Source: Niastella vici (GTDB lineage Bacteria > Bacteroidota > Bacteroidia > Chitinophagales > Chitinophagaceae). Taken from it: a stretch of 64,000 bases of DNA. Positions 1-64,000 of this stretch are shown here, in pieces. Position 1 is the first letter of the stretch. The number at the start of each line of letters is the position of its first letter. The notes beneath the pieces are model-generated. The model had not been told where the DNA came from and made no database searches. It saw only the letters and a list, made by a program, of their open reading frames with translations. The stretch lies in NCBI RefSeq assembly GCF_002077945.1, contig NZ_LVYD01000058.1:1-64000 (forward strand). The letters run 5' to 3'. Position numbers and translations under genes: made by a program.

Positions 1-203
1 TATCCCTGCGGAACCTGGTAAGGATTGTTTGCTTTTGGCAGAACAGGAGAACCGGCATCCCCGGCTTTAACCAGTTGCAATAACTGATGGGCCAGCCCCT
101 CAAAGTACCCGGCGGGCACTGTGTAAGGAACCTGGTGGCCGAGTTCAGCTACAACCGGGCTTATTTCCCTCAATTCATTCAATATGTTTTTCCTGTTTTC
201 CAT
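1..203 (-). CDS. Partial protein downstream of ECF sigma factor
   Basis: The reverse strand reads open from an ATG at 203 to the window edge, giving the first 67 residues. The N-terminus starts MENRKNILNELREISPVVAE and continues with a PYTVPAGYFEGL motif. It begins 34 bases after the stop of the sigma-factor gene on the same strand, so the two are probably co-transcribed. Short proteins with a VPxGYF motif are often found right after ECF sigma genes in Chitinophagaceae. An anti-sigma or sigma-linked role is inferred from position only; no catalytic motif or membrane segment is visible in the part present. Confidence 0.7.
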   Translation of the reverse strand, partial: MENRKNILNELREISPVVAELGHQVPYTVPAGYFEGLAHQLLQLVKAGDAGSPVLPKANNPYQVPQG

Positions 204-237
204 TGCACCAACTGAGACGTAATTTGTTAATTAAAGT

Positions 238-789
238 TTAATGATTCAGGATGTAATCCTCAATTTTTTTCACCGCATGGTGGTAAGAAGCTTTCAGGGC
301 CCCTTCAGAGGTTTCCAAAACCTGGCTCATTTGTTCATACGGCATTTCGTCATAATACCGCAGGGTAAATACAACGCGCTGTTTATCAGGTAATTGCTGA
401 ATAGCCAGTTGCAGTTTCCACTCCAGTTTATTAGGATCAAAATGTTTATCTGCTTTGATCTTGTTTTCCAGTCCACTTTCCACATCACTGAGCGATACCG
501 AACTTCTTTTTTTCTGTTGTTCCAGGTAGGTGAGGCATTCATTGGTGGCAATGCGGTACAACCACGTATAAAGCTGGGAATCTTCCCTGAAATTCTCCAG
601 TCCATTCCATACCCTTATAAAAACATTCTGTAATACATCGTTCGCATCCTCGTGTTCAACCACCATACGGCGAATATGCCAGTATAGTCTTTCCTGGTAT
701 TTTCGGATTAGAGCCGTATAGGCTTTTTCTTTAGTGGCCGGATCGCGGAATTGGATCAGCAATTCGCTGTCTTGCAAGGTCACCGACAT
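238..789 (-). CDS. RNA polymerase ECF-type sigma-70 factor
   Basis: This 183-residue protein has the two-domain layout of ECF sigma factors. Sigma-70 region 2 lies at about residues 22-90, with the EDANDVLQNVFIRVW stretch that binds core polymerase and the -10 element. Region 4 lies at about 130-180, with LPDKQRVVFTLRYYDEMPYE followed by a helix-turn-helix ending ALKASYHHAVKKIE. It would direct RNA polymerase to a dedicated promoter set. The ATG at 789 gives a full-length family member. The downstream gene (1-203) is the likely regulatory partner. The regulon cannot be told from the sequence. Confidence 0.93.
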   Translation of the reverse strand: MSVTLQDSELLIQFRDPATKEKAYTALIRKYQERLYWHIRRMVVEHEDANDVLQNVFIRVWNGLENFREDSQLYTWLYRIATNECLTYLEQQKKRSSVSLSDVESGLENKIKADKHFDPNKLEWKLQLAIQQLPDKQRVVFTLRYYDEMPYEQMSQVLETSEGALKASYHHAVKKIEDYILNH

Positions 790-862
790 AGGTTAGCTAG
801 TTTTCTGTAAAAATGTGATAAATATTGGAACCCGCACAAGGGGTTTAGTTTAAACGCCGGAA

Positions 863-870
863 CAAATATA
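863..870 (-). promoter_or_regulatory. -7 element for the ECF sigma gene
   Basis: On the reverse strand this reads TATATTTG, a perfect match to the Bacteroidota TAnnTTTG element, about 75 bases upstream of the sigma-factor ATG. No clear -33 TTTG is present at the usual distance. Confidence 0.5.
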
Positions 871-941
871 TTATGATAAGATAAAAACCAGGCTTTTAGA
901 TTTTGTATTAAAGATTTTATATATGGAATGGGCTTAAAAAA

Positions 942-974
942 CAATGGTGAACGATCATTGATCGTTCACCATTG
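942..974 (-). terminator. Intrinsic terminator after the transketolase subunit
   Basis: A perfect 16-bp inverted repeat (942-957 with 959-974) has a one-base centre, so the real loop will be a few bases larger. On the reverse strand it is followed by a T-rich run (936-941). It lies 26 bases past the stop of the reverse-strand transketolase gene, which fits termination of that gene. Confidence 0.8.
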
Positions 975-999
975 GCTATCGAATATCGACTATAAAGGA

Positions 1000-1959
1000 T
1001 TATCCTTTTCTTGCTATTACTTTATGTACTGCATCTACGACATTTGGTGTATCGAGACCGTATTTTTTCAGCAATTGGGTAGGTGTGCCGCTTTCACCAA
1101 ACGTATCATTGGTACCAATGTACTCAATAGGAATGGGGAAACTCTTTGCAGCAGTTTGTGCAATAGCATCGCCTAAACCGCCAATAATATTATGCTCTTC
1201 TACAGTAACCGCGCAACGGGTTTTGCGGATCGATTTCAGGATCGCCTCTGTATCGAGCGGTTTAATGGTGTGAATATTCACCACTTCAACGCTAATACCC
1301 TGCTCTTCCAGAATGCGACCGGCTTCAATGGCTTTCCATACCATGTGGCCGCAGGCAAAAATGGAAACATCTTTTCCTTCGCTGAAGAACTGGGCTTTAC
1401 CTATTTCGAATTTTTGATCGGCTGCTGTAAAAATAGGCCAGCTGGGGCGGCCAAAACGCAGGTATACAGGTCCAACATATTCAGCCACGGCTATGGTAGC
1501 GGCCTTGGTTTGGTTGTAATCGCAGGGAACGATCACCGTCATGCCAGGCAGCATTTTCATTAAACCAATATCTTCCAGGATCTGGTGTGTGGCGCCATCT
1601 TCGCCCAGGGTTAAACCGGCATGTGAAGCGCAGATCTTTACGTTCTTACCTGAATAGGCAATTGACTGGCGGATCTGGTCGTATACGCGACCGGTAGAGA
1701 AGTTGGCAAAGGTGGTAGTGAAAGGAATTTTTCCTCCAATCGTTAAGCCGGCTGCAATGCCCATCATATTGGCTTCAGCAATACCCACCTGAACATAGCG
1801 CTCAGGAAACTCTTTCATGAACTGATTGAGTTTCATTGAACCAGCCAGATCGGCTGTTAAGGCTACTACATTCGAATTTTTACGGGCTGCTTCCACAATA
1901 CCATCGCCAAAACCACTGCGGGTATCTTTTTGTCCGGTTACCTGTATTTCTTTGAGCAT
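1000..1959 (-). CDS. Transketolase, C-terminal (pyrimidine-binding plus C-terminal domain) subunit
   Basis: This 319-residue protein matches the C-terminal half of split transketolases: a pyrimidine-binding domain (about 10-175, with GIAEANMMGIAAGLTIGGK and SHAGLTLGEDGATHQ) and a C-terminal domain (about 195-310, with EEHNIIGGLGDA). With an N-terminal TPP-binding subunit it would transfer two-carbon ketol units in the non-oxidative pentose phosphate pathway. The ATG at 1959 is preferred over an in-frame TTG at 1980, because the TTG overlaps a TTACTTTG promoter-like element (1978-1985). The N-terminal subunit is not next to it here, although split subunits are normally adjacent. Confidence 0.9.
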   Translation of the reverse strand: MLKEIQVTGQKDTRSGFGDGIVEAARKNSNVVALTADLAGSMKLNQFMKEFPERYVQVGIAEANMMGIAAGLTIGGKIPFTTTFANFSTGRVYDQIRQSIAYSGKNVKICASHAGLTLGEDGATHQILEDIGLMKMLPGMTVIVPCDYNQTKAATIAVAEYVGPVYLRFGRPSWPIFTAADQKFEIGKAQFFSEGKDVSIFACGHMVWKAIEAGRILEEQGISVEVVNIHTIKPLDTEAILKSIRKTRCAVTVEEHNIIGGLGDAIAQTAAKSFPIPIEYIGTNDTFGESGTPTQLLKKYGLDTPNVVDAVHKVIARKG

Positions 1960-2105
1960 GTTTAAAATTTGGTGGTGCAAAGTAAGGTAAAAAAACGCAA
2001 ATGGCTCAATGGCTGAATGGTTTGATGGTGCTAAATGCTAATATTTAAAGCTTTTCAAAAAAATGGGCCATTTTTGATTTTCATCCATCAAACTATTAAA
2101 GCATA

Positions 2106-2144
2106 AAGCCCCGCCCCGAACAAAGTGTTGCCGGGGCGGGGCTT
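2106..2144 (-). terminator. GC-rich terminator after galE
   Basis: A 13-bp inverted repeat (AAGCCCCGCCCCG at 2106-2118 with its complement at 2132-2144) and a 13-base loop lie 25 bases beyond the galE stop on the reverse strand. The T-run is short (CTTTATG), so termination efficiency is uncertain. Confidence 0.6.
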
Positions 2145-2168
2145 GGGCCTGTATATTTTTTTAGGAAA

Positions 2169-3224
2169 TTAATTCAGGTCTGCCGGTCTGCTTTGGTAAA
2201 AGCTGGCATCGGCTTTCAGCCGCTGCTCCCATTTCCAGGCAGTGGTCATCATATCTTCCAGCGAATATTGCGTTTCCCAGCCCAGCGTATTACGGGCGTG
2301 GTCGTTATTGGCGTAAATGGCGATAACGTCGCCTGGCCTGCGCGGACCTATCACGTAATTGAGTTTTACATCGCTCACCTTTTCAAAGGCTTTAATGGCT
2401 TCCAGCACGGTTACGCCATTGCCGGTTCCCAGGTTAAACACTTCACAACGCTGGGTGCTTTTACCTGCCTGTAGATACTGTATAGAAAGCGTATGTGCGT
2501 GGGCAATATCGCTTACATGAATAAAATCGCGGATGCAGGAACCATCGCGGGTAGGGTAATCATCCCCATGAACCTGCATTAAAGGTAATTTACCAATGGC
2601 TGTTTGAGTTATTACCGGAACCAGGTTGGCAGGTTTGCCAATGGGCAACTCACCGATGAGAATGGAAGGATGAGCGCCTACGGGGTTAAAGTAACGTAAC
2701 AGAATGCATTTTGTAGAAGAGGCTTTTGAGAATTCATTAATGATCTGCTCGCCCATTTGTTTGGTATACCCATAAGGTGATTCGGCCGGTTTGGGTGGTG
2801 TAGCCTCCGTTACGGGTATTTTATCGGGATTGCCATATACTGTACAGGATGAGGAGAAAACAAAATGGGGTATATTGAATTCTGCCACACATTTCAGCAG
2901 GTTGATGAGCGAAAACATATTGTTTTCAAAATACATCAATGGCTGTTCTACCGATTCACCTACTGCTTTGTAGGCTGCAAAGTGAATAATACCGGTTATG
3001 TCGGTATTTTCCTGGAAAATGGCAAACGTATCATCAAAATCGCACAGATCAACTTTATAATTCTTGATCTTTTTGCCGGTAATTTTTTCAATACCTTCTA
3101 AAATACGGGGGGTTGACCGGGAATTGTCATCGACTGAAATTACTTCAAAGCCATTTTCTATAAGGTCAACTATAGTATGGGAACCGATGTAACCGCATCC
3201 GCCTGTAACCAGAATTTTGCTCAT
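2169..3224 (-). CDS. galE: UDP-glucose 4-epimerase
   Basis: This 351-residue protein is an extended short-chain dehydrogenase/reductase. It has the N-terminal NAD-binding motif GGCGYIG (G8, G11, G14), SSSCTVYG with the active-site Ser/Thr, and the catalytic YxxxK in SPYGYTK. RPGDVIAIYANNDHA is typical of GalE C-termini. It interconverts UDP-glucose and UDP-galactose in the cytoplasm, supplying sugar for the Leloir pathway and surface polysaccharides. Its neighbour rfbA on the same strand also makes an activated sugar, so a shared role in envelope glycan synthesis is likely. The ATG at 3224 gives the usual family length. Confidence 0.95.
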   Translation of the reverse strand: MSKILVTGGCGYIGSHTIVDLIENGFEVISVDDNSRSTPRILEGIEKITGKKIKNYKVDLCDFDDTFAIFQENTDITGIIHFAAYKAVGESVEQPLMYFENNMFSLINLLKCVAEFNIPHFVFSSSCTVYGNPDKIPVTEATPPKPAESPYGYTKQMGEQIINEFSKASSTKCILLRYFNPVGAHPSILIGELPIGKPANLVPVITQTAIGKLPLMQVHGDDYPTRDGSCIRDFIHVSDIAHAHTLSIQYLQAGKSTQRCEVFNLGTGNGVTVLEAIKAFEKVSDVKLNYVIGPRRPGDVIAIYANNDHARNTLGWETQYSLEDMMTTAWKWEQRLKADASFYQSRPADLN

Positions 3225-3406
3225 TGTATCGTTTTATTTTGAATCGTGAATGTTTAAGGTCAATGCCCGTGCCACCAGGGTCATGCGGGCGGGGTCAAAG
3301 GTGCAAAGTGAATTTTGTTTAATGCACACCCGACCTGTTCTCCAATTGCCAATTGTCCCTGGCGCGTGTTCGCGCACCGGCGCAAAGCCGAGGGATGGCC
3401 AATTGC

Positions 3407-4276
3407 TTATTGGTTTTCTTTCAACAGATTCATAAGATATTGTCCGTAACCGCTTTTCAGCAGGGGTTGGGCTACGGTGATCAACTGATCTTTTGTGATA
3501 AATCCTTTACGGTAAGCTATTTCTTCAATGCAGGCGATCTTTATGCCTTGCCGTTGTTCTATTACCTGTACAAATTGGGAAGCCTGCATCAGGGAATCGA
3601 AAGTGCCGGTATCTAACCAGGCGGTTCCTCTATCGAGAATAGAAACTTTCAATTTTCCCTTGCGAAGATATTCTTTATTTACGTCAGTGATCTCATATTC
3701 ACCGCGGGGGCTTGGTTTAAGATCACGGGCAATAGTTACTACTTCATTATCATAAAAATATAAACCAGGCACAGCATAACTGCTTTTTGGCTGAGCTGGT
3801 TTTTCTTCAATGGAAATGGCTTTATTGTCCTTGTCAAATTCCACAACGCCATACCGTTCGGGGTCGCTTACATGGTAAGCATAAACAATTCCGCCTTCGG
3901 GTTGGGTGTTTTTGGAGAGTTGTTCTCCCAACCCAACACCATAAAAAATATTATCACCCAATACGAGCGCTACATTATCATTTCCAATAAAATCGGCGCC
4001 TATTACAAAAGCCTGTGCCAGTCCGTTGGGAACAGCTTGTTCGGCATAAGAGAAATTGAGACCCAGCTGTGAGCCATCGTTCAATAATCTTTTAAACTGA
4101 GGAAGATCGTGTGGTGTTGATATGATAAGGATATCCCTGATACCTGCCAGCATTAAGGTCGACAATGGGTAATAGATCATTGGCTTATCATAAATGGGCA
4201 TTATCTGTTTGCTGATAGCGTAAGTTATTGGGTGCAACCGGGTACCAGAGCCTCCTGCTAAAATGATTCCTTTCAT
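3407..4276 (-). CDS. rfbA: Glucose-1-phosphate thymidylyltransferase
   Basis: This 289-residue protein has the nucleotidyltransferase signature [16 protein letters not shown] at residues 3-18, the conserved [15 protein letters not shown], and the RmlA features GDNIFYG and ITDVNKEYL. It makes dTDP-glucose from dTTP and glucose-1-phosphate, the first step toward dTDP-L-rhamnose. The rest of the rml pathway (rfbB, C, D) is not in the window. The gap to galE is 182 bases and holds a small GC hairpin (about 3359-3378) of unknown role. Length and start agree with the family. Confidence 0.95.
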
Positions 4277-4318
4277 GTAAATTATTTATAAGGTCGTATT
4301 GTGCATAATAAATTATGC

Positions 4319-4348
4319 CAAAGTAATAATAAACGGTTGGAATACAAA
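4319..4348 (-). promoter_or_regulatory. Promoter for rfbA
   Basis: On the reverse strand TTTG (4348-4345) is followed after 18 bases by TTACTTTG (4326-4319). This differs from the Bacteroidota consensus (TTTG, 19-20 bp, TAnnTTTG) by one base and one or two bases of spacing. It lies 43 bases upstream of the rfbA ATG. Confidence 0.55.
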
Positions 4349-4435
4349 AAGGAAGTGACAAGAAAGCGAGTGGGAGCAGGGAGTGGTGGGCAGGTATAAC
4401 TGCTGTGTGGTAGTAGTGAGGAGTAAGCGGAAAAG

Positions 4436-4473
4436 GTAAGAAGTAAGAAAACAGGGTTCTTCTTACTTCTTAC
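4436..4473. repeat. Perfect 14-bp inverted repeat, GTAAGAAGTAAGAA type
   Basis: GTAAGAAGTAAGAA (4436-4449) is exactly complemented at 4460-4473 around a 10-base loop. There is no T-run, so it is not a typical terminator. Related TACTTCCTAC and CTTACTTCCTA strings occur in the gap at 45160-45200, which suggests an intergenic repeat family scattered in the genome. Confidence 0.6.
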
Positions 4474-4486
4474 TTCCTGCTTCGTA

Positions 4487-5557
4487 TTAGAATGCTGGAC
4501 TTATCAGCTTTATAATATAATAAACAAGGGCGGCGAATAAGCCACTCACCGGAATGGTGAGTATCCATGCCCATAACAGGTTAATGGAAATGCCCCAGCG
4601 AACTGCCGATAAACGTTTGGTCATACCCACACCCATAATTGAACCCGCAATCGTATGCGTTGTACTTACAGGTATGCCCAGGCCTTGTGAAACACCATAT
4701 AAGGTAATGGCGCCGGCAGTTTCTGCAGCCACCCCTTCAAGTGGCGTAACCTTGGTTATTTTGGTACCCATGGTTTTTACAATACGCCAGCCGCCCATCA
4801 TGGTACCGCAGGCAATACATATGTAGCAGGTAATGGGGATCCATTGCGGTACATGTCCATAAGTTGATTTACCGTGTGCATCAACAATTTCCTGTATATG
4901 CGCCCAGTCAGGTATAGGATGACCATGTTGTATGCACCAGGCGCCATACACCACCATTGCTGCGGTGATAATTCCAATTACTTTTTGCGAATCGCTTCCG
5001 CCATGGCCTAAGCTGAATGCTGCTGATGAAACCAACTGCAAACGCCTGAACCATTTATCGGCATGATAGGGGTTGGCCTTTCGGCATAGGTTTACAATGA
5101 GCACCGTTATAATGAATGCGATGAACATTCCGATAAACGGCGCCAGAACAATAAATTTAACGATATCGAAAATTACCTTCTGGTTGATAACGCTAAAACT
5201 ATGGGCATGCGCTACGGCGGCGCCTGCAAAGCCACCAATGAGGGTATGCGATGAGCTGGAAGGAATACCAAACCACCAGGTGAGCAGGTTCCACGCAATA
5301 GCTGCTATAAGCCCGGCGAAGATCACATATAAATTAATGGAATCGGCGTGAACGGTTTTGGCAACAAAATTGGCTACTTTCAGGTCGAAGATCCAGAAGG
5401 CGACAAAGTTGAACAATGCCGCCCAAACAACCGCCTGAAAGGGGGTTAATACCTTGGTAGAAACAACAGTAGCTATGGAGTTAGCAGAGTCGTGAAAGCC
5501 ATTAATCAAATCAAAAGTCAGTCCGAGTATGATAATGATAACTAATAATGTAAACAT
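4487..5557 (-). CDS. pit: PiT-family inorganic phosphate transporter
   Basis: This 356-residue multi-spanning membrane protein carries the two inverted PiT signatures: GFHDSANSIATVVSTK near residue 20 and GVSQGLGIPVSTTHTIAG near 300, plus GHGGSDSQKVIGII mid-protein. It imports (metal-)phosphate across the inner membrane using an ion gradient. It is co-directional with, and 36 bases downstream of, a DUF47 protein, the standard accessory partner of PiT permeases. The family-typical length supports the ATG at 5557. No 11-bp PHO-type repeat faces this operon, so expression may be housekeeping. Confidence 0.95.
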   Translation of the reverse strand: MFTLLVIIIILGLTFDLINGFHDSANSIATVVSTKVLTPFQAVVWAALFNFVAFWIFDLKVANFVAKTVHADSINLYVIFAGLIAAIAWNLLTWWFGIPSSSSHTLIGGFAGAAVAHAHSFSVINQKVIFDIVKFIVLAPFIGMFIAFIITVLIVNLCRKANPYHADKWFRRLQLVSSAAFSLGHGGSDSQKVIGIITAAMVVYGAWCIQHGHPIPDWAHIQEIVDAHGKSTYGHVPQWIPITCYICIACGTMMGGWRIVKTMGTKITKVTPLEGVAAETAGAITLYGVSQGLGIPVSTTHTIAGSIMGVGMTKRLSAVRWGISINLLWAWILTIPVSGLFAALVYYIIKLISPAF

Positions 5558-5593
5558 TGATGCAGCGGTTAGGTAAAAAACAGGTCCTGTCTG

Positions 5594-6241
5594 TTACGCG
5601 TATTTAATAATGATAGATTCAATAACATTACCGGCATCTTCACATTTATCGGTTACGATTTCCATTACCTGGTAAATTTCCCGCTTTTTGATCACCTCTT
5701 TGGCATCGGGTTCGGTTTCGAACAGGCGGTCGATGCTCATATCAAAGATATCATCGGCCTGGTTTTCGATACTGTTCACTTTTACCAAAGCATCGGTGAT
5801 CTGTCGCATATCGCGCATATCGCGCAGCTGCAGTACTGCATTTTTTATTTGCTCGCAACCCTGATCAATAAGATCGGCCATTTTCTGAATGCCCTGATCG
5901 TTGGGGTTTACTTTGTAGAAGTTGATTTTTTTGGCCGAAGCGAAGATATAGTCGGCAATATCATCGAGCGCGTTGGCGAGGTAGTGAATATCTTCACGGT
6001 CGAAGGGGGTAATAAAATTTCTGCCGAGTTCGGTAAAGATCTTATGAGTAAAGTCGTCATTAACATGCTCCAGGTCCTCAATTTGGGAAATTAAAGCAGC
6101 CCTTTTATCGAAGTCGGGTTCTGTAACAACTTCCTTCATCACCTTACCCATTTTAGCCACAGTGTGGGCAACCTGTTCAAATAAGGAATAGAATATCCTA
6201 TCCTTAGGCATGAAAATCTTCATTATAGAGTTTAAACCCAT
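5594..6241 (-). CDS. DUF47 (PhoU-like) accessory protein of the Pit transporter
   Basis: This 215-residue all-helical protein belongs to the DUF47/PhoU-related family, with the typical N-terminus PKDRIFYSLFEQVA and the ISQIEDLEHVNDDFTHKIF and FDREDIHYLANALDDI segments. The family binds metal clusters and is thought to gate or regulate PiT permeases. It is first in a two-gene operon with the phosphate transporter. ATG 6241 is used; a second ATG six codons downstream is also possible. The function is inferred from family and partner. Confidence 0.92.
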   Translation of the reverse strand: MGLNSIMKIFMPKDRIFYSLFEQVAHTVAKMGKVMKEVVTEPDFDKRAALISQIEDLEHVNDDFTHKIFTELGRNFITPFDREDIHYLANALDDIADYIFASAKKINFYKVNPNDQGIQKMADLIDQGCEQIKNAVLQLRDMRDMRQITDALVKVNSIENQADDIFDMSIDRLFETEPDAKEVIKKREIYQVMEIVTDKCEDAGNVIESIIIKYA

Positions 6242-6257
6242 TGAGAAAAATTTGTCG

Positions 6258-6289
6258 CAAAAATAGAATTAATACTATAGGATAAAAAA
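6258..6289 (-). promoter_or_regulatory. Promoter for the DUF47-pit operon
   Basis: On the reverse strand TATTTTTG (6265-6258) matches TAnnTTTG exactly. TTTT lies 20 bases upstream (6289-6286) in place of TTTG. The ATG is 16 bases downstream, giving a short leader. Confidence 0.55.
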
Positions 6290-6506
6290 AAGGGTGACCT
6301 GGTAATAATTACTTAACACAAAGATAATATTAGTGGCTGGTAGTTCGAGTATGAATTTAAGTGATTGATTATCAGTTGTTAATTAAGCTATTGATCTGTT
6401 ATTGACTATCAGCATAAGGCACAGGAGACCTTCTTTCCCATTATTTCTTAATAAAAATATTATACCAGATCAACTTCGTATGGAGTCGCAAGCCCTTAGA
6501 GCGGCC

Positions 6507-6550
6507 TTAATGAAAATTTAATCTTAAAATAATATTTGCTTAATATTGGG
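6507..6550 (+). promoter_or_regulatory. PHO-box-like 11-bp repeat array before the porin gene
   Basis: Four units start exactly 11 bases apart at 6507, 6518, 6529 and 6540: TTAATGAAAAT, TTAATCTTAAA, ATAATATTTGC and TTAATATTGGG. They share TTAAT rather than the TAAC of the better arrays, and the region is AT-rich. Two -7 registers are 15 bases from a unit start (TATTTGCT at 6533, TATTGGGC at 6544), so the exact promoter is ambiguous. The rest of the gap 6242-6569 holds three weaker forward-strand units (6302, 6313, 6324), with no -7 element at the expected place. Confidence 0.5.
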
Positions 6551-6569
6551 CCCCCAAAAAACTGCTATC

Positions 6570-7895
6570 ATGCGTTCTGTACGATCGTTGGTATTTTCTG
6601 TATTAAGCAAAGTCGTTATTGTGCTGTTTTTTCTGCAAATCACGGCTGCAGCCCAGGCCCAGTTCCTGAACGACATGATCGATACCACCACCAACATTGG
6701 CAAGGGTATCTTGCAATTATATAAGAAGTTCGACCGCATTTATTTCACCGGCTATATTCAACCCCAGTTCCAGGTTGCAGAGCGTAAAGGCATTCCAAGT
6801 TTTAGCGGCGGCGATTTTGGCACCCATGTAGATAATCGCTTTATGTTGCGGCGCGGCCGGTTGCGGCTTGATTATGCCCGTATGAATAGCAATAATGAGA
6901 TCTCCCTGTATTTCGTTTTTCAGTTCGATGGTACTGAAAAAGGGGTTTTCATCCGTGATTTCTGGGGGCGGGTATTTGAGAATAAATGGCAGGTTTTTTC
7001 TTTTACTGCCGGCTGGATGGCCCGCCCGTTTGGTTATGAGGTGAACCTGGGATCGGCCGATCGCGAGACGCCCGAACGGGGAAGAATGTCGCAAACATTA
7101 ATGAAAGTAGAACGAGACCTGGGTGCCATGGTGTCTTTTGAACCCCGCCGGCCCGATCATCCTTTACGGTATTTGAAAATTGATGCCGGTTTTTATAATG
7201 GCCAGGGTTTGAACGCTACGGCAGAATACGATTCGTACAAAGATTTTATTACCCGTGCTTCGTGGAAACCTTACCCGCTTACCAAAACGCTTTTTTTGTC
7301 GGGCGGACTTTCCTATTTCAATGGCGGGTTGTTCCAGAATACGAAATATACCTATGAAATAGCGAAGGATGCCAATGGAAAAACATTTGTGGTTGACTCA
7401 GCCGACGATAATTTTGGCCGCAAGGCCCCCCGTAAATATTATGGGGCCGATTTGCAGTTGAAGTGGAAACACTCCTATGGTGCAACCGAATTGCGTGCCG
7501 AATACTGGCGGGGGACGCAAACCGGTTCGGCCGGCACTACAGAAACGCCCGCCTCCTTATTGCAGGAACCATACTATGTACGCAAGTTTGACGGCGCTTT
7601 TATATACCTGTTACAAAATATTGTAAACAGCCAGCATCAACTGGGTATTAAATATGACTGGTACGACCCCAACACAGAAGTAAAAGGGGAGGAGATCGGC
7701 AAAGGCGGTAATAATATAAATGCCACTAATATAAAGTATACAACTCTTAGTGTGGGATATAATTATTATATCAATGAAAATGTACGGTTGATGTTATGGT
7801 ATGACTTTATAAAGAATGAAAAGACTTCCCTCACCGGTTATACCGGTGATCTAAAAGATAATGTATTTACTACCCGGTTACAGTTCAGATTCTAA
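6570..7895 (+). CDS. Phosphate-selective porin O/P-like outer-membrane channel
   Basis: This 441-residue protein has a signal peptide (about residues 1-30, hydrophobic core ending AAAQAQ) and a beta-barrel pattern like the OprO/OprP family: FTGYIQPQFQV, then RRGRLRLDY, FVFQFDG, RDFWGRVF and a terminal strand ending TRLQFRF. It would form a passive outer-membrane channel for anions such as phosphate. It diverges from pit-DUF47 and precedes the TonB receptor, consistent with phosphate uptake. The ATG at 6570 is chosen over an in-frame TTG at 6546, because only the ATG gives a compact signal peptide and the TTG overlaps the repeat array. Confidence 0.88.
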   Translation: MRSVRSLVFSVLSKVVIVLFFLQITAAAQAQFLNDMIDTTTNIGKGILQLYKKFDRIYFTGYIQPQFQVAERKGIPSFSGGDFGTHVDNRFMLRRGRLRLDYARMNSNNEISLYFVFQFDGTEKGVFIRDFWGRVFENKWQVFSFTAGWMARPFGYEVNLGSADRETPERGRMSQTLMKVERDLGAMVSFEPRRPDHPLRYLKIDAGFYNGQGLNATAEYDSYKDFITRASWKPYPLTKTLFLSGGLSYFNGGLFQNTKYTYEIAKDANGKTFVVDSADDNFGRKAPRKYYGADLQLKWKHSYGATELRAEYWRGTQTGSAGTTETPASLLQEPYYVRKFDGAFIYLLQNIVNSQHQLGIKYDWYDPNTEVKGEEIGKGGNNINATNIKYTTLSVGYNYYINENVRLMLWYDFIKNEKTSLTGYTGDLKDNVFTTRLQFRF

Positions 7896-7988
7896 CAGCC
7901 GGGTAACCAGGTAAATAACTGATAATTGCTATCATTATTGTGCCAATTTTTTCTGAAAGAGCTTGAGTTCCAGCGATTTAATATTCCG

Positions 7989-8032
7989 TTAATATTGCCG
8001 TAACGTTCTCATAGCGTTCTGGTAACATTTGG
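7989..8032 (+). promoter_or_regulatory. Distal PHO-box-like array before the TonB receptor
   Basis: Four units start exactly 11 bases apart at 7989, 8000, 8011 and 8022: TTAATATTGCC, GTAACGTTCTC, ATAGCGTTCTG and GTAACATTTGG. There is no -7 element 15 bases after the last unit, so this looks like an auxiliary upstream array to the proximal one at 8062. Confidence 0.7.
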
Positions 8033-8061
8033 CCTCTTAGGAGGGCCTTGACGGCGGTCAG

Positions 8062-8117
8062 TTAATAATTCCTTAACATAGGGGTAACATAGCGATAACA
8101 GCCCAGAGATACTTTTG
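8062..8117 (+). promoter_or_regulatory. Proximal PHO-box-like array and -7 element for the TonB receptor
   Basis: Units at 8062, 8073, 8084 and 8095 are TTAATAATTCC, TTAACATAGGG, GTAACATAGCG and ATAACAGCCCA, exactly 11 bases apart. The -7 element TACTTTTG starts at 8110, 15 bases after the last unit start. No TTTG occupies the -33 position, so the array seems to replace it, as in PhoB-activated promoters. Transcription should start near 8123, about 16 bases before the GTG start codon. Confidence 0.82.
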
Positions 8118-8138
8118 CGACAAATAAAACTGTTTTTC

Positions 8139-10961
8139 GTGAGCAAAAAGTTCTTGTATACCCTGTTAGCCCTGGTTGTTACGGTTGCATCATTTGCACA
8201 AACTTCTCAAACCGGAAAAATTTCAGGTAAAGTTGTTGATGCCGAAAATGGTACGCCATTGGTTGGTGCATCAGTTGTATTGGCAGGCGATACTAAAAAA
8301 GGTATATTCACCGATGTGGAAGGCCGTTTCTTTGTAACGGTTCAAAAGAATAAAAAATATACACTTATTATTAGTAGTGTAGGATATGGCGATAAAGAAA
8401 TAAGTGATATAGAAGTAACAGGTGCCGAAAATGCTACGGTAAGCGTATCACTGGAAAGAAAGGGAAAGCAATTACAGGGTGTTGAAGTAAAAGCCAGCAT
8501 TCGTAAAGAGAACCTTTCTTCTTTATATCTCACACAAAAGAACAGCTCCTCTATCTCTGATGGTATTTCTGCAGAGGTAATTAAAAAATCGCCCGACCGC
8601 AACACCGGTGAAGTATTAAAACGCGTTAGCGGTGCTTCAGTACAGGATAATAAATTTGTAGTGATCCGTGGTTTGAACGAGCGCTACAATGTATCTATGC
8701 TTAATAACTCTGTGCTGCCCAGTACAGAGGCCGATAAAAAAGCGTTTTCTTTCGATATCATCCCTTCTTCAGTAGTTGATAACCTGGTAGTATATAAATC
8801 GCCTACACCCGATTTACCTGGTGATTTTTCAGGTGGCGCCGTTAAGGTAATTACGAAAGATTATCCTTCGCGCAAAATAAGCGAGCTGTCGGTGAATATC
8901 AGTTATAACTCGTTGACCACAGGCAAGAATTTTTACAAGAGTTATCCCGATGGCAAATACGATCAGGCAGGCTTTTTTGATAATTCACGATTAATTCCTG
9001 GTCCCTATCACAGGCACAGATATGATTTTATCAGCTATGATCAGCAATTTAAACAGGAAGTTACCAAAATGTTCCCCAATACATATGGTTACGAAGCAGC
9101 TTATAGAAGCATGCCTGCTGTGAGTGTTTCTTATACTGGTGGTAATACGGCCATTTTAAAGAATAATAATAAACTGGGTTACATTTATTCTATCGGCTAT
9201 GGAAATGGCCGTGCGACCTCTGCAAAAGACAGGAACGAATATGATGGGCTTAAACAGCATCAGTATGATTATTTTACTGATAACTATGATGAAAAAAATA
9301 ATCTTACAGCTCTTCTGAATCTTACTTATTCGTACGGTAAAAGCAAAATATCCTGGAAGAACCTGTTTAATAACACTTTTGTAAAAAATACCGGATTAAG
9401 GTATGGCCCCAACTGGCAAATTGATCCCAGTGCCGACCCATTTTATATTAAAAGTGCCAATAGTGAAGCCGCTGGTGCTGGTCTGGTGAACTCGGTAGTA
9501 GAAGGTGTGCATAAAATTGGTAAAGACTGGTCTGTCGATTGGAATGGTTCTTTTAGCTATACTTATAAAAATCAACCCGATCAACGCATTCTGACCTTCC
9601 GTTCAAATCAGGGCGATCAGTCGAATTACTGGTTAAAATTGAGTAATGAGAATTCACCCGAGATCAGGAATGCCGGCCGCGTGTATTCATTCCTGGAAGA
9701 ATATATTTATGGCGCATCAGCCAATGCCACCAAACAGTTTAACTGGTTAGGCCAGGTTCAGAAATTCAAGTTTGGTACCATGAATTACTACCGCAATAGA
9801 ACGGTTGAAGTTGATGCAGTAGGATATGCCTCCTTGCATAAGGACGGCCTTGTTGCTAATGGTGTCGTAATTCCTGAAACCAAATCAACAACCTTTAATA
9901 CGCTTTTTACTCCTGAGAATATTGATGCCTACGAGCTTGTTCTTGCTAATATTGGCACTAACTCAACCGATTATAAAGGTAATGCCACGTTGAATGCCGG
10001 TTATGTGATGCTGGATAATAAATTCAACGATCAAATTAAATTAACCTGGGGTGCCCGTATTGAAAAATACCGCCAGGAGATAACTGCCAGAAATAAACCA
10101 AACAAGGTTTATGATAATACAGATGTACTGCCTTCATTTTTATTGACCTATTCGCTGAATAACAAATCGAACCTGAGATTAGCCGGATCAAAAGCTGTGA
10201 ACAGACCTGAGTTCAGGGAATTGGCCGACTACGCTACTTATGACTATGAAAATAACGTAACTGTCAGAGGGTATAATGGCCTTGTCAGAAGTGTGAATAC
10301 CAATGCCGATCTGCGTTATGAGTGGTTCCCCGCAGCCGGAGAAATTTTATCGGCCAGTGTATTCTATAAATATTTTAAAAATCCCATTGAGCAAATTAAC
10401 CAGAGCAATGATGTGTTCTCCTATGCCAATGCCGATCATGCTACCACTTATGGTATTGAAATGGAATTGCGTAAAAAGCTTGATTTTATTGGCGGCGGGA
10501 TCTTTGAACACCTTACATTTTATACCAATGCGGCCTATATAAAGGGATCGGTTCAGATTGATACGGTGAAGTTCAAAAGCCCCATGCAGGGCCAATCACC
10601 TTATTTGATCAATGGTGGAATGAATTACACATCGGCCGACGATGGTTTTTCTGTGAACGTATTATATAATAGGATCGGGCCGCGTTTACGCACTCGTGCA
10701 CCGCTTTCGAGCCCTGCCCTTGATATATATGAAAAGCCAAGAGACGTAATTGACTTCCAGGTAAGTAAAAAGTTAATGAAGAACAAGCTTGAAGCCAAGA
10801 TCACTGTTAGCGATATATTGGCCCAGCCTGTTCGCTGGTATTACAAGTATGATAAAGGTGCTTCTAACAAGAATTATAACCCTTCTGACGATAAAATTAT
10901 TAATAGTACCAAGTACGGTACAACAGCAATGTTGTCGCTGCGATACAGCTTCGGTAAATAA
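8139..10961 (+). CDS. TonB-dependent receptor with carboxypeptidase-regulatory-like domain
   Basis: This 940-residue outer-membrane receptor has a signal peptide ending SFAQ (about residue 21), a carboxypeptidase-regulatory-like beta-sandwich (about 27-110, GKISGKVVDAENGTPLVGAS), a plug domain (about 130-240, VIRGLNERYNVSMLNNSVLP) and a 22-strand barrel ending LRYSFGK. It takes up a ligand in a TonB-ExbBD-powered step. Overlapping an in-frame TTG at 8115 is the -7 element, so the GTG at 8139, which gives MSKKFLYTLLALV, is the chosen start. The ligand is unknown. PHO-like arrays in front and a co-located lipoprotein suggest a role in organic phosphate or phosphate uptake. Confidence 0.93.
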   Translation: MSKKFLYTLLALVVTVASFAQTSQTGKISGKVVDAENGTPLVGASVVLAGDTKKGIFTDVEGRFFVTVQKNKKYTLIISSVGYGDKEISDIEVTGAENATVSVSLERKGKQLQGVEVKASIRKENLSSLYLTQKNSSSISDGISAEVIKKSPDRNTGEVLKRVSGASVQDNKFVVIRGLNERYNVSMLNNSVLPSTEADKKAFSFDIIPSSVVDNLVVYKSPTPDLPGDFSGGAVKVITKDYPSRKISELSVNISYNSLTTGKNFYKSYPDGKYDQAGFFDNSRLIPGPYHRHRYDFISYDQQFKQEVTKMFPNTYGYEAAYRSMPAVSVSYTGGNTAILKNNNKLGYIYSIGYGNGRATSAKDRNEYDGLKQHQYDYFTDNYDEKNNLTALLNLTYSYGKSKISWKNLFNNTFVKNTGLRYGPNWQIDPSADPFYIKSANSEAAGAGLVNSVVEGVHKIGKDWSVDWNGSFSYTYKNQPDQRILTFRSNQGDQSNYWLKLSNENSPEIRNAGRVYSFLEEYIYGASANATKQFNWLGQVQKFKFGTMNYYRNRTVEVDAVGYASLHKDGLVANGVVIPETKSTTFNTLFTPENIDAYELVLANIGTNSTDYKGNATLNAGYVMLDNKFNDQIKLTWGARIEKYRQEITARNKPNKVYDNTDVLPSFLLTYSLNNKSNLRLAGSKAVNRPEFRELADYATYDYENNVTVRGYNGLVRSVNTNADLRYEWFPAAGEILSASVFYKYFKNPIEQINQSNDVFSYANADHATTYGIEMELRKKLDFIGGGIFEHLTFYTNAAYIKGSVQIDTVKFKSPMQGQSPYLINGGMNYTSADDGFSVNVLYNRIGPRLRTRAPLSSPALDIYEKPRDVIDFQVSKKLMKNKLEAKITVSDILAQPVRWYYKYDKGASNKNYNPSDDKIINSTKYGTTAMLSLRYSFGK

Positions 10962-11013
10962 CATTTTGGTAAAACCTGGTTAACTATTCGGTAACAAAGC
11001 ACGAATACTTTCG
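10958..11013 (+). promoter_or_regulatory. PHO-box-like array and -7 element for the lipoprotein gene
   Basis: Units at 10958, 10969, 10980 and 10991 are ATAACATTTTG, GTAAAACCTGG, TTAACTATTCG and GTAACAAAGCA, exactly 11 bases apart; the first overlaps the stop codon of the TonB receptor. The -7-like TACTTTCG starts at 11006, again 15 bases after the last unit start. This gives the lipoprotein its own promoter with a leader of about 118 bases. Confidence 0.82.
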
Positions 11014-11135
11014 CCGAAAGTTTAATGAAATTCTGAATGAAACCGTAGACATACTGATCCCTTTTTAAATGCGAAAAAAGATCAGTGTGGGTGGTTCCAG
11101 ACGGCCCATGTAAAAAACTTAAAAAAAGTCTTCTA

Positions 11136-12530
11136 ATGAAAAAAATTTCAACAATCTATTTGTTGGGGCTTGTTATGCTCGGCGCCTGCAGCAAGAGCGA
11201 TGACAAGAATGATCCAAACGGTGGCACTGGTGGAAACAACAGCGGTACTGAGATCCGCGGTACTATTACATCAGACCTGCACTGGACAAAAGACAAAACA
11301 TACCGTTTGCGTGGGTATGTGTATGTACAAACTGGTGTTACACTAACTATTGATCCCGGTACTAAAATAGTTTCAAATAAAGACTCTGCCGGTGTTCTGG
11401 TTATTTATCGTGGTGCCAAGATCATGGCTCAGGGAACAGCTGCTGAACCGATCGTATTCACTTCAAACGAAACATCTCCTGCCCCTGGCGATCTGGGTGG
11501 TGTTGTTTTAGTAGGTCAGGCTACAGGTAATGGTAACCACTCTGTAATTGAAGGTGGTGTTGATGCTGCTTTCAGCGCATTCGGCGGTACCAATGATGCT
11601 GATAATTCAGGCATTATGAAATATGTACGCATTGAATATGCCGGTAAAGCGGTTAACCCCGGTGATGAAGTGAACGGTTTATCATTGTACGGCGTAGGTA
11701 GCGGTACTACGCTTGATTATATTCAAGTAGTGCGTGGTTTGGATGATGCCTTCGAATTCTTCGGTGGTACTGTAAATGCCAAACACCTGATCGCTTACAA
11801 CAGCGCTGATGATGATTTTGATATGGACGACGGATACCGTGGTAAAATTCAATTTGCGATCTCTATTAAAGATCCCAAATTCACCGATGCCAAAGGAACA
11901 ACCGGCGACGTTTCAAATAACTTCGAGGTTGATAACGTAAACCCCAGCAATGGTTTCCTGTTGACAAGAACGCCTATCACTTCCCCTGTTCTGTCAAACT
12001 TCACAGCTATAGGCCCCAACAACGCCAGCGGCGTTTCTAGCGACTACGGCTGGGGCATGCGTTGGAGAAGAGGTACCAAATTCATTTTGGCTAACTCTAT
12101 TGTGATCGGCAGCCAGAAAGGTGGTTTCCGTTTACAGGAAGATTCAACCATCGCTTATTTTGCAAGAGGCATCAGCGGTTTCTATAACAGCTTCCTGCAG
12201 GCTTATCAAAATACAGTTGATGTTGAAACTGGTAAAACTATTCCTGGTGTAACATATGATGCTTCAACTATCACTGCTCAGTTAACAGGATCTAATAAGA
12301 CAACTATCTTTACTGCTGGTACTACCGGTAATACTGATATGAAACTGACAGATCCTTTCAACAATACAGCGCCCAATGTTAAACCTGCTACCGGCTCTCC
12401 CGCTTTATCAGGTGCATTGTTCGACTTCAGTACTTCTTTGGGCGACGCATGGTTCGACAAAGTAGCTTACAGAGGTGCTATGGACGGTACTACTGACTGG
12501 ACCGCCAGCTGGACTGTTTGGAATAAATAA
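11136..12530 (+). CDS. Secreted lipoprotein with beta-helix-like repeats, partner of the TonB receptor
   Basis: This 464-residue protein has a lipoprotein signal peptide with lipobox LGAC (Cys18), followed by a Gly/Asn-rich linker. The body has repeated short strands (GYVYVQTGVTLTIDPGTKIV, GALIFR-like RGAKIMAQGTAAEPIVFT, SGIMKYVRIEYAG) typical of right-handed parallel beta-helix proteins. The ATG at 11136 is chosen because only it gives the lipobox at the right distance. It sits 174 bases after the TonB receptor, in the place a SusD-like surface lipoprotein usually holds, but it has no SusD features. Its own PHO-like promoter and terminator point to phosphate-related expression. The precise function is unknown. 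Confidence 0.85.
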   Translation: MKKISTIYLLGLVMLGACSKSDDKNDPNGGTGGNNSGTEIRGTITSDLHWTKDKTYRLRGYVYVQTGVTLTIDPGTKIVSNKDSAGVLVIYRGAKIMAQGTAAEPIVFTSNETSPAPGDLGGVVLVGQATGNGNHSVIEGGVDAAFSAFGGTNDADNSGIMKYVRIEYAGKAVNPGDEVNGLSLYGVGSGTTLDYIQVVRGLDDAFEFFGGTVNAKHLIAYNSADDDFDMDDGYRGKIQFAISIKDPKFTDAKGTTGDVSNNFEVDNVNPSNGFLLTRTPITSPVLSNFTAIGPNNASGVSSDYGWGMRWRRGTKFILANSIVIGSQKGGFRLQEDSTIAYFARGISGFYNSFLQAYQNTVDVETGKTIPGVTYDASTITAQLTGSNKTTIFTAGTTGNTDMKLTDPFNNTAPNVKPATGSPALSGALFDFSTSLGDAWFDKVAYRGAMDGTTDWTASWTVWNK

Positions 12531-12557
12531 TCCATCTATAGATCATAGTCTCAGAGG

Positions 12558-12592
12558 AACTGTCCTGATCATTCAGGGCAGTTTTTCTTTTT
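12558..12592 (+). terminator. Intrinsic terminator after the lipoprotein gene
   Basis: AACTGTCCTGA (12558-12568) pairs with TCAGGGCAGTT (12573-12583) around a 4-base loop, with one G-U pair, and is followed by TTTTTCTTTTT. It lies 27 bases past the stop codon. Confidence 0.9.
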
Positions 12593-12611
12593 AGCACCTG
12601 CCTGCCATTCA

Positions 12612-12667
12612 TTAACCTTTACTTAATTGCGCCGTAACCATATACTCATATCCGGCTTTTATCTTGC
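12612..12667 (+). promoter_or_regulatory. PHO-box-like orphan promoter A
   Basis: Units at 12612, 12623, 12634 and 12645 are TTAACCTTTAC, TTAATTGCGCC, GTAACCATATA and CTCATATCCGG (the last degenerate), exactly 11 bases apart. The -7-like TATCTTGC starts at 12660, 15 bases after the last unit start. It lies after the lipoprotein terminator and points at a region with no protein gene on this strand. Confidence 0.75.
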
Positions 12668-12671
12668 ACCC

Positions 12672-12758
12672 GATTCCGTCACAAACAATCCGTCCTTACC
12701 CTTTAATCAAAATGTCCTTGTTAAAAGGCCGTTTGGTGCCAGCCAGGCGGCTTTTTCA
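12672..12758 (+). ncRNA. Candidate Pho-controlled small RNA A
   Basis: Between the orphan PHO-like promoter (-7 at 12660-12667) and a strong intrinsic terminator (12723-12756) is a transcript of about 85 bases with no protein gene. Its 5' end shares TTGCA, GATTCC and CCGTCC/CCGTTC blocks in the same order with candidate B (14152-14237), and both end in a GCCGTT...CGGCTTTT hairpin, so the two look like diverged copies. An ATG at 12712 opens a 16-codon frame (MSLLKGRLVPARRLFH) that runs into the terminator stem, so a microprotein cannot be excluded. It ends 20 bases before the stop of the convergent transglutaminase-like gene. Confidence 0.6.
12723..12756 (+). terminator. Terminator of candidate small RNA A
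   Basis: A 14-bp stem pairs 12723-12736 with 12743-12756 (three G-U pairs) around a 6-base loop, ending in five Ts within the stem. The A-rich left arm means it could also act weakly on the convergent gene. Confidence 0.8.
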
Positions 12759-12777
12759 TTGATGACAGTAGTGCTAA

Positions 12778-13977
12778 TTATTTTTTGGAAGGGGTATACA
12801 CATAAGCGACCTCATAAGGTGCTTTCTTTAATTCGGGAAGCAGCTGGCCCACCATCAGGTCTTCTTTTTGGGGAGTAGGTTCGCAGATGGTGTATTTATT
12901 GCCATTGTATACAATAGGCTTGCCCACGGGCTTATTAAACTGTACTGCTATGGTTACATGTTTGGGGTAGGTGAGTACGATCATTGGCAAATTATAGATC
13001 TCTTTTACCAGGCAGTAGAAAAGGGCCACCCTGTCCTCACAATCGCTTTGATCATATAGCAGGGTTTGTTCGGGCGACAGGCGTTTTTCGCTTCCGAATA
13101 CTTCTGTATCGGGTTCAAACATAAAGGCGTAACGAGTGAACCGCATCAGGTAATCGACCCCATTTTTTACACTCATGCCTTTTACGCTTTTTCTCAATAA
13201 TGGGATCAGCGAATAGTAGGTTTCGTGGCTGAGCGGAATATTGAGATACAATGCATAATCAACTACCGGGTAATTGATAAAAAGCGACTGTACCTGGTTA
13301 TTCAGTTTTACTTTATAATGAAATTCATTTTCATTGTAATTGAAAACAAGGTCTTTCACTTTATAATCGGCCGTCTTGAAGTCGGGCAGGTGTGTGATCT
13401 TATAGGTAAAAGACTGCTGCGCATCAGGAACAGCGAGGCTGACTATGGTGAACACGTTTTTTTGAAAGTCGATATTGTTGCCATAATCGTGGTAATTCAA
13501 ACATACATACTGGCTGCCCTTTACAACCCGGGTAGGGATATTATAGATATTCTCTTCACACTTTATATAAAAGAGGATATAGTTGCCCGCAGTGGTAAGC
13601 AGGGCATCGTACCCCGACCGGGTCAGGAAATACCATTTGTACATAGTATACCGGTGATAATCTTCCCCCTTAGGGCTTATTTGCTGGACTGCTTTTCTGA
13701 TAAGCTGGTAATACAGCCAGTCGTCGGGTTTAAACTTTTCTTTATAGGCCAGCAGGGCCTTTATAATGGGATCGTAATCGGTTGGGTTAAGGCTTTGGTA
13801 GAAGGCTGTAATGGAAGCTTCGTTCGACAGCAGGGGCGATTTTGGAATGAGCGCCTGGTCAAAATCGAAGGTGATGGGCTCGCCGCAGAAATCAAATTGA
13901 ATGGTATTGGCTGCAACAGTCAATGGGCGGATAGCAAAACACCCCAGGATCAGCAATATGGTGAAAAGCCTTCTCAC
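12778..13977 (-). CDS. Secreted transglutaminase-like superfamily protein
   Basis: This 399-residue protein has a signal peptide (hydrophobic residues 4-22) and a C-terminal region like bacterial transglutaminase/cysteine-peptidase folds: QSDCEDRVALFYCLV with the candidate nucleophile Cys313, PKHVTIAV with His340, and YTICEPT with an acidic residue near 366. The N-terminal two thirds is unrecognised. It begins with GTG at 13977; no better start gives a signal peptide. It is convergent with candidate small RNA A and back-to-back with candidate B. Two weak 11-bp units precede it (14027, 14016 on the reverse strand), too weak to call. The substrate is unknown. Confidence 0.8.
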   Translation of the reverse strand: MRRLFTILLILGCFAIRPLTVAANTIQFDFCGEPITFDFDQALIPKSPLLSNEASITAFYQSLNPTDYDPIIKALLAYKEKFKPDDWLYYQLIRKAVQQISPKGEDYHRYTMYKWYFLTRSGYDALLTTAGNYILFYIKCEENIYNIPTRVVKGSQYVCLNYHDYGNNIDFQKNVFTIVSLAVPDAQQSFTYKITHLPDFKTADYKVKDLVFNYNENEFHYKVKLNNQVQSLFINYPVVDYALYLNIPLSHETYYSLIPLLRKSVKGMSVKNGVDYLMRFTRYAFMFEPDTEVFGSEKRLSPEQTLLYDQSDCEDRVALFYCLVKEIYNLPMIVLTYPKHVTIAVQFNKPVGKPIVYNGNKYTICEPTPQKEDLMVGQLLPELKKAPYEVAYVYTPSKK

Positions 13978-14092
13978 AATTAAATTCCTGTATTAATATA
14001 CGAAATTTAACGATAAGGTAATATTAAGGATTGCTTTTTTAGGGGTAATTACCCAGGTGCCTGTACGCCACCATGAATAGTTTCAGGTATCA

Positions 14093-14148
14093 TTTACCAT
14101 TTCGTAACACTGTTGTAACAGCCGGCTAATAGTTCGCAACTACCTTGC
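14093..14148 (+). promoter_or_regulatory. PHO-box-like orphan promoter B
   Basis: Units at 14093, 14104, 14115 and 14126 are TTTACCATTTC, GTAACACTGTT, GTAACAGCCGG and CTAATAGTTCG, exactly 11 bases apart. The -7-like TACCTTGC starts at 14141, 15 bases after the last unit start. No protein gene lies downstream on this strand. Confidence 0.8.
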
Positions 14149-14151
14149 AGT

Positions 14152-14237
14152 GATTCCATTTTTCAATACCGTTCATGTTATTTAACAGATGCTGTTATTT
14201 AAAAAAGCCGTTCTGACCTCAGCGGAACGGCTTTTAC
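14152..14237 (+). ncRNA. Candidate Pho-controlled small RNA B
   Basis: This transcript of about 85 bases runs from the orphan promoter (-7 at 14141-14148) to a strong terminator hairpin (14203-14235). An internal small hairpin, AACAG ATG CTGTT, lies at 14184-14196. It resembles candidate A in its 5' blocks and terminator. An ATG at 14189 opens a 22-codon frame (MLLFKKAVLTSAERLLLEK plus three residues) that reads through the terminator stem, so a microprotein is possible. Nothing else on the forward strand between 12.6 and 16.9 kb could use this promoter. Confidence 0.62.
14203..14235 (+). terminator. Terminator of candidate small RNA B
   Basis: AAAAGCCGTTC (14203-14213) pairs perfectly with GAACGGCTTTT (14225-14235). 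The A/T arms make it potentially bidirectional. Confidence 0.85.
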
Positions 14238-14391
14238 TTGAAAAGTATGTTTATTAATGTAATGAATAAATATTTGTAAAGGATTTGACTAAGTTTCTGA
14301 AAAAAATTAAATGCAATCGGTTGTTTTTTTGAAAATTGTAAGAAAAAGGTAAAATTCTATAAAAAATTATGAATTATAGCTTATACGGGAG

Positions 14392-14548
14392 TATCTTTAA
14401 TCATCTTATCCTCGCAGAAGACGCAAACCGGTACGTTTACCGTTACAATTAAGCACAAATTATACTACTAAGATTCTCTATAAAGTGAGAGTTTTATTTC
14501 TCTCATGTGACTGACGCCGTTCGATTTCTATCGTGACGGCTCTTTTTT
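14392..14548 (+). ncRNA. Weak candidate non-coding transcript D
   Basis: The gap 14240-14560 has no coding frame on the forward strand but ends in a forward terminator (14516-14548), preceded by a TGAGAG...CTCTCA hairpin (14486-14505). A near-consensus -7 TATCTTTA lies at 14392-14399 without a -33 element or PHO-type repeats. A transcript of up to 150 bases from there is possible. The terminator may instead catch read-through from candidate B. Confidence 0.25.
14516..14548 (+). terminator. Forward-strand intrinsic terminator with no assigned gene
   Basis: GCCGT (14516-14520) pairs with ACGGC (14536-14540), and CGAT (14522-14525) with ATCG (14530-14533), followed by TCTTTTTT. Confidence 0.75.
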
Positions 14549-14562
14549 ATTTTATAGCATAC

Positions 14563-14599
14563 AAACAAAATGTGCCATGCTTTTTAAAGTCATGGCACA
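14563..14599 (-). terminator. Terminator after the glycosyltransferase gene
   Basis: TGTGCCATG (14571-14579) pairs perfectly with CATGGCACA (14591-14599). On the reverse strand it is followed by TTTTGTTTG, 29 bases beyond the glycosyltransferase stop. Confidence 0.85.
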
Positions 14600-14627
14600 C
14601 CTGGTAAAATGGAAGAACGCGCTTTAC

Positions 14628-15662
14628 CTAATTAAATATAAGATCGGGGTAAGGTATATCAAGTGTTGTTTTAAGATCGGTGCAACGCATCATAAGGATG
14701 TTGATAATAGCTTCTGTAGAATACCGGTATTGCACAGTGGGCGTTACCGGGTCGTTCACCCAATTATTAAACGTATCGGTGAAATCATCATCCAGTTTAT
14801 CGAGGGTTTTAATGCCTATTTTTTTAAGCGCGGCCGCATTACATTGTTGCTCATATTGCCCCTGTATGGGAATGGCGATCATTTTCTTTTTCAGGTACAG
14901 GGCTTCGGCCGGGGTTTCAAAACCAGCGCCGCAAATAATACCGTGGCAATTGATCAGGCTGCGGTTGAAGTCTTTTGAATCAACCGGGCGGAAGTTCATA
15001 TGATCAATTTCGTATGGTTTTACCGCCTGGCGCGAAAATACTTCGAACCGGTGGTCCCTGAACGGCTGCAGTAATTTTATCAATTGTTTATCGCAGTACG
15101 AAGGCAGGTAAACGGTAATATGGCCCTTGTTGCCTGCTTCAGCTTTTAATATTTCTTCTTTAATAACCGGCGAGAAAATGAAATCGTCATAATTCTCAAA
15201 GTGCAGGCCAATGTAATTGGTTGCCTTTGCATAATTGCGCAGTATCCATTCGCCCGCTTTACTGGGCTTCTGGGGCCGGGGTGTTTTATCGCTTAAAAAG
15301 CTGGCCTGGTGTCCGAAATTTACGGAAGGCACTTTTTTGCGGGCGCAGGCCAGGGAAGTGATGCATTCAAAATCGTTGATCACCAGATCGTACTTTTCAA
15401 CCGGCAGGTCGCGCACTTCTTTCATTACCCTGAACGGTGAAATGCTGCGAACGATCTTGCTATAATCAAGGCTGCCGTCGCAGGTATAAAAAAGGCTCAA
15501 TCCCTTGCTGCGGTATTTTATGGGCGCATTTAACGACAGGGTGCTGTTGGCGCCGCTTAAAAAAATATCAACTGTGCCATATTGTTGTAAATAAGGCAGT
15601 AATTCCATAGCCCGGCTTATATGTCCGTTGCCGGTAGCCTGTATTGCATAAAATATCTTCAT
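14628..15662 (-). CDS. GT28/MurG-like glycosyltransferase, candidate glycolipid synthase
   Basis: This 344-residue protein has the two-domain GT-B layout. The N-terminal motif ATGNGHISRAMELLP (residues 10-24) resembles the glycine-rich GxGH acceptor loop of MurG and MGDG synthases. The C-terminal CGAGFETPAEALYLKKKMIA then PIQGQYEQQCNAAAL matches the nucleotide-sugar-binding signature of that group. It is 23 bases downstream of a PlcP/LpxH-like metallophosphoesterase in a two-gene operon with a PHO-like promoter. In Alphaproteobacteria PlcP makes diacylglycerol from phospholipids and a co-encoded glycosyltransferase sugars it under phosphate limitation; the same job is inferred here. Donor sugar and acceptor are not known. 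Confidence 0.85.
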   Translation of the reverse strand: MKIFYAIQATGNGHISRAMELLPYLQQYGTVDIFLSGANSTLSLNAPIKYRSKGLSLFYTCDGSLDYSKIVRSISPFRVMKEVRDLPVEKYDLVINDFECITSLACARKKVPSVNFGHQASFLSDKTPRPQKPSKAGEWILRNYAKATNYIGLHFENYDDFIFSPVIKEEILKAEAGNKGHITVYLPSYCDKQLIKLLQPFRDHRFEVFSRQAVKPYEIDHMNFRPVDSKDFNRSLINCHGIICGAGFETPAEALYLKKKMIAIPIQGQYEQQCNAAALKKIGIKTLDKLDDDFTDTFNNWVNDPVTPTVQYRYSTEAIINILMMRCTDLKTTLDIPYPDLIFN

Positions 15663-15685
15663 ATTGTTTAATGTTGTCCCCGTAC

Positions 15686-16516
15686 TTAAATAGCCAGTGA
15701 ATTAATGTAAAAGCTGATCTCGTCGGTCAGTACATTCACTTTGGCTGGTATATCGATAGCAGTTTGGGGGAAGTCTTTTTCGTTATATTCAAAAATGTTC
15801 CACTCATTTTGCCGGTATTCAAGGGCAGTTAAATGCTCAACCCAGTCGCCGGAATTCAAATAGGTCACTTTACCTTTTTCGTTTTCGATCACTCTTTTTT
15901 GCGGTTGGTGAATATGTCCGCAAATCACATAATCGTATCGCTTTTCGATGGCCAGCTCGGCAGCGATCTGTTCAAACTGGTCGATCTTGGCCATCTTGTT
16001 CACCCCGGCCATTACATTTTTTGAAATAGATAATTTTTCACGGCCAAAGGCTTTCAGCACGAAATTCACAAAACGGTTGAACAGTATCAGGGCGCCATAA
16101 CCGTTGCTGCCCAGCTTGGCCAGCACTTTTGCTCCGCCTTTGGTGGTATTATCAAACACATCGCCATGGAAGATCCAGGTCATTTTATTGTCGATCTCAA
16201 GCACCAGTTTATCGGTAAGGGTAAAATGACTAAGCTGAAAATCGCTGTAACGGCGTAACAGCTCATCATGATTACCGGTGATATAGAAAACCCGCGTGCC
16301 TTTTGTGATCAGGTTCAGTACTTCCTTGATAACAGCCATATGCGAACCGGGGAAGTAACGTTTTGTGAATTGCCACCCGTCAATGATGTCACCGTTTAGG
16401 ATAAGAATATTAGGCAGGATACTTTTCAGGTAAGCAACCAGCTCTTTTGCACGACATCCGTATGTGCCAAGGTGCACATCAGATATAACAACCACATCTA
16501 CTGCTCGTTTTTCCAT
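15686..16516 (-). CDS. PlcP/LpxH-like calcineurin-type metallophosphoesterase
   Basis: This 276-residue protein carries all metallophosphoesterase motifs: SDVHLG (Asp13, His15), NGDIIDGW, ITGNHDELLRR, HGDVFD and CGHIHQPQ. NSGDWVEHLTALEY near the C-terminus and the DGW motif are typical of the PlcP branch of the LpxH-related group, which cleaves phospholipid head groups during phosphate starvation in rhizobia and marine bacteria. The ATG at 16516 is preferred over one at 16543, because the latter overlaps the -7 element. A five-unit PHO-like array faces this gene and the glycosyltransferase follows it. A pure LpxH (lipid A) role is the alternative, but the operon partner and array favour lipid remodelling. 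Confidence 0.86.
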   Translation of the reverse strand: MEKRAVDVVVISDVHLGTYGCRAKELVAYLKSILPNILILNGDIIDGWQFTKRYFPGSHMAVIKEVLNLITKGTRVFYITGNHDELLRRYSDFQLSHFTLTDKLVLEIDNKMTWIFHGDVFDNTTKGGAKVLAKLGSNGYGALILFNRFVNFVLKAFGREKLSISKNVMAGVNKMAKIDQFEQIAAELAIEKRYDYVICGHIHQPQKRVIENEKGKVTYLNSGDWVEHLTALEYRQNEWNIFEYNEKDFPQTAIDIPAKVNVLTDEISFYINSLAI

Positions 16517-16542
16517 TGAGTTTGGGTTTATCAAAATTCCCA

Positions 16543-16609
16543 TATATATATGACCTCATTGTTACAGCATTATTAAGTCCCCGTTAGCAATGTGTAAAGA
16601 AAATGTTAT
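16543..16609 (-). promoter_or_regulatory. PHO-box-like five-unit array and -7 for the PlcP-like operon
   Basis: Reading the reverse strand, units start at 16609, 16598, 16587, 16576 and 16565: ATAACATTTTC, TTTACACATTG, CTAACGGGGAC, TTAATAATGCT and GTAACAATGAG, exactly 11 bases apart. TATATATA, a poor but TA-starting -7 element, begins at 16550, 15 bases after the last unit start. The predicted leader to the ATG at 16516 is about 20 bases. Confidence 0.8.
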
Positions 16610-16648
16610 GTATTGGCCCGGGAATTAATATGACCTGCTGGGGTAAAC

Positions 16649-16704
16649 GTAATATTTTGTTCACACGGGGGTAAGAATCACTTAATATGGTGGGTGTACC
16701 TTAG
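16649..16704 (+). promoter_or_regulatory. PHO-box-like promoter C, divergent from the PlcP operon
   Basis: Units at 16649, 16660, 16671 and 16682 are GTAATATTTTG, TTCACACGGGG, GTAAGAATCAC and TTAATATGGTG, exactly 11 bases apart but individually degenerate. The -7-like TACCTTAG starts at 16697, 15 bases after the last unit start. A terminator at 16768-16800 lies between it and the next gene. Confidence 0.7.
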
Positions 16705-16707
16705 GGT

Positions 16708-16800
16708 CCGTTTTATTGCTGTGTGTTATACATAAATAACAATCGTAGCAGTTTCTTAATGTTGACCGGCGGAGCTTTTTTAAGTTTCGCCCTTTTTTTT
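16708..16800 (+). ncRNA. Candidate Pho-controlled small RNA C (or attenuated leader)
   Basis: From the promoter at 16649-16704 to the terminator at 16768-16800 is about 90 bases with no protein gene. A TGTTAT...ATAACA hairpin (16725-16742) lies inside. The 5' end (GGGTCCGTT) shares TCCGT with candidate A. The DUF5690 gene starts 113 bases past the terminator, so this could instead be a leader whose read-through feeds that gene. An ATG at 16759 opens a frame across the terminator stem, probably by chance. Confidence 0.55.
16768..16800 (+). terminator. Terminator of candidate small RNA C
   Basis: A continuous 10-bp stem pairs 16768-16777 with 16782-16791 (three G-U or weak A-U pairs included) around a TTTT loop, followed by one C and eight Ts. 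Confidence 0.82.
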
Positions 16801-16912
16801 GTCCCTGCACATTCCTGCAATACCCACTTACAATGCCGGTAATTCCTTATTTTACGAATGACAATTTTACGCCCTATTTTTCACCGTAAACTGCCTTCGT
16901 TTGTCAACACCA

Positions 16913-18193
16913 ATGCCCTCCACTACTTCCTTCTCGCCAAGGCAGGTAAGCGTTGCTGTATACACAGCTGCTGTAGCTTTTTTAACGTATGCATGCATTT
17001 TTGCCTATCGCAAAGCCTTTACGGTAGCTACCTTTGACGGACAGGCATTTTGGGGAATAAAGTATCAAACCCTGTTGATCATTAGCCAGGGACTGGGGTA
17101 CATGGCCAGCAAATTTTATGGCATCAAATTCATTTCTGAGTTAAAAAGACTGGGACGCTGGAAAACAAGCGCCCTGCTTATTGGGGCTGCCTGGTTGTGT
17201 CTGTTGCTTTTTGCACTGGTGCCGGCGCCCTGGGGTATAGTATGTTTATTTGGCAATGGCTTTATGCTTGGCTTTATGTGGGGGATCATTTTCAGTTATG
17301 CCGAAGGACGCCGGGCAACCGATTTTATTGGGGCCGCTATGGCCGTAAGTTTTGTATTTGCCGGTGGTTTCACCCGCTCGGTGGCCGTTTGGTTGCGCGA
17401 TAGCTGGCACGTGGCCGAATCGTGGCTTGGTTTTACTACCGGGCTGGTATTTGCCCTGCCCCTGATCATTTTTATGTACCTGCTCGAGAGGGTGCCCGCC
17501 CCGGATGAAGCCGATATAAAAGAAAGAAGCATGCGTTTGCCTATGACCAGGGATGATCGTAAAAACTTCTTACGGCTGTTTGGGGGCGGGGTGGTTGCCG
17601 TGGTGATCACCTACTTGTTCCTGACCATTATGCGTGATGTGCGCGACAACTTTATGGCCAATATGTGGAATGAGCTGGGGTACGGACAAAAGCCGGCCAT
17701 CTTTACCAGAACCGAAACCATTACCTCGGTAGTGGTGCTGGTGATCATGAGCCTGCTGGTGGTTATTCGCAAAAATATAAGGGCATTGCGGTTGATCCAT
17801 TGGGTAATAGTAGCGGGGTTTTTGATCGCTGGTATTGCCTCAGCCTTGTTCTTAATGGGCGCAATGGCGGGTGTACTGTGGATGCAACTGGCGGGTTTGG
17901 GCCTGTATATGGGGTATATACCTTTTAATTGTATTTATTTTGAACGGCTGATTGCAGCATTCAGAATAACCGGTAATGTGGGGTTCCTGATCTATATCGC
18001 CGATGCCTGGGGATACCTGGGCAGCATGTTGGTTATGCTAACGAAAGAAATAGCCGGCCTGCAATTGACCTGGACGCAGTTTTACCCAACCAGTGTGGTT
18101 ATCTTTTCTGCTATAGGAATTGTTACTACTATTTTTTCCCTGATCTATTTTAACCGGAAATACAGGGTATTGACACCGGATAAAGAAAATTGA
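16913..18193 (+). CDS. DUF5690 family MFS-like membrane protein
   Basis: This 426-residue protein has about 12 hydrophobic segments in two halves separated by a charged loop near residue 200 (PAPDEADIKERSMRLPMTRDD), like major facilitator transporters. Motifs include FAYRKAFTVATFDG near the N-terminus and GYIPFNCIYFERLIAAF near the C-terminus, typical of DUF5690. The ATG at 16913 is used; an in-frame TTG at 16901 overlaps a weak TTCGTTTG element. No substrate is known for the family. Its place beside PHO-like promoters suggests, but does not show, a link with phosphate. Confidence 0.85.
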   Translation: MPSTTSFSPRQVSVAVYTAAVAFLTYACIFAYRKAFTVATFDGQAFWGIKYQTLLIISQGLGYMASKFYGIKFISELKRLGRWKTSALLIGAAWLCLLLFALVPAPWGIVCLFGNGFMLGFMWGIIFSYAEGRRATDFIGAAMAVSFVFAGGFTRSVAVWLRDSWHVAESWLGFTTGLVFALPLIIFMYLLERVPAPDEADIKERSMRLPMTRDDRKNFLRLFGGGVVAVVITYLFLTIMRDVRDNFMANMWNELGYGQKPAIFTRTETITSVVVLVIMSLLVVIRKNIRALRLIHWVIVAGFLIAGIASALFLMGAMAGVLWMQLAGLGLYMGYIPFNCIYFERLIAAFRITGNVGFLIYIADAWGYLGSMLVMLTKEIAGLQLTWTQFYPTSVVIFSAIGIVTTIFSLIYFNRKYRVLTPDKEN

Positions 18194-18210
18194 GCTACGC
18201 TTCAACAATC

Positions 18211-19380
18211 TTATTGTATGATCAACTGTTGCACAAACTGCTCCTGTGTTCCCCTGTTCACCGATTTCACCATATAAACCCCTTTTTCCAGCTCCCCGGT
18301 AGTATTTAATTTTCCGGTAAGGGCATTGTTGAAATTATACCGTTTCAGTAAATGACCACTGACCGTATACACATTCACTTCCCAGTTTCCCCGTTTTGCA
18401 TTGCTGAAAACCAGGCTGGTTACACCTTTGGCGGGGTTAGGATAAATTTTAGGTTGTGTATTGGCTATAGCGGCCAGCTTTACTCCATGAACAAGTGAAT
18501 ACTTTTCAGTACCATCGGCTTCTGTTTGTTTAAGCCTGAACAGGAGGGTCTTGTTATTATCGGCCGGTTCTACCTGGTACGAATAAGTATAGGCGCCGGT
18601 TTGGGAGCCGGACGAAGAATACTGCGTAACGTTTCCAAAAGATTTCCCATCAGCACTTTTCTGTAATTCATATTTGCGGTTGTTTTTTTCATTTTGGGTG
18701 ATCCATTTTATGCCGATCGTGGCATTGTTTAATTTGTTTACCGTAAACGATGTTATATCTGCAGCCAGCACTACCTGCGGGCAATAAACATAAGTTATCG
18801 TAAAGTTCACTCCATCCTGTGCCGACCCTTCCAGGTTATTGTTGATACTACCCTGGGCGGCCGAATAAGTTGATGTTGTGTAGTCGAATTGTGCACTGTC
18901 CGATCCAAAGAAATCAGCTGTATTGGAAAGGGTATAATTAATGTTCTGCTGGTTCATTACATACAATGGTCCCTGTTGCGTATAATCGGGGCCTGAATTG
19001 GGGACGCCATTTGATCCTGCCAGAGAGTAATATCCGTATTGTTTCTGATAAGAATTTGTTAAAGGCGATAACAATGCGGTACTGCTGATTTCATCGTCGC
19101 GAAATACTTTAACCCGGTAATTGTTTACGGGGTTCACTTCGCCGTTCTCGAGGCTGAAATTATACACCAGGGTTACTTTGGTATTGATCTTCACCTCTGT
19201 AAGGGTACCCAGCTGGGGGTTAAATTTGGGGAAGGTAAATGTGAAAGAAGAGTTGCCTAATGCACTCACCGTAGTATCGTAGGAAAGCGTGTTTAACTGG
19301 CCACTGCATTGGGCCTCACTATCATTATATGTTACAAATAATATTACCGGTAGTAAAACCGCCAGTCTCAGCTTTTTCAT
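18211..19380 (-). CDS. T9SS-secreted protein with choice-of-anchor E-like domain
   Basis: This 389-residue protein has a signal peptide ending EAQ (about residue 23). A beta-rich N-terminal domain (about 30-205) with FTFPKFNPQLGTLTEVKI resembles choice-of-anchor E. A C-terminal T9SS sorting domain follows (about 315-389), with KIYPNPAKGV, YTVSGHLLKRY and LEKGVYMVKS. The C-terminal domain directs it through the type IX system to the surface or medium. It converges with the DUF5690 gene (17-base gap) and lies after phoR on the same strand. Function is unknown; the anchor domain gives no enzymatic clue. Confidence 0.85.
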   Translation of the reverse strand: MKKLRLAVLLPVILFVTYNDSEAQCSGQLNTLSYDTTVSALGNSSFTFTFPKFNPQLGTLTEVKINTKVTLVYNFSLENGEVNPVNNYRVKVFRDDEISSTALLSPLTNSYQKQYGYYSLAGSNGVPNSGPDYTQQGPLYVMNQQNINYTLSNTADFFGSDSAQFDYTTSTYSAAQGSINNNLEGSAQDGVNFTITYVYCPQVVLAADITSFTVNKLNNATIGIKWITQNEKNNRKYELQKSADGKSFGNVTQYSSSGSQTGAYTYSYQVEPADNNKTLLFRLKQTEADGTEKYSLVHGVKLAAIANTQPKIYPNPAKGVTSLVFSNAKRGNWEVNVYTVSGHLLKRYNFNNALTGKLNTTGELEKGVYMVKSVNRGTQEQFVQQLIIQ

Positions 19381-19496
19381 GGAATTTGGATTGCCAAAGA
19401 AACGGCTGCTGGTGGTTTATGTGCATAGGTGCAAACCGCTATTCAGGGGAAATAAATAATTCTATGTAGCAATGGGTAGGAGAACCTTGTTTACAA

Positions 19497-20546
19497 TCAG
19501 TCTCTTTTCGATTCCAAAGTGAAGCCAATAGTGGTGCCCACATCGGGCGTACTACGTACATGAATGCTTTGTCCGTGCGCTTCAATAATGTGTTTGCAGA
19601 TGGCCAGGCCCAGGCCGGTGCCACCCTTATCGCGGCTGCGGGCGGTGTCGGTGCGGTAAAAACGCTCAAAGATACGGGGCAGGTGTTCTTCTTCAATACC
19701 AATGCCATCGTCACTGATCTCAACCAGTACGTGCTGGTCGTCGGTGTCGTAAATGCTGGCTACAATGGTTCCGTTCTGTTTGCCGTATTTGGTTGCATTT
19801 TCAACCAGGTTAATGAGCACCTGTTTTATTTTCTCTTTATCGGCAAACACGGTAATGGGGGCTTCACATCCTTTTTTTATTACCGTGCGAATGTTCTTTG
19901 CCTGGGTTTTAATTGACAGGGAATCGTAAATTTCCCTGATGAGTTCCTGAATAATGAAGTTTTGTTTGGCCAGCAATTGTTCGCCCCTTTCGAGCTTTGA
20001 AATTTCATCGAGGTCATTCATGAGGTTCACCAGGCGGTCAACATTTTTAGAAGTGTTCTCGAGGAATCTTTTGCGAATGGCTTCTTCCTCCATAGCGCCG
20101 CCCAGCAGGGTATCTACATACCCCTGAATGGCAAAAATGGGGGTTTTAAACTCGTGGGCGAGGTTTTGGAGGAACTCCTTGCGATAGGCTTCGTTCTGGC
20201 GCAACAGTTCTATTTCCCTGATGCGGCGTTCACCCCATTCCTCCACATCGGCCCGCACCTCGTCGATGCTTTTTTGGGGAAGAATGTATTTAAAATACAT
20301 CTCCTCCTTTTTGGTGGCCTTGGTTTGGTATATAAGCTTGTAAATTAATTTGATCTTGCGGTAAATGAACCTTTCCATGGTAACCAGTATCAGCCAGTAT
20401 CCGCCGGCGAATACTACCACCAGCGAGGCTAATCCTATTTGCCAGTTACTGGTAAGAATGAGAATGCCAATGGCTACGGGAAAAGCCAGTATTCCTGCAG
20501 TGAAAGCGGCTAATTGTCGTGGTGAAAGGTTTTTTGCTGAAGGCAT
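19497..20546 (-). CDS. phoR: PhoR-like sensor histidine kinase
   Basis: This 349-residue kinase has two N-terminal membrane segments (about 14-32 and 36-57) with almost no periplasmic loop, a linker, the HisKA H-box NLAHEFKTPI with phosphoacceptor His131, and a HATPase domain (NLVENATKYG, DDGIGIEEEHLPRIFERFYR, GGTGLGLAICK). It has no PAS domain. It is co-directional with and 115 bases downstream of an OmpR-family regulator. The short transmembrane hairpin without a sensor loop is the PhoR layout. Naming it phoR rests on this layout and on surrounding phosphate genes; the pstSCAB-phoU complex it would need is not in the window. Confidence 0.8.
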   Translation of the reverse strand: MPSAKNLSPRQLAAFTAGILAFPVAIGILILTSNWQIGLASLVVVFAGGYWLILVTMERFIYRKIKLIYKLIYQTKATKKEEMYFKYILPQKSIDEVRADVEEWGERRIREIELLRQNEAYRKEFLQNLAHEFKTPIFAIQGYVDTLLGGAMEEEAIRKRFLENTSKNVDRLVNLMNDLDEISKLERGEQLLAKQNFIIQELIREIYDSLSIKTQAKNIRTVIKKGCEAPITVFADKEKIKQVLINLVENATKYGKQNGTIVASIYDTDDQHVLVEISDDGIGIEEEHLPRIFERFYRTDTARSRDKGGTGLGLAICKHIIEAHGQSIHVRSTPDVGTTIGFTLESKRD

Positions 20547-20661
20547 AGAACTCCAATGTGATAATCCCGGCTAAAGTCGGGACAAGTTATGCTTATTAAC
20601 CAATATGCTAATGAGAATACCGAATACAATAAAATTAGCAAATTAGTTAATTACCACCCTA

Positions 20662-21339
20662 TTACATGGTGAATTTGTAACCAACTCCTTTTACGGTAGT
20701 GATGCAGTCGATGCCCAGCTTTTGACGGATCTTTCTGATATGTACATCAATGGTGCGGTCACCCACAATAACATCATTGCCCCAGATCTGATTAAGGATC
20801 TCGTTGCGTAAGAAAACACGGCCAGGTTTGGAGGCCAGCAGGTACAGCAGCTCGAATTCTTTTTTTGCCAGCACCACCGCCTTGCTATCAACCTTGGCTT
20901 CGAATTTTACGGGGTCAATTTCCAGGTTGTCGATCTTTATTACCTTTTCTTCGGGTTCTTTATTAATGCGGCGAAAGATGGCATGTATACGGCTGGTAAG
21001 GATCTTGGGGCTCACCGGTTTGCTGATATAATCATCGGCGCCGGTTTCAAGACCTTTAACGTGTGAGCTTTCATCGCTGAGCGCAGTCAGGAATACAATA
21101 ACGGTATCTTTAAATTGCGGTTGTGCGCGTAAGATCTCACAAACTTCAACCCCGTTTTTGCGGGGCATCATTATATCCAGGATGATCAGGTCGGGCGAAC
21201 TTAACTTGGCTTTTTGAATGGCATCATCCCCATTATTTGCTGTTACTATCTCGTATCCCTCTTTTGTAAGATTGTACCGGATAATTTCCACTATATCAGG
21301 CTCGTCGTCTGCAATCAGGATCTTGCCTTTAGCATTCAT
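20662..21339 (-). CDS. phoB: PhoB-like OmpR-family response regulator
   Basis: This 225-residue regulator has a receiver domain (residues 5-120; acidic pocket Asp11/Asp12, phosphoacceptor Asp55 in LIILDIMMP, Lys in YISKPVS) and a winged-helix DNA-binding domain (about 130-223; LAKKEFELLYLLASKPGRVF, IDVHIRKIRQKLG, VKGVGYKF). OmpR/PhoB proteins bind direct repeats with 11-bp spacing, exactly the repeat geometry found before six nearby units. It is the first gene of the pair with the PhoR-like kinase. It could alternatively be a general regulator of the same subfamily; binding to the arrays is inferred. Confidence 0.85.
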   Translation of the reverse strand: MNAKGKILIADDEPDIVEIIRYNLTKEGYEIVTANNGDDAIQKAKLSSPDLIILDIMMPRKNGVEVCEILRAQPQFKDTVIVFLTALSDESSHVKGLETGADDYISKPVSPKILTSRIHAIFRRINKEPEEKVIKIDNLEIDPVKFEAKVDSKAVVLAKKEFELLYLLASKPGRVFLRNEILNQIWGNDVIVGDRTIDVHIRKIRQKLGIDCITTVKGVGYKFTM

Positions 21340-21355
21340 TAAAATAAAATTTTGG

Positions 21356-21387
21356 CAAACCTACTTGAATTGGAGCTTTCCTGTAAA
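21356..21387 (-). promoter_or_regulatory. Promoter for the phoB-phoR-like pair
   Basis: On the reverse strand TTTA (21387-21384), 20 bases, then TAGGTTTG (21363-21356), a perfect -7 and a one-mismatch -33. No 11-bp repeats lie upstream, so the regulator does not look autoregulated through such boxes. Confidence 0.6.
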
Positions 21388-21399
21388 TGATAATATTGA

Positions 21400-21850
21400 G
21401 TTCACAATTTCTTAATATGTCAAGGTAGTTCTAATGGCTGAATTGGCCAAAATGGGCCTTCTTTGCGCGTATTTCCGCCGCCAACCGGCAAGATCGGGCA
21501 GCTGCCCCCGGTTCCAGCCAGTTCTTTCCCGCCTTCCGCCTTTTGCCTGCCTTCGCCCCCAGCTGGCAAATGCTGCCACCAAATGACCGCTGATTTCCCC
21601 AAAATCATCACCTCTTAATTCTTAACAATTAACCTTTAAGCCCAGTCAACCTGTCAACTTCTTTTATTACCTTTCGCCTGAATTTTAGTTTTTTTAATAT
21701 GGCAAAGTGCTCACTGGGCCAGCAGGGGGACCAAAACCGGAAATTTTTTCGACCTATTTATTGTTATCATGTTCGTAAGGACAAAATGTCGTATACCGGT
21801 GCCGGTAGATTGATGTTGTTAAATTGGAGCTCCCTGTACAACCCTTTGGT
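21400..21850. other. Gap without recognised genes
   Basis: Between the phoB start and the caspase-like gene lies a GC-rich stretch (21440-21570) with CCTTCCGCCTTTTGCC-like strings and no convincing coding frame. A 63-codon reverse frame (21420-21611) has no recognisable content. TACCTTTC at 21668-21675 is one base off the -7 consensus but has no partner. Confidence 0.4.
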
Positions 21851-21852
21851 CA

Positions 21853-21860
21853 TATTTTTG
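21853..21860 (+). promoter_or_regulatory. -7 element for the caspase-like gene
   Basis: TATTTTTG matches TAnnTTTG exactly, 26 bases before the ATG at 21887. No -33 element is seen at 19-20 bases. Confidence 0.5.
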
Positions 21861-21886
21861 CTCTACTTCATACAGATGTGCAGCAT

Positions 21887-24088
21887 ATGAGGATACATAT
21901 ACGTTTTATTGTAATTTGTTCACTGGTTTGCCATACCGCTCTTGCGCAAACTTCAGTTCCTATGAAAGTGTCGAGAGATCGGGAATTATGGCATGGCAAT
22001 ATCGATAAGCAGCAGAAAAAGATCATTCAAATAAATAGTCAGGGTAAAATTGCCGCCGATACCACTATCAGTCTGCATATAATGGATGCCCTCATAAGAG
22101 GTATTGATGAAATACAGAACGATATTGAAAGCGATTCTACCTTAAGCGGTCAGGGTAAGATAAAATACCTGCGCAGCATCGATTTTCTGTTGCAGGGTTA
22201 TGTGTCGAATCTCAATCGCCGCGATTATCCCGCTTCGCTGGCGCCTGCCCTTGTTAAAGCTTTTGCCAGGTGTATGGAGCTCGACAAGCAACACCAAAGC
22301 TTTGCCCCTGTTATTCAAAATAATGATTATGGTGTTGGAAAGATCCTGGTTGATTGTCTTAAATATTCAGAAGATAACCCAGGTATGGCTGGCGCCCGCA
22401 ACATACTTACGCGGAAGTACCTTACCATGCACCCCGATCAGATAATGCCGGAACTGGCTAAAAATCCCAACGCCTATTTTGCCGACAGTCTTATAAAGGA
22501 AGCATTAAAGATCGATATAGGCAGAGTATATGATTATGCACAGGCCCGGGGGCCGCTGGGCGACCGCATTCGCCATCACAGTGATTCAACTGTGCAATTG
22601 GTGGCCCGCATTGCCACCAGTAAAAGCGGCCAGTTGTATTTTCCTTTCCTCGATAACCTGATGCGCGGAAAGATCACGCTCGAAGCTATTGACAGCGTAA
22701 AAGATAATGACCTCAATTATTTCAGGTTGCTGGTTAAAACCCGTATTGAATATGTAGCACGCCAGTTACCGCCTTATAATGATACCGCCAACCAGATGCA
22801 GGCACTAACCGATATGATGTCGCGCAAGGCGCGGCAATATTTTATACGTGAAATAAATGCGTTACATACGGTACCAAACCCCAACATTCGCTTTCGCCGG
22901 CTCGAAGGCTTAACAGCGCAGGAACTTTATTACCTCGCAGTTTTGGGCGAGGATGAAATTTATACTTCCAGCTACGTGAGTGGGGTGTACCCGCGTATAT
23001 GGCAACATATAGCTAAAGGCGACAGTTTGATCATGAGCGTGCGTGGCGACTACTTCAGGAAATTCATTAAAATGGCGGCTGGCTATAACGAGTTGAATGA
23101 TTTTTTGGGCAGAATGGATAAAGCGAATGCCGAAACCATGATGAAAGCATTTGTGATCGGACTGGAGAAACCGCGTAAAATAAATGACCTCGAAGATGCC
23201 GTTGACGTGGCAGACTCATACAGCAGCATTATGGACAAGAGTAAAGAGCTGGCTGCTTTTATTTTGAACGAAGTGAATGTTAGCTATACTAAAAATGTGC
23301 AGGAGAATAATAAAAGAGGGATGGTAATTTATAACCTGCTGCGCATTTTGTTTGAATCGGCCGACACCACCAAGAAAGTTGATCTGTCTACTTTATTAGG
23401 TATTCCTTCTATTTATGGTAAAAATTATAATAATCTCGTTGATGACAGCGGCCGCGTAATTCAGCAGGTGTTCTTTTATGGCGATGAAGATAAGGACGGT
23501 CAATCCTCCTATCAGAATTTTATGACAATGTTCCGGGGCAAGCCGGGCTGGCGTATCGATGAAAGAAAAGCTGAATGGACGACCATAACTTCAACCAAAG
23601 GTAAACCGGTTTGGATATTTGCCAACAAGCCATTGTATGGTGAAGATGATCCTGATGATAAAGCGCAGGATAAACTGATCGAATACCTGCAAACACGCGA
23701 TTTAAAACCCACCATGGTAGTACACCGGGGGCATAGCTATCACCTGTCAACTACTTTACACAAGTTACCGCCAAGCGCGCGCATTATAGTACTGGGTAGC
23801 TGTGGTGGTTATAATAACCTCAATGAAGTATTGACCGTTTGTCCCGATGCGCACATTATTTCTTCGAAACAGGTAGGAACAAAAACAGTGAACGAGCCAA
23901 TTTTGCAGGCTATCAACGACCGGTTGCTGGCCGGCAGGGATATTGACTGGATAAGTATGTGGCGCGAGCTCAAAACTAAAAAGTTCGCTACCGGCGAAGC
24001 CAAAGAAAGATTCGACGATTATATTCCTCCATACAAAAATCTTGGCGCTATTTTTATTAAAGCCTACCGCAAAGCGATGGGAGAATAA
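21887..24088 (+). CDS. Secreted protein with C-terminal caspase/gingipain-like cysteine peptidase fold
   Basis: This 733-residue protein has a signal peptide ending ALAQ (about residue 20; ATG 21887 chosen over a TTG at 21824 for this reason). Residues 20-560 are helical, repetitive-looking and unrecognised. The C-terminal 170 residues carry the two clan-CD-type peptidase blocks: a hydrophobic strand ending VVHRGHSYH (candidate catalytic His613 or His616) and IIVLGSCGG (candidate Cys639), followed by ISSKQVGTKTVNEP. This is the His-Gly...Cys-Gly order of caspases, gingipains and clostripains. No T9SS tail is present. Proteolytic activity is inferred; a degenerate or regulatory fold is possible. 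Confidence 0.75.
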   Translation: MRIHIRFIVICSLVCHTALAQTSVPMKVSRDRELWHGNIDKQQKKIIQINSQGKIAADTTISLHIMDALIRGIDEIQNDIESDSTLSGQGKIKYLRSIDFLLQGYVSNLNRRDYPASLAPALVKAFARCMELDKQHQSFAPVIQNNDYGVGKILVDCLKYSEDNPGMAGARNILTRKYLTMHPDQIMPELAKNPNAYFADSLIKEALKIDIGRVYDYAQARGPLGDRIRHHSDSTVQLVARIATSKSGQLYFPFLDNLMRGKITLEAIDSVKDNDLNYFRLLVKTRIEYVARQLPPYNDTANQMQALTDMMSRKARQYFIREINALHTVPNPNIRFRRLEGLTAQELYYLAVLGEDEIYTSSYVSGVYPRIWQHIAKGDSLIMSVRGDYFRKFIKMAAGYNELNDFLGRMDKANAETMMKAFVIGLEKPRKINDLEDAVDVADSYSSIMDKSKELAAFILNEVNVSYTKNVQENNKRGMVIYNLLRILFESADTTKKVDLSTLLGIPSIYGKNYNNLVDDSGRVIQQVFFYGDEDKDGQSSYQNFMTMFRGKPGWRIDERKAEWTTITSTKGKPVWIFANKPLYGEDDPDDKAQDKLIEYLQTRDLKPTMVVHRGHSYHLSTTLHKLPPSARIIVLGSCGGYNNLNEVLTVCPDAHIISSKQVGTKTVNEPILQAINDRLLAGRDIDWISMWRELKTKKFATGEAKERFDDYIPPYKNLGAIFIKAYRKAMGE

Positions 24089-24269
24089 AATAGTTTATAA
24101 GTTTTTTAGTTTTAAGATTTTAGTTTACCACCCGGGCAAATTACTGTTCATTTCAGGTTTCGCGAAATGCGGCAGCTATAATCTTATAAGCCTGTTAAAT
24201 GTTATGCGTACCGCCTAAATTGGGGAATAACCATAACTCAAAAACAATACACCATAAGCCAACTAATGC

Positions 24270-24277
24270 TATCTTTG
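24270..24277 (+). promoter_or_regulatory. -7 element for the ABC exporter gene
   Basis: TATCTTTG matches TAnnTTTG exactly, 10 bases before the ATG at 24288. This implies a leader of only a few bases. Confidence 0.6.
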
Positions 24278-24287
24278 CAAACTCGTT

Positions 24288-26111
24288 ATGGCAGGAAAAA
24301 GCTCGGGGAAGATCATATTTGATTTAAGTTTACTGAAGCGGGTATTTCAGTATGCAAAGCCCTATAAAACGAAATTCATTCTTTCGGTTATAATGGCTAT
24401 CCTGCTTGCCGTTATTTCACCTGTACGGCCCTGGCTTATTCAGATCACCATAAATGACTACGTTCATCAGGGTGTTGTTGGCGATAAAGCAAAGAAGATC
24501 TCGGTTGAACAGGTGATCATCTGGATCACCGTACTGCAGATCGGTTTATTGTTGCTTGAAACTGCCTTCCGTTTTTATTTTTCCTATCTGACTTCGTGGC
24601 TGGGACAAACCGTGGTGAAAGACCTGCGGGTAAACGTTTACCGAAAAATACTGGGGTTGAACCTGTCGCAGTTTGATACCACGCCTATTGGAACATTAAC
24701 TACCCGCACCATCAACGATATTGAAGCCATCAACGATATTTTTTCGGATGGGTTAATACCCATCATCGCCGACCTGCTGTCGATCATTGCAGTGCTGGTG
24801 TTTATGTTTTGGGTCGACTGGCGGTTGACGCTCATTAGCCTGGCTTCATTCCCCATTTTGTTAGTGGCTACCTGGTTATTTAAAGAAAGTGTGAACAAGT
24901 CCTTCATCAGGGTGCGTAATGCAGTGGCCAACCTGAATGCATTTGTGCAGGAACATATTACCGGTATGGCCATTGTGCAGGCATTTGCAGCAGAAACAAA
25001 AGAGTTTAACAAGTTCAGGGGCATTAATAAAGAACACCGCAACGCCAACATCAATGCCATCTTTGCGTATTCAGTGTTTTTTCCCGTGGTTGAAATTGTG
25101 CTGGCTGTGGGTACGGGTTTAATGGTATGGTGGGCCGCTACGCATGCCCTGAATATTTACACGGTAAATGAAGTGGAAGGCCGGCTGCTGATTGGCAAAA
25201 TGTTCTCTTTTTTCCTTTGTTTGAACCTGCTTTTCAGGCCGTTGCGGGTGATCGCCGATAAGTTCAATGTATTGCAGATGGGTATGGTGGCCAGTGACCG
25301 GGTGTTCAAAGTGCTCGATAACGCGGATGTAATAAAGACCGAGGGCACATATGCGCCGGATATGGTAAAAGGCAGCATTGCTTTTGAAAATGTTTCTTTT
25401 GCCTATGTGGACGACCGTTATGTGCTCAAAAACATTTCATTTAAGGTACAGCCTGGCGAAACCATTGCCATTGTTGGACATACCGGCAGCGGTAAAACAT
25501 CTATAATCAGTTTGCTCAACCGCCTGTATCATATTCAACAGGGCGCTATTAAAATAGATGAGGTAAAAGTAGAGGACTACAAGCTGGATGCCCTGCGTAA
25601 AAGTATTGGCGTGGTGCTGCAGGATGTGTTTCTGTTTTCGGGTTCTGTAGTGGACAATATTACCCTGCGCAACCCGGCCATTTCAAAAGAGCAGGTGATT
25701 GCGGCGGCCAAAATGATCGATATGCATGATTTTATTATGCAGCTGCCGGGCGGGTACGATTATAATGTAATGGAAAGGGGCAGCAGCCTTTCGCTGGGCC
25801 AGCGCCAGTTATTATCCTTTATCAGGGCGCTGTTGTACAATCCTTCTATTTTAATATTAGATGAGGCCACTTCTTCGGTAGATACCGAAAGTGAGCTGTT
25901 GATACAGAAAGCGATCGATAAGCTTATAGCTGGCCGCACCTCCATTGTCATTGCCCACCGTTTATCGACCATTCGCAAAGCCAGTAAAATAATAGTGCTC
26001 GATAAAGGCGAAATAAAAGAAATGGGCACCCATGAGGAGCTCATAGCCCGCCAGGGTTTTTATTACAAATTGCACCAAATGCAGTTCGAAAAGCACGCTC
26101 CGGTGCCTTAA
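24288..26111 (+). CDS. ABC transporter, fused permease and ATPase (MsbA/LmrA-like exporter)
   Basis: This 607-residue half-transporter has a six-helix membrane domain (about 30-330) and a C-terminal ATPase with Walker A GHTGSGKTS (about 397), Q-loop, signature SLSLGQRQLL (about 501), Walker B SILILDEATSSVD (about 520) and H-loop IAHRLSTI. It would act as a dimer exporting lipids, drugs or peptides from the inner membrane. It stands alone in its transcription unit. MsbA-type lipid A flipping is possible, but the substrate cannot be assigned from sequence. Confidence 0.92.
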   Translation: MAGKSSGKIIFDLSLLKRVFQYAKPYKTKFILSVIMAILLAVISPVRPWLIQITINDYVHQGVVGDKAKKISVEQVIIWITVLQIGLLLLETAFRFYFSYLTSWLGQTVVKDLRVNVYRKILGLNLSQFDTTPIGTLTTRTINDIEAINDIFSDGLIPIIADLLSIIAVLVFMFWVDWRLTLISLASFPILLVATWLFKESVNKSFIRVRNAVANLNAFVQEHITGMAIVQAFAAETKEFNKFRGINKEHRNANINAIFAYSVFFPVVEIVLAVGTGLMVWWAATHALNIYTVNEVEGRLLIGKMFSFFLCLNLLFRPLRVIADKFNVLQMGMVASDRVFKVLDNADVIKTEGTYAPDMVKGSIAFENVSFAYVDDRYVLKNISFKVQPGETIAIVGHTGSGKTSIISLLNRLYHIQQGAIKIDEVKVEDYKLDALRKSIGVVLQDVFLFSGSVVDNITLRNPAISKEQVIAAAKMIDMHDFIMQLPGGYDYNVMERGSSLSLGQRQLLSFIRALLYNPSILILDEATSSVDTESELLIQKAIDKLIAGRTSIVIAHRLSTIRKASKIIVLDKGEIKEMGTHEELIARQGFYYKLHQMQFEKHAPVP

Positions 26112-26642
26112 CCGAATAACCGGGAGGTATCCCGGATTTGAAGTTCTCCCCAAAAAATAATCATTAGGTAATGCTAACCCGGGAAGGTTGGTAAGGGTAA
26201 TGTCATATATTAAAATATAATATTCGACTTTTAGGTACCTGTAATCTTTCTACGGTCCCCGGGTTATTCTGGGGTTATGCCAGGGTATTCCCGGGCTTAT
26301 CTTAGCGTTTTAACTCCGGGAAAACCCCAGGATGACCCTAAGATGACCATAGGATTGAGCGGTGGTTTACAGGTGGTTTATACTGCTTTGTATCAGGGTA
26401 AACGGGGCGAAAAAAGCCAGCTGGTTTTGACACTGCAAAAGATGAATGTAAAGCCAGGGAATAAAAAAATCGCCAGTACCCCCAGGTTTTTTGGGAAAAA
26501 TTGACCAATAAGGATATATGTGCGAAATTATAATATATAGTTTGCCAGGGTAAAAGCAGTGCTTTGGGTAAAACCGGTTGAAACCTTGACCGGTGTTGAA
26601 TAAATACTTTGAATTCAAGTTCGTTTTTGGCCTTCCCCTGCT
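26112..26642. other. Gap between the ABC exporter and ATP synthase genes
   Basis: I see no convincing gene here. Frames on both strands are short, start late and match nothing recognisable. The stretch 26260-26340 has several CCCGGG/CCCCAGG short direct and inverted strings of unknown meaning. Confidence 0.4.
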
Positions 26643-26650
26643 TATCTTTG
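26643..26650 (+). promoter_or_regulatory. -7 element for the ATP synthase operon
   Basis: TATCTTTG matches TAnnTTTG exactly, 20 bases before the atpB ATG at 26671. Confidence 0.6.
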
Positions 26651-26670
26651 CGCAAAATTTAAAAACAGGT

Positions 26671-28114
<1,444 letters not shown>

Positions 28115-28135
28115 TAGGTTTGCACGTAAAAACAG

Positions 28136-28175
28136 TACTGCATTCAATGCAAAGGGCGGCGAATGCAGTATTTTT
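28136..28175 (+). terminator. Terminator-like hairpin between atpE and atpF
   Basis: TACTGCATTC (28136-28145) pairs perfectly with GAATGCAGTA (28161-28170) around a 15-base loop and is followed by five Ts. It sits inside the operon, 22 bases past the atpE stop, so it is likely a partial terminator or an RNA 3' stabiliser. Confidence 0.7.
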
Positions 28176-28214
28176 CTCTGAAAAGCAATACAACACCATA
28201 AACATTAATTTAAA

Positions 28215-28709
28215 ATGGAATTACTTACCCCCGGATTAGGCTTGTTCGTGTGGAACTTTATCGCGTTTTTGATCCTGTTGATCATTCTGAGAAAGTTAGC
28301 CTGGAAGCCTATTTTGAAGTCGTTGAAAGAGCGTGAAACCGGTATTGCCGATTCGCTGGCTACTGCCGAAAGGGTAAAAGCTGAAATGGCGCAACTGAAA
28401 AGTGAGAATGAAGCATTGCTGGCCAAAGCCCGTGAAGAAAGAGCCCAATTGCTGAAAGAAGCCCGTGATACAAAAGACCGTATCATTGCCGAAGCAAAAG
28501 AGCAGGCCAAGGTTGAAGCCAACAAGATCATCGTTGATGCCAATGCTGCTATTCAACAGCAGAAAATGGCTGCTTTAACTGATGTGAAAAACCAGGTAGG
28601 TTCACTGGTAATTGAAGTAGCTGAGAAAGTGCTGCGCCGTGAGCTCACTGATAAATCACAACAGGAAAAGTACATTAAGCAACTGGCTGAGGAAGTGAAG
28701 CTCAACTAG
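28215..28709 (+). CDS. atpF: F-type ATP synthase subunit b
   Basis: This 164-residue protein has one N-terminal membrane helix (about 8-26) and a long charged coiled-coil (KAEMAQLKSENEALLAKAREER and on) that dimerises as the peripheral stalk, joining subunit a to the delta subunit. Length and start are usual for the family. It lies between atpE and atpH. Confidence 0.95.
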   Translation: MELLTPGLGLFVWNFIAFLILLIILRKLAWKPILKSLKERETGIADSLATAERVKAEMAQLKSENEALLAKAREERAQLLKEARDTKDRIIAEAKEQAKVEANKIIVDANAAIQQQKMAALTDVKNQVGSLVIEVAEKVLRRELTDKSQQEKYIKQLAEEVKLN

Positions 28710-28790
28710 GCGATTTACTAATTAGTTAATGGGCTAACGGAATACAATATTCGCTTTAGCTCCATTATTAAAATAGCACATTAATAATTT

Positions 28791-29354
28791 ATGCCCAATC
28801 CACGTTTAGCGGCGCGTTATGCAAAAAGTTTGATCGATCTGGCCAATGAAAGGAATCAGGTTGAAACAGTATATAAGGATATGTTGTATTTGCAGGCACT
28901 TTGCAAAGAAAGCCGTGATTTTTTAGCATTGATGCGCAGCCCGGTTGTAAAGGCCGATAAAAAAGTAGCGATTGTATTGGCGGTAACTAAAGGTAAAATA
29001 AGTGAACTTACCGATGCATTTAATAGATTAATGATTACAAAGGGCCGCGAATCGTACCTGCCTGAGATCAGTTCTGCATTTGTAGAACAATACAACAAGC
29101 AGAAAGGTATTCATACGGTTAAGCTTACAACTGCAGTGCCTGTTACCGAAGAGGTGAAACAACAGATCATTGGCCAGGTGCAAAAGCAAAGCAATATGAA
29201 TAGCATTGACCTGAAGACCATTGTGAATGAGGATATTATCGGCGGTTTTGTACTGGAAATAGGCGATCAGCTGGTTGATGCAAGCATTGCGTATGATCTC
29301 AACAAGATCAAATCGCAATTCATGAACAATGACTTCATTTATAAAATAAGATAG
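28791..29354 (+). CDS. atpH: F-type ATP synthase subunit delta
   Basis: This 187-residue protein has the OSCP/delta fold: an N-terminal helical bundle starting [17 protein letters not shown] and a C-terminal part with [17 protein letters not shown] and [16 protein letters not shown], the classic delta signature. It connects the peripheral stalk to the top of F1. It is followed after 35 bases by atpA. Confidence 0.95.
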
Positions 29355-29389
29355 TTCAAACACACACAAAAAACTATAAAAGGTTATAT

Positions 29390-30970
29390 ATGGTAGAGAT
29401 AAAACCCGATGAGATATCTGCGATATTGCGTCAGCAATTGAGCAACTTTAACGCAGCTGCCGACCTGGAGGAAGTGGGTACTGTATTACAGGTGGGTGAC
29501 GGTATTGCCCGCGTATACGGTTTAAATAATGTACGTTCAGGTGAACTGGTTGAGTTTGAGAATGGAGTACGTGCAATTGCGCTGAACCTGGAAGAAGACA
29601 ACGTGGGTGTGGTATTGATGGGTGAAAGCGGTGATATTAAAGAAGGTGCTAAAGTACGCCGCACCGGCAAGATCGCCTCTATTAATGTAGGCGAAGGCAT
29701 GCTGGGCCGCGTGGTAAATACATTGGGTGAACCCATTGATGGTAAAGGCCCCATCGCCGGCGACAGATATGAAATGCCCCTGGAGCGTAAAGCGCCTGGT
29801 GTAATTTATCGCGAGCCGGTAAAAGAGCCGCTGCAAACAGGTTTGAAAGCCATTGACGCCATGATCCCCATTGGCCGCGGTCAACGTGAGCTCATCATTG
29901 GTGACCGCCAAACTGGTAAAACCGCCATTGCTATTGACACCATCATCAACCAGAAAGAGTTTTACGCAGCCGGTAAACCGGTTTATTGTATATATGTTGC
30001 CATTGGTCAAAAAGCATCAACCATTGCCGGTGTGATGAAGACCCTCGAAGACAATGGTGCTATGGCTTATACTACTATCGTAGCTGCATCAGCTTCTGAT
30101 CCTGCTCCGTTACAGTTCTATGCGCCATTTGCCGGTGCTGCCATCGGTGAGTTCTTCCGTGATTCCGGACGTCCTGCACTGATCATTTATGATGATCTGT
30201 CGAAACAAGCCGTAGCTTACCGTGAAGTATCATTGTTGCTTCGCCGTCCGCCCGGCCGTGAGGCATATCCTGGTGACGTATTCTACCTGCACAGCCGTTT
30301 GCTCGAGCGTGCTGCGAAAGTGATCAGCGATGATAACGTGGCAAAGAACATGAACGATTTGCCCGATTCAATAAAACACCTGGTTAAAGGAGGTGGCTCG
30401 CTCACTGCTTTACCGATCATTGAAACACAGGCCGGTGACGTATCTGCCTACATTCCTACCAACGTGATCTCTATTACCGATGGCCAGATATTCCTGGAGT
30501 CGAACCTGTTCAACGCAGGTATCCGTCCGGCCATTAACGTAGGTATCTCTGTAAGCCGCGTGGGTGGTAATGCACAGATCAAGTCAATGAAGAAGGTAGC
30601 TGGTACCCTGAAACTCGACCAGGCCCTTTACCGCGAAATGGAGGCCTTCTCTAAATTCGGTGGTGACCTCGATGCTGCTACCAAGCTGGTACTCGACAAA
30701 GGTGCCCGTAACGTGGAGATCCTGAAACAAACCCAGTATACGCCTTTCGCTGTTGAAAAACAGGTAGCTATCATTTACCTGGGTACACAAGGTCTGTTAC
30801 GTGAAGTGCCTGTTAAAAAGATGAAGGAGTTTGAAGAGCACTTCCTGATGGAAATGGAAAACAAACTGCCTGATGTACTGGTTGAGTTCAAAAAAGGTAA
30901 TTTACCTGATGATGGCATTAAGAAAATGGTTAATCTGGCCAATACACTGATACCTCAGTACAAAGCATAA
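29390..30970 (+). CDS. atpA: F-type ATP synthase subunit alpha
   Basis: This 526-residue protein has the beta-barrel N-domain, the nucleotide-binding domain with P-loop GDRQTGKT (about 170-177), the Walker B region with [12 protein letters not shown], the alpha/beta signature [14 protein letters not shown] and a helical C-domain. It forms the non-catalytic sites of F1. A strong terminator follows 23 bases downstream and no atpG, atpD or atpC is present, so the operon is split here. Confidence 0.97.
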
Positions 30971-30993
30971 CATTCAGTATTAGACGATATAAG

Positions 30994-31023
30994 AGCCATC
31001 TGCTAAAGCGGGTGGCTTTTTTT
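30994..31023 (+). terminator. Intrinsic terminator after atpA
   Basis: AGCCATCTGC (30994-31003) pairs with GCGGGTGGCT (31008-31017), including two G-U pairs, around a 4-base loop, and is followed by six further Ts. Confidence 0.9.
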
Positions 31024-31247
31024 ATTGCAGAATTCCGACGTAAAAAAAATTGCAAAAAAGTAATATTACTATTGCATAATCAAAAACCAGTTTAGATATT
31101 TGTGCATCGATCGGGCAAGCCGGTCAACTTCTCACCAATCTCCTTTTAGAACCGTACCTGTTACTTCGAATTTTAATATTCCCCCAATTCCGTGAAAACT
31201 GATTGATTTTCCCAATCCGGTCCCTTTAAAACGTAATCTGTACGAAC

Positions 31248-31505
31248 ATGTACCTTTTGAAACACATATGTATTGAATTTAATTCAGTTATCACTCAACT
31301 GATTGTCGCACTGGTTCTTGCCACGTCTGCATATTTGTTCTCGCCTGGTACTACCGGTACCGTTTCTCAACTACGTTTTATACCTGGGGCCGCCATAAAC
31401 AGCAATAACGGCCATGTAAATACTAATAGCATCCATTATGCACACATACCCAACCGTGCCATGAAGCGGTTACGTATTATTAAAGTGGAGGAGGTGTGGT
31501 GTTAA
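31248..31505 (+). CDS. Hypothetical small membrane-anchored protein
   Basis: This 85-codon frame starts with ATG, has one hydrophobic segment (about residues 11-31, VITQLIVALVLATSAYLF) and a basic C-terminal part (NRAMKRLRIIKVEEVW). No family is recognised and no consensus promoter is visible. It lies in a 1.5-kb stretch otherwise without genes, upstream of four terminator-like repeats. It may be real or a chance frame. Confidence 0.35.
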   Translation: MYLLKHICIEFNSVITQLIVALVLATSAYLFSPGTTGTVSQLRFIPGAAINSNNGHVNTNSIHYAHIPNRAMKRLRIIKVEEVWC

Positions 31506-31706
31506 AAAATGGATAGTATGAAAGTGATTGTAAATCAGGTTTATATAAATAATTAGCCTTGCGTGTTGTGAAGAAAAAAGTGCGGTAGGCAATGCAACAA
31601 ATCATAGAGAAATAGTGTAATAAGTGTTATGTATGTAATATAGTACCCCTGATGGATAATTGGTGCCGAAGCGAAGTGTGCGTTATAACCGAAAAAGATT
31701 AAAGTT

Positions 31707-31762
31707 TTTATTTTAAAGGGTACGATCAACAACACCGTCCCGTTTCTACGGGATGGTTTTTT
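31707..31762 (+). repeat. Terminator-like repeat, copy 1
   Basis: This is the isolated first of four near-identical units of about 56 bases. Each begins TTTATTTTAAAGGGTACG, continues ATCAACAAC, then forms a 10-bp stem (ACCGTCCCGT with ACGGGATGGT, TTCT loop) followed by a T-run. It is preceded by AAAAGATTAAAG, as in copies 3 and 4. Confidence 0.85.
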
Positions 31763-31923
31763 CTAAAAACTCTCCATTCCTATCAGAATACCCCAACCGA
31801 AATTCAATTATCTGAAGCGCGCCTTGCGCAGCTGTAGTTTAACCACCTAGTTTTTTTACATAGACAATATTTACCGAATAATAAAGCGGCCTGGTGCTGT
31901 CACCGGTCCGTTTATATAAAGAG

Positions 31924-32154
31924 TTTATTTTAAAGGGTACGATCAACAACACTGTCCCGTTTCTACGGGATAGTTCTTTTTTAAGATCGAACCATAAAGA
32001 GATTAAAGAGTTTATTTTAAAGGGTACGATCAACAACACCGTCCCGTTTCTACGGGATGGTTCTTTTTAAAGATCGAACCACATAAAAAGATTAAAGAGT
32101 TTATTTTAAAGGGTACGATCAACAACGCCGTCCCGTTTCTACGGGAGGGTTTTT
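31924..32154 (+). repeat. Tandem terminator-like repeats, copies 2-4
   Basis: Copies start at 31924, 32011 and 32100 (periods 87 and 89). The linkers between them are also related (AAGATCGAACCA ... AGATTAAAGAG), so the true repeat unit is about 88 bases. Each ends in the CCCGT-TTCT-ACGGG hairpin with a T-run, as in an intrinsic terminator on the forward strand. Substitutions (for example ATGG to AGGG in copy 4) show divergence since duplication. The remaining parts of the gap (31025-31247, 32155-32450) hold nothing I recognise. Confidence 0.85.
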
Positions 32155-32450
32155 AAAAAAGCAAATGATCAATTCTCAGGATCAATCAGCAAAAGATCGT
32201 ATTACAAAAGCCTGCATGCATTTTAACTTCTGTCAGTGAATAACTGAAATCCCATTTCCTTTTTACTGCCCCCGATATCAATTTGTGCTGAGCAAATACT
32301 TATGGGTTGCTCTGCAGAAAAGCCTCTTGTATTGCACTGTTTTCCTTCTGTGTTCATAACGATAATACAATAATAGCCTGGGCTGCAATGAGCCCGGTTA
32401 CCCGCTTCCTATGAACAACTCATACTGTAACAAAAAATAAATTTTATCAG

Positions 32451-33764
32451 ATGAGTAAGTTGAACCTTATTTCCTCAAAAAGGATCCGTTCTTTATTTAG
32501 TTCGTTGGTGGCCGTTATAATGTTGGCAGCCCCTGCAGCAACCAGGGCGCAAGGCCTTGTATTTAAAAATGCCACGTTATTTTCCGGCACAGAAGGCCAG
32601 GATGGGGCCGTATACAAATTTCCTGACGTTACATCGGGGGTTGATGGTTATATAACGGTCAGCGGCCGTTCCTCCTCAGCCGTAAAATTAGCAAGCATTG
32701 ACCTGGAGAACACCGGTTGGGATAAAGCCTTTCAACCCCAGGTAGCTTACAAGAAAAAGAATGCCAGCTATAATGAACGGGACTGGTGGATGGAGTTCGA
32801 GATCTCTTTTGTTTCTGCAACCAATAGTATGCCGGTAACAATTGGCAACATGGACCTTACTGCTATTGATATTGATGGCGATAATAATGATCTCAATGAA
32901 TGGGTATCGTTGTATAGCCTCGATTCATATACTACCGAGCAAAATACCAAATTGCAGATAACCGATCTGCTCGAGAATATCTTAAGTGTATTAACACTTA
33001 CCGGTAAAAAATTCTCAGGACCAATTACCCAGTATAGTAATATCGATACCAATGCCACCCGGGTAATGACAACAGCCAAATACACGAATAAAAACAAATT
33101 GAAGATCCGGGCTGGCGGGCATAGCAGCGACGACGATATATCGGCTGAACGCATGTATTCGTTCTGGTTCAAATCATTTACTTACCAGGCACCGGCTCAA
33201 GGTACCCTGCCAGTAGTATTAAGTGCTTTTACCGCACGGAAGAATGGAAATCAGGTTGTATTGAACTGGAGCACCGATATGGAAAGAGATGTAAGCCATT
33301 TTGTGGTTGAAAAGAGTTTCGATGGAAAGGATTTTACCGATGCCGGGATTCTGTTCACTGATGGCAATAGCGATGCGCGCAGGGAATATAATTTCAAAGA
33401 TGAGCTGCATAGTAATACAGGACTTGTTTATTACCGGCTTAAGATCGTTGACCTGGATGGAAGGTATAAACAGTCGGCCGTGCGAATTATTAAAGTAACA
33501 GAAGATAACGCGGCGGGGAGCATTACGGTTTACCCCAATCCGGTTGTAAATGAGATCAGGGTAACCCTCAACAGCAACTGGCAGGACAAAGCCCTGCAGA
33601 TACAGGTTATGAATACCAATGGACAACCGGTGATACAAATGGCCGATACAAAACCCGGTCAAACCGAAACCATCAACGTCAATGAGCTTACACCAGGCAT
33701 ATATATATTTCGGGTTTCGGATGGAAAGGAAACAGCGATGCAGCGGTTTGTGAAGCTGAGATAG
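32451..33764 (+). CDS. T9SS-secreted hypothetical protein
   Basis: This 437-residue protein has a signal peptide (about 1-34, ending TRAQ), a beta-rich N-terminal domain of unknown type, an FN3-like module (about 255-345, LPVVLSAFTARKNGNQVVLNW) and a C-terminal T9SS sorting domain (about 360-437: VYPNPVVNEI, MNTNGQPV, LTPGIYIFRV). The type IX system would place it on the cell surface or in the medium. It converges on another T9SS gene across a shared terminator. The function of the N-terminal domain is unknown. Confidence 0.85.
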   Translation: MSKLNLISSKRIRSLFSSLVAVIMLAAPAATRAQGLVFKNATLFSGTEGQDGAVYKFPDVTSGVDGYITVSGRSSSAVKLASIDLENTGWDKAFQPQVAYKKKNASYNERDWWMEFEISFVSATNSMPVTIGNMDLTAIDIDGDNNDLNEWVSLYSLDSYTTEQNTKLQITDLLENILSVLTLTGKKFSGPITQYSNIDTNATRVMTTAKYTNKNKLKIRAGGHSSDDDISAERMYSFWFKSFTYQAPAQGTLPVVLSAFTARKNGNQVVLNWSTDMERDVSHFVVEKSFDGKDFTDAGILFTDGNSDARREYNFKDELHSNTGLVYYRLKIVDLDGRYKQSAVRIIKVTEDNAAGSITVYPNPVVNEIRVTLNSNWQDKALQIQVMNTNGQPVIQMADTKPGQTETINVNELTPGIYIFRVSDGKETAMQRFVKLR

Positions 33765-33788
33765 GTTGCGATCAAATAGTATAAAAGC

Positions 33789-33828
33789 AAAAGGTCCCGT
33801 CCTGATACAACCAGGACGGGACCTTTTT
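33789..33828. terminator. Bidirectional terminator between two T9SS genes
   Basis: A 16-bp perfect stem (33789-33804 with 33812-33827) has a 7-base loop and A/T runs on both flanks. It lies 24 bases past the forward gene and 25 bases past the reverse gene. Confidence 0.92.
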
Positions 33829-33852
33829 ATAAAATTCTACCTTCCGGACCTA

Positions 33853-36234
33853 TTATTTTTTCAGGAGTTTTTTCTGGAAGATCTGTTCGTTACCAGCTTT
33901 AACATCCAGCAAATAAATGCCTTTAGTTAAGCCGGCCGGTATGCGAATACTGAGTGAATTGGTTCCAATACCTAATTTCTCAGTGGTGCTGTATACTTCT
34001 TTTCCAAGAAGATCGAGCAACCTGATACGAACGGTTTCAGCAGTTTTTAACCGAACCTGAACGTTTAGATCGCGGTCGAACGGATTTGGCGCTGCTTCTA
34101 TATCCAGGTCTTGGGCATTGAGCTTAATGATACCTGAATAGGTATAGTTTCCACCCTTTTGAATAGCCTTCAGGCGATAATAACGAATGCTAGCGAATGT
34201 ATGCTGCGCGTCGGTGAACTGATAGGTGTTGGCCGAGCTGTTGGGACTGCCCTTGCCAGCCACGGTGCCGGTGGTGGTGAATTTAGTGCCGGTTTCAGAA
34301 AATTCTACTTCATAGGTAGCAACATTTTCATCGCCGTTCATACTCCATGTCAACAGGGACCGGTCGTCAACCAGACTGCCTTTAAATTTCAGGTTGCTTA
34401 AAGGCAATATACCATCTGAATAGAAGCAGGTTGGCGTTTGACCTACGTTGGTGGGGTCGTTTGAGTTTACGAACATCACATTACCATCGGCATCGAGCAA
34501 AGTGATCTTCGACTGGTTACAAACCTGCACATTGGGCAGGGTTGCCACCCGGAATTTTACCACCGCGGCATTGGCAACACCAGGCTTTATGATACCGGGG
34601 TCTTCGCCTTTTGTCATTACCAGCTTACCGCCAGATACTGCATAAGGCATTATACCACCGCTTGCATCGGGTATTAATGAGTCGTTTATTTTGGTAGTAT
34701 GGGTTACGTATGTAGTGGCTGGCGGAATGTAATCATACATATACACACCTGCCGCATTGATGTTACCGTAATTGGTTACTGTAATGCTGTATTCAACGGT
34801 ATCGCCCCCATTTACCACAGAGGTACCATCTATGTTCTTATATGATTTAGTGGCTATGATCGAGCTTGTTAATACGGGGAAACCGCAGGACGCGAAGTCA
34901 CCGCTATAGTATACGTTGGAGGCGCCTGCAGCGTTGAACCTCGTTGTAGCCATTGTTGACAAATTAAGCGTATACACATCGGTGTATGCGCCACCGATAT
35001 ATACAGTACCATACGCATCGATGGCCAGTGCCTGGCTGGCTCCGCCCGGATAAGGGTTTACCGTACCCATGTACGTAGCTACCCGGGTTGAAGGGTTGAT
35101 CTTGTACATGTTACCGCTGTTGGCGATCAGGTATAATTTACCATTACCATCGGCAAAAAGGTCACCCCCGGCATCGGCGAACACATCGCGGGTGCCATTG
35201 GTTGCCGCATTGGTAAGGGCCCCATAGCGGGTAATAACCGGCGTTACCAGTCCCGAAGAATCTTTAAAACCAATTCTGATAAAGTCCAGGGCATTGGAGG
35301 TAAGCCCATACAAATAGCCATCAGAACCCATGCCCAAACGGTTAACGTTGTAACCGTTGTTGGTATTTGTTTCAACCTGATATCCTGTAAATCTATAAGC
35401 AGTGTAGGGGCTACTGGTGCTAAGGTTTACGTAACTAAGGTCCTCTCCACCGGAGTTATTTATAAAAAACAGCCACTTTCTGGTGCCGTCATAAGCGATG
35501 GCTGCAGAACTGCTTAAGATACTGGCACCGCCGATGGTACTACCTGTAAAGGCGTCCTTTTGAGTGCCACCAGCATTATAATAAAGCGTAGTCGCCTTGC
35601 CATAATTACTGGAAGTGGAGTTATTAACGTTGCGAATATAATTGTAACTGGTAGTACAAGGCCAACTACAACCAGTGGTAGTAGATGGTGTAGTTTGGTA
35701 AATATTATTACAGGGAGCATCAACAGTAATATTTGTTGTTACTGTATTGGTGGCCTGTACGGTTGACACGCTGTTCTGGCTGGCGTCAACGGTAGCGTTA
35801 TTGAAGACGCTTCCTCCATTGGCCGTAACCTTAACCTGGAAGATAATGGTGGCTGTTATGTTGGGAGCCAGTATACCTGCACCAAATGTGGGTGATTTAA
35901 TATAACCGCCACTGCCTGCATACGGCATTTTACCGCCACTGGCATCTGCTACAGCTGCACCATTAAGGGTAGTTGATCCCGTTATATACGTAGTGCCCGC
36001 CGGCACGTTATCGTATAATTTGGTTGCAACATAGTTTTGGGCAGTTTTGTTGGTGACAGTAATGGTATACTGCAAAATTTCGCCAACTTTTGCTGAGGTA
36101 CCATCACCACCCGTGGTGATGTTCTCCACAGCCTTCTGAAAATCTAATGACACCTGTGCCTGCGTACGTGCCTTGAAGCCCAATAGCAATAAGGCAAAGA
36201 GCGCGGCTCTCAAAGGGTAGAATTTTAAGTTCAT
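33853..36234 (-). CDS. Large T9SS-secreted protein with DUF11 repeats
   Basis: This 793-residue protein has a signal peptide (about 1-26), a DUF11 domain (about 30-170: LDFQKAVENITTGGDGTSAK, VGEILQYTITVTNKT, GTTYITGSTTLNG), a middle beta-propeller-like region (about 180-460), a second DUF11 domain (about 465-600: KNIDGTSVVNGGDTVEYSIT), an FN3-like module and a C-terminal T9SS sorting domain (EAAPNPFDRDLNVQV, LTKGIYLLDVK). DUF11 domains are found in large adhesin-like surface proteins. Adhesion or matrix function is inferred from domain type only. Confidence 0.88.
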   Translation of the reverse strand: MNLKFYPLRAALFALLLLGFKARTQAQVSLDFQKAVENITTGGDGTSAKVGEILQYTITVTNKTAQNYVATKLYDNVPAGTTYITGSTTLNGAAVADASGGKMPYAGSGGYIKSPTFGAGILAPNITATIIFQVKVTANGGSVFNNATVDASQNSVSTVQATNTVTTNITVDAPCNNIYQTTPSTTTGCSWPCTTSYNYIRNVNNSTSSNYGKATTLYYNAGGTQKDAFTGSTIGGASILSSSAAIAYDGTRKWLFFINNSGGEDLSYVNLSTSSPYTAYRFTGYQVETNTNNGYNVNRLGMGSDGYLYGLTSNALDFIRIGFKDSSGLVTPVITRYGALTNAATNGTRDVFADAGGDLFADGNGKLYLIANSGNMYKINPSTRVATYMGTVNPYPGGASQALAIDAYGTVYIGGAYTDVYTLNLSTMATTRFNAAGASNVYYSGDFASCGFPVLTSSIIATKSYKNIDGTSVVNGGDTVEYSITVTNYGNINAAGVYMYDYIPPATTYVTHTTKINDSLIPDASGGIMPYAVSGGKLVMTKGEDPGIIKPGVANAAVVKFRVATLPNVQVCNQSKITLLDADGNVMFVNSNDPTNVGQTPTCFYSDGILPLSNLKFKGSLVDDRSLLTWSMNGDENVATYEVEFSETGTKFTTTGTVAGKGSPNSSANTYQFTDAQHTFASIRYYRLKAIQKGGNYTYSGIIKLNAQDLDIEAAPNPFDRDLNVQVRLKTAETVRIRLLDLLGKEVYSTTEKLGIGTNSLSIRIPAGLTKGIYLLDVKAGNEQIFQKKLLKK

Positions 36235-36418
36235 AGGTTCCGGATTTACTCATGAATTTTTTATAGTTAATTCAGTCATCATAACCGGGAAACAGGCCTC
36301 GAGCTGCTTCATCGATTATAATCTCTACATTTTTTACTTACGGATTAAATTATATTTCTGTGTTACTCATTTAATTGCATCGGCCACATGTTTTAGTTTA
36401 TCAGGTTATTGTATCTGT

Positions 36419-36700
36419 TTAGTTCAGTTCTGTATATGTTATTTTATTTTTTGAATGAGTTTGCTGGAACACAATGCTGGCGGCATCCCTGTTCTTGATC
36501 AGTTGATTATATCCGGTAAAACTTACTGAAGAGGAATGAAAGCGTGAAATAGTGTTGAGGCTATGGTTGTACAGGAAAACAGTTCCAGTAACCACGGGCA
36601 TGATGTTACCAGCAACAGGAAGTTGACTGGCCGGGTTAGCAGGGCGGCAAAATCCATCTAAACGAATAGACGGAAATAAAGGAGTACGGTTCCTTTTCAT
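36419..36700 (-). CDS. Hypothetical small protein
   Basis: This 93-codon frame begins at an ATG on the reverse strand, upstream of and co-directional with the DUF11 protein. It has a basic start (MKRNRTPLFPSIRLDG) and no signal peptide, membrane segment or recognised domain. No consensus promoter is visible. The flanking stretches 36235-36418 and 36701-36986 show no other gene. Confidence 0.3.
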   Translation of the reverse strand: MKRNRTPLFPSIRLDGFCRPANPASQLPVAGNIMPVVTGTVFLYNHSLNTISRFHSSSVSFTGYNQLIKNRDAASIVFQQTHSKNKITYTELN

Positions 36701-36986
36701 AGTTTCAAATACGGATATGAATAATTAAAGGCGAAAGTTGCACTTTTTCGCCAATCGTACAACGCAAAACCCCTATGCATATTTTACAGGTAAATATGTA
36801 GATGACTTAAGGGTTTGATATTATATTTTGTTGCCTTGTGAAAAACGATACAAATCAAATGGAAACGAATAGTGTATAATTTACTATCAAAGGAAAAACG
36901 ATTTATCAAATTGATTATCAAACAGATGATTGATTTTTTAATGATATTCCTTTATTAGGACAAATGTGGAAAAGTTTCACAATTAA

Positions 36987-37018
36987 TTTGGTTTATATTA
37001 TAAACTAATTTACGTTTG
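36987..37018 (+). promoter_or_regulatory. Near-ideal housekeeping promoter for the second TonB receptor
   Basis: TTTG (36987-36990), 20 bases, then TACGTTTG (37011-37018). Both boxes match the Bacteroidota consensus exactly. The ATG lies at 37037, so the leader is about 13 bases. Confidence 0.8.
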
Positions 37019-37036
37019 AGTAATAAATACACTGCA

Positions 37037-39307
37037 ATGCATCACCTTTTGCCGCTGCTTATTTTACTCTTATCCTTTCTGGCCGGTTCGGGCCAAACCG
37101 TTATTTCAGGAAAAGTAAAAGATGGGAAAGGCCGTCCATTACAGGGCGCCAGCATTACCATAAAAGATACCTACGATGGCGCTACAACCGATTCTTTGGG
37201 TGCTTATCATTTCAAAACAACCGAAAAGGGGGAGCAAACCCTGCTGACCACTTCAATCGGTTATAAACTGCAGGAGCAAAAAATTACCATTACCGGCGCA
37301 ACCCTGCATATTGATGTTTTATTAAAACAGGAGCCCAATGAATTAACGGCCGTAACAATTACCGCCGGTTCCTTTGAGGCAAGCGATACCAAACGCACCA
37401 CAGTTTTAAATCCCATTGATATTGTCACCACTGCCAGTGCAAATGCCGATATCACCAGCGCTATTAAAACCCTGCCAGGCGCTCAGCAGGTAGGGGAGAG
37501 CGAAGGCCTGTTTGTTCGGGGCGGAACCGCACAGGAAACAAAAGTGTTCATAGATGGCACCCTGGTGAATAATTTCTTTTTTAGCAGTGTTCCCGACATT
37601 GCCCAACGCGGCCGTTTTTCGCCCTTTATTTTTAAAGGTACCGTTTTCAGCGCCGGTGGTTATTCGGCCTTATACGGTCAGGCGCTTTCTTCGGCCCTCA
37701 TACTTGAATCTGTTGATTTGCCCGAACAGTCATCGGCCAGTGTTGGCGTTTCTACAGTTGGGCTGAATGCCGGCTTTCAAAAGCTGTCAAAGAAAAAGAA
37801 CGCCAGCTGGGGTGTTAATTACGGTTATGTGAACCTGGCTGCCTATTTTGCTGCAGTTAAACAACGGCCCGATAATTTCAAAATACCCGAATTCCATAAT
37901 GGTGAAGTTAATTTCCGCATCAAGACCTCTAAAAGCGGGATGCTGAAGTTTTATGGGTATTTCAATTTTAATGATTTGGGGTTACGCCGGCCCGATATTG
38001 ATTCTACAGATCTGAAAAATGCGTTCAGACTCAGGAACTTTAATATATACGGCAATTTATCGTGGAAGGAAAAGCTGGGCCGTAAATGGCATTTATACCT
38101 GGGTGCTTCCTACAGCACCAACACCGATAAGATCGGTAATGAACTGCAAGACCAGCACAACGTGCCGGTGATCATTCCTTTTGAGCCCTACGATACAAAA
38201 AGTTTTAATGTTAAATCAACTGGTGAGCTGGCCCAAATAAAAACGGTGTTTGAGAGACGCCTGTATGGGTTAAGCGCCATTCGCTTTGGCGGCGAGTATA
38301 TGTATTTTACCGATAAGAACGATTTTACCAATTACTATACAACCAATGGCATTGTTAAAGCCGATGATCATTTTAAAGCAGCTTTTGCAGAAGCAGACCT
38401 TTATATCACCAACGACCTTGCGGCCAAAATAGGCAGCCGGTTCGAACAAAGTTCCCTGCTCAATAAAGCCAACCTGGTTCCCCGCCTTTCACTGGCGTAT
38501 AAAGTAGGAAATAAAGCACAGGCTTCGCTGGCGTATGGCATTTTTTATCAAAAGCCCGAAAAGGATTATTACCTGCGCGGTTATGCGTTTAATGACCTGT
38601 TGTATACGAGAGCCACGCATTACATAGCCAACTATCAAAAGGTTAGCAAAGATTACACTTTGCGCATTGAAGGGTTTTATAAGAAATACGAGCACCTGAT
38701 AAAAACATACGGCAGCAATAACAACGGCATTATTGACAGTGTTGGCAATGCCGGTTTTGGCGATGCCAAGGGTATTGAACTTTTCTGGCGCGATCGAAAA
38801 ACATTGAAAGATGTTGACTACTGGATCTCCTATTCATACCTCGATACCAAAAGAGATTACCTGAATTATCCATATGCCATTCAACCCAATTTTGCAGCAA
38901 CGCATACTGCCAGCCTGGTGGTTAAAAAGTTTGTTACCAAAATAAAGACCCAGTTCAACGGTTCGTATACGTTTGCAACGGGCCGCCCCTATTACAATTT
39001 CCGTTATAACAATTCGGCCGGTAAATACGTGATTGCCGACCAGGGTAAAACCATTTCATACAACAATCTTAGCTTTAGTGTGAATTACCTGCCTACCATA
39101 GGGAATACCAAGGCAAAGAAATTTGTTGTGTGGGTTTTCTCTGTCAACAACGTATTAGGGAGCGATCAGGTGTTTGGTTATAACTATTCATACAATGGTC
39201 TCAGGAAAGATCCTATTTTGCCTACTGCCCGGCGGTTTTATTTTCTGGGTTGTTTCCTGAGCTTTGGCGTCGACAGAAGCGATGATGTGATCAATAATAA
39301 TTTATAA
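37037..39307 (+). CDS. TonB-dependent receptor with carboxypeptidase-regulatory-like domain
   Basis: This 756-residue outer-membrane receptor has a signal peptide (about 1-19, LLILLLSFLAGSGQ), a carboxypeptidase-regulatory-like domain (about 21-100, VISGKVKDGKGRPLQGASIT), a plug (about 120-230, GLFVRGGTAQETKVFIDGT) and a barrel. The ATG at 37037 is chosen because an in-frame TTG at 37016 lies inside the promoter. No SusD-like partner follows; the next genes are a 2TM protein and a small secreted protein. The ligand is unknown. Confidence 0.92.
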   Translation: MHHLLPLLILLLSFLAGSGQTVISGKVKDGKGRPLQGASITIKDTYDGATTDSLGAYHFKTTEKGEQTLLTTSIGYKLQEQKITITGATLHIDVLLKQEPNELTAVTITAGSFEASDTKRTTVLNPIDIVTTASANADITSAIKTLPGAQQVGESEGLFVRGGTAQETKVFIDGTLVNNFFFSSVPDIAQRGRFSPFIFKGTVFSAGGYSALYGQALSSALILESVDLPEQSSASVGVSTVGLNAGFQKLSKKKNASWGVNYGYVNLAAYFAAVKQRPDNFKIPEFHNGEVNFRIKTSKSGMLKFYGYFNFNDLGLRRPDIDSTDLKNAFRLRNFNIYGNLSWKEKLGRKWHLYLGASYSTNTDKIGNELQDQHNVPVIIPFEPYDTKSFNVKSTGELAQIKTVFERRLYGLSAIRFGGEYMYFTDKNDFTNYYTTNGIVKADDHFKAAFAEADLYITNDLAAKIGSRFEQSSLLNKANLVPRLSLAYKVGNKAQASLAYGIFYQKPEKDYYLRGYAFNDLLYTRATHYIANYQKVSKDYTLRIEGFYKKYEHLIKTYGSNNNGIIDSVGNAGFGDAKGIELFWRDRKTLKDVDYWISYSYLDTKRDYLNYPYAIQPNFAATHTASLVVKKFVTKIKTQFNGSYTFATGRPYYNFRYNNSAGKYVIADQGKTISYNNLSFSVNYLPTIGNTKAKKFVVWVFSVNNVLGSDQVFGYNYSYNGLRKDPILPTARRFYFLGCFLSFGVDRSDDVINNNL

Positions 39308-39349
39308 TACCTGTAATTAAACAATTTTCATAACCTTAAAACCAGTCAC

Positions 39350-39631
39350 ATGGAAAATGAAAAAGACCCACAATTGTGGAAAATTGCCCAACGGCGGGTT
39401 GGGTTTAAATATAACCTGATGTCCTATATTGGGATGAGCTGTTTCTTTTGGGGCATATGGCTTTGGGCCGGCATAAACGAAGGTAACATGGGGTATCCCT
39501 GGCCGGTATGGCCAATGGCGGGATGGGGAATTGGCCTGTTTTTCCATTTTTTAAACGCCTATGTTTATACCAATCCCAACAATAGTGTAGAACGGGAATA
39601 TGAAAAACTGAAACAACAGCAGGTGAATTGA
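39350..39631 (+). CDS. 2TM-domain membrane protein
   Basis: This 93-residue protein has two membrane helices (about 25-43 and 50-74, with FWGIWLWAGINEG and GWGIGLFFHFLNAYVY) and an N-terminal WKIAQRRVGFKYNLMSY typical of the Bacteroidota 2TM family. Function is unknown. It is 42 bases downstream of the TonB receptor and may be co-transcribed with it. Confidence 0.88.
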   Translation: MENEKDPQLWKIAQRRVGFKYNLMSYIGMSCFFWGIWLWAGINEGNMGYPWPVWPMAGWGIGLFFHFLNAYVYTNPNNSVEREYEKLKQQQVN

Positions 39632-39689
39632 AATAACAAGAATGACCTGCCGAAATGAAATACACCTTAAAAAATAAAAACAGATCATC

Positions 39690-40328
39690 ATGAAGAAAAT
39701 CTTCTTTGCACTTATGTCGCTTGCTGTAGTAACCCAGGGGTTTGCACAAAGCGAAAAGTTCACCAAAGCAATGACCACTAACATTGCCCAGTTTGATTCG
39801 GCTAAAACTGCCGATGACATGCTGGCAGTATCTGCCAGCTTTGAGCGTATTGGCGATGCCGAAAAAACACAATGGCTTCCCTATTATTATGCTTCCTTAA
39901 GCGAGGTGATATATGCTTTTATGAAGAACGACATGGCCAATAATGATGCCTTTGCCCAAAAAGCTGAACAGTTGTTGAACAAAGCCGACGCCGCACAACC
40001 CAATAATTCAGAGATCAGTGTTGTAAAAGCAATGATCGCCACCCTGCGTATGCTGGTAAATCCGCAACAACGCTGGCAACAATACGGGGCTGTTATACAA
40101 ACAGAAATTGAAAATGCCAAAAAGCAGGACCCCACCAATCCAAGACCCTATTACTTACAGGGCCAGAATTTACGTAACACCCCCGAGCAATTCGGTGGTG
40201 GTTGCGCCACTGCCAAACCCATGCTTGAAGAAGCCATAAAGAAATTTGACGCGTTTAAACCGGCATCGGGCATAGCCCCCAATTGGGGTAAAAGTCAAAC
40301 CCAGAAAGTGCTTGATGGTTGTAAATAA
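39690..40328 (+). CDS. Secreted hypothetical protein, TPR-like
   Basis: This 212-residue protein has a signal peptide ending GFAQ (about residue 20). The mature part is helical, with AEQLLNKADAAQPNNSEISV and ENAKKQDPTNPRPYYLQGQN resembling tetratricopeptide repeats, and two Cys residues near 172 and the C-terminus. It lies 58 bases after the 2TM gene and before a strong terminator, so the TonB receptor, 2TM and this gene form one unit. Function is unknown. Confidence 0.8.
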   Translation: MKKIFFALMSLAVVTQGFAQSEKFTKAMTTNIAQFDSAKTADDMLAVSASFERIGDAEKTQWLPYYYASLSEVIYAFMKNDMANNDAFAQKAEQLLNKADAAQPNNSEISVVKAMIATLRMLVNPQQRWQQYGAVIQTEIENAKKQDPTNPRPYYLQGQNLRNTPEQFGGGCATAKPMLEEAIKKFDAFKPASGIAPNWGKSQTQKVLDGCK

Positions 40329-40333
40329 TTTTG

Positions 40334-40373
40334 AATTGTTCACGCACCACTATAGTGCGTGAACAATTTTTTT
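40334..40373 (+). terminator. Strong intrinsic terminator
   Basis: AATTGTTCACGCAC (40334-40347) pairs perfectly with 40355-40368 around a 7-base loop, followed by a run of seven Ts. Confidence 0.92.
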
Positions 40374-40437
40374 ATTGTATCTCTACATCCGGTAATTTGA
40401 TTATTGCCGGATTGACTATTATTAATTTTACTGTTAT

Positions 40438-41043
40438 ATGGAAAAAGACACTTCTTTTTCGCACACGGAAAGTTTAGCGTTGATTGAATCCATGATCAAC
40501 CGGGCCACGAACCGTTTTAATGAAGATGGTTCATTGTATTTGTTATGGGGCTGGGTGGTATTTCTTTGCAGCATTACGGAATTTTTTCTGTTACGTATTC
40601 AATTTGAGAAGCATTACCTGGTTTGGACGCTTACCTGGGCAACCACAATATATCAGATATTCGTTTTGCGCAGAAAGCGGCGGAAACAAACGGTTCGCAC
40701 CTATACTGATGATATTATCAAATATGTATGGCTCACATTTGTGATCATCATGTTCCTGGCGGCGGTGCTCATTGGAACCATTCAGGGAAAAGAGTATTAT
40801 AAACTCATAGATCCCCTGTTTTTGGTCATTTATGGAATGCCCACCTTTTTGTCGGGCATTATTCTACGCTTTAAACCATTGATGTGGGGTGGCATCGGTT
40901 GCTGGGCGCTATCGGTAGTGACACCTGTAATTCCGTTTGAATATCATTTATTGCTGGTATCAGCGGCCATGGTCATCGCCTGGATTGTGCCGGGTTACCT
41001 GTTGCGAATAAAATTCAGGCGTTCGAACAGGGCGCTGGCGTAG
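40438..41043 (+). CDS. Multi-pass membrane protein paired with a winged-helix regulator
   Basis: This 201-residue protein has a short soluble N-terminus (TESLALIESMINRATNRFNE) and about five membrane segments (LLWGWVVFLCSITEFFLL, WLTFVIIMFLAAVLIGTI and others). In Bacteroidota such proteins are commonly encoded just before a small winged-helix regulator, as here. Start ATG 40438 follows the upstream terminator. Function is unknown; a link between membrane state and the regulator is inferred from gene order. Confidence 0.8.
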   Translation: MEKDTSFSHTESLALIESMINRATNRFNEDGSLYLLWGWVVFLCSITEFFLLRIQFEKHYLVWTLTWATTIYQIFVLRRKRRKQTVRTYTDDIIKYVWLTFVIIMFLAAVLIGTIQGKEYYKLIDPLFLVIYGMPTFLSGIILRFKPLMWGGIGCWALSVVTPVIPFEYHLLLVSAAMVIAWIVPGYLLRIKFRRSNRALA

Positions 41044-41046
41044 CAT

Positions 41047-41054
41047 TATATTTG
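41047..41054 (+). promoter_or_regulatory. -7 element for the winged-helix regulator
   Basis: TATATTTG matches TAnnTTTG exactly, 36 bases before the ATG at 41091. It suggests the regulator has its own promoter as well as possible read-through from 40438. Confidence 0.5.
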
Positions 41055-41090
41055 TAAAAGATATATTCAATAAGGTTGAATGCGATTGAA

Positions 41091-41387
41091 ATGGAGTTTA
41101 AAGATCTAGACCCGATTTTACATTCTCAACTGCGGCTGGCGGTTGTTTCACTTCTCATTAGCGTGAAGGAGGCGGAGTTTACTTTTATTCGCGAAAAGAC
41201 AAATGCAACCGCCGGTAATTTGAGTGTGCAGATAAACAAGTTAAAAGAAGCCGGTTATATTGAAGTAACAAAACAGTTTAAGGATAATTATCCGCAAACC
41301 ATGTGTAAAATAACCCCGGCGGGCGTTGCTGCGTTTGAGCAATATGTAAAGAACCTGCAGTCGTACCTGGGTATACATATAAAATAA
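41091..41387 (+). CDS. Winged-helix transcriptional regulator
   Basis: This 98-residue protein consists of a single winged helix-turn-helix: DPILHSQLRLAVVSLLISV, FIREKTNATAGNLSVQINKL (recognition helix) and AGYIEVTKQFKDNYPQTMCK (wing), then a C-terminal helix. It is of the DUF5937/ArsR-like small-regulator type. The ATG at 41091 is preferred over the TTG at 41076. The target is likely its own operon with the preceding membrane protein, as seen for the family; this is inferred. Confidence 0.85.
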   Translation: MEFKDLDPILHSQLRLAVVSLLISVKEAEFTFIREKTNATAGNLSVQINKLKEAGYIEVTKQFKDNYPQTMCKITPAGVAAFEQYVKNLQSYLGIHIK

Positions 41388-41413
41388 CCCCTGCCTTTTG
41401 GTAAAAGCAGGGG
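41388..41413. terminator. Convergent hairpin between the regulator and a T9SS gene
   Basis: CCCCTGC (41388-41394) pairs with GCAGGGG (41407-41413), extended by TTTT with AAAA, with one bulged C. T-runs are poor on both sides, so strength is uncertain. Confidence 0.55.
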
Positions 41414-41436
41414 CGTATTATCTGTGAAACTTATTA

Positions 41437-42852
41437 TTATTCCTTGATCAGCTTGACCATCATCCGCTCTTTGCTGTTCACGGTTACATCAAGCGTATAA
41501 GCGCCGGGTTGTAAATTATGCGTGCCTTCCATAATAAAACTATTTGCACCTGCAGCAACTTTCGATGTTTTATTGATCACAATGTCTCCATCGGCATTTA
41601 ATATTTTCATAGCCACATAGCTGCTCTCATTCAATTGCGTTGTAACGGCAATATCATTTTTTGCCGGGTTGGGGGTAACGCTCACCATCTTCACTGTTGG
41701 TGTATTGTACACCCGTACTACCAGTAACCGGCTCGTGGCTACCTTACCGGCATTATCAAACTGTTTCAGGCGATAATACAGGTCTTTTTTAAGGGCAGTG
41801 TTCTTGCCCACTTCATCATTAAAGGAATATACTTTCCGCACATTTGAAGTGCCCTGTGCTTTTACAGTACCGGCTGTTTGCCATTTACGGCCATCGATAC
41901 TTCTTTCTATCTCGAAGCGGTTGCTGTTGAATTCGTAACCGGTGGCCCATTTCAATTGAACCTCTCCGCCGTCGTTATACAACCCGGCGAAATCATTCAG
42001 GCTTATTGACTCATCGGGGAAATCAAGTTTAACGGTAGCATCCTGCGAGCACAGGCGGCCAAAACCATTATCACATACTTTATAGGTAAATGTGGTTGAA
42101 TGCCCGGTAAAATCAGGATTGGGTGTAAATGTAAAGCTGCCATCTCCCTTCAATACCACTTTTCCATCGGGAGAGTTGGCGATCAGGTAGGCATTAAAAT
42201 GATCGTGATCGGCATCCCGGTCATTTTCAGTGACCTGACCGTAAGCAGTATGATCGGGCAGTCCGGTAATGATGTCGTTTTCGGCAACAGGCGAGGTATT
42301 GCAGCCTTCGGCATAATGCAGGGAAGCTGAAACCACCAGCTGATCAATAGCAATACGCGTAGTGCCGCCTGTGCCCTGGTAATTCAGGTACAGTTTATAT
42401 ATACCCGGTTGAATATTTGAGAATGACTTATTATATGTGTGCGATGTTTGTGCCGAAACCGGGGCGCATTCGATACTGTCTAACCGGCTAACCAGCAAAT
42501 TATTGGGATCGGTTAAATACAGTTTCAGCCACCTGCGGGTGCCTTTTTCAAAGGCCTGGTTAAATTGCCAGTTAAAGGAAATTGTAACCTGGCCGGTAAT
42601 ATCCAGTGCCGGGGTATAAATGCCGGTGCGTTGGTTCGCCGTTATGGTGGCGCCGGGAACCAGCCAGCCATCACTGTCGGTATTGGCGCGGGTGATGTCC
42701 ACGTCAGGTAAAGTCCAGCAATGTGTTTGTAAATATCCTTTAAGCTGTGATAACGCAACACCGTCTCTTGTGTTGAAGTTCTCAGCAACCTGGGCGTTGG
42801 TACTGGAGGCCAACAGGCCGGTTATTACCAGTAAACAAAAAATGCGCTTCAT
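41437..42852 (-). CDS. T9SS-secreted protein with cadherin-like tandem module
   Basis: This 471-residue protein has a signal peptide ending TNAQ (about 20), a lectin-like jelly-roll domain (about 22-175), a Big/cadherin-like module (about 185-280, VTENDRDADHDHFNAYLIAN and FTYKVCDNG), an FN3-like module (about 285-385, FNSNRFEIERSIDGRKW) and a T9SS sorting domain (about 390-471: VSVTPNPAKNDIAV, LQPGAYTLDVTV). It would be displayed on or released from the surface. The ligand is unknown. Confidence 0.87.
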   Translation of the reverse strand: MKRIFCLLVITGLLASSTNAQVAENFNTRDGVALSQLKGYLQTHCWTLPDVDITRANTDSDGWLVPGATITANQRTGIYTPALDITGQVTISFNWQFNQAFEKGTRRWLKLYLTDPNNLLVSRLDSIECAPVSAQTSHTYNKSFSNIQPGIYKLYLNYQGTGGTTRIAIDQLVVSASLHYAEGCNTSPVAENDIITGLPDHTAYGQVTENDRDADHDHFNAYLIANSPDGKVVLKGDGSFTFTPNPDFTGHSTTFTYKVCDNGFGRLCSQDATVKLDFPDESISLNDFAGLYNDGGEVQLKWATGYEFNSNRFEIERSIDGRKWQTAGTVKAQGTSNVRKVYSFNDEVGKNTALKKDLYYRLKQFDNAGKVATSRLLVVRVYNTPTVKMVSVTPNPAKNDIAVTTQLNESSYVAMKILNADGDIVINKTSKVAAGANSFIMEGTHNLQPGAYTLDVTVNSKERMMVKLIKE

Positions 42853-43324
42853 TAATGAAAGTTTCAGCGATTAGTAAATAAATACTCCGGTGGTGGATGC
42901 AATGATCCATCAAGGGTATTCAAAGGCAAATACATTGTTTAAAGGATACCAACGAACAGGGTATGGGTATTACGAATTATTAGGGGATTACGTAGGAATT
43001 GGAAGTATTTATACTATAAAAAGCAGTTCCTGGAAGATATTAAACCGGCGACTTTTTTTATCTGAATACTGCTATCATTCAAATAGTCAGCGGCTTATGT
43101 AGGTTTTTGGAATTTATTACAGGAGCGATATTATATTCCTGCGGGTTACGGAATTATCAGAGGATGTAGTGGTACCTTACAAATGTAACTAACGGAATTG
43201 TTTTTTGCAAGCTGCACCACATAAAAATATATTTTGGTTAAATCGGTCTTAATTATAGCTGACTAATCCTTTATTTTTCAGGCCCGAACCTTTTCGGGTT
43301 GTAATTTGTACATTTTATTTACAT
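42853..43324. other. Gap upstream of the ABC exporter genes
   Basis: No supported gene. A 70-codon forward frame (42890-43102) has no recognisable content. A leader hairpin CCCGAA/TTCGGG (43283-43298) lies 27 bases before the ABC ATPase ATG. Confidence 0.45.
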
Positions 43325-44260
43325 ATGTCTGCGATCATAAAGGTCAGTAATCTGAGTAAGCAATATCGTGAGGTGAAGGCAGTGAATGATATTTCATTTA
43401 CTGTAAACACGGGCGATATTTATGGCTTTCTGGGTCAGAACGGGGCTGGTAAATCTACTACCATTCGCATGCTGCTGACCCTCATTGAACCAACAGCCGG
43501 CGCCATTGAATTGTTTGGTAGGAACTTATATTCCCACCGCAAAGAAGTATTACAGCAAATAGGGGCTGTTATTGAAAAGCCCGATCTGTACAAATACCTG
43601 ACGGCTTATGAAAACCTTTCCCTGTTTGCGAAAATGAGCGGTGTTGCTGTTACTGATAAAAAATTAATGGACCAGTTAGAACAGGTTGGGCTTACCGAAC
43701 GGGCCCATAGTAAAGTGCGCACCTTTTCGCAGGGTATGAAACAGCGTTTGGGAATTGCCATTGCACTGATCCACGATCCGCAACTGATCATTCTCGATGA
43801 ACCAACCAACGGATTAGATCCCCAGGGCATAGCCGATATCCGTAACCTTATATTACACCTGAGCCGCCACCAGGGAAAAACCATTCTGGTATCATCGCAC
43901 CTGTTGCATGAAATTGAATTGATAGCCAACCGCATGCTCATCATTGATAAGGGCAAAAAAATAATGGAAGGAACCGTTGCCGAACTGGTTGACCCCGCAC
44001 GCACCATGGTGCATATTGAGGTCACCAATCCGCAACTCGTAATGGCGTGGTTGCAAAACAGCCGGTGGAGTGCCTGTGTTCAGGAACAGAATAATAACGT
44101 TATTCTGTTGCGTATGAACAAACCACAGGTACCTGAATTAACGGCCGAGCTGGTAAATGCCGGCGCTCATATTATGGCCTTGCAGCCCCAGAATTCATTG
44201 GAATCATATTTTCTGTCATTAACAACCGAAAACCGGCATGTGGACACTTTTACAAATTGA
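43325..44260 (+). CDS. ABC transporter ATP-binding protein
   Basis: This 311-residue ATPase has Walker A GQNGAGKST (about 37-45), signature FSQGMKQRLG (about 134), Walker B LIILDEPTNGLD (about 155-166) and the H-loop SSHLLHEIE. The C-terminal extension is typical of exporter ATPases such as the BcrA/CcmA-like group. It overlaps its permease gene by 23 bases and drives that permease. The substrate is unknown. Confidence 0.93.
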   Translation: MSAIIKVSNLSKQYREVKAVNDISFTVNTGDIYGFLGQNGAGKSTTIRMLLTLIEPTAGAIELFGRNLYSHRKEVLQQIGAVIEKPDLYKYLTAYENLSLFAKMSGVAVTDKKLMDQLEQVGLTERAHSKVRTFSQGMKQRLGIAIALIHDPQLIILDEPTNGLDPQGIADIRNLILHLSRHQGKTILVSSHLLHEIELIANRMLIIDKGKKIMEGTVAELVDPARTMVHIEVTNPQLVMAWLQNSRWSACVQEQNNNVILLRMNKPQVPELTAELVNAGAHIMALQPQNSLESYFLSLTTENRHVDTFTN

Positions 44261-45110
44261 GCTTTTTAAAATATTCAAACGGCCGCGTACATATATTGCT
44301 TTTATTGCCATTGCAGCTATTGTAATATTAATTCAGCTGGCTCTGTACCTCGATGGCAAAACCTATATTGGTTTTCTGCTGCAAAGTATTGAACGGTTTA
44401 ATGTGGAAGGCAAAATACTGAATGGGTATTTTGTGTGTTATTTTATTCTGCAAACCCTGCTCATACATGTGCCATTATTGATTGCGCTGGTTGGGGGCGA
44501 TATGATCGCCGGCGAGGCCAATATGGGCACCTTGCGTTTACTGATCAGTAAACCCATTAGCCGGTCTACTTTATTGATCAGCAAATTTCTGGCATCTACC
44601 ATTTATACCCTCATGTTGTTGATATGGATGGCCATTTTATCGCTGCTGGTGTCGCTGCTGATATTTGGTTCGGGCGACCTGATGGTATTTCAGAGCCAGG
44701 TGATCATTCAAATTCCACAATCGGATGTGTTCTGGCGTTACCTTGCTGCATTTGGGTTTGCGGCTATTGCCATGACAACCGTAGCTGCCCTGTCGTTCTT
44801 TTTGTCGTTGTTTGCTGAAAATTCAATTGGTCCCATTGTAGCGGCGATGAGCATTGTTATTGTGTGCACCATATTAACGACTATGGACCTGCCCTTGTTT
44901 TTATCGATGAAGCCCTTCCTTTTCACTTCGCATATGCTTGGCTGGAAAGGATTTTTTGATATAAAGGCAACAACCGGTAACAGTGCGGTACCCGGCAGTA
45001 TACAAAACCTGCCGGCTATTCTTCGTTCGGCCCTGATACTGGTTGTGCATATTATTGGGTTTGTAGGGGCGGCGGTAATCATTTTTAGGAAGAAGGATGT
45101 TTTATCGTGA
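44238..45110 (+). CDS. ABC-2 family transporter permease
   Basis: This 290-residue protein has about six membrane segments, starting ELFKIFKRPRTYIAFIAIAAIVIL, with GEANMGTLRLLISKPISRSTLLISKF typical of ABC-2 (NosY-like) permeases. It starts inside the ATPase gene at ATG 44238 (23-base overlap), showing translational coupling. It is convergent with the sensor kinase gene across a 94-base gap containing CTTACTTCCTA-type repeat strings. The substrate is unknown. Confidence 0.92.
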   Translation: MWTLLQIELFKIFKRPRTYIAFIAIAAIVILIQLALYLDGKTYIGFLLQSIERFNVEGKILNGYFVCYFILQTLLIHVPLLIALVGGDMIAGEANMGTLRLLISKPISRSTLLISKFLASTIYTLMLLIWMAILSLLVSLLIFGSGDLMVFQSQVIIQIPQSDVFWRYLAAFGFAAIAMTTVAALSFFLSLFAENSIGPIVAAMSIVIVCTILTTMDLPLFLSMKPFLFTSHMLGWKGFFDIKATTGNSAVPGSIQNLPAILRSALILVVHIIGFVGAAVIIFRKKDVLS

Positions 45111-45204
45111 TTTGCGAAACAAAAGTTCAGAAGCAGGAGGTAAAAGCGAGTCTGAAATTTCGGGATCTTCGTACTTCCTACGTCTTACTTCCTACCCCCG
45201 ACAA

Positions 45205-47193
45205 TCAATCAGCTATTGTAAAATGGAAAATGCTGCCTTTGCCGGCTTCCGATTCTACCCAAATAGTGCCACCATGCAGCTCTACTATTTTCTTGCAGTG
45301 CGCAAGCCCAATACCCGAACCTTCATAAACCGACCGGTTGTGCAACCGTTGGAAAATAATAAATATGCGTTGCTGGTATTGTTTCTCAATACCAATACCA
45401 TTATCGCGGAACCGGAAATGCCAGTGGCCCATTTCGCGTACGGCAGAAATTTCAATGAATGGCGCAATGCCCTGTTTCTGGAATTTGATAGAATTGCTGA
45501 TCAGGTTCTGGAATAACAATTTTAATTCGGTGGGAAATGCATTCACTACAGGCAGCTTGCCGGTTGTGATCACTGCTTTATTTTCCTTGATCACTTTGGC
45601 GAGGTCGGCCAGTACTTCTTCAAACGCAACATTGCAATCGACCGGTTCAAACTTTTTCTCCCGGCCAATACGCGAGTAATCGAGCAGGTCTTTGATCAGA
45701 GTTTTCATACGGTCAGAAGCCTGTATCACATAATCGATATACCGGTTGGCGTTGTCATCGAGCTTGCCATGGTATTGCTTGCGAAGCAGTTCCACAAAAC
45801 TGGAAGTAGTGCGCAGCGGTTCCTGCAGGTCGTGTGAGGCCACATAGGCAAATTGTTCCAGCTCTTTGTTCTTGATCTCCAGCTCGCCGGTGCGTTGTTT
45901 TACTTTTTTCTCGAGGGTTACATTAGATTCCCTGATCTCTTTTTCAAGCCTTTTCTTTTCAGAAATATCGCGAATGGCGGCTGTGATCAGTAATCCTTCT
46001 TTGGTGTGCATGGGGCTTAAACTTATTTCAACCGGAAATTCTTCGCCGCTTTTGCGCCGGCCCAATAATTCAAGGCCTACATCGGTTGAACGCACGCCGG
46101 GGAAGTCGTAAAACAATTTCCGGTTTTCCTGCGGCGTGGTACGGAACCGTTCGGGTAATAATAACTCCACGTCATGACCAATGAGCTCATTTTTAGTGTA
46201 CCCGAAAATATATTCACACTTGTTATTGACGAGTTGAATGATCCCTTTTTCACCAACAATAACAATGGCGTCGGGGGCCGATTCCAACAACCCTTTGAAC
46301 TTTTGTTGCGCCTGTTCAATATTGCGGATACTTAGAGCCAGCTCTTCAGACATGGTGTTGAAGTTATTGGCCAGTATCCCGATCTCATCTTTTGAAAATG
46401 CTTTTGCCTTGCGGGTAAAATCTCTTTTGGCAACGGCCTTGGCCGATTGCAGGATCTCGTTCAGGCCTTTTTGAATGTTACGGCTCACCACAATGGCCAG
46501 GGTTAAACCCGTTATTTCAACAGTAAGGGCAATCGAAAATAATATTTTCAGCACCAGGTTCTCGAGCCAGCGCGACCCTTCACCAAGCGTATACGAAAAA
46601 TCATCTTCCAGTTTGGTGAGGCGGGCATTTAAAGGGTCAATAGCCTGCACGATCTCATTGATCTTTTCAGTTGAAGGATGGCCAGAGTTAATTTCTTTAT
46701 GTAATTGTTCCCCAATTGGGATGAACTCAGCCACCAGCGGATCGGCTTTTGACCAAATTGTGATGGCTTTGTTGATGTATGAAATGGAGTTGAACCGGGT
46801 GAACAGGTTGATCATGCCCTCTACATCTTCTTTATGATTGCGGCCTTCAATAAAACCCTCCCGCGCAATTTTCATATCAGGTTTTTTCCTGCTTAGCTCA
46901 ACCAGGGTTTTGTGATCGCCCCGGGGCACATTCATAAAATATTTAAATTTATCATAATCGGTTTCATCATGACTGCGGCTGTATTTCAACAACTGGTACA
47001 TGGCATCTTTTTGTGCTTTTGACCAAAGCCCTTCACCGCTTACGTATGCCCTTACTGAAGAAAGGGTATTTATGGAGAAAATGAGCGCCCCCAATTCAAT
47101 AGCTATCAGGGTAGCCATAATGCCTACCGTAAAGTATAATTTTTTAGCAATGGATACATTTTTGAACCACTTGAAAAGCGACACACCCTTCAT
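45205..47193 (-). CDS. PAS-domain sensor histidine kinase with HAMP domain
   Basis: This 662-residue kinase has a first membrane helix (about 17-41), an extracytoplasmic sensor domain (about 42-212), a second helix (about 218-238), HAMP (about 240-292), PAS with PAC (about 300-425: [35 protein letters not shown]), a coiled coil, HisKA with [12 protein letters not shown] (His about 453) and HATPase ([27 protein letters not shown]). The SHDLQEPLR box is the phytochrome/NtrY-like variant. No response regulator is adjacent, so it is an orphan sensor and its signal is unknown. Confidence 0.92.
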
Positions 47194-47204
47194 TTTACAT
47201 TCGT

Positions 47205-47400
47205 GTTTTAATTACCCGTATATACATTGATATCATTGGCAAATACCCGGTACCAGCATGGGTACATCATACCATTTGCGTTGCACTTGTTGATTGGTTG
47301 AATAGTAACCTGGGAATACTTTCTGCTACTGAACGGAGCCTGGGCAGCGAAGCTGGCTGCCAGTAAGGGGAAGGTAAGTAAAATTTTTAAGGTATGCCAG
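47205..47400 (-). pseudogene. Possible remnant of a small secreted protein
   Basis: A reverse frame ending at 47208 encodes a signal-peptide-like stretch (KILLTFPLLAASFAAQAPF) followed by about 40 polar residues with two Cys (KCNANGMMYPCWYRV). No ATG, GTG or TTG precedes the signal-like part in frame without running into the terminator. It may be a decayed gene or chance. It sits between the oxidoreductase terminator and the sensor kinase start. Confidence 0.25.
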
Positions 47401-47410
47401 CCGGCCGGGC

Positions 47411-47457
47411 AAAATAAAGCCCCGAAGAATGGTGCCGGTTGTACCTTTCTTCGGGGC
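47411..47457 (-). terminator. Terminator after the oxidoreductase gene
   Basis: GCCCCGAAGAA (47419-47429) pairs perfectly with 47447-47457 around a 17-base loop. On the reverse strand it is followed by TTTATTTT, 21 bases past the stop. Confidence 0.88.
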
Positions 47458-47477
47458 GGGCTGACTATCAATATTTT

Positions 47478-48827
47478 TTAAAATCCATACTTCGTTACTC
47501 CGGGAATGGGAACCGGGTAATAGCCTTCATCATTGGGTAAAATGGGTGGCATGGCATTGAAATCGTATGATTGGGGTTGCAGGTTCAACCCCGAGTTCAA
47601 TGCTTTGTCCCATTCAACTACCTGTCCGGTATAGGTGGCCATACGGCCCAGGATAGAAGTCATGGAGCTATGGGCGCCCATTTCGGCATCAGCGAACTTG
47701 TATTCACCTTTGGCAATAGCCGCAAACAATTCATCGTGTTCGGTTTGGTAAGGATTGTTTTCGGTTTGTTTATCGAACTGGTACAGCACTTTTCCTTTCG
47801 GGTCAACAATGTTGGCATCGCCGCACTGGATCTTTCCTTTTGTGCCCACCAGTAGTTCATCAACCTTGCTCATGGTGCCGGGAATATGGCGGCACTGGCT
47901 GTTGAGCACAGAGCCATCGGCATAGGTGAACTCAACGTAGTGATGGTCGAAGATCTCACCATTATCTTTGCCTTTACGCACCTGGCGGCCACCCATACCC
48001 TGGGCTTTCACCGGGTAACCCTCTTTGAACCAGTTCACCACATCAATATTATGGATATGCTGTTCGCAAATATGATCGCCGCATAACCATACAAAGTAAT
48101 ACCAGTTGCGCATCTGGTATTCCATTTCTGTTTGGCCGTACTGGCGTTTGCGCACCCATACGCCATCATTGTTCCACCAGGCCTGGGCCGATATAATATC
48201 ACCGATGAGCTTTTTGCGTTTGAATAACTCGCGGTAAGAATTCTGGTAGTGGCGCTGCAAACCTACTACCACGTTTAATTTCTTTTGTTTGGCTGATTCG
48301 GCGGCCTCCAGCACCTTCTTTATACCGGCAGGATCGGTGGCCACCGGTTTTTCCATGAATACATGTTTGTTTTGTTTGATTGCCTCTTCAAAATGAATAG
48401 GTCGAAAGCCGGGCGGTGTTGCCAGTATCACTACATCGGCCAGGGCAATCGCTTTTTGATAGGCATCAAAACCGGAGAATTTTCTTTCTTCCGGAACATC
48501 GATGCGTTCGCTTAAATTAACACCACCATTATTTTTTGCGTTTTCGGGTGCGGTTAGCCGTTTATAGCTACGGTCGAGGTTGTCGCGAAAAGCATCGGCC
48601 ATGGCCACCAGCTTAACGTTCTGTTTGCTTAATAAGGCCTGTTGTGCGGCGCCGGTACCCCGGCCGCCGCAGCCGATCAACGCAACTTTTATGGTATCGT
48701 CTGCACCAGAAAAGAAATTGGCTTTTGAGATCAATGGAGCTGCAAGTAAACCTCCGGCCAGCCAGGTAGATTGTTTTACAAAGCGGCGGCGCGAAGTGGC
48801 AAGGTTGTTCGATGTGCTCATTTGCAT
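47478..48827 (-). CDS. Gfo/Idh/MocA family oxidoreductase with Tat signal
   Basis: This 449-residue protein begins with a twin-arginine signal (TSRRRFVKQSTWLAGGLLAAP, in three parts: SRRRF, hydrophobic core, A-x-A-like end), then an NAD(P)-binding Rossmann fold (KVALIGCGGRGTGAAQQ near residue 50; EKPVATDP with the catalytic Lys) and a C-terminal GFO_IDH_MocA alpha/beta domain. Export in folded form with its cofactor is predicted. Such enzymes oxidise sugars or sugar derivatives. It is 195 bases downstream of a formylglycine-generating-enzyme-like gene on the same strand. The substrate is unknown. Confidence 0.9.
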   Translation of the reverse strand: MQMSTSNNLATSRRRFVKQSTWLAGGLLAAPLISKANFFSGADDTIKVALIGCGGRGTGAAQQALLSKQNVKLVAMADAFRDNLDRSYKRLTAPENAKNNGGVNLSERIDVPEERKFSGFDAYQKAIALADVVILATPPGFRPIHFEEAIKQNKHVFMEKPVATDPAGIKKVLEAAESAKQKKLNVVVGLQRHYQNSYRELFKRKKLIGDIISAQAWWNNDGVWVRKRQYGQTEMEYQMRNWYYFVWLCGDHICEQHIHNIDVVNWFKEGYPVKAQGMGGRQVRKGKDNGEIFDHHYVEFTYADGSVLNSQCRHIPGTMSKVDELLVGTKGKIQCGDANIVDPKGKVLYQFDKQTENNPYQTEHDELFAAIAKGEYKFADAEMGAHSSMTSILGRMATYTGQVVEWDKALNSGLNLQPQSYDFNAMPPILPNDEGYYPVPIPGVTKYGF

Positions 48828-48879
48828 CAGTTTTAGTATAACAAAATCAGGAACCGTATGTATTTTTTATTCTTGAATC

Positions 48880-49020
48880 TTTTATTCATTCGCCTTTTGG
48901 CGGAAGCCTGAATTTCGGATTTCTGATTTTGCGATTTAGGGATTTTGCGATTTCGTTTAGGTTTTGCCTTCTGACCAATCTCAAAATCGCGAAATCTCAA
49001 AATTTCAAAATTCCCCTGGG
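48880..49020. repeat. Intergenic GATTTTGCGATTT-type repeats
   Basis: Between the SUMF1-like gene and the oxidoreductase are repeated strings GATTTTGCGATTT (about 48927 and 48949) and the inverted CAAAATCGCGAAATCTC (about 48982). They can pair into a long imperfect hairpin. This is likely a dispersed repeat family and might reduce read-through between the two genes. Confidence 0.5.
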
Positions 49021-49022
49021 TG

Positions 49023-49985
49023 TTACTCGCGGCAATATTTTTTATAAAAAGCTTCTGCTTCTTCTGCAGTGGGCGCCTGTACCGGACGAACGATCCTGAA
49101 GCCAACGGCCATGGCATCGGTTAACCACCATTTGCTTTTTGGCATTTGAGGATCGCGTTTATTCCATGACGCATCGGAGGGCTGCCGGGTTGCACAGCGA
49201 AGTGCATCGGCTTTGTCGGAATAACCGCCGCCGCGAACCGTGCGGGGATATGTTTCCGTTGGCGCCACCATTGGGTTGGTGCCTGTATCGCCCAAACTGG
49301 TAAAATAATCTTCGCGAAACTGATCGAGCGTCCATTCGCTTACATTGCCCAGCATATCATACAATCCCCAGGCATTGGGCTTTTTTTGCCCGGTTTTCTG
49401 GTACTTCTTATTGCTGTTCTCAGCAAACCAGGCATAATCTTTCAGTTGTTTGGGATCATCGCCAAAAAAGTAGGCGCTGGTGGTGCCCGCCCGGCAGGCA
49501 TATTCCCATTCGGCCTCAGTAGGAAGGCGGTAAAAGATGCCGGTCTTTTTATACAGCCAGCGGCAATACATCATAGCAGTATATTGCGACATGCTATTAA
49601 CCGGAAAACCGCCCTGTTTTCCCATGCCCCAGCTAAGATCAATATATTGCGGTGTAGGCCGGGTTACGGCATCCACCTCTGATTCGCGGGGGAGATTTTC
49701 ATCATTGAAGAACAATAAAAATTCATCATAGGTCACTTCTTTGGCGCCCATCCAGAATGCATCGAGCTTTACTTTTTTTGCAGGTCCTTCCACCGGTTTA
49801 TGACCTGTTTCGGTGGCAGGACTGCCCATCATAAAACTGCCGGCCTGTATTGGCACCATATTAAAGCTTACGTTGCTGCCGGGCATTGTTTGAGCGTAGG
49901 GTGCGAATGCGGTTGAGTTACCTGTTTGGGCAAAGGCACTAGCGCCTCCCAACAAAAATGACATTACAAATAATGCTGATTTCAC
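49023..49985 (-). CDS. Formylglycine-generating-enzyme (SUMF1)-like secreted protein
   Basis: This 320-residue protein has a signal peptide (MKSALFVMSFLLGGASAFAQ from GTG 49985) and one FGE-sulfatase domain (about 55-310): GSFMMGSPATETGHKPVEGP, YRLPTEAEWEYACRAGTTSA, NAWGLYDMLGNVSEWTLDQF, VRGGGYSD and a final VGFRIVR. Only the GTG gives a signal peptide; a longer TTG frame start at 50042 does not. Many such domains are not sulfatase activators but bind ligands or modify other targets; no sulfatase is nearby. It precedes the Gfo/Idh/MocA gene and may be co-expressed with it. Confidence 0.9.
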   Translation of the reverse strand: MKSALFVMSFLLGGASAFAQTGNSTAFAPYAQTMPGSNVSFNMVPIQAGSFMMGSPATETGHKPVEGPAKKVKLDAFWMGAKEVTYDEFLLFFNDENLPRESEVDAVTRPTPQYIDLSWGMGKQGGFPVNSMSQYTAMMYCRWLYKKTGIFYRLPTEAEWEYACRAGTTSAYFFGDDPKQLKDYAWFAENSNKKYQKTGQKKPNAWGLYDMLGNVSEWTLDQFREDYFTSLGDTGTNPMVAPTETYPRTVRGGGYSDKADALRCATRQPSDASWNKRDPQMPKSKWWLTDAMAVGFRIVRPVQAPTAEEAEAFYKKYCRE

Positions 49986-50060
49986 AAGGTGTTCTTTTGA
50001 TGAAGGAACGGAAATTAAGAAATTAAAACATGCGCGATGCAAACGCTGCCATATTAGTTA

Positions 50061-50076
50061 AGACAAACGTTTGCAA
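50061..50076. promoter_or_regulatory. LacI-type operator-like palindrome
   Basis: CAAACGTTTG (50064-50073) is a perfect palindrome with the central CG of LacI/PurR-family operators, flanked by GA and CA. A half-site GCAAACGC lies at about 50038-50045. It is 78 bases upstream of the SUMF1-like GTG on the reverse strand. No LacI-family gene is in the window, so this is a sequence-only prediction. The rest of 49986-50494 has no supported gene. Confidence 0.4.
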
Positions 50077-50482
50077 AATGCTAAACGCCGGATCCTCGTT
50101 TTACGAGCTGCTGATTCAAGATCATAGCCGAAAAGCGAACCGAACCCCGACGAGTGCGACGCAACCACGGTCAAATAGTAGTGCCAATGCCGGGCCCCAA
50201 ACTGTTTTTCTGCTTTCCTTTTATATGTCGGTTCAGGGCCATAAACCCCTAAACCATAATGGCCTGTTTATTTTTGCTAATGGCTACAGGTGTTAGCGCT
50301 GCTACCACACCGGTAGGCCGAAATCCCGGAAGAAAGGAACTGGGGTATAAGATATTCAGGGTATGGAATACGGAAATTTTTAAAATGGGCAGAGGAGAGC
50401 TTGCCTTTATAAAAGCCTGCGGCCCTTGAGGCTGCTTTCTGTAAGGCTTCGTTAAAACTGCCGCTGGCTGATGCAGGTGTGT

Positions 50483-50490
50483 TAAATTTG
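50483..50490 (+). promoter_or_regulatory. -7 element abutting the LolA-like gene
   Basis: TAAATTTG matches TAnnTTTG exactly and ends four bases before the ATG at 50495. Transcription would start at or within a few bases of the start codon, implying a leaderless or nearly leaderless mRNA. Confidence 0.6.
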
Positions 50491-50494
50491 TAGT

Positions 50495-51211
50495 ATGAAT
50501 ATTCCCGGAATGAAATTATCTGTATTGGCCTGTTTGCTGATGCTGTTCTTACTGCCTGGTTTTGTGAGCCGTGCACAGGATGCCAATGATCTGATAAAGA
50601 AAGTAAAGGAAAAGCTGGCGCTTGTAAACGACTATCAGGCTGAGGGTGTAATGAAAACGGATGTGTCGTTCATGAAGGTTCCCGAATCGAAAGTGACCAT
50701 TTTTTATAAGAAACCCGATAAATTCAAGATCAGAAAACAGGATGGTATTTCCATTGTGCCCAAAGGCGGTGGCAATATTAACCTGGCTTCTTTGTTTGAA
50801 GGAAATAATTATACGGCCGTGGCAGCCGGAAAGGGTACGGTGGATGGTTCGCCGGTTGCGATCGTTAAATTATTACCACTCGATGAAAAGAGCGACATAG
50901 TGGTTTCAACCCTGTATATTGATGAAAAAGAATCGCTGGTGAAAAAGGCCATTATTACCACCCGCGAAAATGGAACTTACGAAATGGAAATGCAGTATGG
51001 CAAATACGGCAACCGCGGTTTGCCCGATGTGATCACTTTTTTATTTGCTACCAAAGATTATAAACTACCCAAAGGGCTCGCATTTGATTATGATACCGGT
51101 GAACAAACATCAAAAGCAAATTCAGCAAGCGGTAATCAAAAAGGTAAAATTCAAATTTCCTACACCAGTTATATTATAAACAAGGGCATTGCCAACGAGA
51201 TGTTTAAATAA
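50495..51211 (+). CDS. LolA-like outer-membrane lipoprotein-sorting protein
   Basis: This 238-residue protein has a signal peptide (about 1-28, ending SRAQ) and the half-open beta-barrel LolA fold: YQAEGVMKTDVSFMKVPESK, FYKKPDKFKIR, IVPKGGG and YIDEKESLVKKAIITT. LolA carries lipoproteins across the periplasm, but many Bacteroidota paralogs of this type have unknown cargo. A later ATG at 50510 gives a shorter signal peptide and is possible. It stands alone. Confidence 0.8.
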   Translation: MNIPGMKLSVLACLLMLFLLPGFVSRAQDANDLIKKVKEKLALVNDYQAEGVMKTDVSFMKVPESKVTIFYKKPDKFKIRKQDGISIVPKGGGNINLASLFEGNNYTAVAAGKGTVDGSPVAIVKLLPLDEKSDIVVSTLYIDEKESLVKKAIITTRENGTYEMEMQYGKYGNRGLPDVITFLFATKDYKLPKGLAFDYDTGEQTSKANSASGNQKGKIQISYTSYIINKGIANEMFK

Positions 51212-51413
51212 GTGCTATAGCCCCCAGAAATGTTTTATTGTGCTATTGATCTATGTCAAATAATTTTGATGTATGAAATTTCAGTTTGGTGATAATCAGC
51301 CAGTTGTTGAATAAGTGCTATTCTTTATTATTTATTAGGGGAAATAATATATTCAACACATACGTTATATAAGCGCACTTTAATTGTGAAACGTACACCT
51401 GAAAACTGAAAAC

Positions 51414-51542
51414 ATGTCTTTATTTCTACGCATCTTCAAATTACCTGCCGGTTATTTTTATTCATTAAGACCCAGTGTTGTTGTAACTAACCAGTTGGTT
51501 GTTAAAGGCAACAGGTACCAGGTGCTTCGTAATTCAAGTTAA
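51414..51542 (+). CDS. Possible 42-residue small protein
   Basis: An ATG frame of 42 codons (starting MSLFLRIFKLPAGYFYSLRP, ending VLRNSS) lies in a 669-base gap. It is basic and slightly amphipathic, with no recognised family and no consensus promoter. Low confidence; it may be chance. Confidence 0.25.
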   Translation: MSLFLRIFKLPAGYFYSLRPSVVVTNQLVVKGNRYQVLRNSS

Positions 51543-51623
51543 ATCTTTCATTCAATATGTTCCTGCCCCGGAAGTGGGCGATTCCTGTGTATTTGGTATG
51601 AAATAGTTGTTCTGATGTGTGAA

Positions 51624-51817
51624 CTTATTTCGTAAACCTTAGCCTATGCTTTGCATGAAGTGTATTGCTTAAACCTTGTCCTTATTTTTTAAACCTTAAA
51701 AGTTGCAATGACTGACATCTTATTCCTAAACCTTAGCTTATGGCAGAGATAGTTGTCCTGATCCCGATGATCCGGAATTATGAACAGGCAAACTTATTTC
51801 ATAAACCTTAGCCTACT
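51624..51817 (+). repeat. Dispersed CTTATTTCnTAAACCTTAGCC repeats
   Basis: Four copies start at 51624, 51681, 51719 and 51793; the core TAAACCTTAG is fully conserved in three. A fifth short copy (TTAAACCTTG) is at 51669. Spacing is irregular (57, 38, 74). No function is apparent. Confidence 0.7.
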
Positions 51818-51833
51818 TGTCCTATCAAAATAA

Positions 51834-51862
51834 AAAATCCCCCGGAAGGCCGGGGGATTTTT
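51834..51862 (-). terminator. Terminator after pdxA
   Basis: ATCCCCCGG (51837-51845) pairs perfectly with 51850-51858 around a 4-base loop, with T-rich flanks on both strands. It lies 19 bases beyond the pdxA stop. Confidence 0.9.
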
Positions 51863-51880
51863 GTTATTCAATGTTGTAAT

Positions 51881-52981
51881 TTATTCTTCGTTGCTGTCTT
51901 CTTCAATTTTTTCATCTTCCACATTGGCGAGAATGGCCGGTGTAACTTTCTTCACGGGATTGCGATGGCTTTCAATATATCCATGGCGGCGGTTAATGAT
52001 ATCGATACATTCGAATATGGCTGTGAGAAATGAGGTATTATCGGCCTTGTTCTTACCGGCAATATCAAAGGCAGTGCCATGGTCGGGGGAAGTGCGAACG
52101 ACAGGCAGGCCTGCAGTATAGTTCACGCCTTCGCCAATGGCCAGTGATTTAAAAGGTATTAAACCCTGGTCGTGGTACATAGCCAGTACGGCATCGAATT
52201 TTTCATACTGCCTGCGGGCAAAGAATGCGTCGGCACTGTAGGGCCCCATGGCCAGCATAAAATGACGCGCATCTTTAATAGCCGGCTTAATGATCTCTTC
52301 TTCTTCCCGGCCAATCAATCCTTCATCGCCGGCATGGGGGTTAAGGCCCAGTACGGCAACCTTGGGTTTATCGATGCCAAAATCTTTAATAAGTGAGTTA
52401 TTGATGATGTTGAGCTTCGACAGAATGTTTTCCCGGGTAACATATTTTGCGGCCTCGGCCAGGGGAACATGTTCGCTTAACAAACCTACCCTGAACGAAC
52501 CAGCCACCATAAGCATGGCTACATCCTGCACGCCGAAAACGTGTTTCAGGTAGGGCGTATGGCCCGTATAATTGAATTCGTTGCTGTGGGTATTTTTTTT
52601 ATGAATTGGTGCCGTGATCAATCCATGGATCTTATTTTCTTTCAGGGCCTGCACTGCCATGGTCAATGATTTGATAGCGTACTTGCCACCTATATCAGAC
52701 AACTGGCCGGGGGTAATGCCCACCTCTTCTTCCCAGCAATTGAAAATGTTGATCTGTTTAAAATTAACGCGGTTCAGTTCCTTGATGCTTTGATAGCTGA
52801 AATTGATGTCGGGCACCGATTTACGGTAAAAATTGATCACTTTATTAGAGGCAAAAATAACGGGGGTACAAAGTTCGAGCAGGCGATGATCGTTCAGGGT
52901 TTTTATGATCAGTTCAGCCCCAATTCCGTTCAGATCGCCGATCGAGATACCTATTATGGGTTTTTGTTGTTGTGCGTTCAT
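51881..52981 (-). CDS. pdxA: 4-hydroxythreonine-4-phosphate dehydrogenase
   Basis: This 366-residue protein matches PdxA: GISIGDLNGIGAELIIKTL near residue 11, the metal-binding TAPIHK and H-containing GHTPYL, the conserved LNPHAGD, and DQGLIPFK with GTAFDIAGK. It oxidises 4-phosphohydroxy-L-threonine in the pyridoxal-5'-phosphate pathway in the cytoplasm. It ends in an acidic tail (EDEKIEEDSNEE) beyond the usual length. No pdxJ is nearby. The ATG at 52981 is in the right place for the family. Confidence 0.94.
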   Translation of the reverse strand: MNAQQQKPIIGISIGDLNGIGAELIIKTLNDHRLLELCTPVIFASNKVINFYRKSVPDINFSYQSIKELNRVNFKQINIFNCWEEEVGITPGQLSDIGGKYAIKSLTMAVQALKENKIHGLITAPIHKKNTHSNEFNYTGHTPYLKHVFGVQDVAMLMVAGSFRVGLLSEHVPLAEAAKYVTRENILSKLNIINNSLIKDFGIDKPKVAVLGLNPHAGDEGLIGREEEEIIKPAIKDARHFMLAMGPYSADAFFARRQYEKFDAVLAMYHDQGLIPFKSLAIGEGVNYTAGLPVVRTSPDHGTAFDIAGKNKADNTSFLTAIFECIDIINRRHGYIESHRNPVKKVTPAILANVEDEKIEEDSNEE

Positions 52982-53429
52982 TGTGAGTTTACTATTGAAG
53001 CGGCTAATTTACGATATAATGTTCAAGATAATGTTCCACCGTGTGTTTAAGGCATAATGCCAGCCAGCCTTTCGGGTAAAGGGTTAAAGACGGCTGCCTT
53101 AAAGGTATACCGGGATGTAAAGCCGGGAAACTCCATATCCTGGAAAATTAGTTCAACAATTAATCCCAAAACCGGCCGGCCTCTCCTTATTAAATTAAGT
53201 GTTAACACCTAAGTTACTGAAACAAAGCCCTTAGGAAAATATATGATTTAGTATATATACTATATGATATTAATATAATGTTATTTACATTTGACCAAAA
53301 TCAATCCACCCTTATGAAAATGCTAAAATTATGTTGGCAATACTTTTCATGCGGACCTCCATTTATAAACGGGCTACCTATTAGACCTTCCGTGCAGACT
53401 GTTTCCCTTTAGAGTATAAATCCGTTTTT
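52982..53429. other. Gap between pdxA and a T9SS gene
   Basis: This is the shared upstream region of two divergent genes. A 32-codon forward frame at 53314-53412 (starting MKMLKLCWQYFS) has no support. The AT-rich stretch 53235-53285 may hold the T9SS gene promoter, but no consensus boxes are seen. Confidence 0.4.
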
Positions 53430-55406
53430 ATGAAAATCCGTTTACGTGAAACTATTACCCTGATGTTACTGCTAGCCAGTTTATCCTGGTCGCAGGCTCA
53501 GATAACCGCGCCTGTGATCCGCGGTAAATTTGGTGTAGATGCCGATGTACAACTTGACTGGTTCAATGAAGCGCTTAAGACCAGTCCTGTAAATGATGAC
53601 TGGTATTACCGGCTTGGTAGCGCAGCCAATACTGGTATTTTTATTATTGATACTGCCGGGGCCGGGGCTAAAATGGCGCAATATGCTGCAGGTAAAAACC
53701 TGACAACTCCTTTCTACAAGAAAATGCAATATCCCGCTTTTAGTATTGTAGGGAGCAGAACACTGATCGATGCTATTTTTGTGCGCGACTATCATGGCAA
53801 TGATACTACTGCATTTGCTGCTGGCTCAGATAAAAATGGAGACAGTCCGGCCGATTGGACAGGTGATGTACAATCGATTCCCAACAAAAATGATATCCTC
53901 GACTCGTATGTGCATATTCGAAGGGAAGGCCCTACGGGAACTCTTGCCGATACGCTGTGGATGTATGGCGGTTTGGCCCTCGAGGCAACGAATGGTAACC
54001 GGTATTTTGATTTTGAATTATACCAGACCGATATTTTTTACACCCGCGCTACGAAAGCATTCACAGGGTATGGCCCCGATGCCGGGCACACTTCCTGGAA
54101 ATTTGATGCTGCGGGTAATGTAACGCAGGTGGGCGATATTATTTTTTCGGCTAATTATGGCAGCTCGAGCCTTTCTTCTATTGAAGCCCGCATTTGGATC
54201 GACGAAGCTGACTTTGCTATAATTCCCAATGCATTTGACTGGACGTATACCTTTGATGGCGCAAACAGCGGTTCGCAATATGGCTATGCCGGTATAAAAC
54301 CGAAAACCGCAGATCCTTTTTATTTTGGTACAACAAATTCAACTACCAGTTGGGCCGGTCCTTACGGAATAGTGCGGGCCGATAATTCAGTGCTGACGAG
54401 TTTCGCGGCAGGCCAGTTTATGGAATTTGGGGTGAACCTCTCCATTTTGGGATTGAACCCCGATAAACTCCTTGGAGTAACTAATTGCGGTATTCCTTTC
54501 AGCAAGATCCTGATCAAGACGCGTTCTTCTGTTTCTTTTAATGCAGAGTTAAAAGATTTTATCGGCCCCTTCGATCTGTTCCTGCCCGACAAGGCAGATG
54601 CTGCGGCCGATCAGCCGGTATTTTGCGGCGCTACAGGCATAAGTACTTTAACAGTTGTAAATCCTTATTCAACTTCTAACTATGCCTGGACCACAGCCAA
54701 TGGCCACATTGTTGGCGCCACTACCGGAACAAGTATTACAGTTGACCAGCCAGGTACCTATATTGTTACGCAAACACTGGCCACCAGTTGTCCTTATTAT
54801 GCAAGCGATACAGTAGTGATAACTTCAGATCCTACCTGTGTGGTACTGGCAACCAACGATGTAACCTTAAGTGGCGAGTTGGCAAAAAGTGTGGTGAACC
54901 TTGACTGGTCGGTATTCCAGAACCAGGAAGTGCAATCTTTCACCATTGAAAGAAGTATTGATGGCACACATTTTACGCTTGTAGATATAGTAAATAATCA
55001 ATCGCCCACAACACGGTACCTGGCCTATAAAGCTACCGATAATGTAAGTGGGTTGAATGGTTCGTATGTGTATTACCGCATCAAGGTATCGGGCCGTAAT
55101 GGCGGAGTTCAATACACCAGAACTATACGAGTGGCATTGGATGGTAATTCAACCGGGATAACCCTGTCGCCTAACCCCGTGCGTGATCATTTTCAGCTAT
55201 ACATGCATTCAGATGCCGACAGGGATGTGCAGGTACAGGTTTATAGTGTTACCGGCCAGTTGATGAGAACTATGCACACGCAGGTGAAAAAAGGCTATTC
55301 TACCATTAGCATGGATGATTTCAAAAGCTGGGCAAAAGGCATGTATACCGTTAAAGTGCTTGCGGGCAGCGATACATTTATAGAAAAGATGATCCTCACT
55401 AAATAA
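53430..55406 (+). CDS. T9SS-secreted hypothetical protein with Ig/PKD-like module
   Basis: This 658-residue protein has a signal peptide ending SQAQ (about 24), a large N-terminal beta-rich domain (about 30-390) of unknown type, a PKD/Ig-like module (about 395-475, VVNPYSTSNYAWTTANGHIV), an FN3-like module (about 485-585, FTIERSIDGTHFTLVDIV) and a T9SS sorting domain (about 590-658: LSPNPVRDHFQLYM, YSVTGQLMRTM, WAKGMYTVKV). It would be exported by the type IX system. Function is unknown. Confidence 0.87.
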   Translation: MKIRLRETITLMLLLASLSWSQAQITAPVIRGKFGVDADVQLDWFNEALKTSPVNDDWYYRLGSAANTGIFIIDTAGAGAKMAQYAAGKNLTTPFYKKMQYPAFSIVGSRTLIDAIFVRDYHGNDTTAFAAGSDKNGDSPADWTGDVQSIPNKNDILDSYVHIRREGPTGTLADTLWMYGGLALEATNGNRYFDFELYQTDIFYTRATKAFTGYGPDAGHTSWKFDAAGNVTQVGDIIFSANYGSSSLSSIEARIWIDEADFAIIPNAFDWTYTFDGANSGSQYGYAGIKPKTADPFYFGTTNSTTSWAGPYGIVRADNSVLTSFAAGQFMEFGVNLSILGLNPDKLLGVTNCGIPFSKILIKTRSSVSFNAELKDFIGPFDLFLPDKADAAADQPVFCGATGISTLTVVNPYSTSNYAWTTANGHIVGATTGTSITVDQPGTYIVTQTLATSCPYYASDTVVITSDPTCVVLATNDVTLSGELAKSVVNLDWSVFQNQEVQSFTIERSIDGTHFTLVDIVNNQSPTTRYLAYKATDNVSGLNGSYVYYRIKVSGRNGGVQYTRTIRVALDGNSTGITLSPNPVRDHFQLYMHSDADRDVQVQVYSVTGQLMRTMHTQVKKGYSTISMDDFKSWAKGMYTVKVLAGSDTFIEKMILTK

Positions 55407-55628
55407 CAACTGTTGTTTTTTTATGTTTTACTTGCAGCTTGAAGTGTTATGCTTTAAGCTGCAGGTTTTAACCACCACTCAAATGTATTCATGTAGGATT
55501 TGAATTAAACATTAAACAATTCCATTATTTAACTAGCGTATCTGTTGTTGGTAAGTGTTTATTTTAGTGTTGAGTTTCCAATAATATTTCGAAAGGTACG
55601 TTTATAGCTTGCCCTAAGATCCGTATAT

Positions 55629-56072
55629 ATGAAAAACGCCCTACTGGCTGTGCTGATCACAACAGTATGTAACGATCATGCACTGGCACAAATAACCCCA
55701 ACCGGAGCTTATTCACCTCCGGCTACTGTAAACAGTAAAGTAAGCACTACAAATAAAGCAACTGGCGCCATAATAACCGGCCCGTTAACCGATGGCACTA
55801 TCAGCACTGATAGACTGGCTAACGAACTACTCACCACCAACAAACTTACTGATGGTGTTGAAACCAGCAACAAACTGGCTGACGATATAATCAATTCATT
55901 AAAAACTATAGAGGATGCACGACCTGCCGGCAAACAGTCGGCGGGCATACAATGGGAAGCATTACCACTATCCGGAGTCATTACAGGCGAGGCCGTTGAA
56001 TGTGGTATGCAGCAATTACATAAACCCAGACCCATTAGTACAAGAAAAAGAACAGGACGTTTACAAATATAA
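55629..56072 (+). CDS. Secreted protein with trimeric-stalk-like repeats, possibly truncated
   Basis: This 147-residue protein has a signal peptide ending ALAQ (about 21) followed by short repeats (LTDGTISTDRLANELL, TTNKLTDGVETSNKLADDI) like the beta/coiled stalks of trimeric adhesins and tail fibres. The last 30 residues (about 118-147) are basic and unlike the rest, and a different frame stays open past this point, which would fit a frameshift in a once-longer protein. No C-terminal sorting domain is present. Confidence 0.6.
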   Translation: MKNALLAVLITTVCNDHALAQITPTGAYSPPATVNSKVSTTNKATGAIITGPLTDGTISTDRLANELLTTNKLTDGVETSNKLADDIINSLKTIEDARPAGKQSAGIQWEALPLSGVITGEAVECGMQQLHKPRPISTRKRTGRLQI

Positions 56073-56195
56073 GGTTGACCAAGGTTTTAGTTTCATGCGG
56101 ATCAAAGAGGTCCGGCCGGATTTCATTCCTGAATATTCCCCTACCTCTTTCTTATCTTCTGTTTCCGCACCCCTTTCAACTTCTCAACTTCTTTG

Positions 56196-56203
56196 TACTT
56201 TTG
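56196..56203 (+). promoter_or_regulatory. -7 element touching the rsmA start
   Basis: TACTTTTG matches TAnnTTTG exactly and ends four bases before the rsmA GTG at 56208. The predicted transcription start falls on or next to the start codon. Confidence 0.65.
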
Positions 56204-56207
56204 CCAT

Positions 56208-56960
56208 GTGTATACACTAAAAAAATCGCTGGGACAGCATTTTCTGAAAGATGAAAATATTTGTCACAAAATAGTGCAGGCATTGCAGCAGCAGCCATTT
56301 CAACGGCTGCTGGAGGTAGGCCCCGGTGGCGGTGCTTTAACCAAATATTTACACCAATTGCCCGGTATCGACTTTAAATGTGTTGAACTGGACGAAGAAA
56401 AGGTGAACTGGTTACTGCAACAATATCCCGCATTGCAATCAAAGATCATTCACCAGGATTTTCTGACAATTGAACAGCCGTTTGGCGAACCGTTCACGCT
56501 AGTGGGCAATTTCCCTTATAACATTTCCTCACAGATATTGTTTAAAGTACTGGAATGGAAAGGCAGTGTGCAAACCGTTATTGGTATGTTCCAGAAAGAA
56601 GTGGCGCAACGGGTTGTTGCCCGCGAAGGCAATAAAGTGTACGGGATCCTGAGCGTGCTGGTGCAGGCATTTTTTGATGTGGAATACTTGTTTGAAGTAA
56701 GTGAGAATGCTTTTAATCCGCCCCCCAAAGTAAAAAGCGCCGTGATCAGGTTAACACCCCGGCAAACCGTGCCTGAAATGAAAAGCGAACGGGCATTTTT
56801 TGTACTGGTAAAAACCGCTTTTAACCAGCGTCGTAAAACCTTACGGAATGCGGTTAAAAGTTTATATACGCCCAAAGAACTGAAAGATCCCATATTTGAT
56901 AAAAGAGCCGAACAATTAACGGTGAACGATTTTGCCCGGCTTACTTTCACCATGAAATAA
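56208..56960 (+). CDS. rsmA: 16S rRNA (A1518/A1519) dimethyltransferase
   Basis: This 250-residue methyltransferase (KsgA/RsmA) has the N-terminal [12 protein letters not shown], the SAM motif LLEVGPGGG (about 34-42), the acidic ELDEEKVNW and the catalytic NFPYNIS, with a helical C-terminal domain ([29 protein letters not shown]). It dimethylates two adenines at the 3' end of 16S rRNA during small-subunit assembly. The start is GTG 56208, the only one fitting the family; a TTG at 56193 overlaps the promoter, and an ATG at 56206 is out of frame and hits a stop after four codons. Confidence 0.93.
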
Positions 56961-56986
56961 TAACCCCACCAGATACAGACAACAGG

Positions 56987-57913
56987 ATGATGAAGAAAGT
57001 GATTATAACCGCCAAAGTACATGACTGGCTGATTGAGCAGTTACAGAAAAAAGGTTTTACCATTCAATATGTTCCCGCTGTTACTTACGAAGAGCTGCTG
57101 AATATTATTCAGGAAGCGGAAGGCCTCATAGTAACCACCCGCATAAAGATCGATAAACCCATGCTCGACCGGGCAACGCAATTAAAATGGATTGGCCGGC
57201 TGGGCAGTGGCATGGAACTGATTGATGTGGCCTATGCCGAACGTATGGGCATAAAATGCGCAAGCAGTCCCGAAGGCAACCGGAATGCTGTAGCTGAACA
57301 TGCACTGGGCATGTTGCTGAGCCTGATGAACAAGATGAACAGCAGTATGCAGGAAATAAGGGAGGGCAAATGGATACGCGATGCCAACCGGGGTATTGAG
57401 CTTACTGGTAAAACAGTGGGGATCGTGGGCTTTGGCAACACGGGCAGCGCCTTTGCCAAATTACTGGCTGCTTTTGATGTTACGGTGCTGGCCTGTGATA
57501 AATTTAAATTTGGCTTTGCCAAAGGAATTGTACGGGAAGCCAACCAGGAACAAATTGCCCGCTATGCCGATGTGGTGAGTTTACACCTGCCATTGACCGA
57601 CGATACCTTTCATTATGCCAATGATGCATTTTTTAATGCGCTTGAACGCAAGCCGTTTTTTTTAAATACCTCGCGGGGTAAGGTGCAGGATACCGGGGCT
57701 ATTATCAGGGCCCTGCAGAATGGTAAAATTGCCGGGGCCGGCCTCGATGTGCTGGAAAATGAAAAGCTGGAAACCTATTCCGAATCGGAGAAAAAGGAGT
57801 TGGACTGGCTTTTACAGCAGCCCAATGTGCTCATTACACCGCATACTGCCGGCTACAGTCATGAGGCTTTTTATAAAATGGCCAGTGTGGTATTGGAGAA
57901 ACTGGGGATCTAA
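56987..57913 (+). CDS. D-2-hydroxyacid dehydrogenase, phosphoglycerate-dehydrogenase-like
   Basis: This 308-residue protein has the D-isomer 2-hydroxyacid dehydrogenase layout: a catalytic domain split around an NAD-binding Rossmann fold with [11 protein letters not shown] (about 143-151), catalytic Arg in [19 protein letters not shown] and the His in [17 protein letters not shown]. It likely oxidises 3-phosphoglycerate or a similar acid; the missing ACT-type C-terminal domain and lack of serB/serC neighbours leave the substrate open. It follows rsmA by 26 bases and may share its transcript. Confidence 0.88.
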
Positions 57914-58049
57914 GGTTAGTAGCCCGTACATGCTAAAAAAATGCTAAATCAGGGACGCCAATTGCGCCAGGAATGGGCAAGGCCGCTGGTTTAACCGGTT
58001 TCCTTTTAAAAAATCGATCCGGGTAGCTAAATCATTCTGAAAAAAACTT

Positions 58050-58057
58050 TATTTTTG
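58050..58057 (+). promoter_or_regulatory. -7 element for greA
   Basis: TATTTTTG matches TAnnTTTG exactly, upstream of the attenuator-like hairpin. The predicted start near 58063 gives a leader of about 95 bases. Confidence 0.5.
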
Positions 58058-58072
58058 TTTTATACAGTAGTG

Positions 58073-58108
58073 CAACGCTTCAGCTCTGAGGCGTTGTTCT
58101 TTTTTTCT
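58073..58108 (+). terminator. Attenuator-like terminator in the greA leader
   Basis: CAACGC (58073-58078) pairs with GCGTTG (58091-58096), extended inward by T-G and TCAG/CTGA pairs, and followed by TTCTTTTTTTCT. It lies between the greA -7 element and the ATG, so most transcripts may stop here. It could alternatively end the hydroxyacid dehydrogenase transcript, 160 bases upstream. Confidence 0.75.
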
Positions 58109-58147
58109 ATTTATAGTAGAGAGCACCAAATATATCTGGTTTAAAAT

Positions 58148-58154
58148 AAGGAGG
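58148..58154 (+). promoter_or_regulatory. Strong Shine-Dalgarno site for greA
   Basis: AAGGAGG lies six bases before the greA ATG (58160). Consensus Shine-Dalgarno sites are rare in Bacteroidota, so this stands out from the other genes in the window and suggests high or specially controlled translation. Confidence 0.7.
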
Positions 58155-58159
58155 TTTTT

Positions 58160-58633
58160 ATGACAAGTGTTTTATACGTTACAAAAGAAACACTCGAGCA
58201 AATGAAGGAAGAGCTGCTGCGTATGCGTACGGTTGATCGTCCGGCGGCGGCCAGGGCTATTGCTGAAGCACGTGAAAAAGGCGATTTGAAGGAAAATGCT
58301 GAATACGATGCTGCCAAAGAAGCCCAGGGTATACTGGAAGCCAAATTAAAAAAACTTGAAAACGATATTGCCAGCGTTCGGATACTGGATACAGAAAATG
58401 TAGATACCAGTAAAGTATCTATTCTTACCAAAGTAACCATTCTTAATCTTGCTAATAAAAAAAGGATCACCTACACTATCGTTTCTGAAAAAGAAGCTGA
58501 TCTGAAACAGGGAAAAATCTCAGTGACTTCCCCCATTGGCCAGGGCCTCCTTGGCAAGGTAGTAGGCGATGTGGCAGAAGTTCAGGTTCCTGCCGGCCTG
58601 CTCAAGTTCCAGATTGAAGAGATCACTGTTTAA
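58160..58633 (+). CDS. greA: Transcription elongation factor GreA
   Basis: This 157-residue protein has the N-terminal coiled-coil (about 5-75: ETLEQMKEELLRMRTVDRPA, ARAIAEAREKGDLKENAEYD, AKEAQGILEAKLKKLE) whose tip acidic residues reach the polymerase active site, and the C-terminal FKBP-like domain (GQGLLGKVVGDVAEVQVPAG). It stimulates cleavage of backtracked RNA so that polymerase can resume. Its leader contains a terminator-like hairpin and a strong Shine-Dalgarno site. Confidence 0.96.
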   Translation: MTSVLYVTKETLEQMKEELLRMRTVDRPAAARAIAEAREKGDLKENAEYDAAKEAQGILEAKLKKLENDIASVRILDTENVDTSKVSILTKVTILNLANKKRITYTIVSEKEADLKQGKISVTSPIGQGLLGKVVGDVAEVQVPAGLLKFQIEEITV

Positions 58634-58702
58634 CAACCGTTACACCCCGAGATTCCCGGATATTTATTGCTAATTTCTTTTAGGCTGGTTTATCATTTAC
58701 AG

Positions 58703-58710
58703 TAGCTTTG
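58703..58710 (+). promoter_or_regulatory. -7 element for the HIT-family gene
   Basis: TAGCTTTG matches TAnnTTTG exactly, about 70 bases upstream of the ATG at 58781. A tiny out-of-the-way frame (seven codons from 58724) lies in the leader. Confidence 0.5.
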
Positions 58711-58780
58711 TGCGCCACTTACAATGGTTTTTATAAGGCATGTATAGTGCTTTCAACTCATATTAAAAACTACGGGGCAT

Positions 58781-59176
58781 ATGACTATTTTTTCGAAGAT
58801 AATTGCCGGTGATATACCGGCCTATAAGATTGCAGAAGATGAACATTTCTTTGCATTCCTTGATATTTTTCCCCTGGTTGAAGGGCATGTATTGGTAGTG
58901 CCGAAGCTGGAAGTAGATAAGTTTTTCGATATGCCTGAAGATTATCTTGGCCGGATGCTGGTATTTTCACAGCCTATCGCAAAAGCTATTGAAAAAGCGT
59001 TTCCCTGTAACCGCTGTGGCATGGCCGTAGTAGGGCTCGAAGTGCCACATGCACATTTGCACCTGGTGCCCATCAACGGTATAAACGACCTGAATTTCAC
59101 CCGTGGCAAGCTCAAGCTTACGCCTGAACAATTGAAAGCTTCACAGGAAAAGATCATCAAGGCAATGAAGGGGTGA
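58781..59176 (+). CDS. HIT-family nucleotide-binding protein
   Basis: This 131-residue protein has the histidine-triad motif HAHLHLVP (about 93-100) and the N-terminal FSKIIAGDIPAYKIAEDE typical of the Hint/HinT branch. It hydrolyses adenosine phosphoramidates or related nucleotide conjugates in the cytoplasm. Length and start fit the family. It is usually a single-gene unit, as here. Confidence 0.93.
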   Translation: MTIFSKIIAGDIPAYKIAEDEHFFAFLDIFPLVEGHVLVVPKLEVDKFFDMPEDYLGRMLVFSQPIAKAIEKAFPCNRCGMAVVGLEVPHAHLHLVPINGINDLNFTRGKLKLTPEQLKASQEKIIKAMKG

Positions 59177-59339
59177 AACGGAAAAGGGAGTGCCGCATTC
59201 GGGATCACTACTTTTTCGGCAATTGGCCTACGCCAGAACACCGGCGGCCAGAGTAGGAACCAGATAACCGGCAGCAGGCAATCGGCTATTTAACGATGCA
59301 AGATGCAGGTTGATCTCGAAGATCATGAGCATTTCCCGT

Positions 59340-59921
59340 TCAGCTTTGCCGTTTCGCTATTATCCTGTCGGGGTTTTTCGCAATGAAATCTTCCCAGCCT
59401 TTTAGTTTTTTGCCGGCGGTTTTTAACAGGGTATTGTCCTGGAAATGATGGCATACCGCCACCGCCAGCGCATCGGAAGCATCGAGGTATTTGATATCTG
59501 TATTATGTTGAATGGAAAGGATGCGTTGCAGCATTTGCCATACCTGTTCTTTTCCCGCATTACCATTACCGGTAATGGATTGCTTTATTTTTTTGGGGGA
59601 ATATTCAAAAACTTCCAGCCCGGCATTTATAGCAGCTGCAATGGCTACGCCCTGAGCGCGGCCCAACTTGAGCATACTTTGTACGTTCTTCCCAAAAAAA
59701 GGCGCTTCAATGGCAAAGCTGGAAGGCTTGTGCGCTTTTATAAGTTCGCTTACTTTTTGGTGAATGAGCTGCAAGCGTTCATAATTGTCTTTACGACTGT
59801 TCAGCTTGAGTATGCTCATTTCGAGCAGTTTTATTTTTTGCGGCGATACGGCTATAATGCCATATCCCATTACCAGGGTGCCGGGATCTATACCAAGAAT
59901 TATTTTTGAAGGTGTATGCAA
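59340..59921 (-). CDS. ruvC: Holliday junction endonuclease RuvC
   Basis: This 193-residue RNase-H-fold nuclease has the first catalytic Asp in LGIDPGTLVMGYGI (about 9-22), the Glu in SFAIEAPFFGKNVQSMLKLG and the Asp in YLDASDALAVAVCHHF. It cleaves Holliday junctions with RuvAB during recombination. No ATG or GTG lies in frame before the conserved core, so the start must be the TTG at 59921. A C-terminal tail (about 165-193, KKLKGWEDFIAKNPDRI) is slightly longer than in E. coli. Confidence 0.93.
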   Translation of the reverse strand: MHTPSKIILGIDPGTLVMGYGIIAVSPQKIKLLEMSILKLNSRKDNYERLQLIHQKVSELIKAHKPSSFAIEAPFFGKNVQSMLKLGRAQGVAIAAAINAGLEVFEYSPKKIKQSITGNGNAGKEQVWQMLQRILSIQHNTDIKYLDASDALAVAVCHHFQDNTLLKTAGKKLKGWEDFIAKNPDRIIAKRQS

Positions 59922-59959
59922 TGAGTGTGGGGATGTAATTACTTTGTAAACTTATTTTG

Positions 59960-60955
59960 GTGACGTCGAACAAAAATATCAAAATTCTTCTCAACTATGT
60001 TATAGGGCCGCTGGTGTTTTGCCTGCTGGCCTGGTCAATTTACCAGCAATTATTACGGCAGAACAACTGGAAGGCTTCCCTGCAGCATGCATGGCGGGCA
60101 ACAACGGGTGTTGAATGGTGGAAGATGGTACTGGCAATAGTATTCATGTTTGTTAATTGGGGGGTGGAAGCCCGTAAATGGCAGATCGCCATAAAGCAGG
60201 TACAGCGATTATCATTTATACAGAGTTGCAAAGCTGTTTTTACCGGAACTACGCTGGCATTTTTTACCCCCAACCGTATAGGGGAATACATGGGGCGCAT
60301 ATTATATCTTGGTGAAGGCAAGCGAATAAAGGCAATTTCTCTTACTATTGTATGCAGTATGGGGCAGTTGCTGGTTACTTTGTGGGTTGGAATTGGCGGA
60401 ATTTTATATCTGCAATCATATGGGAATACAGAATTGCTTCATACGTTTGCCGGGCTTTGGCTGAAATTGGTGTTATATGCAGCCATAGCTGGGGCAGTAA
60501 TTTTAACATTATTTTATTTTCGTTTAGCAGGGCTGGTAAGATGGGTTGAAAAGATGCCCCGGTTGCGGAAACCTGTATCTTATATCAGGGTTTTAGATAA
60601 TCTTAACGCAACTATCCTTTTACGGATCCTGTCTTTATCTGTACTGAGATACAGCGTTTTTTTAGGGCAATATTACCTGCTGTTCGATGTGTTTGATGTG
60701 CACATAACTGTTGCACAGGTTGCCGGTTCGGTTAGTGTAATATTCCTTGTTTTAGCAATAGTACCCACCATAGCAGTGATCACCGAGTTAGGGGTTCGAT
60801 GGAAAGTCGGCATTGAAGTGGTACAACTTTTTGATAGCAATATTACCGGAATACTGGCCACATCGCTGGCCGTTTGGATCATAAACCTGGTAATACCAGC
60901 GTTGATAGGGAGTTTACTAATTTTAGGCATTAAAGTATTTAATAATAGAAAATAA
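59960..60955 (+). CDS. Flippase-like (UPF0104/LPG synthase transmembrane) protein
   Basis: This 331-residue protein has about eight membrane segments and the lysylphosphatidylglycerol-synthase/UPF0104 pattern, with the conserved LAFFTPNRIGEYMGR near residue 97 and VITELGVRWKVG near 275. The C-terminal synthase domain of MprF is missing, so it is probably a lipid flippase or related membrane protein. GTG 59960 is chosen; a TTG three bases upstream is also in frame. It is divergent from ruvC. Confidence 0.82.
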   Translation: MTSNKNIKILLNYVIGPLVFCLLAWSIYQQLLRQNNWKASLQHAWRATTGVEWWKMVLAIVFMFVNWGVEARKWQIAIKQVQRLSFIQSCKAVFTGTTLAFFTPNRIGEYMGRILYLGEGKRIKAISLTIVCSMGQLLVTLWVGIGGILYLQSYGNTELLHTFAGLWLKLVLYAAIAGAVILTLFYFRLAGLVRWVEKMPRLRKPVSYIRVLDNLNATILLRILSLSVLRYSVFLGQYYLLFDVFDVHITVAQVAGSVSVIFLVLAIVPTIAVITELGVRWKVGIEVVQLFDSNITGILATSLAVWIINLVIPALIGSLLILGIKVFNNRK

Positions 60956-61008
60956 ATACACCGGCCCGGACGTCAACCTTATTAATTGGATTAATTGAAT
61001 AGCGTTAC

Positions 61009-61803
61009 ATGAAAGTAAACCGACCACTCGTTTTTCTCCTGCTTTTTGTTATAAGTTTTCCGCTGAGAGCGGGGGACGGCTTTTGCGAGATCCGTAACTC
61101 GGCCTTTTCGAATGGAGAGGTGATCACTTTGAAGGTATTTTATACTGTAGTAGGCGCCTATTTCGGGGCTGGTGAAGCTTCTTTCACCACTACAGTGGAG
61201 AAAATGGCCGGTAAACCCGTATATCATATTATTGGCGACGGAAAAACCTATAGTTTTTACGATAACTTCTTCAAGGTTCGGGATAAGTATGAAACTTATA
61301 TCGACACGGGAACCCTGCAGCCATACCGCTTTATCCGTAATGTGTATGAAGGTGGCTATAAGAAATATGAGAATGTAACTTTCAATAAGGCCGCTAATTC
61401 AGCGGTGACCAACCAGGGGGTTTACAAGGTGCCCGAGTGCGTGCAGGATGTGTTAAGCGCGGTTTATTATTCCCGGAATATTGAGTTTAATAAACTGAAG
61501 GTTAACGACAAGATCAATTTCTCCATGTTCCTTGACAATGAAGTGTATGAAATGTACATCCGTTACCTGGGCAAGGAAACCATCAAGACCAAATATGGGA
61601 AGTTCAGGGCTATTAAATTTAAGCCATTACTTATTAAAGGGACCATTTTTGAGGGTGGCGAGAAAATGACGGTTTGGGTAAGCGATGACCGGAATCATAT
61701 TCCCATCCGGATTGAAAGCCCAATATCTGTTGGCAGCGTAAAGATCGATATGATCAGCTATCGTAATCTGCGCTATCCGCTCACTTCCCTGGTTAGCCTG
61801 TAG
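61009..61803 (+). CDS. DUF3108-containing periplasmic protein
   Basis: This 264-residue protein has a signal peptide (about 1-22, FLLLFVISFPLRAG) and a DUF3108 domain (FSNGEVITLKVFYTVVGAYF, YETYIDTGTLQPYRFIRNVY, VWVSDDRNHIPIRIESPISV), a beta-rich fold found in Gram-negative envelope proteins of unknown function. It lies 53 bases after the flippase-like gene on the same strand, so a linked envelope-lipid role is possible. Confidence 0.88.
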   Translation: MKVNRPLVFLLLFVISFPLRAGDGFCEIRNSAFSNGEVITLKVFYTVVGAYFGAGEASFTTTVEKMAGKPVYHIIGDGKTYSFYDNFFKVRDKYETYIDTGTLQPYRFIRNVYEGGYKKYENVTFNKAANSAVTNQGVYKVPECVQDVLSAVYYSRNIEFNKLKVNDKINFSMFLDNEVYEMYIRYLGKETIKTKYGKFRAIKFKPLLIKGTIFEGGEKMTVWVSDDRNHIPIRIESPISVGSVKIDMISYRNLRYPLTSLVSL

Positions 61804-61919
61804 AGTGGGAGAGAATCGGTTTTGGTCGGTAGTAGCCTGATTTCCAATCTATAATGATTTTTTTCGACTGCAGTTTGCTTCAATTTAAACACTGTATACA
61901 TCACTGAAAAATTTGTTGC

Positions 61920-61952
61920 CCGCCCCAACAGTACCGTTGGGGCGGTTTTTTT
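61920..61952 (+). terminator. Terminator after the DUF3108 gene
   Basis: CCGCCCCAAC (61920-61929) pairs perfectly with GTTGGGGCGG (61936-61945) around a 6-base loop, followed by seven Ts. Confidence 0.92.
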
Positions 61953-62031
61953 ATGCTGCAGCCCGGTTTGAGCTTGCTGTTTGGTGAATTGAATGAGCTG
62001 TTTTCAGATTTGTATGCTTTGTTTGGTGGTT

Positions 62032-62178
62032 TTTTATGCTTTGCAGGGCGATTTTATTGGTCTGCAGGGCGGTTTTATGAGCCTGTTGCGCAAGTTTAAA
62101 TGTTTGCAGCGCGGGTTTATGAGCCTGCAATACGAGTTTATCAGCTTGCTGTGCGGGTTGAAGCTTATTCAGTTCGGG
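62032..62178 (+). repeat. 21-bp tandem array, forward, seven units
   Basis: Seven units of 21 bases encode the heptads FYALQGD, FIGLQGG, FMSLLRK, FKCLQRG, FMSLQYE, FISLLCG and LKLIQFG, inside a 63-codon forward frame from 61993. Individual units diverge at about half their positions while the reading frame is kept. No promoter is seen for the frame, so the array may be a minisatellite or a decayed coding repeat. Confidence 0.7.
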
Positions 62179-62182
62179 AATT

Positions 62183-62228
62183 AGCTTACTCCTGACAAGA
62201 GTTCGTTAACTCAGGGAAAGAGTAAGCT
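62183..62228. repeat. Inverted repeat between the two 21-bp arrays
   Basis: AGCTTACTC (62183-62191) pairs perfectly with GAGTAAGCT (62220-62228), with inner GAGTT/AACTC (62199-62203 with 62208-62212) pairs. It has no T-run. It lies between the forward and reversed heptad arrays. Confidence 0.6.
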
Positions 62229-62334
62229 GTAACTAAACACGTGCTGCGATTAACTCTGCATGCAATAGACTGAAATTGAAAAATTTTGCCACAAACACGA
62301 TATGCGGCCTGTTCAAACTGAAAAAAACAATTCA

Positions 62335-62481
62335 AACTCGTTATGTTGGCTGTTAAACTCGTCATTTAAAACAGTGAATTCGTCATGTAAAACAATGAAT
62401 TCGCCATGTGAAACAGTGAATTCGCCATGTAAAACAGTGAATTCGCCATGTAAAGGGGCAAACTCATTATGCAAAGCCTTA
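62335..62481 (-). repeat. 21-bp tandem array, reverse, seven units
   Basis: Seven 21-base units, the central five nearly identical (forward-strand core AATTCGCCATGTAAAACAGT), encode heptads of the type LHGEFTV on the reverse strand. Its unit shares the L-(Q/H)-G-x-F pattern with the forward array at 62032-62178, so the two are related arrays in opposite orientation. Both strands stay open through it (forward frame 62302-62526, reverse 62313-62630), neither with a credible start. Confidence 0.75.
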
Positions 62482-62581
62482 ATGTTGCCAGCCCATTTTT
62501 CACCGAATGAAATCAGGAAAATATAACCATGAAGCATGAAAGTAAAGCCGCGGTGCGGAGTGATGAAAACACGAATTAGCG

Positions 62582-63330
62582 GTTCCAACCCAAAAAATAA
62601 AATAGATACACCAAATTTAAAACTCCCCATTTTTCAGTTGGCGCAAATTCTAATAAACCCACCCCATTCCTCCTAACCAGCATCCTCAAAAAGTAAGCAA
62701 CCGGTCCCGAATTTAAAAAATTGACCGCCAGTAAAAAATAATCCGGAATCGGAATATTGCCCGGATCCCAAAATGCACGAAAGCTCAAAATTTGAAAATG
62801 TCAGTTTTGGCTCGTCGCCCGTGAATTCAACTCAAACGATGCGACACTCGCCCCTTCATGCAGATCGAATTTTTAAAAACCGGCCATTTTGCAATTTGGA
62901 AGATCAAAATTTAAAAATCGGCCGAAAATTGATTTTCAACCAATTTCAAAAAATATTATAAAAATGACGCATGCGAATTGTGTCGCACGAATGATATGTT
63001 TAAAAATTATAATGCATTTTCTGCAAATAGACCGGTAATACCATAGAAACGACAAAAACGTCAATTACGACAATTGCGTATCTGGTTGATTTTGAGTGTT
63101 TCTATGATGTGCTTTTACTGTTAATAACGCCAACGGATATCCATAGTGTTGTTTGTACGCGTATGAAGGATATGATAGCGTGTTTAAATAGCAGTCTGTT
63201 TTTATGCTTATGCCGTATACGAAATTCAAATGAAAATAAAGCCTGTAGCTGATTAATTAATAATGGTTTAATTAACATCCGTTAGTAACGGTTGATCAAT
63301 TATCAACGTTCAGACATCTTACTGGCTATA
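62582..63330. other. Gap without recognised genes
   Basis: The stretch is AT-rich and has no supported gene. A 70-codon reverse frame from a TTG (62576-62788) and a 62-codon forward frame (62773-62961) have no recognisable content; both may be decayed sequence. No promoter or terminator is clear. Confidence 0.4.
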
Positions 63331-63337
63331 AATAAAA

Positions 63338-63410
63338 AAGGTGAGTCTCCTTTAAAGGGAGGCTCACCTTGCAAAAAAAATGAGCCGCTCTTAAAGAGCG
63401 ACTCACCTTT
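63338..63410 (-). terminator. Double terminator after the metallo-hydrolase gene
   Basis: Two hairpins lie in tandem: 63338-63350 with 63358-63370 (one G-U pair, loop of 7) and 63381-63392 with 63394-63405 (one mismatch). On the reverse strand they are followed by runs of six and eight Ts. A third pairing is also possible: AAAGGTGAGTC (63337-63347) with GACTCACCTTT (63400-63410), perfect over 11 bases, which would exclude both. Confidence 0.8.
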
Positions 63411-63430
63411 GCTCAAAACTTTTATCTCAG

Positions 63431-64000
63431 TTATTTCAGATCTTCCAATTTGAATACTTCCTTATGACGTACGCCTCTATCTGTTTGTTGTAACGAACAA
63501 CATTCATTCACCGGGTCATGTTCAAAAAAGAGAATGTAATTGTTGTCCACTGCTTCGGTAAGGAATTGTTTTTTTTCCTGCATGGTTGAAAGCGGAAACA
63601 TATCGTACGCCATTACGTAGGGAATAGGCAGGTGAGCTACAGCCGGTAACAGATCAGCGACATATATAACAGTATGTCCTTTGTAGCTGATCTGTGGCAA
63701 CATCATCGCTTCTGTATGCCCGTACACGAACCGTACTTTCATGGTATCGGAAAATTGAACACCATCGGTGGGTTCAACAAATTTCAATTGCCCGCTTTCC
63801 TCGATCGGCAAAATATTCTCTTTCAGGAAGGAGGCTTTTTCACGGTCATTGGGTTGTGTGGCAGCTTCCCAATGCCGTAAGTTGCTCCAGTAGGTAGCAT
63901 TTTTAAAAGCAGGCACCAGTTTATCGCCCGAACGAATGATACTGCCACCACAATGATCGAAATGCAGATGGGTTAAAAATACATCGGTGATATCATCGGC
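63431..64000 (-). CDS. Metallo-beta-lactamase-fold hydrolase (N-terminus outside window)
   Basis: The reverse frame is open to the window edge and gives 189 residues of the C-terminal part. The zinc motif HLHFDHCGG lies at 63938-63970, followed by the second-shell His in VRFVYGHTEAMM, the Asp in VIYVADLLPAV and a His in LFFEHDPVNEC, the usual MBL metal-ligand set. A GTG at 63916 is internal, not the start. It belongs to the general MBL hydrolase group (lactonases, glyoxalase II-like); the substrate is not clear. Confidence 0.88.
   Translation of the reverse strand, partial: ADDITDVFLTHLHFDHCGGSIIRSGDKLVPAFKNATYWSNLRHWEAATQPNDREKASFLKENILPIEESGQLKFVEPTDGVQFSDTMKVRFVYGHTEAMMLPQISYKGHTVIYVADLLPAVAHLPIPYVMAYDMFPLSTMQEKKQFLTEAVDNNYILFFEHDPVNECCSLQQTDRGVRHKEVFKLEDLK

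Follow-up and report, generated by a model that had tools for sequence, protein, structure and literature searches.

Arrays of direct repeats with an 11-bp period in Niastella vici as likely PHO boxes of a regulon with candidate non-coding RNAs

The arrays of short direct repeats found in a 64-kb stretch of the Niastella vici genome (the window) are likely PHO boxes of a Bacteroidota type, which would control a regulon including candidate non-coding RNAs. PHO boxes had already been proposed in a sequence-only reading of this DNA, and the comparison with other loci and genomes supports that proposal by the period of the repeats, their conservation at plcP, the phosphorus-linked genes among the targets and the presence of the best PhoB match in the same island. 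Against it stand a regulator scoring below the curated PhoB cut-offs and an array at dnaB, which is not a known phosphate gene. The part concerning RNA A is weakened by the conservation of this orphan in no more than two further loci.

The available parts of the open-access literature yielded no operator consensus for the phosphate regulon of the Bacteroidota. The arrays would represent such an operator with exact promoter spacing, and the phosphate regulon of the phylum would thereby become predictable from genomes. They also point to candidate small RNAs under phosphate control in Bacteroidota, located next to genes thought to swap phospholipids for glycolipids, and suggest that dnaB might receive a phosphate input. 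The host is a soil bacterium.

Geometry of the arrays and position of the promoter boxes

In agreement with the sequence-only reading, each of the six transcription units is preceded by nTAAY units with a spacing of exactly 11 bp, and hence by the two or more 11-nt direct repeats that are expected of a PHO box. On the forward strand, the array of the TonB-dependent receptor (8062..8117), which was included in the matrix scan, consists of units at 8062, 8073, 8084 and 8095 followed by the -7 box TACTTTTG at 8110; the receptor gene itself (8115..10961, +) matches PF00593, PF07715 and PF13715. The lipoprotein gene (11137..12530, +), whose product has no Pfam match and looks beta-helix-like by eye, is preceded by an array at 10958..11013 (+) with units at 10958, 10969, 10980 and 10991 and the -7 box TACTTTCG at 11006. 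The arrays of the three orphan units, all on the forward strand, are located at 12612..12667 (A; units at 12612, 12623, 12634 and 12645, -7 box TATCTTGC at 12660), 14093..14148 (B; 14093, 14104, 14115 and 14126, TACCTTGC at 14141) and 16649..16704 (C; 16649, 16660, 16671 and 16682, TACCTTAG at 16697). The last unit at A is indeed degenerate (CTCAT).

Two more arrays, absent from the sequence-only reading, were found on the forward strand, both without a -7 box at offset 15. One lies further upstream of the TonB receptor (7978..8026; five units, one of them degenerate), and arrays occur at the matching place in those Niastella and Longitalea loci that reach the TonB gene. The other, with four units, precedes a porin gene (6507..6544; matrix E=0.32).

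The period is specific. Ten four-unit arrays scoring at least 14/16 are present in the window at period 11, overlapping registers counted, in comparison to one at period 12 and none at periods from 8 to 10 or from 13 to 16. None was present in any of five first-order Markov sequences, which were searched at period 11 only.

Bacteroidota promoters of the sigma-ABfr type have the consensus TANNTTTG as -7 box and TTTG as -33 box. An exact [TG]ANNTTTG motif was sought up to 80 nt downstream of 122 arrays from the window and 80 related plcP loci. It was found 48 times and only at 15+11k nt from the last unit, namely at 15 (38 boxes), 26 (9) and 37 nt (1); no exact copy follows the remaining arrays, and sites at orthologous positions do not count as independent. 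The -7 box TANNTTTG is recovered in the offset test as well as in an alignment of 43 sites, although several boxes of the window deviate from it by one or two mismatches (TATCTTGC, TACCTTAG). The -33 box is missing at the arrays, as claimed in the sequence-only reading, and in the 43-site alignment, judged by eye, the TTTG position is occupied by the third unit. A scan for sigma-70 promoters returned 42 against 39.6 in shuffled sequences.

The plcP operator (16532..16609, -) requires a correction. Its five canonical units begin at 16609, 16598, 16587, 16576 and 16565 on the reverse strand and are followed by a degenerate sixth, GTCAT, at 16554. The statement that an element beginning with TA follows the last unit by 15 nt is literally true for all six sites, but at plcP the conserved -7 box is probably a different one, GAATTTTG (16539-16532, -), located 26 nt past the fifth canonical unit but 15 nt past the degenerate GTCAT. 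TATATATA was rejected as -7 box on the basis of the matrix and of related plcP loci, where GAATTTTG is the conserved box. Because the -7 box is probably GAATTTTG at 16539, the start of the plcP-type metallophosphoesterase gene was moved to 16516 (15686..16516, -), a correction for which one of the matrices used had been refined iteratively on these very loci. The listed start of the reading frame, 16543, falls within the promoter, and the alignment with most homologues begins only around residue 10. A glycosyltransferase gene (14628..15662, -; PF13528) is located downstream. The plcP array is kept in 70 of 80 related loci, and its conservation is weaker across the phylum than within the family.

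The putative regulator and the predicted targets

The best candidate for binding the arrays is a PhoB-like response regulator (20662..21339, -), encoded in the same island 4 kb from array C; a PhoR-like histidine kinase, which scores below curated cut-offs, is encoded nearby (19497..20546, -). The regulator scores higher with the Bacteroides PhoB model than any other protein of the genome (221.9 bits, the next 189.6). However, it reaches 234.4 bits for TIGR02154 and 222.4 bits for NF053854, where the cut-offs are 296.2 and 270. All 24 family genomes encode one close homologue each; in 7 of the 18 genomes with matches, the distance between this homologue and a site is no more than about 13 kb. 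As a point against the PHO-box reading, among the family genomes without a match at E<=1e-3, five have a homologue of 64-71% identity and one a homologue of 51%.

A matrix scan of the genome had been suggested together with the sequence-only reading. With a matrix of 43 sites the first six ranks go to the six sites of the window, but these are part of the training set; matches in the window and at plcP are not independent, because the matrices were trained on these loci. Outside the window, six matches at E<0.02 were obtained among the 150 scored of 3255 first-look candidates. Three of them precede phosphorus-linked genes: an operon encoding SusC/SusD, a Phn-HD and a PhnX-like protein, and two PAP2 genes. 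Together with plcP in the window, they place the arrays before genes for acquiring or saving phosphorus, as is expected of PHO boxes. The other three are located before an outer-membrane barrel protein, before an orphan that ends in a terminator and upstream of dnaB. The site at a gene with a PhoX domain is weak (E=2.2), and the match C1:341814 (E=0.044) was set aside as it lies inside a reading frame. As a genome-wide detector the plain consensus pattern with two mismatches was discarded, giving 48 matches against 43 for a reversed control. Of 30 dnaB loci, 11 have a similar array, without promoter box, upstream of the gene; no link between PhoB and dnaB was found in the open-access literature. 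The scan of the family gave 57 matches, of which 47 belong to genomes other than that of the host. The downstream gene was inspected for 28 of the 47; ten of these 28 proteins were scanned with Pfam, and the rest were judged by eye. Receptor, plcP, lipoprotein and porin genes are among those at the family matches.

From these data we infer binding of PhoB to the arrays and a response to phosphate. Under phosphate starvation, the PhoR-like kinase (19497) would phosphorylate the PhoB-like regulator (20662), which would bind head to tail on the TTAACA-like units, normally four, spaced by 11 bp. The promoter-proximal unit, placed exactly 15 nt before the -7 box (TANNTTTG or GANNTTTG), would replace the missing -33 box, and the promoter would therefore be active only with PhoB bound. 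The predicted regulon comprises the TonB receptor, the lipoprotein and the lipid-remodelling operon of plcP and the glycosyltransferase, elsewhere in the genome the SusCD/phosphonate operon, the PAP2 genes and perhaps PhoX, and in addition four putative short RNAs without coding function, namely A, B, C and another at C102, with intrinsic terminators at their ends.

It is unlikely, on our estimate, that the arrays are real operators of another OmpR-family regulator with a signal different from phosphate. About 14 full-length regulators of the genome match the PhoB model, the PhoB candidate stays below the cut-offs and dnaB is among the array-bearing genes, all of which would fit such a regulator, whereas the position of the best PhoB match in the island of the arrays and the phosphorus-linked genes among the targets speak for PhoB. 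A chance origin of the repeats in AT-rich DNA is hardly credible. The two-mismatch pattern does occur at the level of its control, but the specificity for period 11, the Markov sequences and the fixed phase to the promoter all contradict chance for the six sites.

Candidate small RNAs

The appearance of the orphans as RNA genes was missed in the sequence-only reading. Candidate RNA A (12667..12757, +) has counterparts in two other loci and B (14148..14235, +) in four, and C (16707..16800, +) is nearly invariant in six related loci; all three end in an intrinsic terminator. With the fourth orphan at C102, 4 of 4 run into intrinsic terminators, as compared to 16 of 400 random positions. Each orphan has its own predicted promoter and an intrinsic terminator about 100 nt apart, with no conserved reading frame. 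A further candidate, D (14392..14548, +; start uncertain), contains a UCUCAUG core and a terminator; a PHO array at D was found neither in the window nor in the genus relative. In the related RNA family, whose hairpin shows covariation, the UCUCAUG core sits near the 3' end. A search of positions 6000-17500 with Rfam 15 at E<=1 gave two matches below gathering, neither at A-D.

The phosphate regulon probably has an RNA arm because of the terminators at A, B, C and the fourth orphan, the conservation of A-C in relatives and the covariation in the related family. The candidate RNAs would be transcribed and regulate by base pairing, for which the surroundings of start codons are the most likely place. 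It seems rather unlikely that the orphans are instead leaders, very small reading frames or non-functional transcripts stopping at terminators. A and B do contain short frames, yet in the alignment, inspected by eye, these frames are not kept between species, and a coding capacity of A and B was rejected. Furthermore, the whole stretch of RNA C between the -7 box and the terminator is nearly invariant, whereas the spacers differ, and among the listed reading frames of the window none of at least 90 aa begins closer than about 320 nt to A or B.

A broader picture is tentative, and we would put it somewhat below even chances: PhoB arrays docked at 15 nt may activate several small RNAs that are unrelated to each other and lie next to the plcP operon. 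One family of them might pair by its UUUUCUCAUG core at start codons and remodel the outer membrane, in parallel to the remodelling of the lipids by PlcP, and the promoter-less arrays at dnaB might tie replication to the phosphate supply.

Comparison with known systems

The consensus of Bacillus subtilis PhoP resembles the TTAACA-like unit of the arrays, and in E. coli the activator stands beside the promoter box, in place of the upstream element. As in the PHO boxes described for E. coli PhoB and B. subtilis PhoP, the arrays consist of 11-nt direct repeats. They differ from both by the strict 15+11k phase to a Bacteroidota -7 box and by at least three terminator-ended RNA units among the targets. 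PHO boxes are described as 11-nt direct repeats that are read by PhoB-type regulators and differ in unit sequence between species, and the E. coli motif CTGTCAT is not the unit found here (PMC4415409).

In Flavobacterium johnsoniae, a TBDT, a lipoprotein and PlcP are strongly induced at low Pi, and PhoBR adjoins genes for a glycosyltransferase, OprP, a TBDT and a lipoprotein, with PlcP encoded elsewhere (PMC8115612). These genes resemble those of the window, likened by gene name; OprP is not induced at low Pi, which counts against the PHO-box reading, and the terms Pho box and motif are absent from the main text of that paper (PMC8115612). The marine plcP clusters for lipid remodelling, for which the accessible text gives neither a Bacteroidota consensus nor flanking RNA genes, also combine plcP with a glycosyltransferase and have putative Pho boxes upstream, as is the case here (PMC4796936).

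FopS and GibS from Bacteroides thetaiotaomicron are small RNAs that act near the start codon of mRNAs for outer-membrane transporters and repress them, and their likeness to A, B and C is an analogy for function only (PMC11697453). Canonical sigma-ABfr promoters and a seed at the 5' end are reported for FopS, in contrast to the array promoters of A, B and C and to the position of the UCUCAUG core near the 3' end of the related RNA family (PMC11697453).

Repeat arrays in the window and in front of plcP

Re-reading of the window bore out the positions which the sequence-only reading had given for six arrays of direct nTAAC/nTAAT repeats with an 11-bp period, a candidate PHO box. They stand before the TonB receptor (8062), a lipoprotein (10958), the candidate small RNA units, or orphans, A (12612), B (14093) and C (16649), and the plcP operon (16609, minus strand). 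With a score based on four TAAC/TAAT units at a set period, ten registers in the window reach at least 14 at period 11, against a single one at period 12, and periods 8-10 and 13-16 gave none; at period 11 no such register was found in five Markov control sequences. The scan revealed two extra arrays, at 6507 before a porin gene and at 7978 upstream of the TonB array.

The window spans positions 1-64000 of contig C58, and the genome (10.06 Mb, 134 contigs) has its closest named relatives in Niastella and Longitalea, with 95-97% PlcP identity. Related loci were scored over the 250 nt before plcP: 70 of 80 reach at least 13 at period 11 vs 0-2 at periods 8-10 and 12-14, and 27 reach at least 14 vs none at the control periods. 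PlcP is present in 37 of 118 genomes sampled across the phylum, own genome counted. Period 11 is strictly best in 19 of the 29 non-own phylum plcP loci read (2 ties), and in 3, 1, 7, 1 and 2 loci in five sets of Markov controls. The Chitinophagaceae matrix scores above 20 bits at only four of these 29 loci, including two from that same family, and thus the motif is weaker or different outside the family.

Spacing to the -7 box and the candidate regulator

The 80 nt downstream of 122 arrays, from the window and the 80 loci retrieved via PlcP, were scanned for exact matches to [TG]ANNTTTG. The box was found 48 times, 38 times at an offset of 15 nt from the last array unit, nine times at 26, once at 37 and nowhere else, observations which are not independent events as many sites are orthologues. 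The offsets 26 and 37 equal 15 plus one or two 11-nt steps. For plcP, the earlier proposal of TATATATA as -7 box had the distance from the last canonical unit right, but this sequence differs from the box conserved in related loci, GAATTTTG, and was rejected. The window copy of GAATTTTG lies at 16539 (minus strand), within the ORF as listed. Most plcP homologues can be aligned only from about residue 10, and therefore the plcP start in the window is probably 16516.

Phosphorylated PhoB would probably occupy the four units as two dimers, with the promoter-proximal unit replacing the -33 box and touching sigma. The same mode is known for PhoB of E. coli and PhoP of B. subtilis. It fits the strict phase, where the last canonical unit shifts only by whole 11-bp steps.

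We infer that the arrays are bound by the protein at 20662. It comprises receiver and winged-helix domains, its best matches are PhoB models with scores below their cut-offs, and it is the best NF053854 match of the genome by 32 bits. Each of 24 family genomes contains one match to it at E<=1e-60, the 23 non-own ones being 51-80% identical. Array matches at E<=1e-3 occur in 18 of these 24 genomes, own counted, and in seven of the 18 a regulator homologue lies at most about 13 kb from one. The six genomes lacking array matches still carry the homologue (64-71% identity in five), so its presence does not predict matches at this threshold.

Genes behind the arrays

The matrix scan of the genome that had been proposed from the sequence was performed with 43 sites, and 150 of 3255 candidates were scored. 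Phosphorus-linked genes are indeed among the matches, but dnaB, a barrel protein and a site without a gene matched as well. The six window sites rank first, as expected because all six were in the training set. At E<0.02, an array at C102:222216 (C102, C59 and C41 are contigs of this genome) precedes SusC/SusD, a Phn-HD protein (214.5 bits against a cut-off of 214.6), a PhnX-like hydrolase (194.4 against 218.9), a DUF5690 protein and an FAD oxidoreductase, partial at the locus end. Two others, at C102:223199 and C102:227082, stand before PAP2 genes, and behind the second of these genes comes an LPG-synthase-TM protein. At C59:93643 a 91-aa frame separates the array from the outer-membrane barrel protein downstream, C41:204604 lies upstream of dnaB, and C102:48948 is away from any gene. 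A weak site (E=2.2) lies in front of a protein that combines a PhoX domain with a type IX sorting tail.

C102:214000-233900 forms a second phosphorus island with the SusCD, Phn-HD and PhnX-like operon, two PAP2 genes, ArnT-like proteins, the PhoX-domain protein and four array sites. Beside orphan C, a transporter-like gene (16901-18193, plus strand) is similar by eye to the DUF5690 protein of the C102 phosphonate operon and may, because of this likeness, belong to the regulon.

The next feature was assigned by eye, in ten cases also via Pfam, for 28 of 47 non-own family matches: a receptor or barrel protein (11), plcP (3), a window-type lipoprotein (2), dnaB (2), one each of porin, glycosyltransferase, phosphatase-family protein and UCUCAUG RNA, and others (6). 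One family genome (G122, C11:15598-29038) has seven array matches in about 13.5 kb, and the surroundings of one of these were retrieved.

Array matches lie upstream of dnaB in three genomes, own included. On the dnaB strand, a period-11 score of at least 13.5 is reached in 11 of 30 family dnaB loci (own counted), compared with 0-2 loci at other periods and none on the opposite strand. The dnaB matches that were read lack a -7 box at offset 15. PhoB in a repressor role, or a different regulator using the same unit, could account for this array.

Candidate short RNAs, the UCUCAUG core and known systems

An intrinsic terminator whose U-run starts at most 115 nt from the -7 box follows all four orphan arrays (A, B, C and C102:48948), none of three coding promoters tested and 16 of 400 random window positions. 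The array at C102:48948-49004 has the -7 box TACCTTTG and a terminator about 60 nt further on. Six other Niastella/Longitalea loci carry RNA C almost unchanged from just past the -7 box up to the terminator, with varying inter-unit spacers; the 3' half of RNA C also occurs, mostly without an array, in Paraflavitalea, Pseudoflavitalea, Pseudobacter and one further relative. The 5' part of RNA B is kept in four other loci, with an altered terminator, and RNA A in two.

Of 67 loci having the glycosyltransferase and enough room, 30 show a PHO site plus -7-like box behind the plcP-glycosyltransferase operon, and in 23 of these 30 UUCUC(A/G) lies within the next 220 nt, both counted with a matrix iterated on those very loci. 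The hairpin behind this core shows 44 double-change cells in 27 aligned sequences vs a shuffle mean of 15, with 26% of cells unpaired in the chosen register, partly owing to a bulge. At E<=0.01 a combined core-and-hairpin model has matches, many of them weak, in 49 of 117 family genomes. Since an upstream array score above 16 was found in nine of 30 loci read, and some other copies seem by eye to sit where coding sequences end, the core element is not restricted to PHO promoters. These other copies include the UUUUCUCAUG-plus-terminator elements at L224, L243 and L244, three of the fetched loci, which seem to mark the 3' ends of coding sequences and may point to a 3'-end RNA motif of wider occurrence in Chitinophagaceae. 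The window relative of the core family is the RNA-like element D (14392-14548, plus strand), with UCUCAUG core and terminator, conserved in Niastella and other genera and lacking a PHO array in front. The core UUUUCUCAUG could base-pair with its complement CAUGAGAAAA, possibly a start region.

The open-access texts searched yielded neither a PHO-box consensus for Bacteroidota nor a report of phosphate-controlled small RNAs in this phylum. In published work, TBDT, lipoprotein and PlcP genes of F. johnsoniae are induced at low Pi and OprP is not (PMC8115612), B. fragilis PhoB binds the pstC promoter in gel shifts (PMC3547664), and putative Pho boxes are mentioned for plcP clusters (PMC4796936). 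FopS of Bacteroides thetaiotaomicron is reported to act close to the start codon in repressing susC-like mRNAs (PMC11697453), and it may serve as an analogue for the orphan RNAs.
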